Positions 1 through 62,686 of a stretch of DNA of 62,686 bases are shown piece after piece. The notes under the pieces are model-generated. The model saw only the letters and a list, made by a program, of their open reading frames with translations, ran no database searches and was not told the DNA's origin. Source of the DNA: Tepidiphilus sp. J10 (GTDB lineage: Bacteria > Pseudomonadota > Gammaproteobacteria > Burkholderiales > Thiobacillaceae); the NCBI GenBank assembly GCA_945897865.1, contig CAMDHJ010000003.1:1-62686 (forward strand), written 5' to 3'. The stretch's first letter is position 1. Each line of letters begins with the position of its first letter. A program made the position numbers and the translations under genes.

Positions 1-1068
1 CTGCTCGACAACAGCGGCGCCGACCTGTGGGTGGTGCAGCAGGACACCCTCGGGCCGTATGCCGAATCCTCCAGCCTGTACGACGACACCTGGCGCGGCA
101 TTCTCGGCATGAAGGGGGTGGCGCGCGCGGCCAACATCACCTACCTGAACATGCAGGTGCGGCGGGCGGGCGCGCCCGGCCAGAAGGATGTGCGCGCGAT
201 GGTGGTCGGCATCGTGCCCGGCGGCCCCGGCCTACCCGGCCAGCCGGGCTATCTGGTCGCCGGCCGGCAGATCACGCGCGGCCATTACGAGGCGGTGGCC
301 GACATCGCCACCGGCTTCAAACTGGGTGAACACATCCGCATCCGGCGCAACGAATACCAGGTGGTCGGGCTGACCCGGCGCATGGTGTCTTCCGGCGGCG
401 ATCCCATGGTGTTTGTGCCGTTGAAGGACGCGCAGGAGGCGCAGTTTCTCAAGGACAACGACGCCATCGTGCGGCAACGCGCCCGCACCGCAGAAAACCC
501 GGCGCTGAACCGGCCCGGTGTGCTGGATGCGGTGCTCGCCTCGCAGAGCGTCAACCCGTTCGTCAATGCCGTGCTGGTGCAGATCAAGCCGGGCTTTGAC
601 CCGGAGGCAGTGGCCGAACCCATCCGCCGCTGGAAGCGGTTGACCGTGTTCACCCGCGCGCAGATGGAAGAAATCCTGATCGCCAAGCTGATCGCCACCT
701 CGGCTCGCCAGATTGGCATGTTCCTGGTGATTCTGGCCATCGTCAGCGCGGCCATCGTCGCCTTCATTATCTACACGCTGACCCTCGGCAAGATACGCGA
801 GATCGCAGTGTTGAAGCTGATCGGCACCAAGAACCGCACCATCGCCGCGATGATCATGCAACAGGCCGTGGGACTCGGGCTGATCGGTTTCGTGGTGGGC
901 AAGGTTGCCGCCACCTTCTGGGCGCCGTTTTTTCCCAAGTATGTCTTGCTCGAAGCGGGTGACGCGGCGCGCGGCTTCGCCGCCGTGATGGTGATCTGCG
1001 TGCTGGCCAGCCTACTGGCGATCCGCGCCGCACTCAAGGTCGACCCGGCGGAGGCCATCGGTGGATAA
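1..1068 (+). CDS. ABC exporter permease, FtsX/MacB-DevC type (5' partial)
   Basis: The reading frame is open from the first base of the window, so the true start lies upstream. The visible 355 residues hold part of the periplasmic domain, then a C-terminal FtsX domain with three hydrophobic segments (around nt 700-790, 840-900 and 960-1030) and the typical ending in DPAEAIGG. FtsX-type permeases dimerise and act mechanically with an ATPase, a periplasmic adaptor and an outer-membrane channel. The ATPase starts inside the end of this gene (8-nt overlap) and a TolC-type channel lies 2.3 kb downstream. An adaptor gene (DevB/MacA type) would be expected just before the window. The substrate cannot be inferred. 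Confidence 0.88.
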   Translation: MLDNSGADLWVVQQDTLGPYAESSSLYDDTWRGILGMKGVARAANITYLNMQVRRAGAPGQKDVRAMVVGIVPGGPGLPGQPGYLVAGRQITRGHYEAVADIATGFKLGEHIRIRRNEYQVVGLTRRMVSSGGDPMVFVPLKDAQEAQFLKDNDAIVRQRARTAENPALNRPGVLDAVLASQSVNPFVNAVLVQIKPGFDPEAVAEPIRRWKRLTVFTRAQMEEILIAKLIATSARQIGMFLVILAIVSAAIVAFIIYTLTLGKIREIAVLKLIGTKNRTIAAMIMQQAVGLGLIGFVVGKVAATFWAPFFPKYVLLEAGDAARGFAAVMVICVLASLLAIRAALKVDPAEAIGG

Positions 1069-1825
1069 CAAAATCAACGAACGGTATAGCCAGGGCATCC
1101 GCATCCAGGGGCTGAAGAAGCGCTACGGCACCGGCGACACCGCCGTCGATGCACTCAAGGGCGTCGACATGCAGGTGGCGCCAGGCGAAGTCGTCGGCCT
1201 GATCGGCCCCTCCGGCTCGGGCAAGAGCACGCTGCTCAAGTGCCTGGGCGCGGTGATCGAACCCAGCGCCGGGCGCATGACGCTGGGCGAGCAGATCATT
1301 TATGAAGACGGCTGGAAGATTCCCGACCTGCGCGCCCTGCGCCGCGACAAGATCGGCTTCGTGTTCCAGGCGCCCTACCTGATCCCCTTCCTCGACGTGA
1401 CCGACAACGTGGCACTGTTGCCGATGCTGGCCGGGCGGCCCAACAATGAGTCGCGCAAGCTGGCGCTGGAACTGCTCGAAGCGCTCGACGTCGCGCATCG
1501 CGCCAAGGCCATGCCGTCGCAGCTCTCCGGCGGCGAGCAGCAGCGGGTGGCCATCGCCCGCGCCCTGGTCAACCGGCCGCCGGTAATTCTGGCCGACGAA
1601 CCCACCGCGCCACTGGACAGCGAACGCGCGCTCACCGTGATCCGCCTGCTGGAAGACATGGCCGGCCAGTTTTCCACCGCGATCATCGTCGTCACCCATG
1701 ACGAAAAGATCATTCCCACCTTCAAGCGCATCTACACCATCCGCGACGGCCGCACCCTCGAAGAGGCGGGCGAAGGTCGCTCCATCGAGGGCGACAAGGC
1801 GCTGGCCGCGAAAAGTCTCGTATGA
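1061..1825 (+). CDS. ABC exporter ATP-binding protein (MacB/DevA/LolD type)
   Basis: This 254-residue nucleotide-binding subunit has Walker [10 protein letters not shown] (residues 49-57), signature [13 protein letters not shown] (about 156) and Walker [13 protein letters not shown] (about 175). The usual S in the EPT(S/G)xLD segment is replaced by AP, a mild deviation. It starts with GTG at 1061, overlapping the permease by 8 nt, which indicates translational coupling. It powers the FtsX-type permease on the cytoplasmic face of the inner membrane. The next gene overlaps its stop by 4 nt (ATGA). Confidence 0.93.
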
Positions 1826-2802
1826 ATCGCCGGATCAACTACATCCTCCCGCTGCTGCTGATCACCCATCCGGTGTCGGCTGCCGAGCCTGATCCGCCGG
1901 TCAGCGAGGAGGTGGTGAGGCTGCGCGCCGAGGTGAGTCAACTCCGCGCCGAGATCCAGGCACTACGCGCGCAGTCGCGGCAGCCCGAACCGGTGCCGGT
2001 GGCGGCTGACAACACACCACGAATCACGCCGCTGCCGACCACGCAACTGTTCACGCCGTTGCGTGCCGACCCCAAGGAACCGCGCTTCTTTGTCAGCGCA
2101 CTTCAGGTCGATTCCGAACCACGCGACACCACACTCGGCGCGGTCGGTTTCGGCGAGCACTTCGGCATCGTGCGCCGCGAAACAAGCAACGGCGAGGGTT
2201 GGCAGCTTGGCATCGCCGGCGCGGTGTTCGCCCAGTTCGACCTGGAAGCGGCGTCCTCCGATCTGATCAATGCCGACTATGTCATCGGTCTGCCGCTGAC
2301 CTGGTGCCATGGTGACTGGTCGGGGCGCCTGCGCCTGTATCACCAGAGCTCGCATCTGGGCGACGAATTCCTGCTCAGCACGCAACCGCAGCGGGTGAAC
2401 CTCAGCTTCGAGGCCATCGAGGCAATCGTCGCCTACGACTTCGGCAATCTGCGCCTCTATGGTGGTGGCGAAACCCTGTTCGACCTCGATCCGGCCGATC
2501 TCGGCAAGCATCTGCTGCATGCCGGCTTCGACTGGCGTGGGCGCGAGGTCGCATTCCGCCTGAGCGAACTCGGCGGCGCGCGCTGGGTGGCGGGGCTGGA
2601 CATGAAGCGTTGGCAACAGAACGACTGGGCGGCGCAGATCAGCGCCAAGGCTGGGCTGGAGTTCGCGCCGCTCGGGGAATCCGGCCGCGCCGGACGCCAC
2701 TGGAACGCGATGCTGGAGTTCTACGACGGCCCGTCGCCCTATGGCCAGTTCTACCCGCAGGACGTGCGCTACTGGGGCATCGCCCTCCAGTTGGGCCTGT
2801 GA
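1822..2802 (+). CDS. DUF1207-family outer-membrane-type protein
   Basis: The 326-residue protein begins with a signal peptide ending near VSA-AE, followed by a short coiled-coil stretch with LRAEVSQLRAEIQALRAQ heptads (residues 33-50). Its body is rich in aromatic beta strands and contains blocks I associate with DUF1207, such as LFTPLRADPKEPRFF and YHQSSHLGDEFLL. The terminal GIALQLGL resembles an outer-membrane barrel end. The ATG overlaps the ATPase stop, so it belongs to the exporter operon. Its function is not known. Residence in the outer membrane and a role in export are inferences from sequence character and context. Confidence 0.78.
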   Translation: MNRRINYILPLLLITHPVSAAEPDPPVSEEVVRLRAEVSQLRAEIQALRAQSRQPEPVPVAADNTPRITPLPTTQLFTPLRADPKEPRFFVSALQVDSEPRDTTLGAVGFGEHFGIVRRETSNGEGWQLGIAGAVFAQFDLEAASSDLINADYVIGLPLTWCHGDWSGRLRLYHQSSHLGDEFLLSTQPQRVNLSFEAIEAIVAYDFGNLRLYGGGETLFDLDPADLGKHLLHAGFDWRGREVAFRLSELGGARWVAGLDMKRWQQNDWAAQISAKAGLEFAPLGESGRAGRHWNAMLEFYDGPSPYGQFYPQDVRYWGIALQLGL

Positions 2803-2849
2803 ACAAGTCCGTATTGACCCAACCCCACCCCACTCCGAGGAACAAAACA

Positions 2850-3302
2850 ATGAAACGCTCCCTTTTCACCGCATTCGCCCTGAGCATGGGGCTTACTCTG
2901 CTGGCGGCTGGCGCACCGGCGCTGGCCGAGGCCGAACCCGTCCCGCCCCTCGCCCTGCGCGGCATCATGCAGGACTTGGGTCGGCACATGCAGACCGTCA
3001 CCCTGGGCATTTCCCGCGAGGATTGGACGTTGGTCGAAAAAACCGCGCCGCTGATCGCACAGCACCCGCAACCGCCCTTGATGGAAAAGACCCTCATCCT
3101 GGCTTTCGTCGGCACGGACATGGGCAAGTACAAAAGCCACGATCACAAAACCCACGCAGCCGCGCATGCCCTGGCTCAGGCCGCGAAGAACAAGGATGGC
3201 GTGGCGGCCATCGCCGCCTTCCAATCCGTTCAGACCGGTTGCTATGGCTGCCATCAGGAATTCCGCAAACCCTTCGTCGAGCACTTCTACGGAACGCGCT
3301 GA
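2850..3302 (+). CDS. Cytochrome c556/c'-like periplasmic mono-haem protein
   Basis: The 150-residue product starts at ATG 2850 after a purine-rich stretch (gagg). A clear signal peptide ends at ALA-EAEP. A single haem c site CYGCH lies near the C-terminus (nt 3238-3252), as in the four-helix-bundle cytochrome c'/c556 class, where CxxCH ends the last helix. It sits between the DUF1207 gene and the TolC-type gene on the same strand. A periplasmic electron-carrier or gas-binding role is family knowledge. Why it is in an exporter operon is unclear. Confidence 0.8.
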   Translation: MKRSLFTAFALSMGLTLLAAGAPALAEAEPVPPLALRGIMQDLGRHMQTVTLGISREDWTLVEKTAPLIAQHPQPPLMEKTLILAFVGTDMGKYKSHDHKTHAAAHALAQAAKNKDGVAAIAAFQSVQTGCYGCHQEFRKPFVEHFYGTR

Positions 3303-3331
3303 CCTCACCATCGCTGCGGGAGACACGACAT

Positions 3332-4957
3332 ATGCAAGCTGAAAACACCCATGAATTCGAGCCCGAACATTTTCGGAAGTGGTGGCAAGCCACACGCGAC
3401 TACCTGTTAGCCGATCTGGAAAGTTTCCCGGGGCCCACCGCTCAAGGCGACGATGAACGCTTGCCGCTGGAGACGGACGCAGGCCGGAAACGCTACACCA
3501 GCGTGCTCTGGATCGGCCTGGCATTGGCCGGCTGTGCCAGCGGCCCGGATTTCAAGCCGCCCGCCGCGCCCGATGCGGCCGGCTACACCGCCGTGGCCTT
3601 GCCCGTGCAGACCGCCGCCGCGCCGACCGCGCTGGGCGGTACGCAGCGTTTTGTCGCGGGCGCGCCCGTTGCTGCCGAATGGTGGCGGCAGTTCGGCTCG
3701 GCCAAGCTGGATGCCCTCGTCGAAGCGGCCCTGCGCGCCAGCCCCACCCTGGATGCCGCCGAAGCCACCTTGCGCCAGGCCAGGCAGAATTACGAGGCGA
3801 AGGCTGGAACCACGCAATATCCCCAGGCGAATGCCAACTTGGGCACCCAGCGCCAGGGCGTCAACAATGCCGCCGCCGGCCTGTCCGGCGGCGAGCGTAC
3901 CTACAATCTGTTCAATGCCAGTGTAGCGGTGAGTTACGACCTCGACCTCGCCGGCGGCAACCGGCGCGCGCTAGAGGCTCTGGCGGCGCAAACCGAGTAT
4001 CAACGCCACCAGCTCGAAGCAGCGCGCCTGAGCCTGATCGGCAATCTGGTGACCACCGCCATCGCCCAGGCGCAACTGACCGGGCAGATCGAGGCCAGCT
4101 CGACCATTCTGGCGGCCCAGGAGGAACAACTGGCGTTGACCCGCAAGCGGCTGGAACTGGGTGCCGCATCTGATCTTGATGTCCTGGCGTTGCAAACCCA
4201 AGTGGAACAGACCCGCGCCGGGTTGCCACCGCTGCGCCTCAAGCAGGAACAGAACCGCCACCTGCTGGCCACCCTCGCCGGCCAGCCGCCCGGGACCGCA
4301 GTACTGCCTGAATTCACCCTGGCCGATTTCAGCCTGCCAGGCAAGTTGCCAGTCAGCTTGCCCTCCGAGCTAACCCGCCAACGGCCGGATATCCAGGCTG
4401 CCGAGGCCCTGCTCGCCGCCGCCAGCGCGCAACGCGGGGTGGCCGTGTCCAGGCTGTATCCGCGTATCGCGTTGAACGCCAATCTCGGCGCGCAAGCCCT
4501 GACCGCCGCCAGCCTGTTCGATGGCGGTTCTCTGGTCTGGGGCCTGGCCGGCCAGTTGGCGCAACCCCTGTTCAATCGTGGCTTGCGCGCCGAGGTGGGC
4601 GCGGCCGAAGCGGGATTCGACGCAGCTGCCGCCCACTACCGGCAAACCGTGCTGCAGGCGCTGCGCGAAGTCGCCGACGTGCTGCGCGCGCTCGATCACG
4701 ACGCGCAGGCCCTGGCGTCGCACGCCGCCGCTGACAGTGCCGCGCGGGAATCGCTGCGGCTGACGCAACAGCACTATGGCCTGGGCGCGGCGAGCTATCT
4801 CGAACTACTCATCGCGCAGCAGCAAGCCCAGCAGACCCGAATCAACCTCGTCGCGGCGCAGGCATCGCGTCTGGCAGATACTGCCGCGCTGTATCAGGCC
4901 ATGGGAGGCGGCTGGTCGCGGGACGTATCCGCCGATGGGAAAGCGCCGCACGGTTGA
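3332..4957 (+). CDS. TolC/NodT-family outer-membrane efflux lipoprotein with odd N-terminal extension
   Basis: From about residue 60 this is a typical NodT-family outer-membrane factor: lipobox LALAGC, the early block GPDFKPP, WWRQFG, two OEP repeats and the closing LYQAMGGGW. Such proteins form the trimeric channel of tripartite exporters, here presumably for the FtsX-type ABC pair upstream. The odd point is the start. ATG 3332 places about 55 mostly hydrophilic residues before the lipobox, which is not a signal peptide. A TTG at 3461 is in frame, and an ATG at 3453 is one frame off, so a small indel may have fused the old start to foreign codons. Lipidation may therefore fail, or translation may start later than annotated. 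Confidence 0.85.
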   Translation: MQAENTHEFEPEHFRKWWQATRDYLLADLESFPGPTAQGDDERLPLETDAGRKRYTSVLWIGLALAGCASGPDFKPPAAPDAAGYTAVALPVQTAAAPTALGGTQRFVAGAPVAAEWWRQFGSAKLDALVEAALRASPTLDAAEATLRQARQNYEAKAGTTQYPQANANLGTQRQGVNNAAAGLSGGERTYNLFNASVAVSYDLDLAGGNRRALEALAAQTEYQRHQLEAARLSLIGNLVTTAIAQAQLTGQIEASSTILAAQEEQLALTRKRLELGAASDLDVLALQTQVEQTRAGLPPLRLKQEQNRHLLATLAGQPPGTAVLPEFTLADFSLPGKLPVSLPSELTRQRPDIQAAEALLAAASAQRGVAVSRLYPRIALNANLGAQALTAASLFDGGSLVWGLAGQLAQPLFNRGLRAEVGAAEAGFDAAAAHYRQTVLQALREVADVLRALDHDAQALASHAAADSAARESLRLTQQHYGLGAASYLELLIAQQQAQQTRINLVAAQASRLADTAALYQAMGGGWSRDVSADGKAPHG

Positions 4958-5022
4958 AAAGGAGGACAGCAGGTGTCGATGCAGCGTCGAGTTGAATCTA
5001 TCTGCCTGCATCCTTCAGCCAA

Positions 5023-5036
5023 TTGACTTTTATCAA
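5023..5036. promoter_or_regulatory. FNR/DNR-type box
   Basis: TTGACTTTTATCAA matches the FNR-family consensus TTGATnnnnATCAA at nine of ten fixed positions. It lies about 200 bp upstream of the DnrO-like lipoprotein in the 278-bp gap after the efflux gene. Two close relatives occur at 36472 and 37022 and share even the T-rich spacer. Oxygen- or NO-responsive control is inferred. Confidence 0.6.
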
Positions 5037-5235
5037 GGTTGTCATCAGCGTAATCAGTGGACATTTGATGGTCAGACATTCAATGCCGTTTTGAATGTGG
5101 AAATGCATTTCCTCTGAATTTCATCCAGGAAAAGAATACATGTTTAACGCCTGCGACAAAGCAGTTGAAACCCCGTCGAATCCATCTCATTCCGCTGCAC
5201 ACTCAGCTCACGTGCAGAATCAGTGGAGATCGAGC

Positions 5236-5784
5236 ATGACGCCACGATATTGTTTACAAAGTCTGACCACCGCCCTACTTAGTGCGGGATTCTTGCTGCT
5301 GCCAATCCTCACTGGTTGCGATCGCCATGGCGAGTCAGCGCATCAAGATGCCAAGCATCCACACGCTGAGCAAGCCAGTCATCACGGCCATGACAACCCA
5401 GCCGGAACTGCCGGTCTTAAGCTGAACGCGGGCACCAAATGGCCGATTGACGCGCCGCTGCGGGAAGGCATGCAACGCATTCACAGCTTGATCGAAGCGA
5501 CGACATCTGATGCAACACTGATGCCGGAGCAGGCGACCGCCACCTCCAATGGCGTGCGGCAGCAGGTCGACTATCTGATGGCAAATTGCAAACTATCGGC
5601 CGAGGCGGATGCCGTCCTACACGTATTGATCGCCGAACTACTTGCTGGCGCAGACGCGTTGGCAAAACCGGAATCCTCTGCACATGGCCTCGACCAAATT
5701 CGGCAAGCCTTGGCGCAATACCCGCGCTATTTCGATCATCCTGGCTGGCCATTGGCGAATATCGAAGTGGATAGCAATAAATAA
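5236..5784 (+). CDS. DnrO-like lipoprotein
   Basis: I chose ATG 5236 because it follows GGAGATCGAGC and gives a clean lipoprotein signal with lipobox LTGC about 28 residues in; the frame is also open from ATG 5140. The 182-residue product has a His-rich linker after the lipid anchor (HxHAEQASHHGHD) and then a helical domain with LNAGTKWPIDAPLREGM, VANCKL-like and YFDHPGWP blocks. These resemble proteins annotated DnrO in denitrifying proteobacteria. The biochemical role is not established. A metal- or redox-linked periplasmic function is suggested only by the histidines and the upstream FNR-like box. Confidence 0.62.
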   Translation: MTPRYCLQSLTTALLSAGFLLLPILTGCDRHGESAHQDAKHPHAEQASHHGHDNPAGTAGLKLNAGTKWPIDAPLREGMQRIHSLIEATTSDATLMPEQATATSNGVRQQVDYLMANCKLSAEADAVLHVLIAELLAGADALAKPESSAHGLDQIRQALAQYPRYFDHPGWPLANIEVDSNK

Positions 5785-5931
5785 TCTCCAGCCTTAGCCG
5801 GACAAGCGGAGGCAAAACAGGCTGCGGAATGTAAAAACTTATTTGAGTTTTCTTGCCGAACATCAAGTTGAGCGCAAAGGAAGTGAGCAAACCCAGCCGA
5901 TAAATGAACACTTTGCCCTGGCAGGTTCTCG

Positions 5932-8136
5932 ATGAAACTCAAGTTCAATATCTGGCTTTTGCTCAGCGCGCTGTTAAGCGTGGTGCTAGCGATCGACCTG
6001 GCTTTCAGCTACCAGAAATTGAAGTCGGAAACCCGCGCCGAAACCGAGTACGACGCCAGGACCATCTATGGATTCATGATGGCGACACGGCGGGTTTATC
6101 AACAACAATTTATCGACAGCAAACTACCGGTGAATGACGCAACCATCGGCTTTCTGCCGGCGCATTCCTTCTCGCGCATCTCACAGGATTTTGCCAACTG
6201 GAACAACAACGGCATCATTTTCAACAACGTCAGTGATGTGCCGCGCAATCCAAAAAACCAGGCCGATCGGTTTGAACTGGAAGCGATCAACTGGTTTCGC
6301 GGCAACCCCCAAGCGACTGAGCGGATGCGCGACATCGTCACCGACCGGGGCTTTGGTTATCTGCTGTTTACCGCGCCAATCCGGATTGAGCCGTTTTGCC
6401 TGAAATGCCATGGTGAGCGCACCGCTGCACCGACCAGTATTCGCGAGCGCTACTCGGAAGCCTATGGCTATAAGGTCGGAGATATGCGCGGCGTGGTCAG
6501 CATACGCATTCCGACTGAGAATTTTGAACAGCGGGTTTACCGCTTGTGGGCTGGGCAACTCGTAAAAAGCCTGGTCGGCTATGCCACCATTTTCCTGGCC
6601 CTGGGGTTCATCCTCGACCGCCTGGTGATCCGGCGTCTGTCGCGCTTGAAAGACAGCGCCCAGCAAATCGCCGATGGCGAATATGGCGCGCGTGACAGAC
6701 AGAAACTGGCGTTGACCAAAAAGCCGGCCAACCACGACGAGATTTCCGATCTTGCGAATACCTTCAACCGGATGGCGGAAAAGGTACAAAACCGCGAAGC
6801 CGAAATTTTCAACCTCGCCTATTTCGACCCGCTCACCAAACTACCCAACCGACGCTTGCTGATGGATCGACTGAATCAGGCATTGATCGTCAGCCACCGA
6901 AACCAGACCTATGGCGCCTTGCTGATGCTCGACCTGGATCATTTCAAGACCCTCAACGACACCCAGGGACATGACGTTGGCGACCAGTTGCTGATCGCGG
7001 TTGCGCAACGGCTGGCTGAAAACGTGCGCCAGGAAGACACCGTTTCCCGTCCCGGCGGCGATGAATTCGTGGTGATCCTGGACAATCTCAGCCAGGACGC
7101 AACCACTGCCGCCAAGCAAGCAGAAATGATCGCCGAAAAAGTACGTGAAGCGCTCTGCGAGTCCTACAAACTGCAAGGCGTGGCACAACTGCATGACAGC
7201 ACGGCAAGCATCGGCATGACGCTATTCATCGGCCACGAAAACACCACCGATGTATTGCTCAAGCAGGCCGATGTCGCGCTATACCAGGCAAAAGACGCTG
7301 GCCGCAACAAGTTGCGCTTTTTCAACCCCGACATGCAGGCCGCCATCGACAATCGTACTTCGATGGAAAACGCTCTGCGCCAGTCCATTCACCAGAACGA
7401 ACTTCAGATTTACTACCAGCCGCAGGTCGATCGGCTCGGCCGCATCATCGGCGTCGAAGCGCTGCTACGCTGGATGCGACCGAACATCGGCATGGTCTCA
7501 CCGGCCGATTTCATCCCCCTGGCGGAAGAAAGCGGGCTGATCCTGCCGATTGGCGAGTGGGTGCTGCAAACCGCCTGCGCGCAACTCAAGACCTGGGCCA
7601 ATCGCGCCGAGACGCGCAATCTGCAATTGGCGATCAACGTCAGCGCGCGCCAATTCCACCAGGCCGAATTCGTCACCCAGATCGCGACCTGCATCACACG
7701 CTGCGGCATCAACCCGACGCGGCTGAAACTGGAATTGACTGAAAGCATCGTGCTGGAAAATGTCGCCGAAGTGGTTGAACGCATGCAGCAACTCAGAGCC
7801 TTGGGCATCAGTTTCTCGATGGACGATTTCGGTACCGGCTATTCCTCGCTGTCGTATCTGAAACAGCTGCCGCTGGATCAGCTCAAGATCGATCAGTCTT
7901 TCGTGCGCGACATCAGCATCGACTTCAACGATGCCGCCATCGTCCGCGCCATCCTGGCGATGAGCCAATCACTCGGCCTCAACGTCATCGCCGAAGGCGT
8001 CGAAACCCAGGCCCAACATGAATTTCTGCTCGCCAATGGTTGCCAGGCATTCCAGGGCTATTTATTTGGCAAACCCATGCCAATCAACGAGTTGGAGAAG
8101 CATTTTGTCCCGCTTCGGGAGATCGGCATAGGCTGA
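5932..8136 (+). CDS. Haem-sensor (DUF3365/Tll0287-like) GGDEF-EAL c-di-GMP protein
   Basis: The 734-residue protein has an N-terminal membrane segment (7-25), a periplasmic DUF3365 sensor with haem c motif CLKCH near residue 156, a second membrane segment (about 208-230), HAMP, GGDEF and EAL domains. GGDEF is intact near residue 374 in the context SRPGGDEFVV. The EAL part retains the EALLRW signature and DDFGTGYSSL, so both synthesis and hydrolysis of cyclic-di-GMP are possible. DUF3365 domains bind haem and are thought to sense redox state or gases. The gene is transcribed alone, 147 bp after the DnrO-like gene. Confidence 0.9.
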   Translation: MKLKFNIWLLLSALLSVVLAIDLAFSYQKLKSETRAETEYDARTIYGFMMATRRVYQQQFIDSKLPVNDATIGFLPAHSFSRISQDFANWNNNGIIFNNVSDVPRNPKNQADRFELEAINWFRGNPQATERMRDIVTDRGFGYLLFTAPIRIEPFCLKCHGERTAAPTSIRERYSEAYGYKVGDMRGVVSIRIPTENFEQRVYRLWAGQLVKSLVGYATIFLALGFILDRLVIRRLSRLKDSAQQIADGEYGARDRQKLALTKKPANHDEISDLANTFNRMAEKVQNREAEIFNLAYFDPLTKLPNRRLLMDRLNQALIVSHRNQTYGALLMLDLDHFKTLNDTQGHDVGDQLLIAVAQRLAENVRQEDTVSRPGGDEFVVILDNLSQDATTAAKQAEMIAEKVREALCESYKLQGVAQLHDSTASIGMTLFIGHENTTDVLLKQADVALYQAKDAGRNKLRFFNPDMQAAIDNRTSMENALRQSIHQNELQIYYQPQVDRLGRIIGVEALLRWMRPNIGMVSPADFIPLAEESGLILPIGEWVLQTACAQLKTWANRAETRNLQLAINVSARQFHQAEFVTQIATCITRCGINPTRLKLELTESIVLENVAEVVERMQQLRALGISFSMDDFGTGYSSLSYLKQLPLDQLKIDQSFVRDISIDFNDAAIVRAILAMSQSLGLNVIAEGVETQAQHEFLLANGCQAFQGYLFGKPMPINELEKHFVPLREIGIG

Positions 8137-8230
8137 GGCGAGGATGGGATAAGTTTTTTCGACCCAAACTGGCGCAGCCGCATTCAGCAAAAGTTGTCAA
8201 ACCCTCGGAGCGAATCGACAGGCCATTCAA

Positions 8231-8430
8231 CCTTGATTCCTCTGTTGACCGCACTTTTGCCCTTGAGATGTCCCATGAATACAAGCGTAATCGCCTTCGA
8301 TCACGCTCGCCAATTGGGTGAACCCGCTACGCGTCCGCTTTCGGATCTGCCGGACAGTCTGGCCGCGTTGCTCGTCGTTGCTGAGAGCGACCATGCACCT
8401 CCTCGCGCCTTGCCAGACATTCCGGCCCAG
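8231..8430 (+). repeat. Dispersed repeat, copy A (right end missing)
   Basis: The copy begins with the 17-bp end CCTTGATTCCTCTGTTG (8231-8247) and runs collinear with copy C at 45328, roughly 85-90% identical by eye, until about 8430, where homology stops before the right inverted end. It contains the same short open frame starting MNTSVIAFD at 8275. No transposase lies nearby. It resembles a non-autonomous mobile element. Confidence 0.75.
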
Positions 8431-8943
8431 ATAAGCTCGTCCCGACCGGCGTCGGCGAACTCCCTTGGCACCCGCCAAAGCTCATGAAAGCGCGTATGGG
8501 TGACCAGTAACTGCCATCGTTGGCCACCACCAGCAGTAAATGTTTGACGTAAACCTTGTGCTTCCAATCTGCTAAGAATATGCACTGGTTTCGATCTGGG
8601 AAATGGATGGCGCGTTAATCGTTTATGACGCGAAGACACTGAAAAAGATAAACGCCTGCCGATGAAATGCCCGGTCGGAAAGTACAACGTGTGAAACAAG
8701 ACGCGACTGACAGAGGGCACCAGCCTTTGATAGATATAAAGGCTGAAAAGCAGAAGAATTGCAGGCTGACACCAGCCCAAATTCAATGAATTTACTTACC
8801 AAGGATTCGTTCAAATAATGAAGAAATCCTCCAACTTCAGTGAAAACTCGCCGTCATCTATAGCGTTGCGCTGTTCATCGCATTTCACTTTGGCATGCTC
8901 GAACTGTTCGGTTTTGTTTAGGTCACCCTCGCTCGCCTCCGGC
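8431..8943. other. 513-bp stretch without a recognisable gene
   Basis: On the minus strand between about 8640 and 8447 there is a protein-like stretch (blocks HILSRLEAQGLR and RWQLLVTHTRFHELW) without a start or full domain. It is probably a decayed gene interrupted by repeat copy A. I do not recognise its family. The rest is AT-richer and looks non-coding. The 3' end of the glucokinase gene borders it. Confidence 0.4.
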
Positions 8944-9930
8944 TTAAGCCAATTGCGCCAAGTGCTGCCTGAGGTGCTGGGCGGCACCGATGAACGCGGG
9001 ATATTCGGCAGTAATCAACCAGCGCGGTATGGATTCAAGATACGACTCGAAGCGGCCCTTGGCGACGAAACGCTGACAGAATTTCTCGCGATCGAACTGG
9101 TCGCCAAGTTTGCCCACAATGCCGCCACCAAGATACAAGCCGCCAATACAGCCGTAGGTCAGGGCGACATTGCCGGCAACCCCGCCAAGAAGGCCACTGA
9201 ACAGGGCAACAGTCTGCTCAGCAACCTTGCATTGGCCGAGGCGGGAAAGTTGCACCACCCCTGCGGCTTCGTCTGCTCCAGGAGGCACCCCAGCCATCTC
9301 ACACAGCGTGCGATACAGCAAGAGAATGCCCGGCCCAGAGAGCAGTCGCTCTGCCGAGACATGCGGGTGATTCCGCCACAAGCGCTGGAGCAGCTCCAAT
9401 TCCAGCAGGTCGGCAGGGGCAAAGCTGACGTGGCCGCCTTCTGATGCCACTGGCTGCCAGCCAGCTCCGAACGGGACCAGACCGGCTACGCCAAGGCCGG
9501 TTCCAGGCCCGATCACTGCCTTCACGCCATGCTGGAGCTGACCGTACATATCGAGCCGCTGTCGCTGGTTTTCCGACAGAAAAGGCAATGACATCGCCAG
9601 AGCGAAGAAATCGTTGATAACCAACAGCGACCTGAACCCGAACTGCTGGCGTGTGGCCTCGATGGAAAACGACCAATGATGATTGGTCATGCGCACATGG
9701 TCACCCAACACTGGCGTGGCGATGGCGATGACCGCATTCTCGGTCCGCGGATTTCCCGCCCAGGCGAGGTAGTCGAGGATCGCGTCGCTTAGACTGGGAT
9801 ACCGATCACAGGGCAGAACGCGCACAGAGGTCAGTGCATCCGCATTGCTGGTCAACGCGAATCGAGCGTTGGTGCCGCCGACATCACCGACCAGGCTGGG
9901 AGCGCCGGTTGAAAACTGTGCGAGGCTCAT
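8944..9930 (-). CDS. glk: Glucokinase (Glk family)
   Basis: The 328-residue enzyme phosphorylates cytoplasmic glucose with ATP to glucose-6-phosphate. It has the N-terminal ATP-binding block LVGDVGGTNARFAL (residues 13-26), the INDFFALAMSLP catalytic-Asp region, GPGTGLGVA and SEGGHVSFAP, all typical of bacterial Glk rather than the ROK family. It is the last gene of the minus-strand arm porin-GH17-glk and would handle glucose released by GH1, GH30 and the GH17 enzymes. A 13-bp hairpin separates it from the GH17 gene. Confidence 0.94.
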   Translation of the reverse strand: MSLAQFSTGAPSLVGDVGGTNARFALTSNADALTSVRVLPCDRYPSLSDAILDYLAWAGNPRTENAVIAIATPVLGDHVRMTNHHWSFSIEATRQQFGFRSLLVINDFFALAMSLPFLSENQRQRLDMYGQLQHGVKAVIGPGTGLGVAGLVPFGAGWQPVASEGGHVSFAPADLLELELLQRLWRNHPHVSAERLLSGPGILLLYRTLCEMAGVPPGADEAAGVVQLSRLGQCKVAEQTVALFSGLLGGVAGNVALTYGCIGGLYLGGGIVGKLGDQFDREKFCQRFVAKGRFESYLESIPRWLITAEYPAFIGAAQHLRQHLAQLA

Positions 9931-10007
9931 GGGGCAAGACTCTGAGGGTGAGCGTCAAGGTATCTGCTGTCCTCGAATTTCTGAATGCCAGCAGACACGG
10001 ACCGATG

Positions 10008-10042
10008 CATCGCTGGCCGCAAAACGCCTGCGGCCAGCGATG
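10008..10042 (-). other. Perfect 13-bp hairpin between GH17 and glk
   Basis: CATCGCTGGCCGC (10008-10020) pairs with GCGGCCAGCGATG (10030-10042) around a 9-nt loop. It starts 7 nt after the GH17 stop. No T-tract follows on the minus strand, so it is more likely a processing or mRNA-stability element, or a weak attenuator, than a standard intrinsic terminator. Confidence 0.65.
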
Positions 10043-10048
10043 GGGGCG

Positions 10049-11902
10049 TCAGTTCGTGGACCAGAAGATGCGGCTGATATCGAACGGATAGCCCGTAGCA
10101 TCTGGCGCATTACCCGTGTAGTCGTAGCGATCGGCGATGATGAACGGCTGTGTGACTTGAGCCAGATCAGGATGGTTGCCGAAGTTATCCTTACCTCCGA
10201 TCAAATTCGTGCTGGAAGCGGCGATGATGTCGGCAATGGGAATTTTCACGGCATGCCAGGCACCATCGTTGGCAAAGCCATACTGGCCGCTACTGATCTT
10301 CAGCATGACGTTGAAGTTGGAGCTTTCGGCACCGCTGCCGGTCATGAAACCGACTTCGAGTGCGCCTGCGTAGGTGGTTTTGATGCTGAAGTTCAGGTAA
10401 GCCATTGCGGACAGATCAACGGCACGGGCAGGCGTTATGCTCGGATCATCGAGCAGATAGGCCTGACCCCACCCCCAACTCTTTTGCAGCGTGGCGAACT
10501 GAAGGCTCTTGAGCGGATCGCCATTGACCGGCACCGGGTTCGCTATCACTTCTACCGGCCAAACTGTCGTGCTGTCCCATACGTTCGGGAATAGGCTGGT
10601 GTAAAGGGTCAAGTCTGGCGCCCCGGAATCGGTGAAAAGGGTATACGTATCCGCATTTGCCACGGTCGTGCTGAGCTGTGTCCAGTAGACGGCGGCAGAG
10701 GCAGCGCAGGAGCCAGCTTCGGCCACGTAGCTGTTTGAGAGCCCCTGCACCGCACATCGCGCCTGGCGATTCACGTTGAACAGCCCCCACTTGTCGTCGC
10801 CCTGTTTCCAGGGTTCATCGAAAGCCTCAAAGTAGAAGATGTTGGCGGGGCCGCTGCCGGACAATTTGGCGGCATGATTCCAGTTGTTCAGGCCGGTGAA
10901 ATACATTTGCTGATTGACCGGACCGGCGCGAAAAGTCATATCCGGCGCGAAGGTATTAGCGGCGCGCCAGCCTGTCTCGCCGATGATGACGGGCAAGTCG
11001 GTACGACCATGCGCGTCGAGGTTGCTGCGCACGACGGCATAGTCAGCCTGTAGTTTGGCGATGGCAGCATCCATCATGGCCTGGGCGCGCAAGCCGGGAT
11101 CAACGCTGGCCTGTTTCCAATCCCACTGGTTGTAGGTGCTCTCGGACATCGGGTAGGAATGCATGGAAACGAAATCGATGACATTCAATACCGGCGTTGG
11201 TGAAGCCTTGTTGCCGTTGGCTTGCCCCCAGAACGCCCAGTCGTCATCACTGGTCACGGGTTGAGTTATCTGGTTGCGAACCGTCGTGATGTAGGCTGCC
11301 ATCACATTCGGGTCCATACCGGCGGACCAGTTGACCATCATCTCGTTGCCGACGCTGACCGCCAAGATGATATTTTTGTAATTGATGTCGGTCGCCAGAG
11401 CCACACCGCGAGCGATCTCTGCATCATTCCCCGCCTTGGCGGCATCGATGATTGCCTGGTTCTGCGCCGGGCTGAGATGCGGATTGGCAGACGTCACGCT
11501 ATTGATCCAGATACCCAGTTGAACCTTGATATCGAGGCCGTTGATCCGGATGACTTCGAGGGTGAGCTTGGCTACTTTGTCGGAACTGTCGAACAGGCGA
11601 ATCAACCGGATGTTGCCGGCCTGCAGTAGTGTCAGGTCTTGCAGCACGTTACCCGCCGTCGGTGTTTCGGTGTCCCGGTTGGCTGTCCTGTACGGCGAGT
11701 AGTTGACCGCCTGTCGCGCCGTGAACTCCGGCGGCAACGGACGGGCGCTGAAGCCGGTGCCCGTGTAAGGAATGAAACCGCCATCGCTAACAGGGCTGCC
11801 ACCGCCGCAAGCAGCCATAATGGCCGCCAAGGCGAAGGCAAAGGTGAAGCGAAACAATAGAGTGGTCGACATAAACATACTGGGGATTCTGCTGAGTCTC
11901 AT
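10049..11902 (-). CDS. GH17 beta-1,3-glucanase lipoprotein with C-terminal carbohydrate-binding-like domain
   Basis: I start it at ATG 11902, preceded by AGAGGGA. The 617-residue product has a lipoprotein signal with lipobox IMAAC, so it is probably anchored in the outer membrane. Residues about 60-420 form a GH17 barrel: acid/base Glu in SVGNEMM, nucleophile in IIGETGW, and FEAFDEPWK near the end. The last 170 residues look like a beta-sandwich binding domain (YLNFSIKTT, DGAWHAVKIPI) similar in style to those in the lipoprotein at 16418. It likely cuts glucan at the cell surface before import through the neighbouring porin. GH17 enzymes can also be transglycosylases. Confidence 0.88.
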   Translation of the reverse strand: MRLSRIPSMFMSTTLLFRFTFAFALAAIMAACGGGSPVSDGGFIPYTGTGFSARPLPPEFTARQAVNYSPYRTANRDTETPTAGNVLQDLTLLQAGNIRLIRLFDSSDKVAKLTLEVIRINGLDIKVQLGIWINSVTSANPHLSPAQNQAIIDAAKAGNDAEIARGVALATDINYKNIILAVSVGNEMMVNWSAGMDPNVMAAYITTVRNQITQPVTSDDDWAFWGQANGNKASPTPVLNVIDFVSMHSYPMSESTYNQWDWKQASVDPGLRAQAMMDAAIAKLQADYAVVRSNLDAHGRTDLPVIIGETGWRAANTFAPDMTFRAGPVNQQMYFTGLNNWNHAAKLSGSGPANIFYFEAFDEPWKQGDDKWGLFNVNRQARCAVQGLSNSYVAEAGSCAASAAVYWTQLSTTVANADTYTLFTDSGAPDLTLYTSLFPNVWDSTTVWPVEVIANPVPVNGDPLKSLQFATLQKSWGWGQAYLLDDPSITPARAVDLSAMAYLNFSIKTTYAGALEVGFMTGSGAESSNFNVMLKISSGQYGFANDGAWHAVKIPIADIIAASSTNLIGGKDNFGNHPDLAQVTQPFIIADRYDYTGNAPDATGYPFDISRIFWSTN

Positions 11903-11927
11903 GGGATTTCCCTCTGTCTGGCGCGAA

Positions 11928-13328
11928 TCAGAAAACGAACACAGAACCGATACCGATCCAGGCACCGTTCTGAGTCACTCTGGAATCGACGTTGGTGAAG
12001 GCAGAATTGCCCGGCATAGACATAGGTGATAGACCCAGACGGCCGTAATGCACCATACCTGCAAAACCGTAGAACTGCAGGCCATGCCCATAGTCGTAAT
12101 TCAGACCGATGGTGCCCACCGTGGCAGAGTTGCTCTGGCCGCGTTCACTCGGATTGTCTGTACTGGCGGAACCCAGATGGACCAGGCCGAATGAAGGCGT
12201 CCATTTCCCCATCCGGTATCGAAGTCCAATCATTTCGTCGTAGGAGGTAGCGGGATAACCAGGGTTGCTTACGCCATTCAGCATGCCGCCCCAATCGACG
12301 TTGAACATCGGGTTCCACAGGCCGGACTGGATGATGACGCCTTGATTGTCAATCAATTCCGGCTGCGTGATCACCGCATAGGAGCCACTCCAGTGGTTAC
12401 GGCGAAGGCCGCCGGAAACCTCAAGCTTCGAATTCACTTGATAGCGGGCCATGATCATCGCGATGGACTGGCGCGAACCGCCAATCTTGCTGTCATCCGC
12501 CGACGAATCCGATGGTGCCCAGAATGGACCATGTCCCCAGGCCGTCGGCCGGCCGTTTTTGGTGTCCTGAATCATCGCGTCGACAACCAAATCACCCCGG
12601 TGGTACTGGGCGTAGAACTCCCAGAAGCTGGGTTTGTGGATTTCGAAGTCGGTGTTGCCGGCCGAATAAGTGGCCTCAAGCACCAAATCGCCTTCCGCGA
12701 CATCCAATACTCGCGAGGTGTAGCGAACTGCGTTGCGAAGAAGTCCATAACCAGCGCCACTTGCCCCCCAGATGTCGGCGACGTTGAAGTTTGTGCCGTA
12801 GGGGTAGTCGGCCACGCTCCAGCCGCGTGTGGTCATATCACCGATGCGCAAGCTGCCGTAATCCTCATGACTGAGGGCGACATTCTTGTCGTAGAGAAAC
12901 CCGGGAATGTCTTCTTTCCCATCACGCCAGCGCTGACTGAGCAAGGCTGACAACTTGTAACCGCGTCCCAGGTCAAACTTGGCGCCCAGATAGGGCTGAA
13001 ACAGGAACACGTTGGTGGTACCGGTCTCGTAGATGCTGCCGGGCACCAACTCGTCGGCCCAAAAGCGTTGTTTGTCTTCGCTGGGGTAGAGCTGACAGTG
13101 CTCACAGTGATTGCTGCCCAGCGTGCCTTCCAACTTGGCGAAACCGGTCAAGCTGAAGGGGCCGAAGTCGACCGCCTGGCTTGCAAGCGGCATGGCAAGC
13201 AGCGGCGCTAGAAATATCCATCCCGGCATTCCGCGCCCGGCCGACTTCAGGCTAGGCCCAGAGGGAGCTTTCTGTTGTGCGGTGCTATCGAAGGTGAAGC
13301 AGAGTCTCGTCATTTGCAGTGTCCCCAT
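11928..13328 (-). CDS. Outer-membrane porin, sugar-specific candidate
   Basis: The 466-residue product has an N-terminal signal (hydrophobic stretch ending at LASQA-VDFG, about residue 53) and alternates aromatic beta strands through to the terminal phenylalanine of GSVFVF, the usual signal for barrel insertion. There are two cysteines in the motif CEHC near the mature N-terminus. It is the first gene of the minus arm and lies about 150 bp from the LacI-type operator at 13476. Uptake of glucan oligosaccharides is inferred from context. An in-frame ATG at 13313 is an alternative start. Confidence 0.75.
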   Translation of the reverse strand: MGTLQMTRLCFTFDSTAQQKAPSGPSLKSAGRGMPGWIFLAPLLAMPLASQAVDFGPFSLTGFAKLEGTLGSNHCEHCQLYPSEDKQRFWADELVPGSIYETGTTNVFLFQPYLGAKFDLGRGYKLSALLSQRWRDGKEDIPGFLYDKNVALSHEDYGSLRIGDMTTRGWSVADYPYGTNFNVADIWGASGAGYGLLRNAVRYTSRVLDVAEGDLVLEATYSAGNTDFEIHKPSFWEFYAQYHRGDLVVDAMIQDTKNGRPTAWGHGPFWAPSDSSADDSKIGGSRQSIAMIMARYQVNSKLEVSGGLRRNHWSGSYAVITQPELIDNQGVIIQSGLWNPMFNVDWGGMLNGVSNPGYPATSYDEMIGLRYRMGKWTPSFGLVHLGSASTDNPSERGQSNSATVGTIGLNYDYGHGLQFYGFAGMVHYGRLGLSPMSMPGNSAFTNVDSRVTQNGAWIGIGSVFVF

Positions 13329-13475
13329 AGGATCGGTTGGCTCGGGTCCAGATCAACCGCTGCGATTACCACGTGTTGGCCTTGCTTGTTACACGGAACT
13401 GCACAGCGCATTCTCCTGGACCGGTTTACCTACCCAGGAATTTAACTGACTTCAAAATCTGATCGGATCATCAAA

Positions 13476-13489
13476 TGAAAGCGCTTTCA
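13476..13489. promoter_or_regulatory. LacI-type operator, perfect palindrome
   Basis: TGAAAGCGCTTTCA is a perfect 14-bp palindrome with the central CG step typical of LacI/GalR-family sites. The same sequence recurs at 20569. It lies 148 bp upstream of the porin start. Confidence 0.82.
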
Positions 13490-13824
13490 ATAGACTAGGC
13501 ACTGTTCAGTAACGCGTCAATCATTTTTTAACCCAAATTTATCGAATTGCAGGCGTGTAATTTCACCAATATGCTTTTCCCCCAACCTGCCAAACCACCA
13601 TCAACGCTGCAGGATTTTCCGATTTTCAAACGGGTCGGACGCTTTGGCTGCACCAAGTCGAATCCTTGGCGAATACGGGTTCTGTCGGCTATTGCATTCA
13701 TTTCCAAGCATCCGCCAACCTAGTTTTTCAGACTCTGGAAGGCACCAGAAATATCGAAATCATGCACCGTTCGCGTTACCCAATGGGGCTATCCAAGCAG
13801 CGATCGACATTTCCAGATTGACAA

Positions 13825-13838
13825 TGAATGCGCTTGCA
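13825..13838. promoter_or_regulatory. Weak LacI-type operator before GH81
   Basis: TGAATGCGCTTGCA differs from the perfect operator at two positions and lies 45 bp before the GH81 start. Confidence 0.45.
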
Positions 13839-13882
13839 CTAGCATCCATGCATGCCGCATTGGCGCATCGATAGAGGGGACC

Positions 13883-16171
13883 ATGATGAGACAGACATAT
13901 GGCGGTAGGCTTATTGTAGTTTTTCTGGCTGTCTGGACCCTGATTGCGCCTGCGCTGGGGGCAGAAGGCGTAACAATCGGCGCGGCGACTTACTTTCTCT
14001 CGCCCAAGACTGGCGACAATGCGGTGCCAAAGGCGCCGTACCGCACCGAAGCGATGCTGAAAACGGCGGCCCAGACCAACCAGTGGTATTCATCGCTGCT
14101 GTTCAACGCCAAACCCGAGGTGTTGTTCGCCATTCCCCTGAGCTTCAAGCCCACTTCAGCCGGCTTTGAAATGGCGCTGCCTGGCAAGGTTGTGGTGCCC
14201 ACCGAACGCCGTGACGTCGAGATTCACTACCCGCACCGCGACCCACTGGTGTTCTCGCCGGTGGCATTCGAGCCTGGCCATGCCAAACTAGCCAAAGCCA
14301 GCGATTGGTCAATCGACATCGCCATGGACAATGGCACCGACAGAATGCTGGTGACGATTACCCACGCCAGCCCCTTCGCCTACTTCCAACTCTCACGCGG
14401 CGATATTCGCTTGCGCTTACCGGCCGGCGCCTCAACTTTCACGACGGGGACCGACAGCCGCATTCTGGGCATCAAGGTGAACGATAAAACCTATGCCGTA
14501 TTCGGTCCAAGCGGCGTGCGCTGGGAATCGGCCGCCGGTAATGAGTGGATCGGCCGCTTGCCATCCGGCGCCGGTTACTTTTCGGCCGCCGCCCTGCCCG
14601 ATGACAAGGCGGAAACCCTCCGCTTGTTCAGCCGCCATGCCTATGCGTTCGTTCAGGACACCAAAACCGAGTGGCGTTACGACCAGGCGTCCAGCAAGGT
14701 GGAAACCACCTTCACCACCAGTACACGCATCATGGAAGGCGCTGACAATGGCCCGCTGATCGGCCTCTATCCTCACCAGTGGGCCAACAACGCGTCCATC
14801 GAAGACAAACTGGGTGCGACTTTCGACAGCATCCGCGGGAAGGTGCGTTTGCTCGCAGCGCCACAATTCAAGACCGAATATACCTATCATGGCTTTGTTC
14901 CTTACTGGCCCGGCATCCATGCTTCAGATCGCCTGTCCGAACTGAAGTCTCTACTCAAGACCGACCAGCGCAAGGCCAGGCCAATGATGCTGGAAAGCGG
15001 CATCCTCGGCACCGATCCCTACTCGCAGGGTAAAGGACTGGCGCGCATTACCAAGCTGATGGATGTTGCCGAACAACAGGGCGACCTCGAAACTCGCGAC
15101 CGTTTGCTGGCCCTGGCCAAGAAACGCATCGAAGCCTGGTTCTCCGGCGATGACGGCAAAACCTACTTCCATTACGACAAGTCGCTGGGCACCATGGTCG
15201 GCTATCCGGAGCAATATTTCAGCGTGGTGCAGATGAACGACCACCACTTCCACTTCGGCTACTGGATCCGCGCCATGGCCGACATCGCGCTGCGCGACCC
15301 GGCCTGGGCGGCGAAAAATCAGTGGGGCGGCATGGTCGATCTGCTCATTGCCGATATCGCCACATCACAGCGAGGCCGCGCTGACTTCCCCTTTCTGCGC
15401 AATTTTGATCCTTATGAAGGTCACTCCTGGGCATCCGGCATCGGCCTCGGACCCTACGGCAACAACCAGGAATCGTCATCGGAAGCGGTCAATGCCTGGG
15501 CAGGCCTAATCCTCTGGGGAGAAATCAATGGCGACCGCGAACTGCGCGACCTGGGCATTTACCTCTACACCACGGAAATCGAGGCTATCAACCACTACTG
15601 GTTTGATCTCAACCGGCAGGTGTTCGCGCCGGAATACATGAACACCGAGGTCAGCATGCTGTTTGGCGGCAAGTACGCCCACAACACCTGGTGGACTGAC
15701 GAACCGCGCCAGATACACGGCATCAATCTGCTGCCGATCACCACCAGTTCAACCTACCTGGGTCGCGACCCGGCCTTCGTCAAGCGCAATCTGGACGCAA
15801 TTCACGGCGAAAGCGAAATCTACGCCTCACGTGGCAAGCGGCCCAATCCGCCGGATATCTGGCAGGACATCTTCGCCAAGTATCAGGCCCTGACCGACCC
15901 CCAGGCCGGCCTGTCGCATTGGGACCGCTGGGGCGCCGTGGAATTGGGCGACACTCGCACGCACACGTTGCACTGGCTGCTGAGTTTGAAGGAAATGGGT
16001 ACGCCGGACTTCGGCATCACCGCCAACACCCCGCTGTATTCAGTGTTCAAGCGCGCAGACGGCAAAATGACCTACCTGGCCTACAACGCCGGCAAGACCC
16101 CCATCACCGTTCGTTTCAGCGATGGCAAGACATTGACCGTGGCCCCAGCCTCACTGGGACGCAGCGACTGA
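13883..16171 (+). CDS. Secreted GH81 endo-beta-1,3-glucanase
   Basis: The 762-residue protein has a signal peptide ending near ALG-AEG and a full GH81 body. Marks of the family include TNQWYSSLLF near the start, HHFHFGYW, FDPYEGHSWASG and the catalytic NNQESSSEA block. GH81 enzymes cleave internal beta-1,3 bonds in laminarin, curdlan or fungal glucan. No lipobox is present, so it is periplasmic or secreted. A weak operator lies 45 bp before the start (13883, ATGATG). It probably makes oligosaccharides for the porin and ABC importer. Confidence 0.93.
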   Translation: MMRQTYGGRLIVVFLAVWTLIAPALGAEGVTIGAATYFLSPKTGDNAVPKAPYRTEAMLKTAAQTNQWYSSLLFNAKPEVLFAIPLSFKPTSAGFEMALPGKVVVPTERRDVEIHYPHRDPLVFSPVAFEPGHAKLAKASDWSIDIAMDNGTDRMLVTITHASPFAYFQLSRGDIRLRLPAGASTFTTGTDSRILGIKVNDKTYAVFGPSGVRWESAAGNEWIGRLPSGAGYFSAAALPDDKAETLRLFSRHAYAFVQDTKTEWRYDQASSKVETTFTTSTRIMEGADNGPLIGLYPHQWANNASIEDKLGATFDSIRGKVRLLAAPQFKTEYTYHGFVPYWPGIHASDRLSELKSLLKTDQRKARPMMLESGILGTDPYSQGKGLARITKLMDVAEQQGDLETRDRLLALAKKRIEAWFSGDDGKTYFHYDKSLGTMVGYPEQYFSVVQMNDHHFHFGYWIRAMADIALRDPAWAAKNQWGGMVDLLIADIATSQRGRADFPFLRNFDPYEGHSWASGIGLGPYGNNQESSSEAVNAWAGLILWGEINGDRELRDLGIYLYTTEIEAINHYWFDLNRQVFAPEYMNTEVSMLFGGKYAHNTWWTDEPRQIHGINLLPITTSSTYLGRDPAFVKRNLDAIHGESEIYASRGKRPNPPDIWQDIFAKYQALTDPQAGLSHWDRWGAVELGDTRTHTLHWLLSLKEMGTPDFGITANTPLYSVFKRADGKMTYLAYNAGKTPITVRFSDGKTLTVAPASLGRSD

Positions 16172-16296
16172 ACCTGACCGGCAGAAACAAGGGGGCGGAG
16201 AGCCGCGCCAACGCCAGTTGCCGGCTTGGCCCGCAGCCAGATCAACCGCGGTCAACCGACATTCCTTGACAAGCCAAAACGAATCGCCTAATTTTA

Positions 16297-16324
16297 TGAA
16301 ACCGCTTTCATGCAAGCGGTTTCA
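16297..16324. promoter_or_regulatory. Two abutting LacI-type operators
   Basis: TGAAACCGCTTTCA (16297-16310) is followed without a gap by TGCAAGCGGTTTCA (16311-16324). Together they form a nearly perfect 28-bp palindrome. The pair lies about 95 bp before the start of the glucan-binding lipoprotein and could bind two dimers or one tetramer. Confidence 0.72.
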
Positions 16325-16417
16325 GATGTATCTTATCGATTCCGCCGCACCCCAGATTCACCCGTCCGCTCCCGTACCGCGGCATCGAATCGGGTTCTAC
16401 CCTTGAGGAGAAACGCA

Positions 16418-19057
16418 ATGAGTCAGCCTATCAAGAACCGCACTCTGCCGAACTGGCCCCAGGCCCTGGCAGTAGGAATTTTGCTGAGTGCCTGCGGTGG
16501 CGGCGCTTCCCCGCCCAGCAATGCCATTACGACCAGCGGCTTTGCCGTGGATGGCTATCTCTCTGGCGCCACCCTTCTTTGCGACAGCAATGGCAACGGC
16601 AGTGCGGATAGTGGCGAAATGACCGTCATGACCGATTCCGGTGGTGGCTTCACCTTCGTCGGAGGTTGTAACGCCGGCATGGTGCTGACCGGCGGCACCA
16701 GCATCGACACCAACCTGCCCTTTAGTGGCCAGCTCAAGGCGCCCGCCGGCGCCAAGGTTGTCACTCCGCTGACCACGCTGATGTCCGAAGGCGTCACCCT
16801 GGCGCAACTGAATGCGGCCCTGGGCCTACCGGCCGACACCGACATCCTCAACACCGACCCGGCATATGCACCCGGCGGCACATTGGTCAACGATGTGCTG
16901 ATGAAAGTCACCGCGGCTGTTCAGGTCTCTGCCCAGAAATCCACCGAATTGCTGGTCGCACTATCTGGAAGTACAACGGCTGCGGACCAGCAGGCGATCT
17001 ACAACGAAGTCATTGCGGCGGCGGCCGACCTGCTCAAGGCCGGCAATATCACGCTGGTGACTGGATCCGGAAATACCGCCGCGCTGGATCAGGCCGTTGT
17101 GGTAAGCATGGTCAAGGCTGCTGCTGATCGCGTCGGCCAGTCCGCGTCAGTCAGCGCCGTGGTTAAAAGCGCGGTCAACGCGGTCAATTCGGACTCCCTG
17201 GCGCTGGTGGCCGCCGGCGGCATCAAGGCCCAAGCCGAGGCGATACTGCAATCCGGCACAGCGTTGACAGCAGTCACGCTGGCTCAACAGAACGACACAC
17301 AAATTGCGACTTTTATTTCGACCAACAAAGCGGCACTCTCTGCCGAGCCAACAGACAACACTGTTACCGGCCTGGCCACCACGCTGACCAATCAGATCAG
17401 TGGTGGTGGTGGCGGAGGATCGAGCTTTGCAGGCATTGACTTCTCGGCGGCGGATATCAGATTCAATGCGTTTGAAGGCCTGGTGTCAGCGGCGATTGAG
17501 AATGACCCGGTTGCGGGTGCGTCGAACAAGGTCGCCAAGTTCGTCAAGGGTCCGGGCGGTCAACCCTGGGCTGGCGCAACGGTATACGACAAGGGGACGC
17601 TGATCGCCGGCTCGCCGAACGCCAATGTCTACGTCGACGCCTTCGACCTCTCATCAAGCAAGATCGTCACGCTGAAAAGCTATACCTCAGCACCGATCGG
17701 CACAATCATCACGCTCAAACTAGAAAACGCGCTCGACGCGGGGGTCAACATTGCCGCCCAGGCGTTGACAACCCAGCAAAACGCCTGGGAAACGCTGTCC
17801 TTCAACTTTGCCTCGCTGACCACCGGAGTTTATTCAGCCAGCGCGACCTACAACACGGCAAGCATCTTCCCTGCCTTCAGCATTCAGACCGGAGCGGGCC
17901 CCGCTCTGACTGTCGATACGACCTTCTATTTCGACGATCTGGCTTACACCAAGGTGGGCAGCGGCGGCGGCACTGGAGCTACCGCACCAACCAACGCCCC
18001 GACGACCACCATTCCCGCCGGCGCCCTGACCGTGTTCAGCGAAACCACCCAGGCAGCCAGTTTCAACCCGTGGCCGAATTGGGGACAAGCAACCACTTAC
18101 AGCGAGGCGACGATTGCGAGCAACAAGTCGCTGAAATACGAAGGGTTGAACTATGAGGGCATCACGTTCGACAAGATCAACGCTGCTGCGAATAGCAAAC
18201 TGCATATCGATTTCTGGTCGCCGGCGTTGACCAGCGTTGAGGTGCACCTGATTACCAGCGCAGCGATCACGGGTGCAGGCGCCAAGGATAGTTCACATAC
18301 CGTAACGCTCACCTCGGGGGCCTGGAACAGCGTTGACATTGACCTGAGCAATTTCGGCGTGACCGATCTGACGCAGATTGACCAGATGATGCTGGTATCA
18401 GGTGTATCCGGAACGATCTACGTCGACAACATCTACTTCTGGGGAACAGCTGGCGGCGGCGGCGCGGTCACGCCCCTGGTCTACGCCAGCAACTACTCGG
18501 ACACACCGACGCCCTGGAAATCGGTTGAAGGCGGTGATGCTGGCCGTTACATCGATACCGGCGTGGTGACCCAGGACTGGTGGAGCGGTCTGGCAGCAGG
18601 CGACGCCACACCGAGCTACTACTTCGGTTATGGCACCAACAGCAGCGCCAAACCTTGGGGCTTCGGCGCCTTTGTCAAGGCGCCTGGCAACGGCACCACG
18701 GCCAGTCTGGCAAGCTATTCAAACGTGAGTATTGCGGTCTGGGGCAATGACCAGTTGGTCAACACCAATCCGCATTTCACGGTGATCCTGAAGGGACCGT
18801 CGGTCAATGCCTGCACAGCTGAACTCAAGGGCGACATCGCGGTGACCGCAGCAGGCGTGCAGACCTACACCCTGCCGCTCAGCGGTTTCACGCTGCAGAC
18901 CCCCTGTGCCTACTCGACAGTGGCACAGGTTCTGGCCGGCGGCGTGGCCGAGATCCATATCCAGGTGCTGGGCGCCAATGTTCAGTACGTCTCCGGTGGT
19001 GATGCAAGCGGCAACTTCCCGAACGGGTTGAACGTCGGCCCGATCTCGTTCAACTGA
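16418..19057 (+). CDS. Multi-domain lipoprotein, candidate surface glucan-binding protein
   Basis: I start at ATG 16418 behind GAGGAGAAACGCA. The frame is open further upstream, but that part covers the operators. The 879-residue product has lipobox LLSAC, then a Ser/Gly-rich entry domain (VDGYLSGATLLCD, VVTPLTTL), a helical linker, a Gly run (GGGGGGS) and three beta-sandwich modules (about nt 17430-17950, 18015-18450 and 18475-19050). The modules contain FYFDDLAY- and IYVDNIYFWG-type strands common in carbohydrate-binding domains. I see no catalytic domain. By position after GH81 it is a good candidate for capturing glucan at the surface, analogous to SusE/SusF-type proteins, though unrelated in system. 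Confidence 0.65.
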   Translation: MSQPIKNRTLPNWPQALAVGILLSACGGGASPPSNAITTSGFAVDGYLSGATLLCDSNGNGSADSGEMTVMTDSGGGFTFVGGCNAGMVLTGGTSIDTNLPFSGQLKAPAGAKVVTPLTTLMSEGVTLAQLNAALGLPADTDILNTDPAYAPGGTLVNDVLMKVTAAVQVSAQKSTELLVALSGSTTAADQQAIYNEVIAAAADLLKAGNITLVTGSGNTAALDQAVVVSMVKAAADRVGQSASVSAVVKSAVNAVNSDSLALVAAGGIKAQAEAILQSGTALTAVTLAQQNDTQIATFISTNKAALSAEPTDNTVTGLATTLTNQISGGGGGGSSFAGIDFSAADIRFNAFEGLVSAAIENDPVAGASNKVAKFVKGPGGQPWAGATVYDKGTLIAGSPNANVYVDAFDLSSSKIVTLKSYTSAPIGTIITLKLENALDAGVNIAAQALTTQQNAWETLSFNFASLTTGVYSASATYNTASIFPAFSIQTGAGPALTVDTTFYFDDLAYTKVGSGGGTGATAPTNAPTTTIPAGALTVFSETTQAASFNPWPNWGQATTYSEATIASNKSLKYEGLNYEGITFDKINAAANSKLHIDFWSPALTSVEVHLITSAAITGAGAKDSSHTVTLTSGAWNSVDIDLSNFGVTDLTQIDQMMLVSGVSGTIYVDNIYFWGTAGGGGAVTPLVYASNYSDTPTPWKSVEGGDAGRYIDTGVVTQDWWSGLAAGDATPSYYFGYGTNSSAKPWGFGAFVKAPGNGTTASLASYSNVSIAVWGNDQLVNTNPHFTVILKGPSVNACTAELKGDIAVTAAGVQTYTLPLSGFTLQTPCAYSTVAQVLAGGVAEIHIQVLGANVQYVSGGDASGNFPNGLNVGPISFN

Positions 19058-19079
19058 TCTACGCTTCCTTCACTCAACA

Positions 19080-19115
19080 CCGCCGTGCTGACCTGGCTCA
19101 TCACGGCGGTTTTTT
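19080..19115 (+). terminator. Intrinsic terminator
   Basis: CCGCCGTG (19080-19087) pairs with CACGGCGG (19102-19109) and is followed by TTTTTT. It closes the transcript of the glucan-binding lipoprotein. Confidence 0.85.
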
Positions 19116-19121
19116 CTTTAA

Positions 19122-19306
19122 CCTTGATTCCTCTGTTGAACGCGTCTGAGTGCGGGCCTGCCGAGTTGTCTGGCAAGGCGCGACGACGCGCGGGGTCGTT
19201 TCCTGCAAGGAGGAGCAACGCAGCCAGGCGGCTCGGTTGGCCCGCAATCGGACGCGGAGCGGGCTCACCCAATTGGTAAGTGTGATCAGAGACGCAAACG
19301 CTTGTA
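19122..19306 (-). repeat. Dispersed repeat, copy B (inverted, one end missing)
   Basis: The inverted end CCTTGATTCCTCTGTTG (19122-19138) starts 6 bp after the terminator T-run. The rest matches copy C in reverse orientation up to about 19306, where homology ends just before the operator of the LacI gene. The inner frame on the minus strand (MHTSVCVSD) is a variant of the frame in copies A and C. Confidence 0.72.
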
Positions 19307-19320
19307 TGCAAGCGCTCTCA
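19307..19320. promoter_or_regulatory. LacI-type operator upstream of the regulator gene
   Basis: TGCAAGCGCTCTCA differs from the perfect palindrome at two positions. It lies about 120-155 bp upstream of the possible LacI starts, which suggests autoregulation. Confidence 0.55.
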
Positions 19321-19438
19321 AATTTGCTTGCCAACTTGATGCCCTCCAATCGAATGGCAACGCTTTGCGTTACATGTTTGCTGCAATGCAAACTTAAGGC
19401 ATGCCATCATCGCGTCTGATCAACCCACTGCCCGCGAC

Positions 19439-20494
19439 GTGAAGAAGAAAACCAGCCAACCTGAGACGACACCCATGTCGTTGAGCCGGGAGTCCGCTCC
19501 GGTGACCATGGAAATGGTCGCCAAGGCCGCCGGCGTCTCCATGAGTACGGTGTCGCGGGTTCTCACCGGCACAGTGGCGGTCAGCGAAACGAAGCGAGTG
19601 GCGATCGAGAAGGCCATTGCCGAGCTGCGCTTTGTGCCCAGTCCGGTGGCGCGAAGCCTGGCTAAAGGGCGATCGATGACTATCGGCATAGTCACGCAGG
19701 CCATCGACAGTCCGTTTTATGGTCTAGCGATGCGTGGCATCGAAGATGAACTCAATCCGGCCGGTTACATGCCTTTGTTTGTCAGCGGCCACTGGAATGT
19801 CAAAACCGAATGCCAGTGCATTGACGCGTTGCGCGCCCGTCGCGTGGACGGCGTCATCGTGCTCACCGGGCGCTTGACCGATCAAGCCCTGATCGAGTGC
19901 GCTAGATTCCTGCCGACGGTAGTTACTGGCCGTAACCTGACTGCTCCTGGTATTTGTGCCATGAACTTCGATCACTTTTCAGGCGGCATGCTGGCCACCC
20001 GATTCCTGCTCGAATCTGGACACAGACGCATCGCTTTCATCGCCGGCGATCCTGACCAACCCAACTCCAGCGAGCGTCAGCGTGGCTATCAAGCAGCGCT
20101 GGAAGCGGCAGGCATTGCCTTCGACCCGGACCTGGTGATGCCCGGTGATTTTCATGAGGCCAGCGGCATGCTGGCTGTGGATCGCCTGGTCACTGCGCAT
20201 ATCCCGTTCACCGCCATCTTTGCCGCCAACGACCAGATGGCCTACGGCGCTGCGCTTGGCCTGCGCCGGCGCGGATTGAGGGTGCCCGACGATGTCTCAC
20301 TGGTCGGCTTCGATGACTTGCCCGGTTCGCAATATGCGGCGCCCCCGCTGACTTCGGTGCGGCAACCTGCCTATGAACTGGGACAAGTGGCGGCTGTAGC
20401 CATGCTGCAGATGCTGAGCGGCACTATACCGACCTGCGACCTGCCGCCTTTGACTCTGACCACGCGCGAGTCGACCCGCCGCCTGCTCGGCTGA
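19439..20494 (+). CDS. LacI-family transcriptional regulator of the glucan locus
   Basis: The protein of up to 351 residues has an N-terminal LacI helix-turn-helix (MEMVAKAAGVSMSTVSRVL, residues 24-42) with the hinge-helix region SPVARSLAKG, then a periplasmic-binding-protein-like effector domain ending with the usual FDDLPGSQYAAPPLTSVRQP block. GTG 19439 is one start; ATG 19475 is an alternative that keeps the DNA-binding domain. The gene sits between the glucan-binding lipoprotein and the importer operon. Its most likely targets are the TGAAAGCGCTTTCA-like sites at 13476, 13825, 16297, 19307 and 20569. The inducer is probably a laminari-oligosaccharide or glucose, which is inference. Confidence 0.93.
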   Translation: MKKKTSQPETTPMSLSRESAPVTMEMVAKAAGVSMSTVSRVLTGTVAVSETKRVAIEKAIAELRFVPSPVARSLAKGRSMTIGIVTQAIDSPFYGLAMRGIEDELNPAGYMPLFVSGHWNVKTECQCIDALRARRVDGVIVLTGRLTDQALIECARFLPTVVTGRNLTAPGICAMNFDHFSGGMLATRFLLESGHRRIAFIAGDPDQPNSSERQRGYQAALEAAGIAFDPDLVMPGDFHEASGMLAVDRLVTAHIPFTAIFAANDQMAYGAALGLRRRGLRVPDDVSLVGFDDLPGSQYAAPPLTSVRQPAYELGQVAAVAMLQMLSGTIPTCDLPPLTLTTRESTRRLLG

Positions 20495-20568
20495 ATCCGA
20501 AACAGCAGGCAATACAGCAGCATTTTCATGCCTGGCTTGACGCTTTGCGGCGATCTCTCTATATTGTT

Positions 20569-20582
20569 TGAAAGCGCTTTCA
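20569..20582. promoter_or_regulatory. LacI-type operator, perfect palindrome, before the importer operon
   Basis: TGAAAGCGCTTTCA is identical to the site at 13476. It lies 55 bp before the start of the solute-binding protein gene, within the likely core promoter, which fits repression. Confidence 0.82.
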
Positions 20583-20636
20583 TATTGCGCTTGAATAGAT
20601 CGCGAGTGCCGGAACAAGGTCGAATTGGAGACAGCA

Positions 20637-21908
20637 ATGTGGCTTGAGGGTCAGCGATATTTTTCATGCGGGGCCCTGGCTTTAGCGGTCATGATCGGGC
20701 TCATGCAGGCTGATGCGCTAGCCCGCCAAACACTGACCGTAGCCGCTTTTCCCGCCGTCGACGAAATCGTCAAGGCAGCGATACCGGTGTGGAAGCGCAG
20801 CCATCCCGAGGTGGACATCAAGGTGGTCAGCCGCCAGTTCGGCGACCATCACATCGCCATGACCACCGCGCTTTCCACCTCGTTCCATCTGCCAGACATC
20901 ATGGCTCTGGAAGTCGGCTATGTCGGGCGTTTTGCCCAGGGAGGCGGCCTTGAAGATCTGTCGCGCCCGCCGTTCGGGATCAGCCAGCACGTCAACCACT
21001 ATGTGCCCTATGCCGTCCAGCAGGCAACCAGCCGCAAAGGAACGATCATCGCGGTGCCGACCGACGTCGGCCCGGGCACTCTGCTTTATCGTGCTGATCT
21101 GCTTGCCAGGTCCGGGGTCAGCGAAGCCGAACTGACTCGTTCCTGGGACAGCTATGTGGCTGCCGGCGCGAAGATCAAGGCCTCGACTGGCGCCTATCTG
21201 CTGGCCCACGCGCGCGACATGAAGGACATTGTCATCCGCACTGGCATTCAACCCGGCGAAGGGCTTTATTTCGACAGCCGCTCGCAGGTGCTGGTGACCT
21301 CGCCACGTTTCGTGCGCGCCTTTGAGCTCGCCCGCCAGATTCGCCAGAAAAGGCTCGACGCCAAAGTGCTGGCCTGGTCCAACGAATGGTCAGAAGGCTT
21401 CAAGCGCGGCAGCATTGCCACCCAGATGAGCGGCGCCTGGTTGTCGGGCCACCTGAGCAACTGGCTGGCGCCCTCAACCCGGGGCTTATGGCGTGCCGCG
21501 CAGTTGCCGGAGAATGCTTTTGCCGCTTTTGGCGGCACCTTCTTCGCCATTGCCAAAGGCGCGCCCGCAGCCAACAAGCCACTGGCTTGGGAGTTCATCC
21601 GATTGATGACCTTGAATCGCGAGGTACAGCTCAATGCCTTCAAGAGCCAGGATGCCTTCCCGGCTTTACTGGAGACCTACAACGATCCATTCTTTGACCA
21701 GACCATCGCTTTCCTGGGCGGCCAGAAGGCCCGTCAGGTCTGGCGTGAAGCAGCCCGTCACATCAACGCCGTAACGGTGCACAAACAGGATGCCTTCGCC
21801 GAAGAGGTGATCAATACCGAACTCGACAAAGTGCTCGATCGTGGCAAGGACATCCGCGTCGCACTGGCCGATGCCGAGCGTCTGCTGAAACAACGGGCGT
21901 TGCGTTGA
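20637..21908 (+). CDS. ABC sugar importer, solute-binding protein
   Basis: This is an extracellular solute-binding protein family 1 member of 423 residues, starting at ATG 20637 after GGAGACAGCA. The signal peptide ends near ADALA-RQ. The sequence VAAFPAVDEIVKAAIPVWKR, VPTDVGPGTLLYRADLL and AAFGGTFFAIAKGA is in keeping with oligosaccharide-binding proteins. It delivers sugar to the two permeases that follow at 1 nt and with a 4-nt overlap. The predicted ligand is a beta-glucan oligosaccharide, from context only. Confidence 0.92.
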   Translation: MWLEGQRYFSCGALALAVMIGLMQADALARQTLTVAAFPAVDEIVKAAIPVWKRSHPEVDIKVVSRQFGDHHIAMTTALSTSFHLPDIMALEVGYVGRFAQGGGLEDLSRPPFGISQHVNHYVPYAVQQATSRKGTIIAVPTDVGPGTLLYRADLLARSGVSEAELTRSWDSYVAAGAKIKASTGAYLLAHARDMKDIVIRTGIQPGEGLYFDSRSQVLVTSPRFVRAFELARQIRQKRLDAKVLAWSNEWSEGFKRGSIATQMSGAWLSGHLSNWLAPSTRGLWRAAQLPENAFAAFGGTFFAIAKGAPAANKPLAWEFIRLMTLNREVQLNAFKSQDAFPALLETYNDPFFDQTIAFLGGQKARQVWREAARHINAVTVHKQDAFAEEVINTELDKVLDRGKDIRVALADAERLLKQRALR

Positions 21909-21909
21909 C

Positions 21910-22845
21910 ATGATGATACCCACTGCCCGGCGCATCTCGCCCACTTGGGCGCCCTATCTGTTCATCAGCCCGTTCCTGATCCTGTTCGCAGTGTTCGGCG
22001 TGTTTCCGCTCGCCTTCTCGCTTTATCTCGCCTTCCAGACCTGGGAGCCGACCAGCGGCCTGGCCGCCATGCAGTACGTCGGCGTCGACAACTTCGCCTT
22101 CGCCCTGCGCGACGAGTGGTTCTGGAAGTCACTCAAGAACACCGCCTGGCTGGCGGTGGCCTCGGGGCTGCCCCAGCACCTGGTGGCAATCCCGCTGGCC
22201 TACTTTATCCACTCGTCATTCACGCGCCTGCGTAACGGCGTGGTAGGCGCTTACTTCATGCCCTACATCACCTCGACGGTAGCCATCGCCATACTGTTCA
22301 GTTCGTTGTTCTCCACCGACTACGGCCTCATCAACATCGGCCTGCAGGCGATGTGCCAGGTGCCCGTGCTGGGCTGGTTCATGCCGCAGGACCCGACCGA
22401 TTGGCTGGGCCAGCCGGAGAACATCAAGCCGGCGATCGCCATCATCGTCTTCTGGCGCTATGTCGGCTTCAACGTGGTGCTTTATCTGGCGGCGCTGCAA
22501 ACCATCCCGAAGGACATCTACGAGGCTGCCACGATGGATGGAGCCAGTCGTATGCAGCAGTTCTGGCACATCACGCTGCCCAGTCTCAAGCCGATGATCT
22601 TCTTCGGCGTGACACTGTCGGTGATCGGTGGACTGCAACTGTTCGAGGAACCCTTCATCCTTACCGGCGGACGTGGCGGTTCCGACCAGGCCGGCATGAC
22701 CACCGCCATCTACCTCTACCGCATGGCCTTCGACTTCAACGACTTCGGCGCGGCCAGCGCCATGTCCTGGCTGCTGTTCATCGTCGTCGCCATACTGACC
22801 TGGCTGACCAACCGTGCTTTCCGTCCGCGCGGGCCTTCGGCATGA
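21910..22845 (+). CDS. ABC sugar importer permease (MalF-like)
   Basis: The 311-residue inner-membrane protein has six hydrophobic segments and the EAA loop of importer permeases (YEAATMDGASRMQQFWHITLP, nt about 22516-22578), which docks on the ATPase encoded at 25087. It starts 1 nt after the binding-protein stop and overlaps the next permease by the ATGA at 22842. An ATG three bases later is an equal start candidate. Confidence 0.94.
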   Translation: MMIPTARRISPTWAPYLFISPFLILFAVFGVFPLAFSLYLAFQTWEPTSGLAAMQYVGVDNFAFALRDEWFWKSLKNTAWLAVASGLPQHLVAIPLAYFIHSSFTRLRNGVVGAYFMPYITSTVAIAILFSSLFSTDYGLINIGLQAMCQVPVLGWFMPQDPTDWLGQPENIKPAIAIIVFWRYVGFNVVLYLAALQTIPKDIYEAATMDGASRMQQFWHITLPSLKPMIFFGVTLSVIGGLQLFEEPFILTGGRGGSDQAGMTTAIYLYRMAFDFNDFGAASAMSWLLFIVVAILTWLTNRAFRPRGPSA

Positions 22846-23678
22846 GCATGAAGATTCAGGCCGACCGTCTTGCCCCCTGGGCCGCCTACCTGCTGGTCGG
22901 CGTTGGCGCGCTGATCATGCTGGCTCCGTTCTACTTCATGTTCGTGTTTGCCACCCATTCGCGCACCGAAATCTTCAGCCTGCCGCCGCCGCTGTTCTTC
23001 GGCGACGACTTCCTGACCAATCTGACCATCCTCACCGAGCGCATCCCGTTCTGGCGCAATCTGGGCTGGAGCCTTTACGTGGCGCTGGCCTCGACAGCCT
23101 TGACCCTGCTGTTCTGCTCGCTGGGCGGCTATGCCTTCGCCCTGTTCGAGTTCCGTTTCAAGAAGCTGCTGTTCGGTCTGGTCATGGCCACCCTGCTGCT
23201 GCCTTCCTTCATGAACATGATCCCCACCTTCATGATCATGGACGTGCTGGGCTGGATCGACCAGCCGCGCGCGCTTTACATCCCCGGCGCGGCCAGCGCC
23301 TTCGGCATTTTCCTGATGCGCCAGTTCGTCGCCGCCTCCATCCCCAGGGATCTGATCGAGGCAGCGCGCATGGACGGCTGCGGCGAGATCGGTATCTATA
23401 CGCGCATCGTTCTGCCCTTGCTCAAGCCGGCGCTGGGCACCCTGGGCTTGATCACCTTCATTGCCTCCTGGAACAACTTCATCGGTCCCCTGATCGTGAT
23501 GCGCTCGCCGGAGATGTACACCCTGCCACTCGCTCTGCGCAGTCTGCAAAGCCCGGTCAACACCGAGTGGGGTGCGCTGATGGCTGGTTCCGCCATCGCC
23601 ACCCTGCCGCTGATCATCCTGTTCATCCTCTCCTCGCGCCAACTCATCTCCGGCCTGACCACCGGGGCGGTGAAGTGA
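22842..23678 (+). CDS. ABC sugar importer permease (MalG-like)
   Basis: The 278-residue partner permease has six membrane segments and the EAA motif IEAARMDGCGEIGIYTRIVLP. The start ATG 22842 overlaps the MalF-like stop. Together they form the channel of a CUT1-type importer. The gene is followed after 33 bp by the GH1 gene, so import and hydrolysis share a transcript. Confidence 0.94.
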   Translation: MSMKIQADRLAPWAAYLLVGVGALIMLAPFYFMFVFATHSRTEIFSLPPPLFFGDDFLTNLTILTERIPFWRNLGWSLYVALASTALTLLFCSLGGYAFALFEFRFKKLLFGLVMATLLLPSFMNMIPTFMIMDVLGWIDQPRALYIPGAASAFGIFLMRQFVAASIPRDLIEAARMDGCGEIGIYTRIVLPLLKPALGTLGLITFIASWNNFIGPLIVMRSPEMYTLPLALRSLQSPVNTEWGALMAGSAIATLPLIILFILSSRQLISGLTTGAVK

Positions 23679-23711
23679 TGCAACCATGAAACCTCTCCGA
23701 ACCGAGCCCGC

Positions 23712-25085
23712 ATGAACGCCCCCCCGCCAAACGATTTGCTGCCCGAATTCCCCGCCGACTTCGTCTGGGGCGTGGCCACCAGTGCGTTCCAGATCGAGGG
23801 CGCAGCCAGAGAAGACGGCAAGGGCCCGTCCATCTGGGACGAGTTTTGCCGGAAACCCGGAGTTATTGCCGATCACAGCACTGGCGATGTCGCCTGCGAT
23901 CATTACCATCGCCTGGATGCCGACCTCGACCTGATCGCCAGCCTGGGGGTCGATGCCTATCGCTTCTCAGTGTCCTGGCCGCGGGTCCAGCCGCACGGCG
24001 TCGGCGCCTGGAATGAGCCAGGCCTGGCTTTCTACGAACGCCTGGTTGACGGACTGCTAGCACGCGGCATCAAGCCCTACCTGACCCTCAATCACTGGGA
24101 TCTGCCGGCTGCCCTGCAGGCCTCAGGCGGCTGGGGCAACCGCGACACCGTGTATCGCTTCGTTGACTACGCCACGCAGGTGGCGGCGCGCCTGGGCGAC
24201 CGCATCACCGCCATCACCACCCACAACGAGCCCTGGGTGATGGCCTGCCTGGGTCACGAAACCGGAGAGTTCGCGCCGGGCATCAAGGATAGAGCCGTCG
24301 CCACCCAGGTCTCGCATCACCTGTTGCTCAGCCATGGCCTTGCCCTGCAGGCGCTCCGCGCGCAAGGCTGCACCAGCCGACTCGGCATCGTCCTCAACCT
24401 GGCGCCGGTGGTCGCGGCCACGCAGTCAGCCGAAGACCAGGCCATTGCCCGGCTCAAGGATGGCCGTCTGGTGCGCTGGTATATGGACCCGCTGTTCAAG
24501 CAGGCTTATCCCGCGGACATACTCGAATTTCTCGGCCGCGATGCCCCCAGGATGGAGGCGGGCGACCTGCGCGATATCGCCACCCCAATGGATTTTCTTG
24601 GCGTCAATTACTACTCGCGGCGGGTGGCCAGCGCCGCCGGCCACTGGGATCCACACGCGCACGGCAAGCCGGTCACCGACATGGGCTGGGAAGTTTATCC
24701 GCAAGGTCTCACCGAGCTGTTGCTGCGGCTCGATCACGACTACGCGCTGCCGCCCATGTACATCACCGAGAACGGCGCCGCCTTCAAGGATCAACTGCTA
24801 GCGGGCCAGGTCCATGACGATCTACGCCGCGACTACATCTCCCGCCACATCGCCGCCGTTGCCGACGCCATGCGCCAGGGTGTGCGCATGCAGGGTTACA
24901 TGGTCTGGAGCCTGCTCGACAACTTCGAATGGGCCTCCGGCTACGCCAAGCGCTTCGGCATTGTGCATGTCGATTACGCCACGCAGCAGCGCACACTCAA
25001 GGACAGCGCTCTATGGTATCGCGAGTTCCTGCGCCAGCAGAAAGCGAAGCAAATGCCAGGCCTGGTCAGCTTGGAAAGGGCATGA
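23712..25085 (+). CDS. GH1 beta-glucosidase, cytoplasmic
   Basis: The 457-residue enzyme has the N-terminal FVWGVATSAFQIEGA signature, acid/base Glu in THNEPW and nucleophile Glu in YITENGAAF. It ends with the usual WSLLDNFEWASGYAKRFG block. There is no signal peptide, so it acts inside the cell on imported disaccharides or short oligosaccharides and releases glucose for Glk. Length and order are normal for GH1. It sits inside the importer operon, between permease and ATPase. Confidence 0.95.
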   Translation: MNAPPPNDLLPEFPADFVWGVATSAFQIEGAAREDGKGPSIWDEFCRKPGVIADHSTGDVACDHYHRLDADLDLIASLGVDAYRFSVSWPRVQPHGVGAWNEPGLAFYERLVDGLLARGIKPYLTLNHWDLPAALQASGGWGNRDTVYRFVDYATQVAARLGDRITAITTHNEPWVMACLGHETGEFAPGIKDRAVATQVSHHLLLSHGLALQALRAQGCTSRLGIVLNLAPVVAATQSAEDQAIARLKDGRLVRWYMDPLFKQAYPADILEFLGRDAPRMEAGDLRDIATPMDFLGVNYYSRRVASAAGHWDPHAHGKPVTDMGWEVYPQGLTELLLRLDHDYALPPMYITENGAAFKDQLLAGQVHDDLRRDYISRHIAAVADAMRQGVRMQGYMVWSLLDNFEWASGYAKRFGIVHVDYATQQRTLKDSALWYREFLRQQKAKQMPGLVSLERA

Positions 25086-25086
25086 G

Positions 25087-26145
<1,059 letters not shown>

Positions 26146-26157
26146 GGAGTGATAAAT

Positions 26158-27063
26158 ATGGCAAGGAAGAAACAGGCAGGCGACTGGGTGCTGGTCTGGA
26201 GTGACGAGTTCGAAGGCGATCGCATCGACCCCAACAAGTGGGATTTCGACATCGGCAACGGTTTCTACGACTACAAGAACCACGCCTGGATCCCCGGCTG
26301 GGGCAACGAGGAATTGCAGTACTACACGCGCGAGCCCGACAACGTCTCGGTCAAGGACAGCCTGCTCACCCTCCGCGCGGTCAAGGAATCGTTGCACGGC
26401 TGCGGCTATACCTCGGCCCGACTCAAGACCCTCAAACGCGACGGTACCCCGCTGTTCAGCAAGCAATACGGCAAGTTCGAATTCCGCGCCAAGGTGCCTT
26501 GGGGCAAGGGACTCTGGCCCGCGTTGTGGCTGCTGCCGGTGGATGACCACTATGGCGGCTGGGCGGCTTCCGGCGAGATCGACGTAATGGAAATCGTCGG
26601 CGAAAAGCCGCACGAGGTGCTTGGCACGATTCATTTCGGTTCCTCTTACCCGAAGCGCGAACTGGTCACCCACGTCTACCCGCTGCCCGGCGGCAGCCTG
26701 GTCAGCGACTGGCACGTCTACACGGTGGAGTGGGAGCCCGGCGAGATTCGCTGGCTGGTGGATGGCGTGCACTGGGCTACCCAGACCTTCTGGTGGAGCT
26801 GCAGCAAGACCAAGGACGGCGCCGGCGTGACCGCGAAAAAGGCGACCGACCTCAACCCCTGGCCGGCACCGTTCGACCAGCCGTTCTACATCGTCATGAA
26901 CGTTGCCGTGGGCGGCAACTTTCCAGGCAATCCGCCGCCGGAAACACCGTTTCCCGCCGAACTGGTCATTGATTACGTGCGCGTCTACGACAAGGTCGGC
27001 GGCTATGGCGAACCCAAGCCGCGAGGCGATGGCCGTTTCCCCTGGCAAAAACAGCGCGATTGA
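26158..27063 (+). CDS. GH16 beta-glucanase lacking a signal peptide
   Basis: The 301-residue enzyme starts at ATG 26158 after AAGGAGTGATAAAT. It has the GH16 catalytic block EIDVMEIVG (nucleophile and acid/base Glu) and the laminarinase-type features WSDEFEGDRIDPNKW, YYTREPDNV and FYIVMNVAVGGNFPG. Most GH16 laminarinases are exported, but here the N-terminus (MARKKQAGDW) is charged, with no hydrophobic core and no lipobox. It should therefore act in the cytoplasm on imported glucan chains. It is 12 bp downstream of the importer ATPase and 14 bp upstream of the transporter-GH17 fusion. Confidence 0.92.
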   Translation: MARKKQAGDWVLVWSDEFEGDRIDPNKWDFDIGNGFYDYKNHAWIPGWGNEELQYYTREPDNVSVKDSLLTLRAVKESLHGCGYTSARLKTLKRDGTPLFSKQYGKFEFRAKVPWGKGLWPALWLLPVDDHYGGWAASGEIDVMEIVGEKPHEVLGTIHFGSSYPKRELVTHVYPLPGGSLVSDWHVYTVEWEPGEIRWLVDGVHWATQTFWWSCSKTKDGAGVTAKKATDLNPWPAPFDQPFYIVMNVAVGGNFPGNPPPETPFPAELVIDYVRVYDKVGGYGEPKPRGDGRFPWQKQRD

Positions 27064-27077
27064 AACGAGGCGCGACC

Positions 27078-29504
27078 ATGAACAATCCTGTCCATAAACT
27101 GACAGTCACCGAAAAGATAGGCTATGGCTTCGGCGATCTGGCGTCGAACCTTTACTGGCAGATGTTCTCCATCTTCATCGCCAAGTACTACACCGACGTA
27201 TTCCTGCTCAGTGCCGCCACCATGGGCACCATGCTGCTGGTCACGCGTATCGCCGACGCCTTCATCGACCCGGTCATCGGCGCCCTCGCCGACCGCACGC
27301 ATACGCGCTGGGGCTACTTCCGCCCCTACCTGATCTGGATGGCCCTGCCGATGGCGGTCACCGCCGTCGCCACCTTCACGGTGCCGTCCTTCGACGGCAC
27401 CTCGCGTGTCGTCTATGCCTTCATCACGCTGTCCCTGATGATGGTTGCCTATTCAGCCATCAACATCCCCTATTCGGCGCTGCTTGGCGTCCTAACGCCC
27501 AACTCCCAGGACCGTACCAGCGCCAGCTCGTATCGCTTCGTGATGGCCCTGCTGCCGGTGTTCATCATCGTCAACACCGCCCTGCCGATGGCCAAATATT
27601 TCGGTGGCAGCGAGAACTCGCCGGCTGGCTGGCAGATGACCATGGGCATATATGCGACGGTAGCTGTCGCGCTCTACTTCCTGACCTTTTTTCTCACCAA
27701 GGAGCGGGTGCATCCCGAGCCGGGCCAGAAGACCACGCTGAAGAACGACATCAAGGATCTGTTTTCCAACCGGCCCTGGGTGGTGCTGTGCGTGGTCGGC
27801 ATCGCCGCCCTGACCTACGCCAATATCCGCAACACCGTGGCCATCTTCTATTTCGAGAACGTCGTGCCCGGTGGCGCCAGTTATTTCGGGCCGGTCATGA
27901 CCACCGGCGCGGCCGCCTTCATCGCCGGCGTGATGCTGACCTCGCCGCTGGCCAAGCGCTTCGGCAAACGCAATTTCTATATGGTGTCGATGGGCCTGAC
28001 CGCCCTGCTCACGTTCGGCTTTTACTTTGTGCCGCCCAGCAACATTGCACTGGTCTGGGTGGCCAACACGGTGATCAGTTTCGTCGCCGCCCCGACCGCG
28101 CCGCTGGTCTGGGCGATGTATGCCGACACCGCCGACTATTCGGAATGGAAGAACGGCCGGCGCGCCACCGGCCTGACCTTTTCCGCCGCCTCCTTCGCGC
28201 AGAAACTCGGCTGGGCGATCGGCGGCGCCGGCACCGGCTGGCTGCTGGCTTTCTTCGGCTATCAGGCCGGTCTCGCCCAGGCTGCACAAACGGTGGACGG
28301 CATCATGCTGATGATGAGCGTGATCCCTGCCGTCGGCGCCGTGATCGCCATGGCGGCGTTGTGGTTCTACGAACTCGACGAGCCCACCGTGCGACGCATG
28401 ACCGCCGACCTCGCCCTCCGCCGAGCGCGCGAAACCGACGGAGCGGCGCATCCGCCTACCTCCCTGCTTTCAACCCCGGTGCTGATGCCGCAAGCCTTCG
28501 GCGCAGCTGTTCCGCAACCATTCATGGAGCCCCTCATGGACACCACCCCCGGCACCCTCCCGGAAACCGGCAAACGTTCTCCCTCGCAGCCCGGACCGGA
28601 GGCTGGCGCCACTTCCGCGGCAATCGGCAGCGAACAGCTGGCCAGCGCGCCGCCGCCCCTGCTGTCGCCCCAGGCTCGCTCAACGCTGCAGAGTGAACTA
28701 CGCGCGCAACTGGTCAGCGGTGTGCACGGTTTCTGTTTCAGCCCCTACCTGGAAGGCCAGCGTCCAGGCACGCAAATCAGCGAGGCGCAGATCCGTTCCC
28801 GGCTCGAGATCATCCGGCCACATACCCGCTGGATCCGCAGCTTCTCCTGTACCGACGGCCATGAGCAGACGCCGCGCATCGCCCACGAACTCGGCATCAA
28901 GACCCTGGTCGGCGCCTGGCTCGGCACCGACCGCGCCATCAACGCGCGCGAGATCGAGGGCCTGATCGCGGTCGCCCGTGCCGGCCATGCCGACCTGGTT
29001 GCCGTCGGCAACGAAGTGCTGCTGCGCGAAGACCTGAGCGAAGACGAATTGCTGGCGCAGATCGAATATGTGAAGCAGGCGCTGCCCGGCGTCGCGGTCG
29101 GCTATGTCGATGCCTATTTCCTGTTCGAGAAGCATCCGCGCATCACCGCGGCCTGCGACGTAATCCTGACCAACTGCTATCCGTTCTGGGAAGGTTATCC
29201 GCGCGAGCAGGCGCTGCGCGCCATGCAGACCATGTTCGAACGCACTCGCGCCGTCGCCGGCGGCAAGCGGGTGATCATCAGCGAAACCGGCTGGCCCGAC
29301 CGCGGCAGCGCCTTCAAGACGGCGGTCCCGTCCGAGGAAGGCGCCATGCGCTATTTCATCGACACCCAGAAATGGGCTCGCCAGGACGACATCGAAGTGT
29401 TCTATTTCGCTGCCTTCGACGAAGCCTGGAAGGTCGGTGCCGAGGGTGATGTCGGCGCCTATTGGGGTCTCTGGGACAAGGATGGCAAGGCCAAGTTTGC
29501 TTGA
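27078..29504 (+). CDS. GPH/MFS sugar transporter fused to a GH17 glucanase domain
   Basis: One open frame of 808 residues joins two domains. Residues 1 to about 445 are a full glycoside-pentoside-hexuronide cation symporter (KIGYGFGDLASNLYWQ, the RTHTRWGYFRPY loop, WAMYADTADYSEWKNGRRATG, twelve hydrophobic segments). Residues 445-550 are a Pro/Ala-rich linker. Residues 550-808 are GH17, with acid/base Glu near 646 (VAVGNEV) and nucleophile near 736 (IISETGWP). Because the carboxyl end of GPH symporters is cytoplasmic, the hydrolase should face the cell interior and meet sugars as they enter. I saw no stop or frame change in the linker. An internal ATG near 28536 might allow a separate GH17 product. 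Confidence 0.87.
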   Translation: MNNPVHKLTVTEKIGYGFGDLASNLYWQMFSIFIAKYYTDVFLLSAATMGTMLLVTRIADAFIDPVIGALADRTHTRWGYFRPYLIWMALPMAVTAVATFTVPSFDGTSRVVYAFITLSLMMVAYSAINIPYSALLGVLTPNSQDRTSASSYRFVMALLPVFIIVNTALPMAKYFGGSENSPAGWQMTMGIYATVAVALYFLTFFLTKERVHPEPGQKTTLKNDIKDLFSNRPWVVLCVVGIAALTYANIRNTVAIFYFENVVPGGASYFGPVMTTGAAAFIAGVMLTSPLAKRFGKRNFYMVSMGLTALLTFGFYFVPPSNIALVWVANTVISFVAAPTAPLVWAMYADTADYSEWKNGRRATGLTFSAASFAQKLGWAIGGAGTGWLLAFFGYQAGLAQAAQTVDGIMLMMSVIPAVGAVIAMAALWFYELDEPTVRRMTADLALRRARETDGAAHPPTSLLSTPVLMPQAFGAAVPQPFMEPLMDTTPGTLPETGKRSPSQPGPEAGATSAAIGSEQLASAPPPLLSPQARSTLQSELRAQLVSGVHGFCFSPYLEGQRPGTQISEAQIRSRLEIIRPHTRWIRSFSCTDGHEQTPRIAHELGIKTLVGAWLGTDRAINAREIEGLIAVARAGHADLVAVGNEVLLREDLSEDELLAQIEYVKQALPGVAVGYVDAYFLFEKHPRITAACDVILTNCYPFWEGYPREQALRAMQTMFERTRAVAGGKRVIISETGWPDRGSAFKTAVPSEEGAMRYFIDTQKWARQDDIEVFYFAAFDEAWKVGAEGDVGAYWGLWDKDGKAKFA

Positions 29505-29511
29505 CCGCGCC

Positions 29512-30435
29512 ATGCCCGAGAACCTCCTGTTACCCAGCGGCCGCGCCATCTGCTATTCGGGCTACCGCCACGGCCAGAGCCCGGCGGAGCGAATCTATCC
29601 TTCGCTTGAACAGATTCGCGAGGATCTGCGCATCCTGCAACCGCACTGGCGCCTGCTGCGCCTGTACGATTGCAGCCCGCATGCCGAACGGGTGCTGGAG
29701 GTGATTCGCCGCGACGGACTCGACTTCCAGATCATGCTGGGCGCCTATCTCGGTGCCGAAATGAACAATTTCGGCTGCCCCTGGGGCTGCACTTATGACG
29801 AAGCACAGCTTGCGGCTAATCTGGCCGAGAACGATGCCGAAATCTCCCGCCTGATCAACTTGGCAAGCCACTACGCGGATCTGGTATTCGCGGTCGCCGT
29901 TGGCAATGAATGCACCGTCGACTGGACCGATCATTTAGTGTCGCTGCCACGCATGATCGAGTTCGTCCGCCGGGTCAAAAGCCAGCTGCGACAGCCGGTG
30001 ACCTTTTGCGAGAACTACGTGCCCTGGCAATTCAAGCTGCGCGATCTGGCGGCAGGGCTCGATTTCATCTCAATCCATACCTATCCGGTGTGGGAATACA
30101 AACAAGTACATGAGGCGCTGGACTACACCCGCGCAAATTTCGACAGCGTGCTGCGCGCCTGTCCCGGCAAGCCGGTCATCATCAGCGAGGCGGGCTGGGC
30201 AACCCATTCCAATGGACGTGGCATCCAGCCGCATAACACGTCGCAGGAACTGCAGGCCATTTACCTGCGCGACCTGCTCGACTGGACCGATCAGGCGGGC
30301 ATTCTCACCTTCGTGTTCGAAGCCTTCGACGAACCCTGGAAGGGCTCGCCCGACCCGCTCGAACCCGAAAAGCACTGGGGCCTGTACACGGTCGAACGGC
30401 AAACCAAACTCTTCATGCGTCACACCCCATATTAG
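29512..30435 (+). CDS. Second GH17-family enzyme, cytoplasmic
   Basis: The 307-residue product from ATG 29512 (ATG 29482 is an alternative overlapping the fusion gene) has no signal peptide. GH17 marks are AVGNECT (acid/base), IHTYPVWE, VIISEAGWA (nucleophile) and FEAFDEPWK, the last also found in the surface GH17 at 10049. It lies 7 bp after the transporter-GH17 fusion and 8 bp before glgC. GH17 enzymes include endo-beta-1,3-glucanases and beta-1,3-glucan transglycosylases, and sequence alone does not separate these. It ends with TAG. Confidence 0.85.
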   Translation: MPENLLLPSGRAICYSGYRHGQSPAERIYPSLEQIREDLRILQPHWRLLRLYDCSPHAERVLEVIRRDGLDFQIMLGAYLGAEMNNFGCPWGCTYDEAQLAANLAENDAEISRLINLASHYADLVFAVAVGNECTVDWTDHLVSLPRMIEFVRRVKSQLRQPVTFCENYVPWQFKLRDLAAGLDFISIHTYPVWEYKQVHEALDYTRANFDSVLRACPGKPVIISEAGWATHSNGRGIQPHNTSQELQAIYLRDLLDWTDQAGILTFVFEAFDEPWKGSPDPLEPEKHWGLYTVERQTKLFMRHTPY

Positions 30436-30443
30436 GAGGCTAA

Positions 30444-31712
30444 ATGCTGTCCGGTGAACTCGCCTACCAACTCGATCTACCCAAACGCGCCGTTGCTCTG
30501 GTTCTTGCCGGCGGACGCGGCAGCCGCCTGCATGGACTCACCGATCGACGCGCCAAACCGGCGGTCTACTTCGGCGGCAAGTTCCGCATCATCGACTTCG
30601 CCCTGTCCAACTGCATCAACTCGGGGATCCGCCGCATTGGCGTCATCACCCAGTACAAGTCGCACAGCTTGCTGCGCCACCTGCAGCGCGGCTGGGCCTT
30701 CCTCAACAGCGAGATAAACGAGTTCGTCGATCTGCTGCCCGCACAGCAGCGCATTGACGAGGAGACCTGGTATCGCGGCACCGCCGATGCCATCTCCCAG
30801 AACCAGGACATCCTCGACGACTACGATGCCGATTTCGTGGTGGTGCTGGCCGGTGACCACATCTACAAGATGAATTACGCGCTGATGCTGGCCGACCATG
30901 TCGCCAAGGGTCGTGAATGCAGCGTGGCCTGTATCGAGGTCAGTCGCGAGGAAGCCAAGGGCTTTGGCGTCATGTCCGTCGACACGAATTGGCAAATTAC
31001 CGACTTCGTCGAGAAGCCGGCCGAGCCGCCGACCATGCCGGGCAAGCCGGAGGTGTCGCTGGCCAGCATGGGTGTCTATATCTTCAATGCCCAATACCTT
31101 TATGCCGAACTGGCCCGTGACATGACCGATGCCACCTCCAGCCACGACTTCGGCAAGGACATTATTCCCCGCGCGGTGCGCAACGGCTGCGCGGTCGCGC
31201 ACCCGTTCAAGCTCAGTTGCGTGACCACGCAACCCAAGGAACCCCCCTACTGGCGCGACGTCGGCACCATCGACTCCTACTGGGATGCCAACATCGACCT
31301 CACCGCCACCACGCCGCGACTCAACCTCTACAACAACCGCTGGCCGATCCACACCTTCCAGCAGCAACTTGCCCCGGCCAAGTTCATCCACAACCAGGGT
31401 GACAGGCGAGGCATGGCCATTGAATCCCTGGTTTCCGGCGGCAACCTCATCTCCGGCTCACTGCTACGCTCGGTGCTCTACACCAACGTCCGCGTGCACT
31501 CCTACGCCAACGTCGAGTGGTCTGTACTGTTGCCTCAAGTAACGGTAGGCCGTGGCGCACGGCTCAAACGGGTGGTGGTGGACCGCGGCTGCACAATCCC
31601 TGACGGCATGGTGATCGGTGAAGACGCCCAAGCCGATGCCGAACGTTTCTTTCGCACAGAAAGTGGCATCACGCTGGTGACACCGCCGATGCTGGCCCGC
31701 CTCGCAACCTGA
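30444..31712 (+). CDS. glgC: Glucose-1-phosphate adenylyltransferase (ADP-glucose pyrophosphorylase)
   Basis: The 422-residue enzyme makes ADP-glucose from glucose-1-phosphate and ATP for glycogen. It has [21 protein letters not shown] (nucleotide-binding loop), [29 protein letters not shown] and the C-terminal left-handed helix repeats. The start follows AGGAGGCTAA. Its location between a GH17 gene and a large phosphorylase is unusual for glgC, which more often sits with glgA, glgB or glgP. It would directly use the glucose-1-phosphate made by the downstream enzyme. Confidence 0.95.
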
Positions 31713-31721
31713 AGGATTGCC

Positions 31722-34700
31722 ATGAATACCCCGACCAGACAGGAAGCCGAAGGCTTCGAACTGCTCGATTTCAACGCGGCACGCCCGTTTTCCGGCTTTC
31801 TGCCCGGCATCGCCGGTGCGCACGGCAAGCCCTTGTGGGTGTTTTATTGCAACCGCGGCCAGGGCATCGCCAGCTTCGGCACAGGCGACCGCAACGGGGC
31901 GATGCTGGAATTTCATCCTGCCGACCAGGCCTATGCACTCACTCCCCTGCATGGCTTCCGCAGCTTCTTCAAGCTCGGCCCCACACTTTACGAGCCATTC
32001 CATACCTGTCCGGAAGCGGGTGTGGCCCAGCGACTGACGGTGCGCCCGGAGGAAATCGAAATCGAGGAGAGCCACGCCGCTCTGGGTCTGCGTATTCGCG
32101 TGGCATATTTCACGCTGCCGAACGAACCCCTGCCGGTGCTGATACGCCGGGTCACAGTCAGCAACGTTGGCGCATCCAGGTTGTGCGGGGAAGTGCTCGA
32201 CGGCCTGCCGCGGGTGGTTCCATTCGGCCTGGATGAACTGTTACTCAAGCAGATGTCACACACCATGCAGGCATTCGCCGAGATCCGCCATGTGGATACA
32301 GCCCTGCCCTTCTACAAACTCAAGGTAGCGCCTTCGGACAAGCCGGAAGTCACCTGGATCGACGGCGGCTTCTTCGCCTTCACACTTCAGCAGGGACACC
32401 CCGTCGCGCAGATCGCCGACCCTGATCTGGTGTTCGGCAGCGATACCAGTCTGCGCACCCCGCTGGCCTTTCTGCACGACGAACGCATCGACCCGTTGCA
32501 GGGGCGGCACGACACGCTAACCGGCTGTGCCTTCGCGCAACTGAAACTGGATCTGGAAGCAGGGTCAGAAACCGGTTGGGATTCCTATTTCGGCCAGGCA
32601 GCAAGCTGGGAAAGCGTACGCGCCTTGCGTCAGCGCATCATCGACGAGACCGGTTATAGCGAACGCAAGCGCAGAGAGAACCACGCGCTCATCGCCAATC
32701 TGAGCGGGCACTTCGACCTGCTCGCCGGCCCGGAACAGCTGGGCCCCTATACCCGCCAGGCTTTTCTCGACAACAGCCTGCGCGGCGGACAACCGGTCAC
32801 CATCGCGGGCCCGCGCGGCCCCCGTGTGTTCCACGCCTACACCCGCAAGCATGGCGACCTGGAGCGCGACTACAACTTCTTCCAGGTCGCGCCCACCTAC
32901 TGGTCCCAGGGCAGCGGCAACTTCCGCGACGTGAACCAGAATCGGCGCTCGGAGAATTTCTTCTTCCCCGGCATCGACAGCGCCAACATCGCAACCTTCT
33001 TCAACCTGATCCAACTCGACGGCAACAACCCCCTGGTCGTTATGCCGGAGAAATTTTGCATTCCTCCGGCGCAGGAGGATACGTTGCAGCAAATGTGGCC
33101 CGAGGCCGACGCCACGGCCTGGCAAAGTCCATTCAGCCCCGGCCGACTGCTGCAGACGCTGATCGAATCGGGTATCAATGCGGATGCCGCCGATGCGCTG
33201 TTCGATCGAATACTCGGCCTCGCCGAGTTGGTTCAGGACGCCAGCCACGGTGAGGGCTACTGGGTCGATCACTGGATCTACAACCTCGACCTCCTCGACA
33301 GCTACGCCGCCCTCTATCCGGACCGGCTGCAGACGCTGTTGATTGAACGGCGCGACTACACCTACTTCGACAACGACCATGTGGTGCAGCCGCGTTCAAG
33401 CAAATACGTGTTGCGCGGAGACGGCACCATCCGGCAACTGAACGCCGTGCTGAAGGACGTCGAAAAGACGCGGCGCATCGCCCGGCGCAGGGAAGCGCCG
33501 CACACCATGCGTTGCGGACACGGCAGCGGACCGATCTACCGCACCACGCTGCTGGCCAAACTGATCAACCTGCTGGCGATCAAGGCCAGCCTGCTCGACC
33601 CGTTCGGCATCGGCCTGGAGATGGAAGCGGACAAACCAGGCTGGTGCGACGCTCTCAACGGCCTGCCCGGCTTGTTCGGCTCTGCCACCCACGAGGCCTA
33701 CGCCCTGCGTCGCGGGATAGCCTTCGTCAAACGCAATCTTGCGGCATCCCCGCTGGCGTTGCCGGTCGAGGTCGGACAACTGGTCAGCGCGGTCAGCGAA
33801 ATCCTGGCAAACGCCGACACCGGCGACTTCTTTCCTGCCTGGCAGCAACTGGCGGCAAAGCGCGAGGCGTTCCGGTCGCAAACCCGGCTGGGGGTGGATG
33901 GCGCGGAAACGCACCTTGAGAGAGGCGAACTGCTGGCCTTCCTGGATGCGACCGATGCCGTTCTGGTGCGCGGTCTAACGCTGGCCATTACCGGCGATGG
34001 ACTGCCGATCAGTTACTACATTCACGAGGCCGTCGAGTTCGAAATCCTGCCGCAACTGCCCAGGCCGGAACCCGAGGATGGCGAGGCGGCGGTGCATGTG
34101 CAGGTCACCCGCTTCGCGCAAAAGCCGGTCGCACCCTTCCTGGAAGGAGCGGTCCACGCGCTACGCGACAGCGACGACCCCGACCGGGCGGCGGCAATCT
34201 ACCGCGCGGTGCGCCAGTCTTCGCTGTACGACGCGAAACTCGGCATGTATCGAGTCAACAGCCCCCTCGACCAGGAAAGCTTCGAGATCGGCCGCAGCCG
34301 GATCTTCGCACCGGGCTGGCTGGAGAACGAATCCATCTTCCTGCACATGCACTACAAATTCCTGCTGGAAACTTTGCGCCATGGCCTGGCTGCTGCGTTT
34401 TTCGAAGACCTGCGGCGTGGCCTGGTGGCGTTCCAGAATCCCGAGATCTACGGCCGCTCACCGCTGGAGAACTCCTCTTTCATCGCCAGCAGCCGCTTCC
34501 CCGATGCCAAGGTTCATGGCGCCGGTTTCGTGGCACGACTCAGCGGCGCCACCGCCGAATGGATCAGCATGGCGCTGCACATGGGCCTGGGTGCCACACC
34601 ATTTCGCCTGGTTGACGGCGAACTTCGTTTTGAGCCCTGCCCCATCCTGGCCGACTGGCTGTTCACCACGGCCCCCAGCAGCGGCTTCAACGCCAACAGC

Positions 34701-34913
34701 TTCGGCCTCAAGCTGTTCGGCCAGACCTGGATCGTCTACGAAAACCCCGCCCGCCGCGCCACCTTCGGACCCGGCGCGGTGGCGCCGGCGGCGTTCGAGC
34801 TGCGCTACCCGGATGGCCGGCGGGTGTCCCATGCCGGCCGTTGGCTGCCGCAGGGACTGGCCCTGGACCTGCGCGAGGGCAGGCTGGCCAGCCTGCTGAT
34901 CGTTCTTAACTGA
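31722..34913 (+). CDS. Large beta-1,3-oligoglucan phosphorylase candidate (GH94/GH149/GH161 clan)
   Basis: The 1063-residue cytoplasmic protein has the architecture of inverting disaccharide or oligoglucan phosphorylases: an N-terminal beta-sandwich domain, then an (alpha/alpha)6 barrel with the block GNFRDVNQNRR (about 398-408), a Gly/Trp-rich barrel (GYWVDHWIYNLDLLDSY) and a C-terminal beta layer. Length exceeds GH94 (about 800) and matches the GH149 and GH161 families of beta-1,3-oligoglucan phosphorylases, which use phosphate to release glucose-1-phosphate. I cannot distinguish the two families by eye; GH149 would fit a Gram-negative host. It starts 9 bp after glgC and its stop lies 7 bp from the convergent GH30 gene. 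Confidence 0.75.
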   Translation: MNTPTRQEAEGFELLDFNAARPFSGFLPGIAGAHGKPLWVFYCNRGQGIASFGTGDRNGAMLEFHPADQAYALTPLHGFRSFFKLGPTLYEPFHTCPEAGVAQRLTVRPEEIEIEESHAALGLRIRVAYFTLPNEPLPVLIRRVTVSNVGASRLCGEVLDGLPRVVPFGLDELLLKQMSHTMQAFAEIRHVDTALPFYKLKVAPSDKPEVTWIDGGFFAFTLQQGHPVAQIADPDLVFGSDTSLRTPLAFLHDERIDPLQGRHDTLTGCAFAQLKLDLEAGSETGWDSYFGQAASWESVRALRQRIIDETGYSERKRRENHALIANLSGHFDLLAGPEQLGPYTRQAFLDNSLRGGQPVTIAGPRGPRVFHAYTRKHGDLERDYNFFQVAPTYWSQGSGNFRDVNQNRRSENFFFPGIDSANIATFFNLIQLDGNNPLVVMPEKFCIPPAQEDTLQQMWPEADATAWQSPFSPGRLLQTLIESGINADAADALFDRILGLAELVQDASHGEGYWVDHWIYNLDLLDSYAALYPDRLQTLLIERRDYTYFDNDHVVQPRSSKYVLRGDGTIRQLNAVLKDVEKTRRIARRREAPHTMRCGHGSGPIYRTTLLAKLINLLAIKASLLDPFGIGLEMEADKPGWCDALNGLPGLFGSATHEAYALRRGIAFVKRNLAASPLALPVEVGQLVSAVSEILANADTGDFFPAWQQLAAKREAFRSQTRLGVDGAETHLERGELLAFLDATDAVLVRGLTLAITGDGLPISYYIHEAVEFEILPQLPRPEPEDGEAAVHVQVTRFAQKPVAPFLEGAVHALRDSDDPDRAAAIYRAVRQSSLYDAKLGMYRVNSPLDQESFEIGRSRIFAPGWLENESIFLHMHYKFLLETLRHGLAAAFFEDLRRGLVAFQNPEIYGRSPLENSSFIASSRFPDAKVHGAGFVARLSGATAEWISMALHMGLGATPFRLVDGELRFEPCPILADWLFTTAPSSGFNANSFGLKLFGQTWIVYENPARRATFGPGAVAPAAFELRYPDGRRVSHAGRWLPQGLALDLREGRLASLLIVLN

Positions 34914-34920
34914 GTACGCG

Positions 34921-36273
34921 CTAACGGGTCAGGTAAGTCGCAATCGAGCGGGGTGGCAGGCCGGTATCCACCCGGCTGTCGCCGACTTGCAACACAAAGC
35001 CGATGCTCGCTTCTGTTCGATTCATGACCACGGTAGCAACCCAGCCATCCGGGTTCACAAAGGCTGTTGCCTCCAGCTCCGGGCAGCCGACTTCGCAACC
35101 TACCCGCCGCGCTCCGGGTTTGATGAAGCGGCTGAAGTGTCCCAGGTAGAAATAGGAACTCTGATACAGCAATGCGTCATGTTCCCGGTCCGCCAGGATC
35201 GGTGCGCTGCAAAAGTTTCCGACGTGGTTGGGGCCGCCCTGTTCGTTAAGCAGCAGGTTCCAGTCGATCCAGCCAACCGTCCAGCGGTTGAGGTCGTTGA
35301 TCAGGGAGCGCGCATAGCGTTCACCCAGATCAAATGAGCCTATGTGCGGCCCGCCTTCCTGGCAACCCTCGGTGAACAGCAACTGCTTGTCGGGCCAGGC
35401 ATCATGTACTTGCTGGACGTGGTCGAAACAGTCCGCTCCATACCAGTGGAAACCCAGCCCCCAGACGTACTTCGCGGCCTCGGGATCGCTGTATATGGTG
35501 TTGGCGCGGTCAATCATAAGGTCTCGGTTGTGGTCCCAGACAACGATGCGGACATGGCCGAGCCCGGCCCGCTGCAGTTCTGGACCGAGAAAGTCGCGGA
35601 CGAAATCTCGTTCCTCCTCAGCGCTGTAAAGGCAAGAATCCCAGATCTGGTTCGCCGCCGGTTCGTTCTGGACCGACACCCCCCAAACCGGCACACCTTC
35701 CTTTGCATACTCCTCGATGAAGCGCACATAGCAGCGCGCCCAGGCAGTCCGGTACTCGGGCAGCAAATGTCCTCCGTGGTTCATCTCACCGTTGCTCTTC
35801 ATCCACGCCGGCGGACTCCAAGGCGACACCAGGATTCTGAGCCCCCTTCCCGCCACACTCTGCGCTTCCTTGATCAGGGGCAATAGCGCCTGGCGGTCAC
35901 GCACAATGCTGAAAGATTGCAGCTCGACGTCACCGGGTGACTCGACATGCGAATAGTTACCGAGAGCGAAATCGCAGCTATTCATATGCACCCGACACAG
36001 TGAATAGCCATGCCCTGTCACGCGATCAAAATAGGCATGCAATACCTCCCTGCGCCGAACAGAACTCAACCCCTGCCAGGTCACCGCAGCCGCCTCGGTA
36101 AAGGCGCCTCCGAAGCCCTCTATGACCTGAAAGGTGCGATGAGGATCGACAACGATGGCAGCCCAATCCAGCTCTGTGCCTTTTTCCAAGTGCAACGGAA
36201 TTTCCGTCAGCCGCGCACCACTGGTCCGGGAGGTAAGAAACATTCGAAGATTTGCTGGGTTTACTTGATGCAC
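34921..36273 (-). CDS. GH30 glucanase/glucosidase, cytoplasmic
   Basis: The protein of up to 450 residues has GH30 marks: FGGAFTEAAA near the start, SPWSPPAWMKSNGEM, acid/base in VQNEP and nucleophile in LLFTEGCQEGG, followed by a C-terminal beta domain. No signal peptide is visible. GTG 36273 is the longest start and ATG 36243 an alternative; neither has a strong ribosome site. GH30 members in glucan loci often cleave beta-1,6 branches, so this enzyme may debranch imported laminarin fragments. It faces the phosphorylase gene tail-to-tail. Confidence 0.86.
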   Translation of the reverse strand: MHQVNPANLRMFLTSRTSGARLTEIPLHLEKGTELDWAAIVVDPHRTFQVIEGFGGAFTEAAAVTWQGLSSVRRREVLHAYFDRVTGHGYSLCRVHMNSCDFALGNYSHVESPGDVELQSFSIVRDRQALLPLIKEAQSVAGRGLRILVSPWSPPAWMKSNGEMNHGGHLLPEYRTAWARCYVRFIEEYAKEGVPVWGVSVQNEPAANQIWDSCLYSAEEERDFVRDFLGPELQRAGLGHVRIVVWDHNRDLMIDRANTIYSDPEAAKYVWGLGFHWYGADCFDHVQQVHDAWPDKQLLFTEGCQEGGPHIGSFDLGERYARSLINDLNRWTVGWIDWNLLLNEQGGPNHVGNFCSAPILADREHDALLYQSSYFYLGHFSRFIKPGARRVGCEVGCPELEATAFVNPDGWVATVVMNRTEASIGFVLQVGDSRVDTGLPPRSIATYLTR

Positions 36274-36339
36274 ATCACATGTCGGAAATTAAAGAACCGT
36301 TTTCGATTATCGACGAAATAAGGCTCCCGACTTCGCCAC

Positions 36340-36480
36340 GCCCCAGATCGAGCGGGACCATGTCGGTTTGTGCCCGTTCCAGGCCTTCGCGGCCGGATGA
36401 AGCCTCGCCGACGACTTCGAATTCGCCGGTCATTTCCAACAACTGCAGAATCGCCTTGCGGAGACGCCAAACTGACTTTT
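36340..36480 (-). pseudogene. Remnant of a NarL-type response regulator receiver domain
   Basis: Read on the minus strand, this stretch gives about 45 residues including RLRKAILQLLEM, EVVGEASSGREGLERA and VPLDL. These match the start of NarL/FixJ-like receiver domains (after the acidic pocket, through the phospho-Asp strand). The rest of the receiver and the DNA-binding domain are missing, and the true start is absent. It fills much of the 335-bp gap between GH30 and the DsrC-like gene. Confidence 0.55.
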
Positions 36481-36485
36481 GTCAA
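36472..36485. promoter_or_regulatory. FNR/DNR-like box before the DsrC-like gene
   Basis: CTGACTTTTGTCAA is an inverted repeat (TGAC-N4-GTCA) closely related to the sites at 5023 and 37022. It lies about 125 bp before the DsrC-like start. Confidence 0.5.
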
Positions 36486-36608
36486 ACCAGTTTTACGCCG
36501 CCGCGAGCATCATCAATTCCGCATTTATCTCCAAGTGCATGCTCAAGTGCGGGAGTTTCGCGGCGGTCATTTTATGGGACCAATAAGTTGTTGAAGACGG
36601 AGGTCAAC

Positions 36609-37025
36609 ATGTCATCCACAAGCCACATGCCCAAGATCAACTATCGGAAAGATGCCATCGACAGCACCAGTCCGTACTCCATCTACACCTGCAAGCTGAT
36701 GGTAGATGGCCAGGAAGTGCTGACCGACCCCGAAGGCTACATCCTCGACATGGATGCCTGGAGCGAAAGCTTCGCCCGTGTCCAGGCAGAGAAGGAAGGT
36801 CTGACGCTGACCGATGAACACTGGCAAGTGATCCGCTTCATCCGTACCTACTACGAGGAACACGGCGTGCAGGCGCAAGTGCGCGACATGGTCATGCACT
36901 TCCGCGAAATATGGGCCCCGGAGAAAGGGAACAGCCGCTATCTGCACGACATCTTCCCGATGGGCGGCCCGCAAAAACAGGGCAACCGGGTTGCCGGCGT
37001 ACGCAAGACCAAGGGTGAGCACTGA
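36609..37025 (+). CDS. DsrC/TusE-family protein lacking both C-terminal cysteines (RspA-like)
   Basis: I start at ATG 36609 behind GGAGGTCAAC. The 138-residue product has a 25-30 residue extension and then the DsrC fold: PEGYILDMDAWSE, LTDEHWQVIRFIRTYYEEH, KGNSRYLHDIFPMGGP. DsrC and TusE carry sulfur on a cysteine next to the C-terminus (GCV-type end), and DsrC has a second one about ten residues earlier. Here these positions read QGN and GEH, so neither cysteine exists. The only cysteine (YTCK) is N-terminal. Sulfur transfer by the known mechanism should be impossible. Cysteine-free members have been called RspA and are proposed to be regulatory. Confidence 0.85.
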   Translation: MSSTSHMPKINYRKDAIDSTSPYSIYTCKLMVDGQEVLTDPEGYILDMDAWSESFARVQAEKEGLTLTDEHWQVIRFIRTYYEEHGVQAQVRDMVMHFREIWAPEKGNSRYLHDIFPMGGPQKQGNRVAGVRKTKGEH

Positions 37026-37035
37026 CATTTGTCAA
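37022..37035. promoter_or_regulatory. FNR/DNR-like box before DUF2249
   Basis: CTGACATTTGTCAA overlaps the stop codon of the DsrC-like gene and lies 61 bp before the DUF2249 start. It differs from the 36472 site by one base. Confidence 0.5.
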
Positions 37036-37095
37036 GGCAAACCCAAGCAGATCAATCAAGTATTCACCCACCCCAATCACCTGAGAGTTACCAGC

Positions 37096-37377
37096 ATGAA
37101 CATCACCATTCCCGTCCAACCCATCGTCCACAACCATGACCGGTCCGACAGCATCTACGGCTTCGACGCGCGCGGCATTGCCAAGCGCTTTCGCCACGCC
37201 GCGATCTTCGGCGCGCTCGATTCACTACAACCGGGCGAGCGCATGCGCTTCGTCAACGACCACAACCCGATTCCGCTGCTGCAGCAGATGCAAGCCCGCT
37301 ATGGCGACAAGATCGAGATCAAATATCTTGAACAAAGCGAAGAAGGCGTGATGATCGATTTCATTGTGAAAGCCTGA
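37096..37377 (+). CDS. DUF2249 protein
   Basis: The 93-residue product from ATG 37096 has the DUF2249 pattern: FDARGIAKRFRHAAIFGALDSLQPGERMRFVNDHNPIPL split over two strands, then a helix and the YLEQSEEGVMIDFIVK end. Such small TusA-like-fold proteins are often next to hemerythrins and denitrification or NO-stress genes, but no biochemical function is agreed. A second DUF2249 gene lies at 40531. The FNR-like box upstream points to expression at low oxygen. Confidence 0.82.
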   Translation: MNITIPVQPIVHNHDRSDSIYGFDARGIAKRFRHAAIFGALDSLQPGERMRFVNDHNPIPLLQQMQARYGDKIEIKYLEQSEEGVMIDFIVKA

Positions 37378-37495
37378 TCTGCTGTTTCAGCCAGGCGTTG
37401 AGCGTCACCGTATTGATAGCCAAGTGAATGTGATTTTCGGCACAATAAAAGACAAGAAGGTATGTTTAACGCCTGCAACCATTCCAATTGACGCG

Positions 37496-38509
37496 ATGCC
37501 CAACCCACCTCTGCTTGAACTGATTTGCCCCGCCGGCAGCCTGCCGGCGCTGAAAGCCGCTGTCGATAACGGCGCCGATGGCGTTTATCTTGGCCTCAAG
37601 GACAACACCAACGCGCGCAACTTTTCCGGCTTGAATTTCGATGAAAAGTCGCTCGTCGAAGGCATACGCTACGCCCAAGGTAAACGCCGCAAGGTGTTGA
37701 TGGCGCTGAATACCTACCCGCAACCGGCCACATTGCCGCGCTGGCACAAGGCGGTGGATACCGCCGCCACCCTCGGCGTCGATGCGATCATCCTGGCCGA
37801 CCCCGGCTTGATGGCCTATGCCCGCAAAACCCACCCGCAGTTGCGTCTGCATCTGTCAGTGCAGGGTTCCGCCACCAGCTACGAAGCGGTCAATTTCTAC
37901 CGCGAACGCTTCGGCATCCAGCGCGCCGTGCTGCCGCGCGTGCTGTCGCTGGCGCAAGTGGAAAACGTCATCGAAAACACCGACACGGAAATCGAGCTGT
38001 TCGGCTTCGGTGGCTTGTGTGTCATGGTCGAAGGCCGTTGTCTGCTGTCGTCCTACGCCTGTGGCGATTCGCCCAACACGTTTGGCGCCTGCTCGCCCGG
38101 CCACGCGGTGCGCTGGGAACAGACCCCGAAAGGTATGGAAACCCGCCTCAACGGCGTGCTGATCGACCGCTATGCCGATAACGAAAAAGCCGGCTACCCA
38201 ACGCTGTGCAAGGGCCGCTTCGAAGTCCAGGGCGAAACCTATTACGCGCTGGAAGAACCGACCAGTCTGAATTCGATGGACATGCTGCCGGAAATGGCCC
38301 GGCTGGGCATCGCCGCAATCAAGATCGAAGGCCGCCAGCGCAGCCCGGCCTATGTCGCGCAGGTCACCCAGGTCTGGCGCGCAGCAATCGACGCGGTGAA
38401 GAAAGACCGCACCACGTTCAAACCGCTGCCGGCCTGGCAAACGGCACTGGCCAAGGTGTCGGAAGGCAGCATGAATACGCTAGGTGCGTATTACCGGCCA
38501 TGGAAGTGA
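37496..38509 (+). CDS. ubiU: O2-independent ubiquinone hydroxylation protein UbiU (U32 family)
   Basis: The 337-residue peptidase-U32-family protein has the cysteine set of UbiU: C-x6-C in GGLCVMVEGRC, a third Cys 17 residues later (TFGACSPGH) and a fourth in TLCKGRF, which together ligate a 4Fe-4S cluster. UbiU and UbiV form a complex that hydroxylates ubiquinone precursors without oxygen. I chose ATG 37496 because the family starts at LLELICPAGS; the frame is open upstream to 37424 and no start has a clear ribosome site. ubiV and ubiT follow. Confidence 0.93.
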   Translation: MPNPPLLELICPAGSLPALKAAVDNGADGVYLGLKDNTNARNFSGLNFDEKSLVEGIRYAQGKRRKVLMALNTYPQPATLPRWHKAVDTAATLGVDAIILADPGLMAYARKTHPQLRLHLSVQGSATSYEAVNFYRERFGIQRAVLPRVLSLAQVENVIENTDTEIELFGFGGLCVMVEGRCLLSSYACGDSPNTFGACSPGHAVRWEQTPKGMETRLNGVLIDRYADNEKAGYPTLCKGRFEVQGETYYALEEPTSLNSMDMLPEMARLGIAAIKIEGRQRSPAYVAQVTQVWRAAIDAVKKDRTTFKPLPAWQTALAKVSEGSMNTLGAYYRPWK

Positions 38510-38516
38510 AGCAGTT

Positions 38517-38605
38517 GCAAGGTTCAAGGGACATGGTGCAAGGCAACCCCATCCCCCCTTGAACCTTGCCCCATGAACCATGAACCATGAACCATGTCCC
38601 CTTGC
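38517..38605. repeat. Hairpin plus CCATGAA heptamer repeat between ubiU and ubiV
   Basis: GCAAGGTTCAAGGG (38517-38530) pairs perfectly with CCCTTGAACCTTGC (38556-38569). Three tandem CCATGAA units follow (38571-38591), and then ACCATGTCCCCTTG, which could instead pair with CAAGGGACATGGT in the 5' arm region. Two mutually exclusive stems are therefore possible. There is no T-run. Confidence 0.7.
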
Positions 38606-38612
38606 CCCTAAA

Positions 38613-39554
38613 ATGAAACTCTCCCTCGGCCCTCTCCTCTACTACTGGTCGCGCGAAGACACTCTCGCCTTCTACCAACAAGCCGCCGAATGGCCGCTGG
38701 ATATCGTTTATCTGGGCGAAACGGTGTGCTCGCGGCGACACCTGCTGCGCTTGCCGGACTATCTGGAAATTGCGGAAAAACTGAGCGCCGCCGGCAAGGA
38801 AGTGGTGCTGTCCAGCCAGACGCTGATCGAATCCGAATCCGACCTGAAGGCGCTGCGCAAGCTGATCGCGGATGGAAGATTCAAGGTTGAGGCCAATGAA
38901 TGGGGCGCGGTACGCCTGCTGGCGGAGGCGAAGCAACCTTTCGTCGCCGGCCCGACGCTGAATGCCTACAACCCGGACACGCTGGCAATGCTGGCCGATA
39001 TGGGCGCAACGCGCTGGGTGCCACCAGTGGAAATGCCGCGCGAGATGATCTGGCAAATGAACCAGCAAATGCAGGCCGCATTACCTGAAGCAATCCGCCT
39101 GGAAACCGAACTGTTCGGCTACGGCCGCTTGCCGCTGGCTTTTTCGGCGCGCTGTTTCACCGCCCGGCATTACAACCTGCAGAAGGACGATTGCCAGTTC
39201 CGCTGTCTCGATCATCCCGACGGCCTGGTACTGGCTTCGCGCGAAGGCGAAGACTTTCTCGCCATCAACGGCATCCAGACCCAGTCCGCCAAGGTGATGA
39301 GCCTGGCGCATCGGTTCGACGAACTGGCAGCAGCCGGCATCGACGTGCTGCGCCTGTCACCGCAAGCACGCAACATGCACCGCGTGGTCAACATCTTCCG
39401 CGCCCTTGCCGATGGCGACATCAAACCGGCGCAAGCCCCCGCCCAACTCGATCGTTTCATGCCCGCCGCGCCGTGTGACGGCTACTGGCTGGGCGAAGCC
39501 GGCATGGCCTTTCACCCAGTCAACAACCCCATCACCGAAGGAGAACCCGCATGA
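38613..39554 (+). CDS. ubiV: O2-independent ubiquinone hydroxylation protein UbiV (U32 family)
   Basis: The 313-residue U32-family protein has Cys39 (ETVCSRRH) and the C-x12-C-x3-C set in the CFTARH...DDCQFRC segment, the four 4Fe-4S ligands known for UbiV. It works as a heterodimer with UbiU in anaerobic ubiquinone synthesis. The start ATG 38613 gives a normal length. The next gene, ubiT, overlaps its stop by ATGA, so the two are translationally coupled. The hairpin region at 38517 separates it from ubiU. Confidence 0.94.
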   Translation: MKLSLGPLLYYWSREDTLAFYQQAAEWPLDIVYLGETVCSRRHLLRLPDYLEIAEKLSAAGKEVVLSSQTLIESESDLKALRKLIADGRFKVEANEWGAVRLLAEAKQPFVAGPTLNAYNPDTLAMLADMGATRWVPPVEMPREMIWQMNQQMQAALPEAIRLETELFGYGRLPLAFSARCFTARHYNLQKDDCQFRCLDHPDGLVLASREGEDFLAINGIQTQSAKVMSLAHRFDELAAAGIDVLRLSPQARNMHRVVNIFRALADGDIKPAQAPAQLDRFMPAAPCDGYWLGEAGMAFHPVNNPITEGEPA

Positions 39555-40045
39555 TGTTGCCGACACTGCATTTACCCGCCCTGCCCAAGCCATTGCTGCG
39601 CCTGACTGCGGCCCTGCCGGCCTGGCCGCTGACACCGCCGACCTCGCGCGCTTTTGCCTTCGCCGCCAACCTGGCCGCCTGGCCGTCGCTGCGCGAGCTG
39701 GATTGGTCACATGTGCATGGTCGCCACTTCTGCGTCCAGGTCAGCGATATCGGCCTGCAATTGTTTTTCACACTGCATGCCGATGGCTTCCGTTCTGAGC
39801 GCCGCTCCCGCGCCGATGTCACGTTCACCGCGAGCAGCGCCGATTTCGCGCGTCTGGCGCTGCGTCTGGAAGATCCGGACACGCTGTTCTTCAACCGCAA
39901 ACTGCTGATCGAAGGCGATACCGACCTCGGCTTGACGGTGAAAAACATGCTCGATGCCGTCGAACTCGAAACAGCCGCCGCCAGGATGCCTGCCGGACTC
40001 GGACATCTGGTGCTGGCGCTGCGCCGATTGGCGCTGAAAGATTAA
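39551..40045 (+). CDS. ubiT: UbiT-like SCP2-domain ubiquinone accessory factor
   Basis: The 164-residue SCP2-domain protein is encoded directly after ubiV with a 4-nt overlap. The SCP2 core is visible in LQLFFTLHADGF, ADVTFTASSADFARLAL and FFNRKLLIEGDTDLGL. UbiT binds hydrophobic ubiquinone intermediates and stands in for UbiJ under anoxic conditions. Gene order ubiU-ubiV-ubiT is the common one. Confidence 0.9.
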   Translation: MMLPTLHLPALPKPLLRLTAALPAWPLTPPTSRAFAFAANLAAWPSLRELDWSHVHGRHFCVQVSDIGLQLFFTLHADGFRSERRSRADVTFTASSADFARLALRLEDPDTLFFNRKLLIEGDTDLGLTVKNMLDAVELETAAARMPAGLGHLVLALRRLALKD

Positions 40046-40069
40046 GCACGATCAACGCGGAAGAACACC

Positions 40070-40534
40070 ATGCACGACATCAGCCACAACATCAGCCACA
40101 ACATCAGCCATTACCTGACCGCTGACCATCATCATTGCGACGACCTGTTCGCGGATGCCGAAAACGCCGTTGCCACCGATGACTGGCCAGCCGCGATGAC
40201 TCAATTCGAGTCCTTCGCTGCCGCCACACTGCTTCACTTCACGCGCGAGGAAAGCATCCTTTTCCCCGCCTTCGAAGAGCGAACCGGTATGGGCCACGGC
40301 CCCACCGCCATCATGCGCGGCGAACATGTGGAAATGCGGGAAACCCTGCAAGGTATGGAACAAGCGCTAACCGAGCAGGATGCCGATGCCTACCTGGGTC
40401 TGGCGGAAACCATGCTGATGCTGCTGCGCCAGCACAACATGAAGGAAGAACAGATTCTTTACCCGATGGCCGACCAGGCGCTGGCCGATGGCGCCAGCGT
40501 GATGGTGCGCGAAATGGAAGCGCTGACGGCATGA
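40070..40534 (+). CDS. Hemerythrin HHE-domain protein
   Basis: The 154-residue protein has a hemerythrin-type metal ligand set: DHHHCDDLF, LHFTREESILFPAFEE, RGEHVEMRE and LRQHNMKEEQILYP. It would bind a di-iron centre that reacts with O2 or NO. The N-terminus carries an unusual short repeat, ISHN-ISHN-ISHY, from a 12-bp tandem unit in the DNA. The following DUF2249 gene overlaps its stop by 4 nt. A role in NO or oxygen handling next to ubiUVT is likely but inferred. Confidence 0.9.
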   Translation: MHDISHNISHNISHYLTADHHHCDDLFADAENAVATDDWPAAMTQFESFAAATLLHFTREESILFPAFEERTGMGHGPTAIMRGEHVEMRETLQGMEQALTEQDADAYLGLAETMLMLLRQHNMKEEQILYPMADQALADGASVMVREMEALTA

Positions 40535-40812
40535 CCGACGCTGCCAGTTCGAAAACCATGCCTGACCGCTGGGTGGTGGTTGATGCCCGCTGGCTGGAAC
40601 CGCCCGAGCCGATGGAGCGCGTCCTGAACGCACTCAATAGTCTGCGCCCCGACCAGGGGATTCATTTCCTGATTCATCGTGAACCGATACCGCTGTATAG
40701 CGAGTTGAAACTCCGGGGCTTCAGCCACCGCGCCCGGTTGATCGAGGATGACTGCTACGAAATCACCATCGAGCGAGGCACGTCGCCGGCCAATCTGAAA
40801 AACGATGGCTGA
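40531..40812 (+). CDS. DUF2249 protein (second copy)
   Basis: The 93-residue product has the DUF2249 pattern (VVVDARWLEPPEPMERVL, LRPDQGIHFLIHREPIPLY, CYEITIERG). It is coupled to the hemerythrin gene by ATGA and to the membrane protein by an 8-nt overlap, so the three are probably made together. It is diverged from the 37096 copy but shares the HxxPIPL block. Confidence 0.82.
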   Translation: MTDAASSKTMPDRWVVVDARWLEPPEPMERVLNALNSLRPDQGIHFLIHREPIPLYSELKLRGFSHRARLIEDDCYEITIERGTSPANLKNDG

Positions 40813-42100
40813 ATCCGGCCTGTCCTATGATCAGGGACCACCGTTCGGCGCACCGCTGCGATATTTTCTGGTCGCCCCGCTGTTCATGCTGGTTGCCGCC
40901 GGTCTCGGCATCTTTCGGCCGGATTGGCTCATCACGCGCTGGTCGCCGGTCAGTCTGGCGCTGACGCATCTAATCACCCTGGGCTACCTCGCCATGGTGA
41001 TGCTGGGTTCCTTGTTGCAAATGTTGCCGGTGGTGCTTGGCACGCCGGTGCCGGCGGTGCGCCTGATCGGCTGGCTTGGCCTGCTTGGCTTGAGTGTCGG
41101 CACGCCCAGCCTGGTGCTCGGTTTCCTGCTTGCCGAGCCGCTCTGGCTCTATGCCGGCATGTGGATTCTCGCCGCCGGTCTGATTCCATTCAGCATCGCC
41201 ATCAGCATCAGCCTGGTAAAAACCGCCGCGCCTCTGGTCGCCTGGCCGATTCGCCAGGCCGCGCTGGCGTTGGTCATCACGCTGTTGCTCGGCATCGTAC
41301 TGGCCGGCGCTTTTTCCAGCCTGTGGCCAGTCTCGTCAATCGCCGAACTGACCACCCTGCACGCCACCTGGGGCCTGATCGGCTGGGTTTTGATTCTGAT
41401 CATCGGCATCGCTTATCAAGTCGTACCGATGTTGCAGATCACGCGGCCTTATCCGCTTTGGCTGACGCGCGGACTGACCTGGGCCCTGTTCGTCGGCCTG
41501 CTGTTGTATTCCGTGGCGGCGCAGATTGAATCGATGGCCAGCATCGGCCTGCTCGGCACCTTGCTGCTATGCGCCGGCTGCCTCGTGTTCGCCGGCGTAA
41601 CCCTGCGGCTGCAAGCCGGCAGACGCCGCAAGGTGCCGGATATCACACTGAACTTCTGGCGCTTCGGCATGGCTTGCCTGATCTTCAGCGCGCTGTTTTT
41701 TCCGGTTTTGCATTGGCTACCGGATGTTTGGACGGAAGCCGCCGAAATCAGTCTCGGCATCGCCTTCATGCTGGGTTTCGTGGCTTCGGTGGTGAGCGGC
41801 ATGTTGTACAAGATCGTGCCCTTTCTGGCCTGGTTCCATCTCAAGACCCAGACCCATGCCAAAGTCGGCAGCATTCCGAACATGAAGCAGATGATTCCGG
41901 ACAACCTGGCGCGCATTCACTTCCGGCTACATCTGGCCAGTCTGGCGCTGCTGTTGCCGGCTCCCTTTCTACCCGCGCCAGTCAACCGCTATGTCAGCAT
42001 CGCCGGCCTTCTTCTGCTCGCAGCAAGTGCCATCCGGCAATGGTTGAACCTGCTGCGGGCAAAGCGCCTGTTCCTGAAGCATGGCGGTTATCTGGATTAA
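40805..42100 (+). CDS. NnrS-like multi-pass membrane protein
   Basis: The 431-residue protein has about twelve hydrophobic segments with histidines in the membrane part (LTHLITLGYLAMVMLG, LHATWGLIGWVLILIIGIAYQVVPML, LYKIVPFLAWFHL). This resembles NnrS or the haem-copper oxidase subunit I fold in miniature. NnrS is a haem-copper membrane protein linked to NO metabolism. Coupling to hemerythrin and DUF2249 supports a role in nitrosative or low-oxygen conditions. The start overlaps the previous gene by 8 nt. Confidence 0.6.
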   Translation: MAESGLSYDQGPPFGAPLRYFLVAPLFMLVAAGLGIFRPDWLITRWSPVSLALTHLITLGYLAMVMLGSLLQMLPVVLGTPVPAVRLIGWLGLLGLSVGTPSLVLGFLLAEPLWLYAGMWILAAGLIPFSIAISISLVKTAAPLVAWPIRQAALALVITLLLGIVLAGAFSSLWPVSSIAELTTLHATWGLIGWVLILIIGIAYQVVPMLQITRPYPLWLTRGLTWALFVGLLLYSVAAQIESMASIGLLGTLLLCAGCLVFAGVTLRLQAGRRRKVPDITLNFWRFGMACLIFSALFFPVLHWLPDVWTEAAEISLGIAFMLGFVASVVSGMLYKIVPFLAWFHLKTQTHAKVGSIPNMKQMIPDNLARIHFRLHLASLALLLPAPFLPAPVNRYVSIAGLLLLAASAIRQWLNLLRAKRLFLKHGGYLD

Positions 42101-42194
42101 GAGAACTGATAGAGGGGACTGATCCAATGCGGGAATCCAATCACTAACCTCAGAATTCCTGATCTGCGTAACTTCGTCGGTTTGGCTGACGAAT

Positions 42195-42236
42195 GGAAGC
42201 CCAACCTGAGCGACCGCACAAGGCTGTTGGGCTTCC
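42195..42236. repeat. Inverted repeat (REP-like hairpin)
   Basis: GGAAGCCCAAC (42195-42205) pairs with GTTGGGCTTCC (42226-42236). The outer flanks GGCTGAC and GTCAGCC extend the symmetry imperfectly. The core resembles the hairpin at 43208. Confidence 0.65.
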
Positions 42237-42510
42237 TGACGTCAGCCCAACCTACAAAACTGTGGTGGCAATCGTGACTGCGTAACGGCGGGTGTACCGG
42301 CGACGTTGGATCAGCGTGCGACGCAGAGTTATCCACGGCCGCCCGCCAGACTGCAGCGCCTCTAGCGGGCGGGCGGCGGTGGGTAATTCGTCGAACTCGG
42401 TAGTACGCTCATTCGGGCTTCCACTTCCTGCGCAGGGACTCGCCGCCGCGGCTCTCCCTAAAGTAGGGAGAGCGGATCACTCCGGCGAGGTTGAATAGTC
42501 GTGGAGTCAG

Positions 42511-42537
42511 CACCGGAGATCCTCCGGTGATTGCATT
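42511..42537 (+). terminator. Terminator-like hairpin
   Basis: CACCGGAG pairs with CTCCGGTG (42511-42518, 42522-42529) and is followed by ATTGCATTTTTT. It could end a transcript from the NnrS-like gene, although it lies 410 bp after that stop. Confidence 0.45.
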
Positions 42538-42676
42538 TTTTGGATGCTGGCGTTCATGCAATACATGATCATCATCGCCAATACCCCTCGCACCTACAGT
42601 AACGTTCGAACGCAAGCACAACATTGTTTGAGTTGTACTGTCGATTATTCTTCGTTCATTCAAGGAGATACTGACC

Positions 42677-43147
42677 ATGAACAACACCGTTTCCGCCATC
42701 CCGGAAGGCATGCACAGCCTTACCCCGCATATCGTCTGCCGCGACGCCAACGCAGCGATGGACTTCTATATCCGTGCCTTCGGTGCCGTCGACCTGGGTC
42801 GCCTGCCCGGACCCGACGGCAAACTCATGCACGGCATGATGCAAATCGGCGATTCGTCGCTGATGCTGGTTGACGAAAACCCCGACTGGCAGATGAATTC
42901 GCCGCTCGCTCTTGGCGGCACCCCCGTCACACTGCATCTCTATGTCGCGGATGCCGATGCAGCCCTGGCGCAGGCGGTCAAGGCCGGCGCCACGCTGACG
43001 ATGCCTGCCACCGACATGTTCTGGGGCGACCGCTATGGTCAGGTGCGCGATCCATTTGGGCATATATGGTCCATCGCCACGCACATCCGCGACGTGAGCC
43101 CGGAAGAAATCCTGGCCGCTTCTAAGCTGGGTTGCGCAGGTGTCTGA
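42677..43147 (+). CDS. VOC-family (glyoxalase/PhnB-like) protein
   Basis: The 156-residue protein has two beta-alpha-beta-beta-beta units of the vicinal oxygen chelate fold: LTPHIVCRDANAAMDFYIRAFGA and VTLHLYVADADAALAQAVKAGA, ending RDPFGHIWSIATH. The start follows AAGGAGATACTGACC. Members coordinate metal and include PhnB-like proteins and glyoxalase or bleomycin-resistance relatives. Substrate is unknown. Confidence 0.88.
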   Translation: MNNTVSAIPEGMHSLTPHIVCRDANAAMDFYIRAFGAVDLGRLPGPDGKLMHGMMQIGDSSLMLVDENPDWQMNSPLALGGTPVTLHLYVADADAALAQAVKAGATLTMPATDMFWGDRYGQVRDPFGHIWSIATHIRDVSPEEILAASKLGCAGV

Positions 43148-43207
43148 GCTGATTCGTACAGCCCATTGATTTTGCAGGGTGCGCCGTGCGCATCGACTGC
43201 CGTAGTG

Positions 43208-43240
43208 GTAGGTTGGGTTTCGTTCCTCTGCCCAACCTAC
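43208..43240. repeat. Inverted repeat GTAGGTTGGG/CCCAACCTAC
   Basis: A perfect 10-bp stem with a 13-nt loop between the two VOC genes. The core GTAGGTTGGG also appears, inverted, near 42246 (CCCAACCTAC). This looks like a short REP-type element. Confidence 0.65.
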
Positions 43241-43322
43241 ATTCGCTGATTCACCCTTGGATACATTCGGCGTGCGCCACACACTTCGCCATCGACCGTG
43301 CAGTGAAACCTGGAGAAATGAC

Positions 43323-43808
43323 ATGACAAATATCGCCAAGAACACGATTTGCCTTTGGTTCGATGGAACCGCGGAAGAAGCGGCACGGTTTTACGCCGCT
43401 ACATTTCCTGACTCTTCGGTCGACGCGGTGTATCGCGCACCGGGAGACTACCCCTCCGGGAAGGTGGAGGATGTGTTGACGGTCAGTTTCACGGTGATGG
43501 GCATTCCCTGCATCGGGCTCAACGGCGGCCCGATGTTCAGTCACAGCGAAGCGTTTTCATTTCAAGTTGCAACCGATGACCAGGCGGAAACGGATCGCTA
43601 CTGGAATGCAATCGTCAGCAATGGCGGCCAGGATAGTGAATGCGGCTGGTGCAAAGACAAATGGGGCGTGTCCTGGCAGATCACGCCGCGCGTACTGTTG
43701 GATGCGATTGCCGATCCCGATCCGGCTGCCGCCAAACGCGCGTTTGACTCGATGATGACGATGCGGAAGATCGACATCGCCACAATCGAGGCCGCACGCC
43801 GTGGCTGA
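43323..43808 (+). CDS. VOC-family PhnB-like protein
   Basis: The 161-residue product, from ATG 43323 behind GGAGAAATGAC, belongs to the PhnB/3-demethylubiquinone-methyltransferase-like VOC group: ICLWFDGTAEEAARFYAATFP, GIPCIGLNGGP, FSFQVATDDQAETDRYW and CGWCKDKWGVSWQITP. These proteins are often annotated as methyltransferases, but the fold is VOC and the reaction is unknown. It is separate in sequence from the neighbour at 42677. Confidence 0.88.
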   Translation: MTNIAKNTICLWFDGTAEEAARFYAATFPDSSVDAVYRAPGDYPSGKVEDVLTVSFTVMGIPCIGLNGGPMFSHSEAFSFQVATDDQAETDRYWNAIVSNGGQDSECGWCKDKWGVSWQITPRVLLDAIADPDPAAAKRAFDSMMTMRKIDIATIEAARRG

Positions 43809-43908
43809 GTTTGCTGGCAAACAAGCGGACCAGCGTACAGGCTGGCAAGCCATTCTCGATCACTTCGCGCGCCACCTGGCGGCGCGCTGATTCAACAAGG
43901 AGAGCAAG

Positions 43909-45021
43909 ATGCCTCACATCCGTGTCCTGGTGGGAACGCGCAAGGGCGCGTTTATCCTCACATCCGACGCTGCCCGCCGCGACTGGCAGGTGAGCGGGCC
44001 GCATTTTGGCGGCTGGGAAATCTTCCACATCGCAGGCTCGCCGGCCAACCCTGACCGGCTCTATGCCTCGCAGAGCAGCAGTTGGTTCGGCCAGGTTATT
44101 CAGCGCTCTGACGACGGTGGCGTGACCTGGAACCCGGTTGGCAACGATTTCCGCTACTTCGGTGATCCCGGCATGCATCTGCATTACGACGGCACGTCGA
44201 AACCCTGGGAGTTCAAGCGCGTGTGGCACCTGGAGCCGTCACCGACCGACCCGGACACGGTCTATGCCGGCGTCGAGGACGCTGCGCTGTTCCGCTCGAC
44301 CGACGGCGGCCTTACCTGGCAGGAACTGCCCGCGTTGCGTGAACAACAGGGCGCGAAATGGATGCCGGGCGCCGGCGGCATGTGCCTGCACACCATCCTG
44401 CTCGATCCGGAGAACCCGGCGCGGATGTATGTGGCGATCTCGGCGGCCGGCGCGTTTCGCAGCGACGACGGCGGCGCATCGTGGCGGAGCATCAATCGCG
44501 GCCTGCATTCGCAATACATCCCAGACCCGGAAGCTGAAGTCGGTCACTGCGTGCACCGCATCGCGATGCATCCGGCGCGGCCGAACACACTGTTCATGCA
44601 GAAGCACTGGGACGTAATGCGCAGCGACGATGCCGGCGATGCGTGGTTCGAAGTCAGCGGCAACCTGCCCAGTGATTTCGGCTTCGCCATGGCGGTGCAT
44701 GCGCACGAACCCGACACCGTCTACGTCGTGCCGATCCAGAGCGATTCCGAACACTACCCGCCCGAGGGCAAGCTGCGCGTATATCGCAGCCGGGCGGGCG
44801 GCAACGCCTGGGACGCGCTGACCGATGGCCTGCCGCAGGAACACTGCTATGTGAACGTACTGCGCGACGCCATGGCAGTCGACAGTCTTGACCCCTGCGG
44901 CGTGTACTTCGGCACCACTGGCGGTCAGGTCTACGTCTCGTCGGACGCGGGCGACCACTGGCAGGCGATCGTGCGCGACCTGCCGGCCGTGCTCTCTGTC
45001 AGCGTGCAGACGCTGCCCTGA
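43909..45021 (+). CDS. BNR/WD40-like beta-propeller (exo-sialidase-like) protein
   Basis: The 370-residue cytoplasmic protein contains repeated BNR/Asp-box-type elements ([32 protein letters not shown]) that form a beta-propeller resembling sialidases and sortilin-type propellers. The start follows AAGGAGAGCAAG. There is no signal peptide and the sialidase Arg triad is not obvious, so I do not assign sialidase activity. It is followed by a MoaD/ThiS-like gene after 2 bp. Confidence 0.82.
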
Positions 45022-45023
45022 TC

Positions 45024-45326
45024 ATGGCCACAGTTCACGTCGTTCTGCCGTATTCGCTCTACACGCTGGCGCGCAGCGGTGCCGAGATCGAACTCGACAT
45101 CGCCGGCCCGATCACGCTCGCCGCCGTGCTTGGTGCGCTCGAAGCAGCCTACCCCATGCTCGCCGGCGCCCTGCGCGACCGCGCCACCGGCCGGCGGCGT
45201 CCACTGGTGCGCTTCTTCGCATGCCAGGACGATCAGTCAAATCTCAGCCCCGATGCGCTGTTACCGGAAGCAGTCGTCACCGGACGCGAGCCTTTGATCA
45301 TCGTCGGCGCCATCGCGGGCGGATGA
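45024..45326 (+). CDS. MoaD/ThiS-like beta-grasp protein with C-terminal Gly-Gly
   Basis: The 100-residue protein has the ubiquitin-like pattern ([34 protein letters not shown]) and ends in AIAGG, the diglycine needed for adenylation or thiocarboxylate formation. It starts 2 bp after the BNR-repeat gene, so the two probably work together. No E1-like partner is in the window. Its stop codon is followed within 2 bp by repeat copy C. Confidence 0.85.
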
Positions 45327-45327
45327 A

Positions 45328-45561
45328 CCTGGATTCCTCTGTTGACCGCTCCTTAGCCCTTGAGATGTCCCATGAATACAAGCGTTATCGCCTTCGATCA
45401 GCCTCACCAATCGGGTAAGCCCGCTACGCGTCCGATTGCGGGCCTGCCGGGCCGTCTGGCCGCGTTGCTCGTCGTTGCAGGGAACGACCATGCGCCTCCT
45501 CGCGCCTTGCCAGACAACCCGGCAGACCCACACTCAAACGAGTCCAACAGAGGAATCTAGG
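45328..45561 (+). repeat. Dispersed repeat, copy C (complete, 234 bp)
   Basis: This is the only copy with both ends: CCTGGATTCCTCTGTTG (45328-45344) and CAACAGAGGAATCTAGG (45545-45561), inverted with one mismatch. Inside is a short frame beginning MNTSVIAFDQ at 45372. It abuts the MoaD-like stop codon. Size, inverted ends and lack of transposase fit a MITE-like element. No clear target duplication is seen. Confidence 0.8.
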
Positions 45562-45650
45562 ACAATGGCTCGCCGCCAGCACGACCAGCTCGACAAGCGC
45601 GAGCACCCGTTTCTGTTCGCGCTGCGCGAACCACGCCCGCAGGTGCGGTA

Positions 45651-45812
45651 TCACCATTTGACGTCCACCCAGTCAAGCGACCACGACACCACCCAGTCGC
45701 CTTCTCTGACCGAACTACGCCAGGCGCGCACGTTGAGCACATGCAGGCCTTTGGAAACTTCGCCATCCTCACCCTTGCCGTCCCAGATGCGCGGCTTGTC
45801 GCACCCGACTCA
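45651..45812 (-). pseudogene. Orphan C-terminal gene fragment
   Basis: A minus-strand frame ending at TGA 45651 reads like protein (DKPRIWDGKGEDGEV, GLHVLNVRAW, VVSWSLDWVDVKW) but has no start codon and stops in-frame immediately upstream. I do not recognise the family. It may be a broken tail of the secreted-protein cluster to the right. Confidence 0.35.
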
Positions 45813-45823
45813 GGTATCGCGGG

Positions 45824-46318
45824 TCAGATGAGCGCGGCCTGCGGCTCGACGCCGAACGCTTCGGGCAGGCGAAAAAACTGCTCGCCGCGGCCCTTGGCAT
45901 TGAGGGTGTAGACGAAAGGCTCCGCGCCCGGGATTTTCATTTCGATTCGCAGCCGCGCGCCGGTGGCTTCGTAATCCACAACGAAGGGTGCGCCACCTTG
46001 CACCAGCCCATGCATGGCGAAGCTGCTCATGGAGAAGGCGTCGGGCAGTGTCGGGCCCGAATTGGCGAGTTGAGCGGCGTCGCCGGGATCGTCCGATGCC
46101 CTTTTGTCCTTGCCGCAGCCGGTGAAGATGCAGGTCAGGTCGATGCCGATGCCAATGCCGCCGCGCGGATTTGCGCGCTCCGTGGGGACGTCGTTGAAGT
46201 CGCTGTGGAGATCGTCCCGGCTCGCTCCGGCACTGCCGGCTAACCCGGCAGCGAGAACAAGCACGGCGAGCCTAAGAGCTTGCAACCCGAGTTTGGAAAA
46301 TTTTCGATCGCTGGACAT
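45824..46318 (-). CDS. Hypothetical exported protein
   Basis: The 164-residue product starts at ATG 46318 after AAGGAGCGAGATC. A signal peptide ends near GSAGA-SRDD. The mature part has two cysteines in a short loop (LTCIFTGCGKDK) and a beta-rich end. I recognise no family. It is the last intact gene of the minus-strand cytochrome cluster. Confidence 0.65.
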   Translation of the reverse strand: MSSDRKFSKLGLQALRLAVLVLAAGLAGSAGASRDDLHSDFNDVPTERANPRGGIGIGIDLTCIFTGCGKDKRASDDPGDAAQLANSGPTLPDAFSMSSFAMHGLVQGGAPFVVDYEATGARLRIEMKIPGAEPFVYTLNAKGRGEQFFRLPEAFGVEPQAALI

Positions 46319-46345
46319 GATCTCGCTCCTTGTCGGTGCCCGCGC

Positions 46346-46648
46346 TCAGCGCAGCAATTCGCCCGAGCTGTACAGCAGTCCGCATTCGGACAGGCCGGGG
46401 CGACGGGCATTGCAGTTGTCCGCGATGTGGCCCTGCGCACCGCCGCGTTCGTAACCCCAGATTCCGGTGCGCATGTCGATCCAGTAGCGCCCATCGGGCA
46501 CGCGGCTGCTGCTGACCCGGTCCAGATATGCAAGGTCGGCGGCGCCCATGCGCTCGCCGTTCACCACGACGAAGCGGGCCGAGGCTGTTTCGGCAAACAA
46601 GGCCGCACAACCGAACAGCGCGGCAAATAGAAGCGATCTGCTTTTCAT
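46346..46648 (-). CDS. Small exported protein
   Basis: The 100-residue product starts at ATG 46648 behind AAAGGAGGCCAC. It has a signal peptide cut near ETASA-RFVV and a mature domain of about 75 residues with GRYWIDMRTGIWGYE and two cysteines (CNARRPGLSEC). I recognise no family. It sits between the metallopeptidase and the other small exported protein. Confidence 0.68.
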   Translation of the reverse strand: MKSRSLLFAALFGCAALFAETASARFVVVNGERMGAADLAYLDRVSSSRVPDGRYWIDMRTGIWGYERGGAQGHIADNCNARRPGLSECGLLYSSGELLR

Positions 46649-46720
46649 GTGGCCTCCTTTGGACGCAGGCATCATTGCCGCGCCACCGCTGCCTGCGTCC
46701 GTCATTCGGCAGCGACGCGC

Positions 46721-47980
46721 TTACCGTCCCCGCTTACCGTTCCAGGTTCCGGCGTTGTCTGCGGATTGCCGATAGCCCCAGGTTCCGTCGAAAGTCTTGC
46801 CGTCGCGGCTGGCGTGGAAGACGCCGCGGCCATGGTTGCCGGCCCACTGCCATTCGAAGTTCAGACGCCGGCCGTCGATCCGGCCGGCGAGGCTGCCGAT
46901 GCCGACGCCGAAGCTGTACTGTCCCTGCACGCGTTCGCCTGTGCGTCGGAAATCGATGCGCACGGGAAACGCGGCTTCGCCCAACTGGGTCGCCCGCCCG
47001 ACGTAGCTGCCGGAGTAGGCTTCCGTCGCGGCGCTGGCGGCGGCGCGGGGCAGTTCGCCGGGATGGTGCGGCTTCAGCGAGGCAAACGTGGCGGTTTTGC
47101 CGGCGGCGGCGAAACCGGTGCGAATGTCGGGGTCGTCCATCAAGCCGGCAAGCTGGCGCAGGCCTTGCGCCAGGCCGCGATCCTCGACGCGCTCGGCCAG
47201 CGTGCGCAGGCGCGCGCCGCTCAGCGGATGGGTGTCTGCCTCCGACGTCGGGTAGCCCGCCCAACTCGCATCGGCCATGAAGAACACCAGGCTGCCCAGC
47301 GGCGGCAGCGGCGTGCGCGCCATTACCTCGGCGGCGAAACGGTCGGCGGCTTCCTCGTTCATGCGCGAACGCGCGCCGCGGCCGCCGCGATGGCCGTGAA
47401 CCACGTGGCCAAGCTCGTGCAGCAGGATGAAAGTGCGCGCGGTGACGAAATGCCCCAGTGCGAGTTCGTCCACCTGTTTGTCGTCGAGCGCATTGGCGGG
47501 AATGCCGAGCGCGGCGAGCGGCGCCAACGCCGGCGTCGGACTGGCCCTGCCGTAGCGCAGCATGGCGGTGAAATCGGAAATCGTCTCCAGGCTGTAGCCC
47601 TTGATCTGCAGCCAGGCGTAGGCGGTGCACAGATCGTCGGGAAACTTGAGCGAATACAACGGCATGACGACACGCCAGCCATCCGCGTAGAAGGCGAGCG
47701 GACGGCCACGCTGGCTGCCTTCCGCCTGCGTCGGCATGTCCAGCCGCACGGCCGCCAGCCGGCGGCGCTCGTCGGCGAGCAGGACCGGGCGGATCACCTC
47801 GTCGAGAATTTTCTGCGTCGAGCGTCGATAGCGCGCGCCCCAGTGATCGAGCGTGGCGCGATCGTACAGCCCGGGTTCGATTGCCTGCGCTGGCGGCACG
47901 GCCAACGCGGCCGACGCGGCAGCCAGCGCGAACGCGGCCCATGCAAACCAGCGGGCATCAAGGCGGGGGGCGTGATTCAC
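46721..47980 (-). CDS. Exported zinc metallopeptidase-like protein (HELGH)
   Basis: The 419-residue product starts at GTG 47980 in the GTGA overlap with the stop of the preceding gene. A signal peptide ends near AQA-IEPG. The N-terminal domain resembles DUF4344 putative metallopeptidases, with zinc motif HELGH in LHELGHVVHGH followed by MNEEAADRFAAEVM, whose Glu may be the third ligand. The last 130 residues form a beta-rich domain (YVGRATQLG, FNFEWQW-like strands). It is probably periplasmic. Context with cytochromes suggests a maturation or quality-control role, which is inference. Confidence 0.76.
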   Translation of the reverse strand: MNHAPRLDARWFAWAAFALAAASAALAVPPAQAIEPGLYDRATLDHWGARYRRSTQKILDEVIRPVLLADERRRLAAVRLDMPTQAEGSQRGRPLAFYADGWRVVMPLYSLKFPDDLCTAYAWLQIKGYSLETISDFTAMLRYGRASPTPALAPLAALGIPANALDDKQVDELALGHFVTARTFILLHELGHVVHGHRGGRGARSRMNEEAADRFAAEVMARTPLPPLGSLVFFMADASWAGYPTSEADTHPLSGARLRTLAERVEDRGLAQGLRQLAGLMDDPDIRTGFAAAGKTATFASLKPHHPGELPRAAASAATEAYSGSYVGRATQLGEAAFPVRIDFRRTGERVQGQYSFGVGIGSLAGRIDGRRLNFEWQWAGNHGRGVFHASRDGKTFDGTWGYRQSADNAGTWNGKRGR

Positions 47981-48633
47981 GGCTGCGCTCCCGCCGCGCC
48001 ATAGCGGAAATACTTGGCTGCGGCCGCGATTTCCGGCGGCGGCGGATCGCGCTCGCCCTCGTTCAGCCAAGCCTCGAAGCGCGCCGGATCGCTCCAGCCC
48101 GCTTCGTTCTGCGGCCACACCGGCTGTATCAGCGCGAACTTGATGCGCGGCAGGGCGAGCTCGACTTCAGTGCGGTCCTGCGGCAGCAGGTCGCTGCGCA
48201 GCTTGGGCAAAATCGTGTTGAGTGCGGCAATGTCGCGCCTGAGCAGGACGCGGGCATCGGCGCGCCGGTCGGCTTCGCCCGCAGCGTCATATGCGCCCAC
48301 GCCGCTGAAGCGCGGGGTTTGCTACGTGCCTACCGGCGGTGCCGCCCTGGGTTGCGCCACGCTGCCTTCAACGCGGCCGTCGTTGGTTTCCACCACTACG
48401 CCCTTGTAGAGGGACAGCGCAACCACGGCGGCGCCGAACAGCGCGAAGAACACCCCGGGGCCGATGCGGCTGAGCACGATCGAGGCATCCAGCAGCTTGA
48501 TGCTGCCTTCGCCCTCGCGCCGCTCCGGCAGGCGCAGGAACAGGCGGTAGCCGAAGTAGATCGAGAGGCCGCCGATGAAGATCCCGGCCAGACGTTCGAT
48601 GGAGCGCAGGAGGATGGCGGTGTCGAGGTCCAT
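47977..48633 (-). pseudogene. Membrane-anchored protein split by an in-frame TAG
   Basis: The 5' part (48633-48322, 103 codons) has two hydrophobic segments (LAGIFIGGLSIYFGYRLFL, GVFFALFGAAVVALSLY). After TAG at 48324-48322 the same frame stays open for a further 114 codons to 47977, beginning QTPRFSGVGAYDAAG, with protein-like composition. The downstream half has a GTG at 48300 but no ribosome site. The simplest reading is one gene of about 217 residues broken by a nonsense change, possibly CAG to TAG. Two separate genes remain possible. Confidence 0.6.
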
Positions 48634-48645
48634 GGCCGGCGCGCG

Positions 48646-50112
48646 TTACAGGGTTTTCAGGTATTCCAGCAGGTCGGTCTTGTCGCTCGCTGGCAGGGCG
48701 GTGCCGAAGGAATGGCCGCCGTTGCCGTTGCCGCGCAGGCGGGTGTCGTACTGCGTGCCCGCGCGCTCGGCCTCGGCGCCCTGGACGACGAAGCCGACCT
48801 GGATCGGGTCGTAGACGTCGTAACCGCGCCAGAACACTTGTGGCCGCTGCGCCGGCGACTGCAACAGATCGGCCAGACTCGGCACCGAGCCGTTGTGGAG
48901 ATAGGGCGCGCGCAGCCAGATGCCGTCGAGGAACTGCACCAGATAGCCGGTCAGCGGCGCTTCCACCAAGCCCTTGCGTTCAATGCCGAGATCGCTGACC
49001 GCCTTGTTGCCGGCAATCGCTTCCTGTTTGCCCCAGGTATCCATGCGACCACGATCGGTGCCGATCTCCGCCAGCGGCATCACCGTGCCGGTGCGGGCGC
49101 TGGCATGGCAACCGGCACAGTGAGCGGCGAACACCGATTTTCCCCGCGCCGCAGCGGCAGTATCGATGGAGAACGGATATTTCGGTGATGGCTTGTTGCT
49201 CAGATAGGCCACCAACCAATCGATATGGTCCTGAAACTCGGCCATGTCTTTCGGTGCTGCACCCATCACGCCCAGAGTCGAGTCGATCACCACGGAATAC
49301 ACGTCGTGGGTATCACCGGAGAAGTTCAGCCGCGAAGTAGCCAGATTCCCGGCCTGATATTTCTTCAGGTTCCAGATCGAGGCGAAATCGGTTGGACCGA
49401 AGGTGTCGTCCATCGGCCAATTGATCAGAAAATACTTCGGCAGATTCATAGCATCATCGCGCCCGCGTCCCCACTCGGGGAAATCGTGACGATAGATCCA
49501 GGCAAACTGAGCTTCCCGCTCCAGCAGCTTCTTCCGCGTCAAAGGAATAATCAAATAGCGATAAGCCAAACGATCAATGAAATCCAGATTGGCCGCCAGA
49601 TCGATCTCCGTCATCAGCGTATCGGCGTTGAAACGCGGGTCTTTGGCGCAATCGATCAAAAAGTGGAAAAAAGCCTCCAGATCCAGCGTGTGATTCGGTC
49701 CGGTCAGCACCAGCGTCGGCGTTTCGTCGGCTTGTTTGCGGTAGCTGGCGACATGGCAGGTCGCGCAGTTGTTGCCGACGCGATCAAAACCGATGCGTCG
49801 CTTGGTGAACCCCATCGGCAACTCGCGTCCTTCCTCCCAGACCATGCCGAAACTGGCATAACCGATGCCCGGTTTCGGCAGTTTTTCCGGAAACACGCGC
49901 GGCAGTACATAGAAAATCCAGTACGGGATGCCGGCATCGTGCTCGGCGCCAATCGAACCGTATTTGAAGCGGTCGTCCGGATTTCCGAACTCACTGGGGC
50001 CATGGTCGCGCAACAAGCGGTCCCAACCGATCAGGCCCAGCATGACGATCAGCACCAGACCTAACAACAGACTGTTTCTGATCCAGGGAGGGCAACGACT
50101 AAGCATCCACAT
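48646..50112 (-). CDS. Di-haem c-type cytochrome, cytochrome-c-peroxidase/RoxA-like
   Basis: The 488-residue protein has an N-terminal membrane anchor (residues 13-30) and two haem c motifs, CATCH and CAGCH. After the second haem it has WLRAPYLHNGSVPSLADLL, a block shared by MauG/cytochrome-c-peroxidase relatives including the rubber oxygenase RoxA group. The ATG 50112 follows GGAGACCCGTT, which overlaps the stop region of the upstream paralogue. It should be periplasmic and membrane-anchored. Peroxidase, oxygenase and plain electron-transfer roles cannot be separated by sequence reading. Confidence 0.82.
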   Translation of the reverse strand: MWMLSRCPPWIRNSLLLGLVLIVMLGLIGWDRLLRDHGPSEFGNPDDRFKYGSIGAEHDAGIPYWIFYVLPRVFPEKLPKPGIGYASFGMVWEEGRELPMGFTKRRIGFDRVGNNCATCHVASYRKQADETPTLVLTGPNHTLDLEAFFHFLIDCAKDPRFNADTLMTEIDLAANLDFIDRLAYRYLIIPLTRKKLLEREAQFAWIYRHDFPEWGRGRDDAMNLPKYFLINWPMDDTFGPTDFASIWNLKKYQAGNLATSRLNFSGDTHDVYSVVIDSTLGVMGAAPKDMAEFQDHIDWLVAYLSNKPSPKYPFSIDTAAAARGKSVFAAHCAGCHASARTGTVMPLAEIGTDRGRMDTWGKQEAIAGNKAVSDLGIERKGLVEAPLTGYLVQFLDGIWLRAPYLHNGSVPSLADLLQSPAQRPQVFWRGYDVYDPIQVGFVVQGAEAERAGTQYDTRLRGNGNGGHSFGTALPASDKTDLLEYLKTL

Positions 50113-50122
50113 AACGGGTCTC

Positions 50123-51604
50123 CTAGAATGTTTTTAAGTATTCGAGCAAGGCCCGCTTGTCTGCTTCAGCCAAATCCGTGCCGTACCCGGGGCCTTCGTG
50201 GCCAGCGTTGCCGTTGCCGGAGATACGGGTATCGAAGGCGAACAGCGCCCTGCCCTGGCTGTTCGGCTGGTCGGCGACAAAGCCCATGCGGTTCTGGTCA
50301 TACACCTCGTTGCCGCGATAGAACAGGACCGGTCGCCGCGCCGTCGGCTGCAGCAAATCCCACAGCGTCGGCACCGAGCCGTTGTGCAGATAAGGCGCCC
50401 GCAGCCAGAGGCCGTCCAGCGGCGCGTTGGCATACCCGAAGGTCTTGCGGAAATGGCGGAAGCGGCGTTCCGGATCAGCCGAGTACAGCATGCCCTGATT
50501 CTGCGCGAGCTGCGGGGTGTAGGAATCGAGCCGACCACGGTCGGTGCCAATGACTGCAATCGGCGTCACCTTGCCGACGTAATCGCCGGTGAAATCGCTA
50601 CCGGATTTGCCGTGGCAGGCGGCGCAGGTGGCGTCGTAGACGGCCTTGCCGCGCGCGCTCAACGGGGTGTCGATGGGGAAATATTTGCTGAACGCGGGCG
50701 GCGAAGCCGTGGCGATCCATCCCTCGATGCGGGCGATGGCGGCATGATCGATCAGTTTCGGTGTCGCCCCGGTGCCGAAGGCGGCGGACAGGTTGCGCTC
50801 CTCGACGCGGCTATTGTTGCCATCCCAGTGCAACTGCATGCCCTGCTTCTTCGCCTGGTTCCAGATCGCCGGGAAGTCGGACACGCCGATCAGTTCTTCC
50901 TTCGGCAACTGCTCGAACGCCGTACCGAAGATCGCCTTGGCTGAATTGAAGGTATCCACCCGCCCCGGCCCCCATTCATCCTGCATGTGGATGAAGCGCA
51001 TGCGCCCGAGCAGGCCGGCTACACCGTCGCGCATCAGATGGATGCCCAATGGATAGATCACCCAGCGGTCGAGCAGGCTCAACCCGCCTGCTTTCTCCGC
51101 GATGCGTGGCACCACCTGCGACGGTGTGAAGCGTCGATCATTGACGCAGGCCTGGACGAACTTCTGGAAGCGCATCAGATCGAGCTGGTTCGCCGGCATG
51201 CCGACCACCAGCATCGGCTCGGCGTTGGCGGTGGTGCGCACGGTCGATGCGTGACACACCGCACAATTCAGGAACACGCGATCAATACCCAGATGCCGGC
51301 GTTTCGACATGCCAACTGGCAGATCGCGGCCGGGCTCGAAAATAAATCCAAGCGATTGATAGCCCTGGCCCGGCAACAAATCCGGGCACACCTCCGGCAG
51401 CACCTGGAATAGCCAGAACGGGAAGCCCATGTTGCGCTCGCCGCCGGTGGAACCGTATTTGAAGTGTTCCACAGGATCGTCATAGGTCACCGGTCGATCC
51501 GGCAGAAATCGGATTGCTGCAGCGATGGTGATCAGCAACAGCAGGATCAAACCACTCCAAAGCACGAAGCGGCAGGTGCGACAGCCTGAGTCACGCATAT
51601 TCAT
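50123..51604 (-). CDS. Di-haem c-type cytochrome, paralogue of the 48646 protein
   Basis: I start at ATG 51604, which overlaps the upstream stop (ATGA) and follows GGAGG. The 493-residue product has a membrane anchor (SGLILLLLITIAAAI), haem motifs CAVCH and CAACH, and WLRAPYLHNGSVPTLWDLL, then the closing LLEYLKTF. It is collinear with the next gene (FKYGSTGGERNMGFPFWLFQVLPEV versus the same region there), so the pair arose by tandem duplication. It terminates with TAG, showing that TAG is a normal stop in this genome. Confidence 0.83.
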   Translation of the reverse strand: MNMRDSGCRTCRFVLWSGLILLLLITIAAAIRFLPDRPVTYDDPVEHFKYGSTGGERNMGFPFWLFQVLPEVCPDLLPGQGYQSLGFIFEPGRDLPVGMSKRRHLGIDRVFLNCAVCHASTVRTTANAEPMLVVGMPANQLDLMRFQKFVQACVNDRRFTPSQVVPRIAEKAGGLSLLDRWVIYPLGIHLMRDGVAGLLGRMRFIHMQDEWGPGRVDTFNSAKAIFGTAFEQLPKEELIGVSDFPAIWNQAKKQGMQLHWDGNNSRVEERNLSAAFGTGATPKLIDHAAIARIEGWIATASPPAFSKYFPIDTPLSARGKAVYDATCAACHGKSGSDFTGDYVGKVTPIAVIGTDRGRLDSYTPQLAQNQGMLYSADPERRFRHFRKTFGYANAPLDGLWLRAPYLHNGSVPTLWDLLQPTARRPVLFYRGNEVYDQNRMGFVADQPNSQGRALFAFDTRISGNGNAGHEGPGYGTDLAEADKRALLEYLKTF

Positions 51605-53181
51605 CGCACTGCCTCCACACATTGAGGTAACTGGTTATACGGCTGCGTCAGCAAACGGGTGGTCGCGCCGGCGGGCAGGCGCGTAGCGATGTCGCGTTTC
51701 AGCGCCGCCAATTCAGCGGATTTCGCCCAATGTCCGGGCGAGATGCCGCGACTGGCGAGCATTGCAGCCGGCGGCATCGGCGCGACCCGGCGTTGCGGCT
51801 CGGCCACTTCAGCCATGCTCAGGCGCACGAAGATACGCGGCGCGCACTGCTGCAGGCGGGTGCTGGCGTGCTGCAGGCTGCCGTGCAGAAAGTTCGGCGG
51901 ATGCGGCAGCGTGGTGTCGTGGCAACTGGCGCAATGCGTCCGCCACAGCTTCAGCGGATCGGCATCGCGCGAAACCGCTTCAACGCGGGCTGGCGGCAGT
52001 TTCAGCGGGCGTTGGCGTGGCGCCAGGCCCTGCTCGCGCAACAGCGCATACAGCACTGCCTGGCTGAAAGGTTTTGCGGCAAAGCCCCCTTTTGCCAACA
52101 GCCGTTCCAATGCTGTAGTGACATCGCGCTTGCCGAGACGTTGCAGCGCACTGCGGTCGAGCATGCCGGCCAGGCCGACGATGAATGCGGTCTGGTCTGG
52201 TTTGCGCCAGACCTCAAGCAGCGGGCGCAGAAGCAATGGGTCATGAGCAGGATCGGGAAGCGCTGCCAGCGGATCGCGATTGGGCAGATCCGGATTTGGA
52301 ATGCCCAGACCGTTCGGCCACAGCCGGTTCCAGTTGCGCGTCAGCGCCGGCAGAGTGTTGGCAAGTGCGTCAGCCTGCGGCAGCTTACCAAAGCGGCCGT
52401 ATTCCACTGCGGCAGCAAACGCCTGAATACGGCAGCGGTCGCCCTCCGTCCCAGTGCCGCAACCTTGTTGCCACAGGGTTTGCCACACCGAAAACAGATT
52501 CGCGCGGTCGCTGGCGTTGTCGATGAAATAGGCGATGTCGGTGCCGCTCACCTTGACGCCGTAGAAATCGCGCCCGGCTGCCTACAGTTTCGCTGCAACA
52601 CCCGGATTGGCCGGCGTTTCGTCCCACAGCGGCCGGGCGAAAATCGGCGCGGCGTTCTGGTGACAGGCCAGGCATAAACTGCGCCGCGCATAGAACACGC
52701 TGGGCTTCGCCCCGGCACGATAGTCACGCACCACCTGAAACTCGAAACGGCCGGCGGCATCGTTGTAGCTGATCACCTCAACCACCTCGCCCTTTTCATG
52801 GAAGCCAAGAAACAACCGGTCCTTAAGCGGGGCATAGCCGGCCTTGTTGTCACCATCGGCGGCGGCAACCACGCGCGGAAAACGGAAGTAGTCTGGCGCC
52901 CCCGCCTCGCGCTGCAGCGAACGCCCGAGCGGAATCAACGTCACCTTCATCGGCAGCAAACCGCCCGCATCGGTGAGCATCTGAGCATTGATCCTGGCGA
53001 CCAGCCGCGAGAACGGATACGGCACCGGCGCATCGCCGATCAGTTCGTCGAAGCGCGAATGGCCGACTGGCGGCAGGTCCGTGCTTGCAACTTCCGCTTC
53101 AACATCTGCAATAACACCGGCGAAGGTCAACAGGGTGGCGATCATCAGTGTGGTCAGACGTATAGGTGTGCAAATCGGCAT
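51601..53181 (-). pseudogene. Di-haem cytochrome gene interrupted by in-frame TAG at codon 200
   Basis: From ATG 53181 the frame encodes a signal peptide, a conserved N-terminal domain and haem motif CLACH (residues 170-174), then meets TAG at 52584-52582. The same frame continues without another stop for 327 codons, resuming AAGRDFYGVKVSGTDIAYF and later giving a second haem motif CASCH. Both halves read as one c-type cytochrome of about 526 residues. CAG to TAG is the simplest cause. As written, the second haem would not be made unless the stop is read through. It lies 5 nt after the lipoprotein gene. Confidence 0.75.
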
Positions 53182-53185
53182 GCGG

Positions 53186-54055
53186 CTAGCGTTGCGCCAG
53201 CACTCGCTTCTGCGTACCGCTCCAGCAATCGTCCTTGACCTGGCCGATCTCGAACTCGGCGCGGCCGGCTTCATCCAGCGTCTTGCTGTGCAGCACGAAA
53301 TTCAGGATGAAAGCGTGGTCCATGTAGGCGCGGCCCAAGTACAGGCCCGGCCGCAGCATGCGGATTTCGTCGCGCACCTTGAGCCCGCGCCGGCCAGCGA
53401 GAAAGTCCGGCTTCTCGCGATAGCCCTTGATCTCGTCGGTGAAGGCATAGTCGATGATGATCGATTCGCGCCGCGAGTCGATCAGGCTCTGGCCGCAATA
53501 CAGCTTGGCCGGGAACAGCAGCCAGGCATCCTTGCCATCAACATCGATCTTCGGAATGTCGCCGGAACCGATCACCGTGCGCAGCAACGCCAGATCCTCA
53601 ATACGGTTGAGCAGCACTTTCTCGTCGCGATAAAACACCTTGCCCTTCCACAAGGCTTCGCCGGCGGTCTCCAGCATCTTGCCCTTGAAATTGACGCCGA
53701 GCCCCTTCAGCCCGCCGACCACTTCCGCCGCGCGCAACTTGCCGGAACTGCCGCGCGGAAACACGATTTCGCCATCGAACGCACCTTCCGGAATCGGGCC
53801 GGAACTCAGTCGCGCGTACAACTGGTCGAGTTCCTCCTGGTTCAGGCCGGCCAGGTATTTCGGCGTCACCTTGGTCAACTCGGACAGCGCCAGCGGGAAC
53901 TCATATTCCACCTGAGCGAAATCCGGTTTGCTGGCGTAGCTTTCGCCATACGGCGCAAACGGAATATCTGGCTTAGCGGCAAACCAACCGGATATTCTTT
54001 CGCAGCCGGGCAACAGGCTGAGCACCAGAGCGAGGAGCAGCAGGCATCGAGTCAT
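53186..54055 (-). CDS. Hypothetical lipoprotein of the cytochrome cluster
   Basis: The 289-residue product starts at ATG 54055 behind AAGGAGACGATC. A lipoprotein signal has lipobox LLPGC. The mature part is mixed alpha/beta with FPRGSSGKLRAAEVVGGLKG and YLGRAYMDHAFILNFVLHS. I recognise no catalytic motif. Its tight packing between two cytochrome genes (5-nt and 11-nt gaps) implies a joint function, perhaps anchoring or substrate handling, which is inference. Confidence 0.68.
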   Translation of the reverse strand: MTRCLLLLALVLSLLPGCERISGWFAAKPDIPFAPYGESYASKPDFAQVEYEFPLALSELTKVTPKYLAGLNQEELDQLYARLSSGPIPEGAFDGEIVFPRGSSGKLRAAEVVGGLKGLGVNFKGKMLETAGEALWKGKVFYRDEKVLLNRIEDLALLRTVIGSGDIPKIDVDGKDAWLLFPAKLYCGQSLIDSRRESIIIDYAFTDEIKGYREKPDFLAGRRGLKVRDEIRMLRPGLYLGRAYMDHAFILNFVLHSKTLDEAGRAEFEIGQVKDDCWSGTQKRVLAQR

Positions 54056-54066
54056 GATCGTCTCCT

Positions 54067-56637
54067 TTACAAGGTCGCCAGGAAGGCGATCAGCGCGTTC
54101 TTGTCGGCTTCGGCCAGGTCTTCGCCGAAGCGGTGGCCGTCGTTCTCGATTTCCGCACTGCACGACGAATACACCTGCCACAGCGCCGGCACGCGTGCCC
54201 GCGCCTCCTTGACCACGTCGACCAGCCGGTTCGGATCATCGACGATGGCCTTGCCGATGGTCTGCATTTCTGCCGCCAGTTGTTTGGCTTCCGCCGCCGG
54301 CAACAGCGTCGCCAGCCGGGCTTCAAGCTCCGCCGGTTTCAACTTGGCGTGGATCAGATCGACGATGAAATCCTTGTGCCGGAAGTTGCCGACATTGCCC
54401 GCCGTGGCGCCCGCCGGCACACGCAAGGTGAAGCCAACCAGCCGCTTTTCCTCCTTGCCGTCGAAGATGCGCGGGCCGATGTCGAGCACGATGTCCTCGT
54501 CCAGCTTGGTGGCTTTTGGAATGCGTTGTGCCGGGTTGAGCAACTCGCGCATCGACGCGACATACAACTTGAAGCGGCCATCCACCGACGGATCATAAGT
54601 CCAGCAGGCCGGCTGTTTGTCCTTCGCCAGCGGCGGGTTGCCCGGCTGGCTGACATCGACATAGCTGGCGCGATACAACTCGTAGGGATTGGTCTTGTCG
54701 CCGCCCCAGCCGCACAGCTCCGGCCCGACCGAGTTGTTGTGCAGGAACGGTGCGTGCGCCCACAGATTCACCAGCGAGACGTTGCGGTAGTAACCACGGC
54801 CGCCGTCATGCGGTTCCAGCGGGCCGGACACCGTCGGCCGCGCGTGGTAGTCCTCGTTGGCGAACTCTTCCCAGACGTGACCGCGCATATGGTTGGAATG
54901 CAGCGAGCGGCAGCGATAGGTGCCCACTTCGGTCACCGGAATCGGCACATCATTGCCCAGCCAGTCGGCGCGCTGCCCGGTCTTGGCGTCGATGGCGCGG
55001 AAATCGACTGCCTCGAACGGTGCCTTGCCGCTGGAATGGCAGCGCGCACAGTTGTCGACGAACACCTTCTGGCCGCGCGTCACCGAGCCGGCGCCGAAGT
55101 TGCGTTCAAGATCGCGCGCCAGATCGCTTTCGCTGTATGTCGCGTTGCGCTGGTTGGTGCGCGCCAGCGTCAGATCGCGCGCCTGGCCTTCCGGCGCTGC
55201 GACGAAGAAGTCGAGAATGTTATGCACGCGGTCCTCGATGGCACGGAAGTTGGGGCAGTCGCGCCGGCACTGGCCGATGTCGAACGGCGTCTGGCCGAAG
55301 TTGCGCGCCTGCGGGTCGATCTGGCGCAAGTCGGTCAGATGGTTGAGCCAGCACTGTTCTGAGCAGGAACCGATGTTGAAATAGACGCGCTGGATCGCGC
55401 CGAGCGCGCCGATGGAATCGCCGCCGCCCTTCAGGATGTGATGCACGGTTTCGGTTTTGACGCTCTTTTCCCAGCATTTGCCGGGTTTTCCGGGTTCGCA
55501 CCAGCAGCTGGATTCCTTCGCGCCGGTCGGACACGACGCCGCCTTGCGCCAGCGATTGACCTTCTCGCCGGCAAAAGTCGGCCGCTGTGCGGTGTTGATC
55601 AGCGCGTTGATGGTGCCGGCGTTGTTGACCTGATCGTTAGGGATGGCCGAGGTGTCGGACGTACCCGGACGCGCATGCGCAAAGATTTGCCACAGCAGAT
55701 CGTCGCGCGGCATGCCGGAAATCAGCAGTTCGGATACCCGGATGTACTGGTTGCCCACCAGCCCGGACAGGTTTTCCCATTGCGGATGCGCCGGATCGCG
55801 CGGCGGCTTGGCCGGGTCGAAGGCGACATGGCAGGAAGCGCAGGCGGTGCCGATCAGGAACGGCGGTTCCACCGAGGCATCGGCCAGTTTGCGAACCTTG
55901 TGGTCGGCACGGGCCGGATCATCGGACAGCTTGCGGCTATAACCGGACCAGGTGCCCAGGCTGCCGTTGACCTGTATCCAGGCGGCGGCATCGAAGCGCG
56001 GGTTGGGAAATTTGCGGAAACCAAGTGCGCCGGTGGAAGTTCCGAAGGCCAGATTGCAACTGTCTTCACGGCCCTTCTGATGGCCTTCCGGATCGCCTGC
56101 CGCCACATCGCCTTCCTTGAAGTCGCAGGCCGGATCGCGGTAACCCGGCTTGCCGACGAACTGCAACAAGTTCTCGTCGCCTGGACACCAGTCGAAGCCA
56201 TATGTTTCCTCGTAGCTCTTGGCCGGACAGCCCTCCGAACCCGGTGTGCAGCAGCCCGGATCGTTGATCATGCCCCAGGTCTTGAAGCGGTTGTCGCGCT
56301 GGTCGCCGCGCAATACGCCGTACCAGTCGACCAGCGCGGTGACCCGCTGCTGGAAGGTGTAGGTATGGAAGCGGGCGTTGCCGGCGGTGGCCTTGAACCA
56401 GATTTCGCGGCCGGCGCGTGCCGAGGGCGACAATCCTTCGGCGGCAGCATGGAAACCTGCATCAGTGAACGGCGATGCCGGATCGGGTTGCGCAATAGCA
56501 GTGGCAGAGGTGTCTGAGTTGCTGACTGCTGCCTGCGGCGGCAAGGTGGCGCGCGCGCTTTCCGGTTGATGCGTCAGCCAGGCCAACCCGGCGAGGATTG
56601 CAATACTAAACAGGCCAAACCAAGTCGATGTCTTCAT
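54067..56637 (-). CDS. Large RoxA-like di-haem c-type cytochrome
   Basis: The 856-residue protein has a signal anchor (residues 8-24) and two haem c motifs, CASCH and CARCH, in its middle and C-terminal parts. After the second haem comes NLWAHAPFLHNNSVGPELCGWG, an expanded version of the APYLHNGSV block of the smaller paralogues and of RoxA/MauG-type enzymes. It has many additional cysteines in the first half (CCTPGSEGCP, CWCEPGKPGKC), which suggests disulfides. It is longer than known RoxA proteins (about 650-680). A ribosome site (CAGGAGAGCAG) precedes the ATG. It may be an oxygenase or peroxidase rather than a carrier. Confidence 0.8.
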   Translation of the reverse strand: MKTSTWFGLFSIAILAGLAWLTHQPESARATLPPQAAVSNSDTSATAIAQPDPASPFTDAGFHAAAEGLSPSARAGREIWFKATAGNARFHTYTFQQRVTALVDWYGVLRGDQRDNRFKTWGMINDPGCCTPGSEGCPAKSYEETYGFDWCPGDENLLQFVGKPGYRDPACDFKEGDVAAGDPEGHQKGREDSCNLAFGTSTGALGFRKFPNPRFDAAAWIQVNGSLGTWSGYSRKLSDDPARADHKVRKLADASVEPPFLIGTACASCHVAFDPAKPPRDPAHPQWENLSGLVGNQYIRVSELLISGMPRDDLLWQIFAHARPGTSDTSAIPNDQVNNAGTINALINTAQRPTFAGEKVNRWRKAASCPTGAKESSCWCEPGKPGKCWEKSVKTETVHHILKGGGDSIGALGAIQRVYFNIGSCSEQCWLNHLTDLRQIDPQARNFGQTPFDIGQCRRDCPNFRAIEDRVHNILDFFVAAPEGQARDLTLARTNQRNATYSESDLARDLERNFGAGSVTRGQKVFVDNCARCHSSGKAPFEAVDFRAIDAKTGQRADWLGNDVPIPVTEVGTYRCRSLHSNHMRGHVWEEFANEDYHARPTVSGPLEPHDGGRGYYRNVSLVNLWAHAPFLHNNSVGPELCGWGGDKTNPYELYRASYVDVSQPGNPPLAKDKQPACWTYDPSVDGRFKLYVASMRELLNPAQRIPKATKLDEDIVLDIGPRIFDGKEEKRLVGFTLRVPAGATAGNVGNFRHKDFIVDLIHAKLKPAELEARLATLLPAAEAKQLAAEMQTIGKAIVDDPNRLVDVVKEARARVPALWQVYSSCSAEIENDGHRFGEDLAEADKNALIAFLATL

Positions 56638-56744
56638 ACTGCTCTCCTGAATGCGGGACGGGCCACCCTGAAAGTTGCTCAGGGTCTTGCTAATGAATTT
56701 CCGAGATATGTCTTCCCTTGCCGAATCCGCTCACTGGCAAAACC

Positions 56745-57842
56745 TCACCAGACCATGATCGAAGTTTCTGCCGCCATTTCCGCGTAATACAAACGAATGC
56801 CGATCTGATACTGGCGGCCGTTGATCAGACGCATGTCGATGCGCGCATTCAGATCGGTGCCGCTGTCATCGTTGCCGCCAATCTGCACGTTGCCGGCCGG
56901 CGTGACTTCAAACAGAACCATGACGGTGTCCGAAGTACCGAAGGTGCCGATCCGGTAGGTCCGGGTACGTTTTGGCTTGAAACTGAAGACGCGGGTCTGA
57001 CCAGCTTTGATCGCCAGTCTCTGCGACAGCCCGACTTCCAGCGCGGGAATGACTTCATTCGGTTTGACGCCGGGATAGGATTCGACGATCCAGGCCTTGT
57101 CCGCTGCGGACAAGCCGCCTTTCGGCGTCAGGCCGTTGCTGTATGGCGCGGGCGCAATGATCAGGCCCGGTCCGAAGCCGTATTCCATCACCGAGTCGGG
57201 ATCCCATTGCGTGCCCTTCACTTCCGCCGGCGCAATCTTGCGCAGGATGTTCCATTCGATCTGCTGCTCATCCCAGAAATTGGGAGAACCGGAGAAATAG
57301 CTTTTGACCGCGTCGGTATCCCAGGTGATGCCGGCGAACGGGTTCTGGTGCTCGTGCTCCAGGCCGAGAGCGTGACCGATCTCATGCAGCGCGGTATCGC
57401 GTCCATACGACGTGTTGAGCGGCCAACCGAAGTTCATCGTGCGTTCATCCGGATCGCGAATGGTCAGCGTGTCGCGGCCGACGTAAGACCACGAGCCATC
57501 GGCCTGATCGAAACCGATGCGGATGGTGGCATCCTCCGCCCGGCTTACCGCCTTGAAGCTGATGCCGATGCCAAGTTTGAACCAGGTCTCGAACGCCGCG
57601 CCGACCTCCTTGATATCCGCCGCCTTGCCACGCCAGGCGGCAGGCACCGCGTCACCCGCCTTGTAGCAGTAATAGGTCAGCTGGGTGCCGTTCACCCATT
57701 TCTTGCCACCGTTGATAATCGCACGCGCCCGATTCGCATCGACGGCGGGATCAAACTGGCGGGGATGCTGGATCGGCTGCGAACAGTAACGCAGGGCGAC
57801 AGTCGCGACCTTTGCAGATGCTGCATGGGTTGATTTCGGCAT
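56745..57842 (-). CDS. Astacin-like metzincin metallopeptidase without signal peptide
   Basis: The 365-residue product has the metzincin zinc site HEIGHALGLEHEH (residues 153-165) and a Met-turn SVMEYGF, as in M12A/astacin-type or related peptidases. A C-terminal beta domain (about 270-365, NVQIGGNDDSGTDLNARIDMRL) resembles bacterial pre-peptidase C-terminal domains. I start at ATG 57842, behind GGGGGATGA; longer starts at 57854 and 57971 add no signal peptide. How such a protease would leave the cytoplasm is unclear. It precedes the cytochrome cluster on the same strand by 107 bp. Confidence 0.82.
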   Translation of the reverse strand: MPKSTHAASAKVATVALRYCSQPIQHPRQFDPAVDANRARAIINGGKKWVNGTQLTYYCYKAGDAVPAAWRGKAADIKEVGAAFETWFKLGIGISFKAVSRAEDATIRIGFDQADGSWSYVGRDTLTIRDPDERTMNFGWPLNTSYGRDTALHEIGHALGLEHEHQNPFAGITWDTDAVKSYFSGSPNFWDEQQIEWNILRKIAPAEVKGTQWDPDSVMEYGFGPGLIIAPAPYSNGLTPKGGLSAADKAWIVESYPGVKPNEVIPALEVGLSQRLAIKAGQTRVFSFKPKRTRTYRIGTFGTSDTVMVLFEVTPAGNVQIGGNDDSGTDLNARIDMRLINGRQYQIGIRLYYAEMAAETSIMVW

Positions 57843-58162
57843 TTCATCCCCCATCAAGAGTGAATCAACGGACCTGCCCGGACCTGCCTTTATCGGCAGC
57901 GTTAAAACTGGATTGCTGAACCTACAGCGCAAACAACGTGCCAACCTGATGCGGCAGAGAATTCTTCTCATTTCAACAAGTTAGCTTGCCGGCGCAAGCC
58001 CGGCATGGGGCATTCCTACCCCACACCGCCACATAATCCGAGGAATGTGGGGCATTGATGACCCGCCGTCACGCCGGCAAATCGCATGGCTGTTTTCTTT
58101 TGCTGTGCCGAAATCCACAATGCAGGCCAGATCACGGAGACCATTTGCGTAGGCCATTCAAC
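57843..58162. other. Divergent promoter gap between the metzincin and ogt
   Basis: This 320-bp gap separates two divergent genes. It contains short competing GC-rich stems near 58010-58053 (ATTCCT/AGGAAT and CCCCACA/TGTGGGG). I see no gene and no convincing operator. Confidence 0.4.
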
Positions 58163-58642
58163 ATGCAATTCGAAGCCATACTCCCCGCCCCCTTCGGCGC
58201 ACTTGGTGTGCACATCGCAGGCGACATGCTGACCGGCCTGGAATTCCTGCCGCACGGCCACTCGCTGCTCGACGCCAGAAACCCGTTGATCGACCGGATC
58301 GCGGCAGAACTGGATGCCTACTATGCCGACCCGCTACACCGCTTCATGCTGCCGATGGCACCACACGGCAGCGACTTTCGGCAGCGGGTCTGGCACGCAT
58401 TGCTGGCCATTCCGGCCGGCCAGACGCGCAGCTACGGCGACATCGCGCGTGAACTCGGCAGCGCCCCGCGCGCGGTCGGCCAGGCCGTGGGCGACAACCC
58501 GATTCCGATCCTCATCCCGTGTCATCGCGTGATTGCCGCCGACGGCAGCCTGGGCGGCTTCATGCATAGCCGCATCGGTTATTCACAGGACATCAAACGC
58601 TGGCTGCTGCAGCACGAAAATACACACCAGCATGCCGCCTGA
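58163..58642 (+). CDS. ogt: Methylated-DNA--protein-cysteine methyltransferase
   Basis: The 159-residue DNA-repair protein removes O6-alkyl groups from guanine by transfer to its own cysteine. The active-site block is PILIPCHRVIAADGSLGGF, and the helix-turn-helix region FRQRVWHALLAIPAGQTRSYGDIA precedes it. No Ada regulatory domain is present, so it is of the Ogt type. I start at ATG 58163. The xerD gene begins inside its last codons (11-nt overlap), a frequent gene pair. Confidence 0.95.
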   Translation: MQFEAILPAPFGALGVHIAGDMLTGLEFLPHGHSLLDARNPLIDRIAAELDAYYADPLHRFMLPMAPHGSDFRQRVWHALLAIPAGQTRSYGDIARELGSAPRAVGQAVGDNPIPILIPCHRVIAADGSLGGFMHSRIGYSQDIKRWLLQHENTHQHAA

Positions 58643-59537
58643 AGCCGGATTCACCGTCGAGCTCGACCGCTTCAGCGATGCACTCTGGCTGGAAGACGGG
58701 TTGGCGCCGCGCTCGCTGGAAAGCTACCGTCGCGACCTGACCCAGCTGTTCATCTGGCTCGACCAGCAAGGCATTGCGCCGGAACAGGCGCAGCGGGGCG
58801 ACATCGAACGCTTCCTGGCTCACCGCACTTTCGACGAGCACATTGCCGCGCGCAGCCTGGCGCGCCAGCTCACCGCGATCAAACGCTATCAACGCTGGCT
58901 GCTGCGCGAAGGCCGCCGCACCGACGATCCCACGTTGTCAGTAGCGCCGCCGCGGCTGCCAAAACCGTTGCCCAAAACGCTGTCGGAAAAGGAGGTCGAA
59001 GCCCTGATCAGCGCACCTGACGTCAACACCCCGCATGGCCTGCGCGACCGCGCCATGCTGGAAGCACTGTATGCCGCCGGCTTCCGGGTATCGGAACTGG
59101 TCGGACTGCCACTGGCCGCCGTCAGCTTGACCGATGGTGTCGTCCGCATCATGGGCAAAGGCAGCAAGGAACGCCTGGTGCCGCTGGGCGAGGACGCACA
59201 AGACTGGATCCAGAGCTACGCTGAAGCCGCTCGCCCGTTGTTGCTGAAAGGGCGCGGCAGCGAAGCCTTGTTCGTCACCGAACGCGGCGGACCGATGACC
59301 AGGCAGATGTTCTGGTACCTGATCAAACGCCACGCCGCCAGCGCCGGTATCAAATCATCGTTATCGCCGCACACGCTACGCCACGCCTTCGCCACCCACC
59401 TGCTCAACCATGGCGCCGATCTGCGCGTGGTTCAGATGCTGCTCGGCCATGCCGACATCGCCACGACGCAGATTTACACCCACGTCGCCAAAGAACGCCT
59501 GAAAGCGCTACACGCGAAACATCATCCGCGCGGGTAA
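58632..59537 (+). CDS. xerD: Tyrosine recombinase XerD
   Basis: The 301-residue recombinase has an N-terminal SAM-like core-binding domain (ARSLARQLTAIKRYQRWLL) and the catalytic set: Arg in GFRVSELVGL, Lys in MGKGSKERLVPLG, His-Arg in LSPHTLRHAFATHLL, His in LLGHADIATTQIYTHV with the nucleophilic Tyr. With XerC it resolves chromosome dimers at dif. ATG 58632 overlaps ogt and gives normal family length. No neighbouring phage or integron genes suggest otherwise. Confidence 0.94.
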   Translation: MPPEAGFTVELDRFSDALWLEDGLAPRSLESYRRDLTQLFIWLDQQGIAPEQAQRGDIERFLAHRTFDEHIAARSLARQLTAIKRYQRWLLREGRRTDDPTLSVAPPRLPKPLPKTLSEKEVEALISAPDVNTPHGLRDRAMLEALYAAGFRVSELVGLPLAAVSLTDGVVRIMGKGSKERLVPLGEDAQDWIQSYAEAARPLLLKGRGSEALFVTERGGPMTRQMFWYLIKRHAASAGIKSSLSPHTLRHAFATHLLNHGADLRVVQMLLGHADIATTQIYTHVAKERLKALHAKHHPRG

Positions 59538-59601
59538 TAACGGAAATTCGGCGGCGGTTCAGGGCAGGGATGGGTTCTAACAGGGAGTCGAAAAACACTC
59601 C

Positions 59602-59684
59602 GTCACCCCGCCGAATGCCGGGGTCCAGTGCAGCCGGCTCAATATAATCAAAGGCTTCTTGACCCCGGCCTCCGCCGGGGTGAC
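59602..59684. repeat. Inverted repeat, GTCACCCCG-type REP element
   Basis: The arms 59602-59627 and 59659-59684 are imperfect inverted copies (GTCACCCCG...CCGGGGTCCA and TTGACCCCGG...CCGGGGTGAC). This type of extragenic palindrome is common in proteobacteria. It lies 64 bp after xerD and could also act as a transcription barrier. Confidence 0.75.
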
Positions 59685-60256
59685 ACACACCGTTGATTGG
59701 ACTGTAGGTGCAAATTCATTCGCACAATCAACCGCTTGCATCATTCAATCCGAACTGAGGATTCCAGGTAAAAGCATGGAACAGCAGTTGAACACGACCG
59801 AAGGCGGGTAGCGACGCCACGAGCTGAGATGTCCTCGTCCGCTCCGGCTCGGGCAAGAGCACGCTGGCCAAGATGGTGCAGCGACTGTTTGTGCCAGAAC
59901 GCGGCCGGGTGTTGATCGACTGCATGGATCTGACGCTGGCCGATGCGTCGTCGCTGCGCCGCCAGATTGGCGAGGTATTGAAGGGGAACCTGCTGTTCAC
60001 CCCGGCATTCTCGACAACATCGCGTTGGCCGATCTCTGCGCGCCTCTCAATGCGCTGATGCAGGCGGCGAGGTTGGCAATGTGGCAAATGCTATTACTTT
60101 CGTCGTATTTACCGAATTCAGGAACTGCTTTAGCCTTCGGAACGCCTGCAACAGCCGGGTTGATCCAGGAGCAGCGGCTTTTTCGTTGACTCGTGTATCA
60201 ATACGCTCTCCATAGAGTGGCCAACCGACTGCGGTTCCATGACCTAATCCATCCGC
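59685..60256. other. Non-coding gap holding an ABC-exporter gene remnant
   Basis: Apart from the pseudogene at 59837-60085, this stretch between the REP element and the YdjM-like gene shows no intact reading frame, promoter or hairpin that I can support. Confidence 0.5.
59837..60085 (+). pseudogene. Fragment of a HlyB-type ABC exporter ATPase
   Basis: The stretch encodes [18 protein letters not shown], a Walker A and following helix, then [28 protein letters not shown], as in type I secretion ATPases. Near 60000 the match moves to another frame ([18 protein letters not shown]). Signature, Walker B and the membrane domain are missing, so it is a frameshifted remnant. Confidence 0.7.
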
Positions 60257-60775
60257 TCAGAATGAGTTGGATGATGCCCTTGCGCCACGATTCAAACGCC
60301 AGGCCAACCATAGCCCGCCGAACGTGGCGAAAATCAGGCAAAGCGTTTCGAGCCGATCCACCGTAATCATCTGAAACAGCGGACTCGAACTGGTCAGAGG
60401 CGACAGCGGATGGACATCGTCGTGCATGACCGAATCCAGCGCGATATGGCTGTACACGCCAAGCACCGCGCCTGTGATGACGGCAAGCCAGTTGACGCGT
60501 TCATTGATGCGTTCTTCCGGGTCTATCCAGGCAATGACTCTGGCTACTGACCAGCGCGCCGGGCGAGCCAGAAGAATCGTCGCCAAGGCCACAAGACTGG
60601 CGCCCAGCAAGGTATGCCAGAAGCGGTGCCAGGGTGGTTGTTGCGTAAGCAACCAGTAAAGCGGTTCCAGGTCGATCAGCACCTGTGACAGCGTGAAGCT
60701 GATCAGGCTGAAATGGCGACCGCCAATGGCCTTGAAGGCCAGGCCAGGGCCGAGATGGTAAGGCGGCAGGGGCAT
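60257..60775 (-). CDS. YdjM/DUF457-like membrane-bound hydrolase-like protein
   Basis: The 172-residue membrane protein has four to five hydrophobic segments and histidine or aspartate residues at membrane borders (PYHLGPG, DLEPLYW, HRFWHTLLGA, HIALDSVMHDDVHPL), the pattern of the YdjM/DUF457 family annotated as membrane-bound metal-dependent hydrolases. Activity is unproven. It follows mcrC by 30 bp on the same strand, which may be chance. Confidence 0.72.
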   Translation of the reverse strand: MPLPPYHLGPGLAFKAIGGRHFSLISFTLSQVLIDLEPLYWLLTQQPPWHRFWHTLLGASLVALATILLARPARWSVARVIAWIDPEERINERVNWLAVITGAVLGVYSHIALDSVMHDDVHPLSPLTSSSPLFQMITVDRLETLCLIFATFGGLWLAWRLNRGARASSNSF

Positions 60776-60805
60776 GTTTTCGGGGCTGGGTAAATCAGAT
60801 GGTCG

Positions 60806-62128
60806 TCATGCCGCGAGTGCGACTGGCTGCGCCGGGTTGACGCCCGCATCTTCCAGAATCGAACGCAATTGATCCGGTACGCCGCGCAAATCTCGCAGAT
60901 CGACGCTGGCGACATGGATGTGCTGCTCACCATTTGCAGCGTCTCCGCCGAGAATGCGGAAACGCCGCTGCAAACCGGCTTCACCATCGATGCCAGCCTG
61001 ATGCGGGTAGAGCAGGATGACATCGCGCACGTCGTAGCGATGGGCATAACCCAGCATCTGGTAAACATCCACCTGCGCGATGCCCTGGTTGTGTTCGTCT
61101 TCGTCCAGCCGTTTCCATTTGGTGTCGATGATCCAGGCGGGCTTGCCGTTGCGAAAACCGGTGATGTCGGGTCTGGTCTGGAATTTGCCCGCGCCAGTGT
61201 CAACGTCTTGCAATAGCGAATACGCCGAACCCTGCAACACCACCTGCCAGCCCTGCGGCGTCAAAGCCACGCGGGCGACTTCGCCGATGTATTCCTCGAA
61301 CAATTCGTTCATGTCGAACAGCAGGCTGAAGCCGCCCAGATTGCCAGCGGTGACGTCCTGGGTGCGGTTCTGCAGGATCATTCGCGCCATGCTCAGTAGC
61401 GGTTCATAGCGGCGGTTGGCGCGGTCGAAATGCAGGCGATGCCATTCCAGCGCGGTGACGGCCACATCGCTTACACCTTCCAGCGTGAAATCCAGCTCCG
61501 CCAGCCTGCGCGCGTTGTCGCTGTGCCGGGTCACGCGGCGCAGAAAGCGCACGGTGGTCTTCAGCACCCGGTTGAGCGGCGTATCGACGGTGAACTCGTC
61601 AAACTCGCACTGAAACCGTTCCGGCTGAAACGCGTTCAAGGTTGCCTGCAAGCCGGTCAGCAACTTGCCGCGCAACGTCGGCAGATTGTCGGCATGGCGT
61701 TCGTAGCGGCTGACCAGGCCGCGATGCACTTCCTTGAACAGCTTGTCGCAGAACAGACGAATGAAAATTTCCAAAATGTTCAGGTTCTGCGCGGCCAGTC
61801 GTGCAATGTCCGCCTCATAAATCTCAAGCCGCCGCGTGCGCGCCAGCATGCGGAACAAGTTGATGCGCGCCCCATGGTCGTTCAGCCCATCGATCTTCGG
61901 GATGACCTCGATGGCCTTGGCTCCGAGTTGCACCACGCCGACATACTGCCGCGCCTTCAATGTGGTGCGGTTGGCGTGGGTGAACAGCCCACCTTTTGCC
62001 GACGCCAGGCGCTTGGACAACTTGTCCAGCGCGTCCGCCTGCGCATGTGTGACCGATTTCCTGTCCTCGGCGCAGAAGGCATCGCCGATGGCGAAAGTTT
62101 CGTGTTCGCGGAGGGTGAGGAGATTCAT
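60806..62128 (-). CDS. mcrC: McrC-family restriction endonuclease subunit
   Basis: The 440-residue protein has the McrC architecture: an N-terminal adaptor domain, a central FDEFTVDTPLNRVLKTTVRFL helix block and a C-terminal PD-(D/E)xK nuclease (TRPDITGF then AWIIDTKWKRL). McrC binds the GTPase McrB to cut DNA with modified cytosines. McrB is expected directly before mcrC, but here the preceding gene is a PIN-domain toxin whose stop overlaps the mcrC start (ATGA at 62128-62125). mcrB may lie beyond the window, beyond the toxin pair, or be absent. Confidence 0.9.
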   Translation of the reverse strand: MNLLTLREHETFAIGDAFCAEDRKSVTHAQADALDKLSKRLASAKGGLFTHANRTTLKARQYVGVVQLGAKAIEVIPKIDGLNDHGARINLFRMLARTRRLEIYEADIARLAAQNLNILEIFIRLFCDKLFKEVHRGLVSRYERHADNLPTLRGKLLTGLQATLNAFQPERFQCEFDEFTVDTPLNRVLKTTVRFLRRVTRHSDNARRLAELDFTLEGVSDVAVTALEWHRLHFDRANRRYEPLLSMARMILQNRTQDVTAGNLGGFSLLFDMNELFEEYIGEVARVALTPQGWQVVLQGSAYSLLQDVDTGAGKFQTRPDITGFRNGKPAWIIDTKWKRLDEDEHNQGIAQVDVYQMLGYAHRYDVRDVILLYPHQAGIDGEAGLQRRFRILGGDAANGEQHIHVASVDLRDLRGVPDQLRSILEDAGVNPAQPVALAA

Positions 62129-62556
62129 GCTGGCGCTGGTTCGATCAAGGGATTCCGGATGGTGAGCGTGCTTTCAATGACCTGACCATCCTGCATATCT
62201 TCCGAGTAGAGAATCGAGCACCCAGCCTCAAGCGCCGAAGCAATAATCAGACTGTCCCAGTAACTGAACTGGTAATGGCTGCGCAAGCGACTGGCTTTGC
62301 GATGTGTTTCATGGCTAGGACCGACAACGCGACAGCGGGAATAGAAACTCGACACGATTTCCACCAACGCGTCCTCGGACATACCCGCCTTGCGCAGCAG
62401 GTTGGAAGACACCTCGGCGATGACCTGATCGCTGATGACATAGCGCGCGGGCACCTCAATCAATTTTTTGACACGCTCATGCAATGCCTCTTCTCCGGGA
62501 CGAAGAAAGAATGCGTAAAGCCAGATATTGGAATCGACGAAGGCGTTATCGCTCAT
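62125..62556 (-). CDS. PIN-domain toxin (VapC-like)
   Basis: The 143-residue protein has the PIN acidic residues in AFVDSNIWLYAF, VIAEVSSNLLRKAG, YWDSLIIASAL and LYSEDMQDGQ. PIN toxins are RNases. ATG 62556 gives a normal length, and ATG 62565 is an alternative. It overlaps the antitoxin-like gene upstream by 11 nt and mcrC downstream by 4 nt, so toxin and nuclease share one transcript. Confidence 0.88.
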   Translation of the reverse strand: MSDNAFVDSNIWLYAFFLRPGEEALHERVKKLIEVPARYVISDQVIAEVSSNLLRKAGMSEDALVEIVSSFYSRCRVVGPSHETHRKASRLRSHYQFSYWDSLIIASALEAGCSILYSEDMQDGQVIESTLTIRNPLIEPAPA

Positions 62557-62686
62557 GCGCTTCATCTCGCGACAACGGCACAAAATCAGCCTTGACCAGC
62601 GGATTGGCAGCCAGCCGGGAAATGGCATCTTCCCTGTGGCCAGGGGGCGTCTGCGCTTGCACGTCTTCAAACATCACAACCACACG
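62546..62686 (-). CDS. Antitoxin-like small protein (5' partial)
   Basis: The minus-strand frame is open from the window edge to TAA at 62546. The 46 visible residues include EDAISRLAANPLVKADFVPLS and end DEAHER, similar in style to antitoxins that precede PIN toxins of this type. The start may be outside the window or at the ATG at 62674. The 11-nt overlap with the toxin supports a toxin-antitoxin pair. Confidence 0.62.
   Translation of the reverse strand, partial: RVVVMFEDVQAQTPPGHREDAISRLAANPLVKADFVPLSRDEAHER

Follow-up and report, generated by a model that had tools for sequence, protein, structure and literature searches.

The window, the whole stretch of 62,686 nucleotides of Tepidiphilus sp. 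J10 DNA that we analyzed, contains a beta-1,3-glucan (laminarin-type) utilization cluster, and within this cluster lies a gene in which a GPH-type symporter, a linker, and a GH17 enzyme follow one another in one frame (Table 1). The next gene, GH17B, starts 7 nucleotides downstream of the stop codon of this fused gene. Using a simple hydropathy measure, we found no signal-like N terminus in the GH1, GH16, GH17B, GH161, and GH30 proteins of the cluster. The cluster content, combined with the presence or absence of such N termini, points to a pathway in which glucan would be cut outside the cell or in the periplasm, the oligosaccharides would be imported, and hydrolysis and phosphorolysis would follow in the cytoplasm. 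The GH161-type phosphorylase matched no Pfam-A family, yet solved structures of its kind exist. A frame of 915 codons between the GH81 gene and the LacI-family regulator (16310-19057) gave no match to Pfam or to PDB sequences, and 5932-8136 encodes a GGDEF-EAL protein that also has HAMP and Tll0287-like domains.

Table 1. Features of the window with their positions, strand, and basis; signal-like N termini were judged by a simple hydropathy measure.
Feature	Position	Strand	Basis or remark
Third GH17, signal-like hydrophobic stretch near N terminus	10049..11965	-	
GH81, signal-like N terminus	13883..16171	+	
LacI-family regulator	19439..20494	+	
Solute-binding protein	20625..21908	+	
ABC importer permease	21910..22845	+	
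GH1 beta-glucosidase, without signal-like N terminus	23712..25085	+	
ABC importer ATPase	25087..26145	+	Putative start codon
GH16, without signal-like N terminus	26149..27063	+	Directly upstream of fused gene
Fused gene, GPH symporter - linker - GH17, 808 amino acids	27078..29504	+	Open frame, Pfam, NCBIfam
GPH:cation symporter domain, residues 1-451	27078..28430	+	Pfam MFS_2, NCBIfam gph, MelB 4m64
Linker, ~96 residues	28431..28718	+	
Shine-Dalgarno-like GGAG	28526..28529	+	6 nt before internal ATG
Predicted internal start codon ATG, residue 487	28536..28538	+	In frame
Predicted free GH17 product, 322 amino acids	28536..29504	+	Inferred
GH17 catalytic domain	28719..29501	+	Pfam; PDB 4wtp, E 1.5e-28
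Codon of E646 (in GNE), predicted acid/base	29013..29015	+	Invariant in alignment
Codon of E736 (in ETGWP), predicted nucleophile	29283..29285	+	Invariant in alignment
Second GH17 (GH17B), without signal-like N terminus	29512..30435	+	Pfam, 25.9 bits, below the 28.2 cutoff
Nucleotidyltransferase, presumably GlgC-like	30444..31712	+	Pfam NTP_transferase
GH161-type beta-1,3-glucan phosphorylase	31722..34913	+	PDB 9qqk "gh161 phosphorylase", E 6.9e-197; 9h8v, E 1.6e-197
GH30, without signal-like N terminus	34921..36273	-	

Domains and catalytic residues of the fused protein

The frame of the fused gene runs through 808 codons without interruption, and its first part is a complete GPH-type symporter, as the initial annotation had it: the NCBIfam gph model (TIGR00792) was covered from position 1 to 435 of 437 at a score of 390.7 bits (cutoff, 231.35), and Pfam assigned residues 15-435 to MFS_2 (E = 1.5e-100). 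The closest solved structure by sequence was MelB (4m64, E = 4e-40), with residues 8-442 aligning to MelB 3-444. Like the GPH:cation symporters MelB and YagG, the fused protein matches nearly the whole model, but here an enzyme comes after the symporter. D60, D64, and K376, which are invariant in 20 fused proteins, align with D55, D59, and a lysine of MelB, and asparagines stand at the places of MelB D19 and D124; we take these four aspartates to be the cation site of MelB, and the role of the lysine is likewise assumed from MelB. A hydropathy scan, which is no proof of topology, returned 10 segments in the symporter versus the 12 expected, together with a weak segment inside GH17.

The C-terminal part carries a GH17 domain (PF00332, 42.8 bits against a gathering score of 28.2; Glyco_hydro_17 at residues 715-807, E = 6.8e-11), and both catalytic glutamates noticed at first sight, E646 and E736, proved invariant in 20 of 20 aligned fused proteins. 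Its closest solved structure by sequence was the Rhizomucor beta-1,3-glucanosyltransferase 4wtp (E = 1.5e-28), with the Formosa laminarinase 6fcg matching far more weakly (E = 1.4e-6). MlGH17B of Muricauda, reported to be a beta-1,3-glucanosyltransglycosylase (PMC11005184), resembles the present enzyme in being a GH17 without a signal peptide, in a catalytic glutamate spacing of 90, and in belonging to a laminarin locus that includes an MFS gene (PMC13188888), and differs from it in being a separate gene. Because 4wtp is a glucanosyltransferase and MlGH17B a transglycosylase, the idea that the fused enzyme acts by cutting incoming chains may not go far enough, and both hydrolysis and transfer are candidate activities.

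Conservation and spread of the fusion

A single scan of genome contigs with peptide patterns from the window's protein yielded 28 related loci and, because the patterns derive from that protein, the resulting counts do not measure prevalence. Of the 28 loci, 17 (L013-L026, L028, L030, and L039) showed this kind of fusion within a single frame. Three flavobacterial loci held another kind of fusion (L034, L035, and L038), the symporter ended at a stop codon in four (L027, L029, L032, and L033), one was cut by a contig end (L031), and three encoded more distant symporters without GH17 (L036, L037, and L040). Repeats were dropped before counting (L095 and L096, which lie on the same contigs as L023 and L039, as well as L068, L100-L103, and L114-L116), and L031 and L104, both cut at contig ends, were counted as neither fused nor unfused, with L031 being labelled unfused in the trees. 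Hence, homologues are not always two separate genes, and the single-frame joining of symporter and GH17 is confirmed as real. The homologues also rule out a sequencing error. That an assembly error or a missed stop joins two genes in the window, a reading that nothing favored, is almost inconceivable, given that the same kind of fusion recurs in 17 of the 28 loci, including L018 (Paucibacter sp. KBW04), which is not labelled a MAG.

Fusions of this type are rare and scattered. At E ≤ 0.001, no match came from the genus's 22 other genomes or from 14 additional ones of the family. Scoring only two or three candidate positions in each genome, which makes both counts lower bounds, we obtained a full-length match among 399 genomes of the order from the window's own genome only, and the fusion in at least 3 of 299 genomes of L018's family (E ≤ 1e-100; G431, G595, and G677). 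It occurred in 4 of 81 genomes of L017's genus (G430, G432, G433, and G435; G793 is truncated by the end of its contig) and in 3 of 158 genomes of L013's family. At L118 (G792:C130), a symporter with 80% identity to that of the window meets a TAG soon after its last helix, with no GH17 visible in the ~130 bases left before the contig end. At L033 (5968-8499, Flavobacterium UBA6135), a related symporter stops and a GH17 starts 12 bases on, one step short of fusion.

A predicted start site within the linker

The linker varies strongly, with 15 different lengths among the 18 fused genes (window included), all of them in frame, and the position of its second half matches that of the N-terminal tail in stand-alone GH17 genes. 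We estimated pN/pS for gene pairs in each of the two linker halves, divided at the last in-frame ATG, which is not always the Shine-Dalgarno (SD) site; the values are rough, with pS mostly high. In the closest pair, L013/L014, the halves had values of 0.33 and 0.26, and constraint was weaker in four pairs (0.28-1.30), namely, L013/L016 (0.55 and 0.28), L019/L021 (0.49 and 0.53), L015/L026 (0.39 and 0.64), and L023/L039 (1.30 and 0.82).

Within this linker, an SD-like motif precedes an in-frame ATG (Table 1). Under a rule that was set after the pattern had been noticed (GGAG, AGGA, or GAGG 4-9 bases before ATG), the linkers of 9 of the 18 fused genes contain such a site (window, L013, L014, L016, L017, L020, L022, L026, and L030), or 10 of 18 if the GTG with GGAG of L024 is counted. 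Upon shuffling the linker codons, a mean of 1.10 genes and a maximum of 5 had a site, and none of 2000 shuffles reached 9. Synonymous redraws with the amino acids fixed averaged 5.2 genes and reached 9 or more in 8 of 2000 cases; therefore, much of the site signal sits in conserved residues. An SD motif stood before 10 of 26 in-frame ATGs of the linkers and before 7 of the 461 found in the rest of these genes (Fisher p = 4.4e-10, a descriptive value, the genes being related). The internal sites lie 49-72 codons ahead of the GH17 motif, and 25 of 35 stand-alone GH17A genes have an SD motif and a start codon (ATG or GTG) 47-80 codons ahead of that motif. Met-Ser was found at the picked start in 31 of the 35 stand-alone genes and at the internal site in 6 of 9 fused genes. 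As its place, SD motif, and Met-Ser match the starts of stand-alone GH17A, the internal ATG is most likely the old start codon of a GH17 gene. We read these features best as a single gene that would yield, by internal initiation, both a membrane-tethered enzyme and a free one of 322 residues. The predicted principle of one gene with two starts and one stop is shared with genes such as that for Cas11b, in which an internal in-frame start releases a C-terminal part of the protein (PMC11899642); here, in contrast, the longer form is a fusion with a membrane transporter, and the use of the start is a prediction from sequence.

The distribution of stand-alone GH17A genes is in part the inverse of that of the internal site. 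We found none in the genomes of the nine fused genes with the site (in the genome of L013, a GH17A fragment stems from a contig overlap of 98.3%), versus six of the nine without it (L019, L021, L023, L025, L028, and L039; Fisher p = 0.009). L015, L018, and L024 have neither an SD motif with ATG nor a stand-alone copy, with L024 having the GTG site only. Most of the genomes are MAGs, in which absent stand-alone copies may be gaps. Around the site, L021 and L014 align without gaps, and L021 lacks both the SD motif and the ATG there. Because the tree offers one to two independent pairs, the apparent lack of the internal site where a free GH17A copy exists is suggestive only. Alternatively, the full-length fusion could be the sole product, with the SD motif and ATG being a hardly used relic of a formerly separate gene. 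A site that matches the ancestral start could be merely inherited, the residues around it carry much of the signal, and two of the 18 fused genes (L015 and L018) seem to manage without a free copy. Yet, SD motif and ATG are present in half of the genes in a linker that changes quickly in sequence and length, and a separate copy accompanies six of the nine genes without the site; we consider a relic rather unlikely.

Gene order bears on where the fusion came about. Several Burkholderiales have the order GH16 - GH17A - GH17B, often with another transporter next. Of the 12 fused genes that have no separate GH17A copy, 10 (window, L014-L018, L020, L022, L026, and L030) are flanked by GH16 and GH17B, such that the fused gene mostly occupies the place that the stand-alone GH17A has elsewhere. 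The contig of L013 ends at the place of GH17B, which an overlapping contig supplies, and L024 has neither GH16 nor GH17B as a neighbor. In L019, L021, L023, L025, and L039, a stand-alone GH17A lies between GH16 and GH17B, and the fused gene comes after GH17B.

Proposed roles of a tethered and a free enzyme

The explanation that we prefer as a whole, and hold to be probable on balance, is a glucan importer with a tethered GH17 accompanied by a free GH17 from the internal start. A cation-coupled GPH symporter would import short beta-1,3-gluco-oligosaccharides, and the GH17 on its cytoplasmic C terminus would hydrolyze or transglycosylate these as they arrive, which would lower the local level of imported sugar and feed products to the soluble GH161 phosphorylase, GH17B, GH16, and GH1. 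Such a gene may have originated when a symporter gene was placed in frame ahead of the GH17 gene between GH16 and GH17B, with retention of the GH17 start codon and its ribosome-binding site, such that one message would give tethered and free enzyme. If the internal start is used, this would represent a route for gene fusion without loss of the free enzyme, and, if true, a natural experiment in which related species have the same enzyme either tethered only or both tethered and free.

The termini of MelB are cytoplasmic, and, because of the homology to MelB and the five partner enzymes without signal-like N termini, the GH17 enzyme is likely cytoplasmic. The side of the membrane proposed in the initial annotation, the cytoplasmic exit of the importer, thus appears likely, but not that the enzyme is held there only, as the internal start predicts a free form as well. 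A periplasmic GH17 that trims oligosaccharides before uptake would recall the coupled hydrolysis and uptake, and the two enzymes that probably reside in the periplasm, of which Unfried et al. write (PMC6246565). We regard this as very improbable: residues 8-442 align with MelB 3-444, the linker showed no hydrophobic segment, the tails of stand-alone GH17A look hydrophilic, and the five partner enzymes show no signal-like N termini.

Relation to the flavobacterial fusions

According to the initial annotation, no such fusion was known to have been described, but Unfried et al. already reported an MFS-GH17 fusion in 2018, FORMB_24740/FbGH17B of Formosa sp. Hel1_33_131, and describe such fusions as common in marine Flavobacteriia and FbGH17B as an exo-beta-1,3-glucosidase that releases glucose (PMC6246565). 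FORMB_24740 and the fused gene here have in common an N-terminal MFS transporter (12-helix in Formosa), a C-terminal GH17, and a location in a glucan or laminarin locus. Among the papers listed by our searches of mostly open-access literature, none pointed to an MFS-GH17 fusion in betaproteobacteria. The architecture is already known from Flavobacteriia, and we regard the probably independent form in betaproteobacteria, in which an internal start seems to have been kept, as new.

Judged from L034, L035, and L038 rather than from FORMB_24740, the flavobacterial fusions differ from those described here in belonging to another GPH subfamily and another GH17 group, and in linker lengths of 45-49 versus 69-136, which were measured slightly differently. 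Their symporters are 22-26% identical to the window's and are placed elsewhere in a quick tree, in which some branches are long, and unfused members occur in both subfamilies. The GH17 domains of flavobacterial type fall into a single group (support, 89/90), which is also present in Burkholderiales, and the fused GH17 of L023, L025, and L039 are separate once more (100/100). A single clade of all fused GH17 was rejected (p-AU = 0.0058), whereas one limited to the present type, with all of its fused GH17, was not (p-AU = 0.085), in a GH17 tree with weak parts (19 of its 45 inner branches were open, the bootstrap had not settled, and eight flavobacterial rows were of odd composition). Because the symporters belong to another GPH subfamily and a single clade of fused GH17 was rejected (p-AU of 0.006), the betaproteobacterial fusion probably arose independently of the flavobacterial one; two fusion origins are supported by these comparisons, and a third is only possible. 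Both kinds might still descend from one fusion, followed by symporter exchange or divergence, and the 49-55% identity of the GH17 of L034, L035, and L038 to the window's, the unrejected clade of present-type GH17, and the weakness of the tree would all be compatible with this. The rejection of the overall clade and the distance between the symporter subfamilies, each with unfused members, make it quite improbable. That a symporter was joined repeatedly with the same kind of beta-1,3-glucan enzyme in unrelated bacteria suggests that tethering the enzyme to the importer pays off.

An internal start was unsupported in flavobacterial-type fusions, as one linker out of 19 (L035) held an SD motif with ATG. 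In the linkers of the 16 Burkholderiales fusions of this type (L086-L088, L090, L093, L120, L121, L124, L125, L127-L130, L133, L134, and L136), no such site was found, and each locus also holds a stand-alone GH17A. We see about an even chance that the joint reading is right in all its parts, namely, that the betaproteobacterial fusion is a separate event, that its gene has two products, and that the internal start is lost in species whose genomes have the enzyme gene as a separate copy too.

The linkers of 14 of the 16 Burkholderiales fusions of flavobacterial type have a GAR-x-WL stretch in common. In L019 and L021, the fused GH17 groups with those of L013, L014, and L016 (95/94) and the symporter is placed elsewhere, a discordance that hints at exchange between fused genes.
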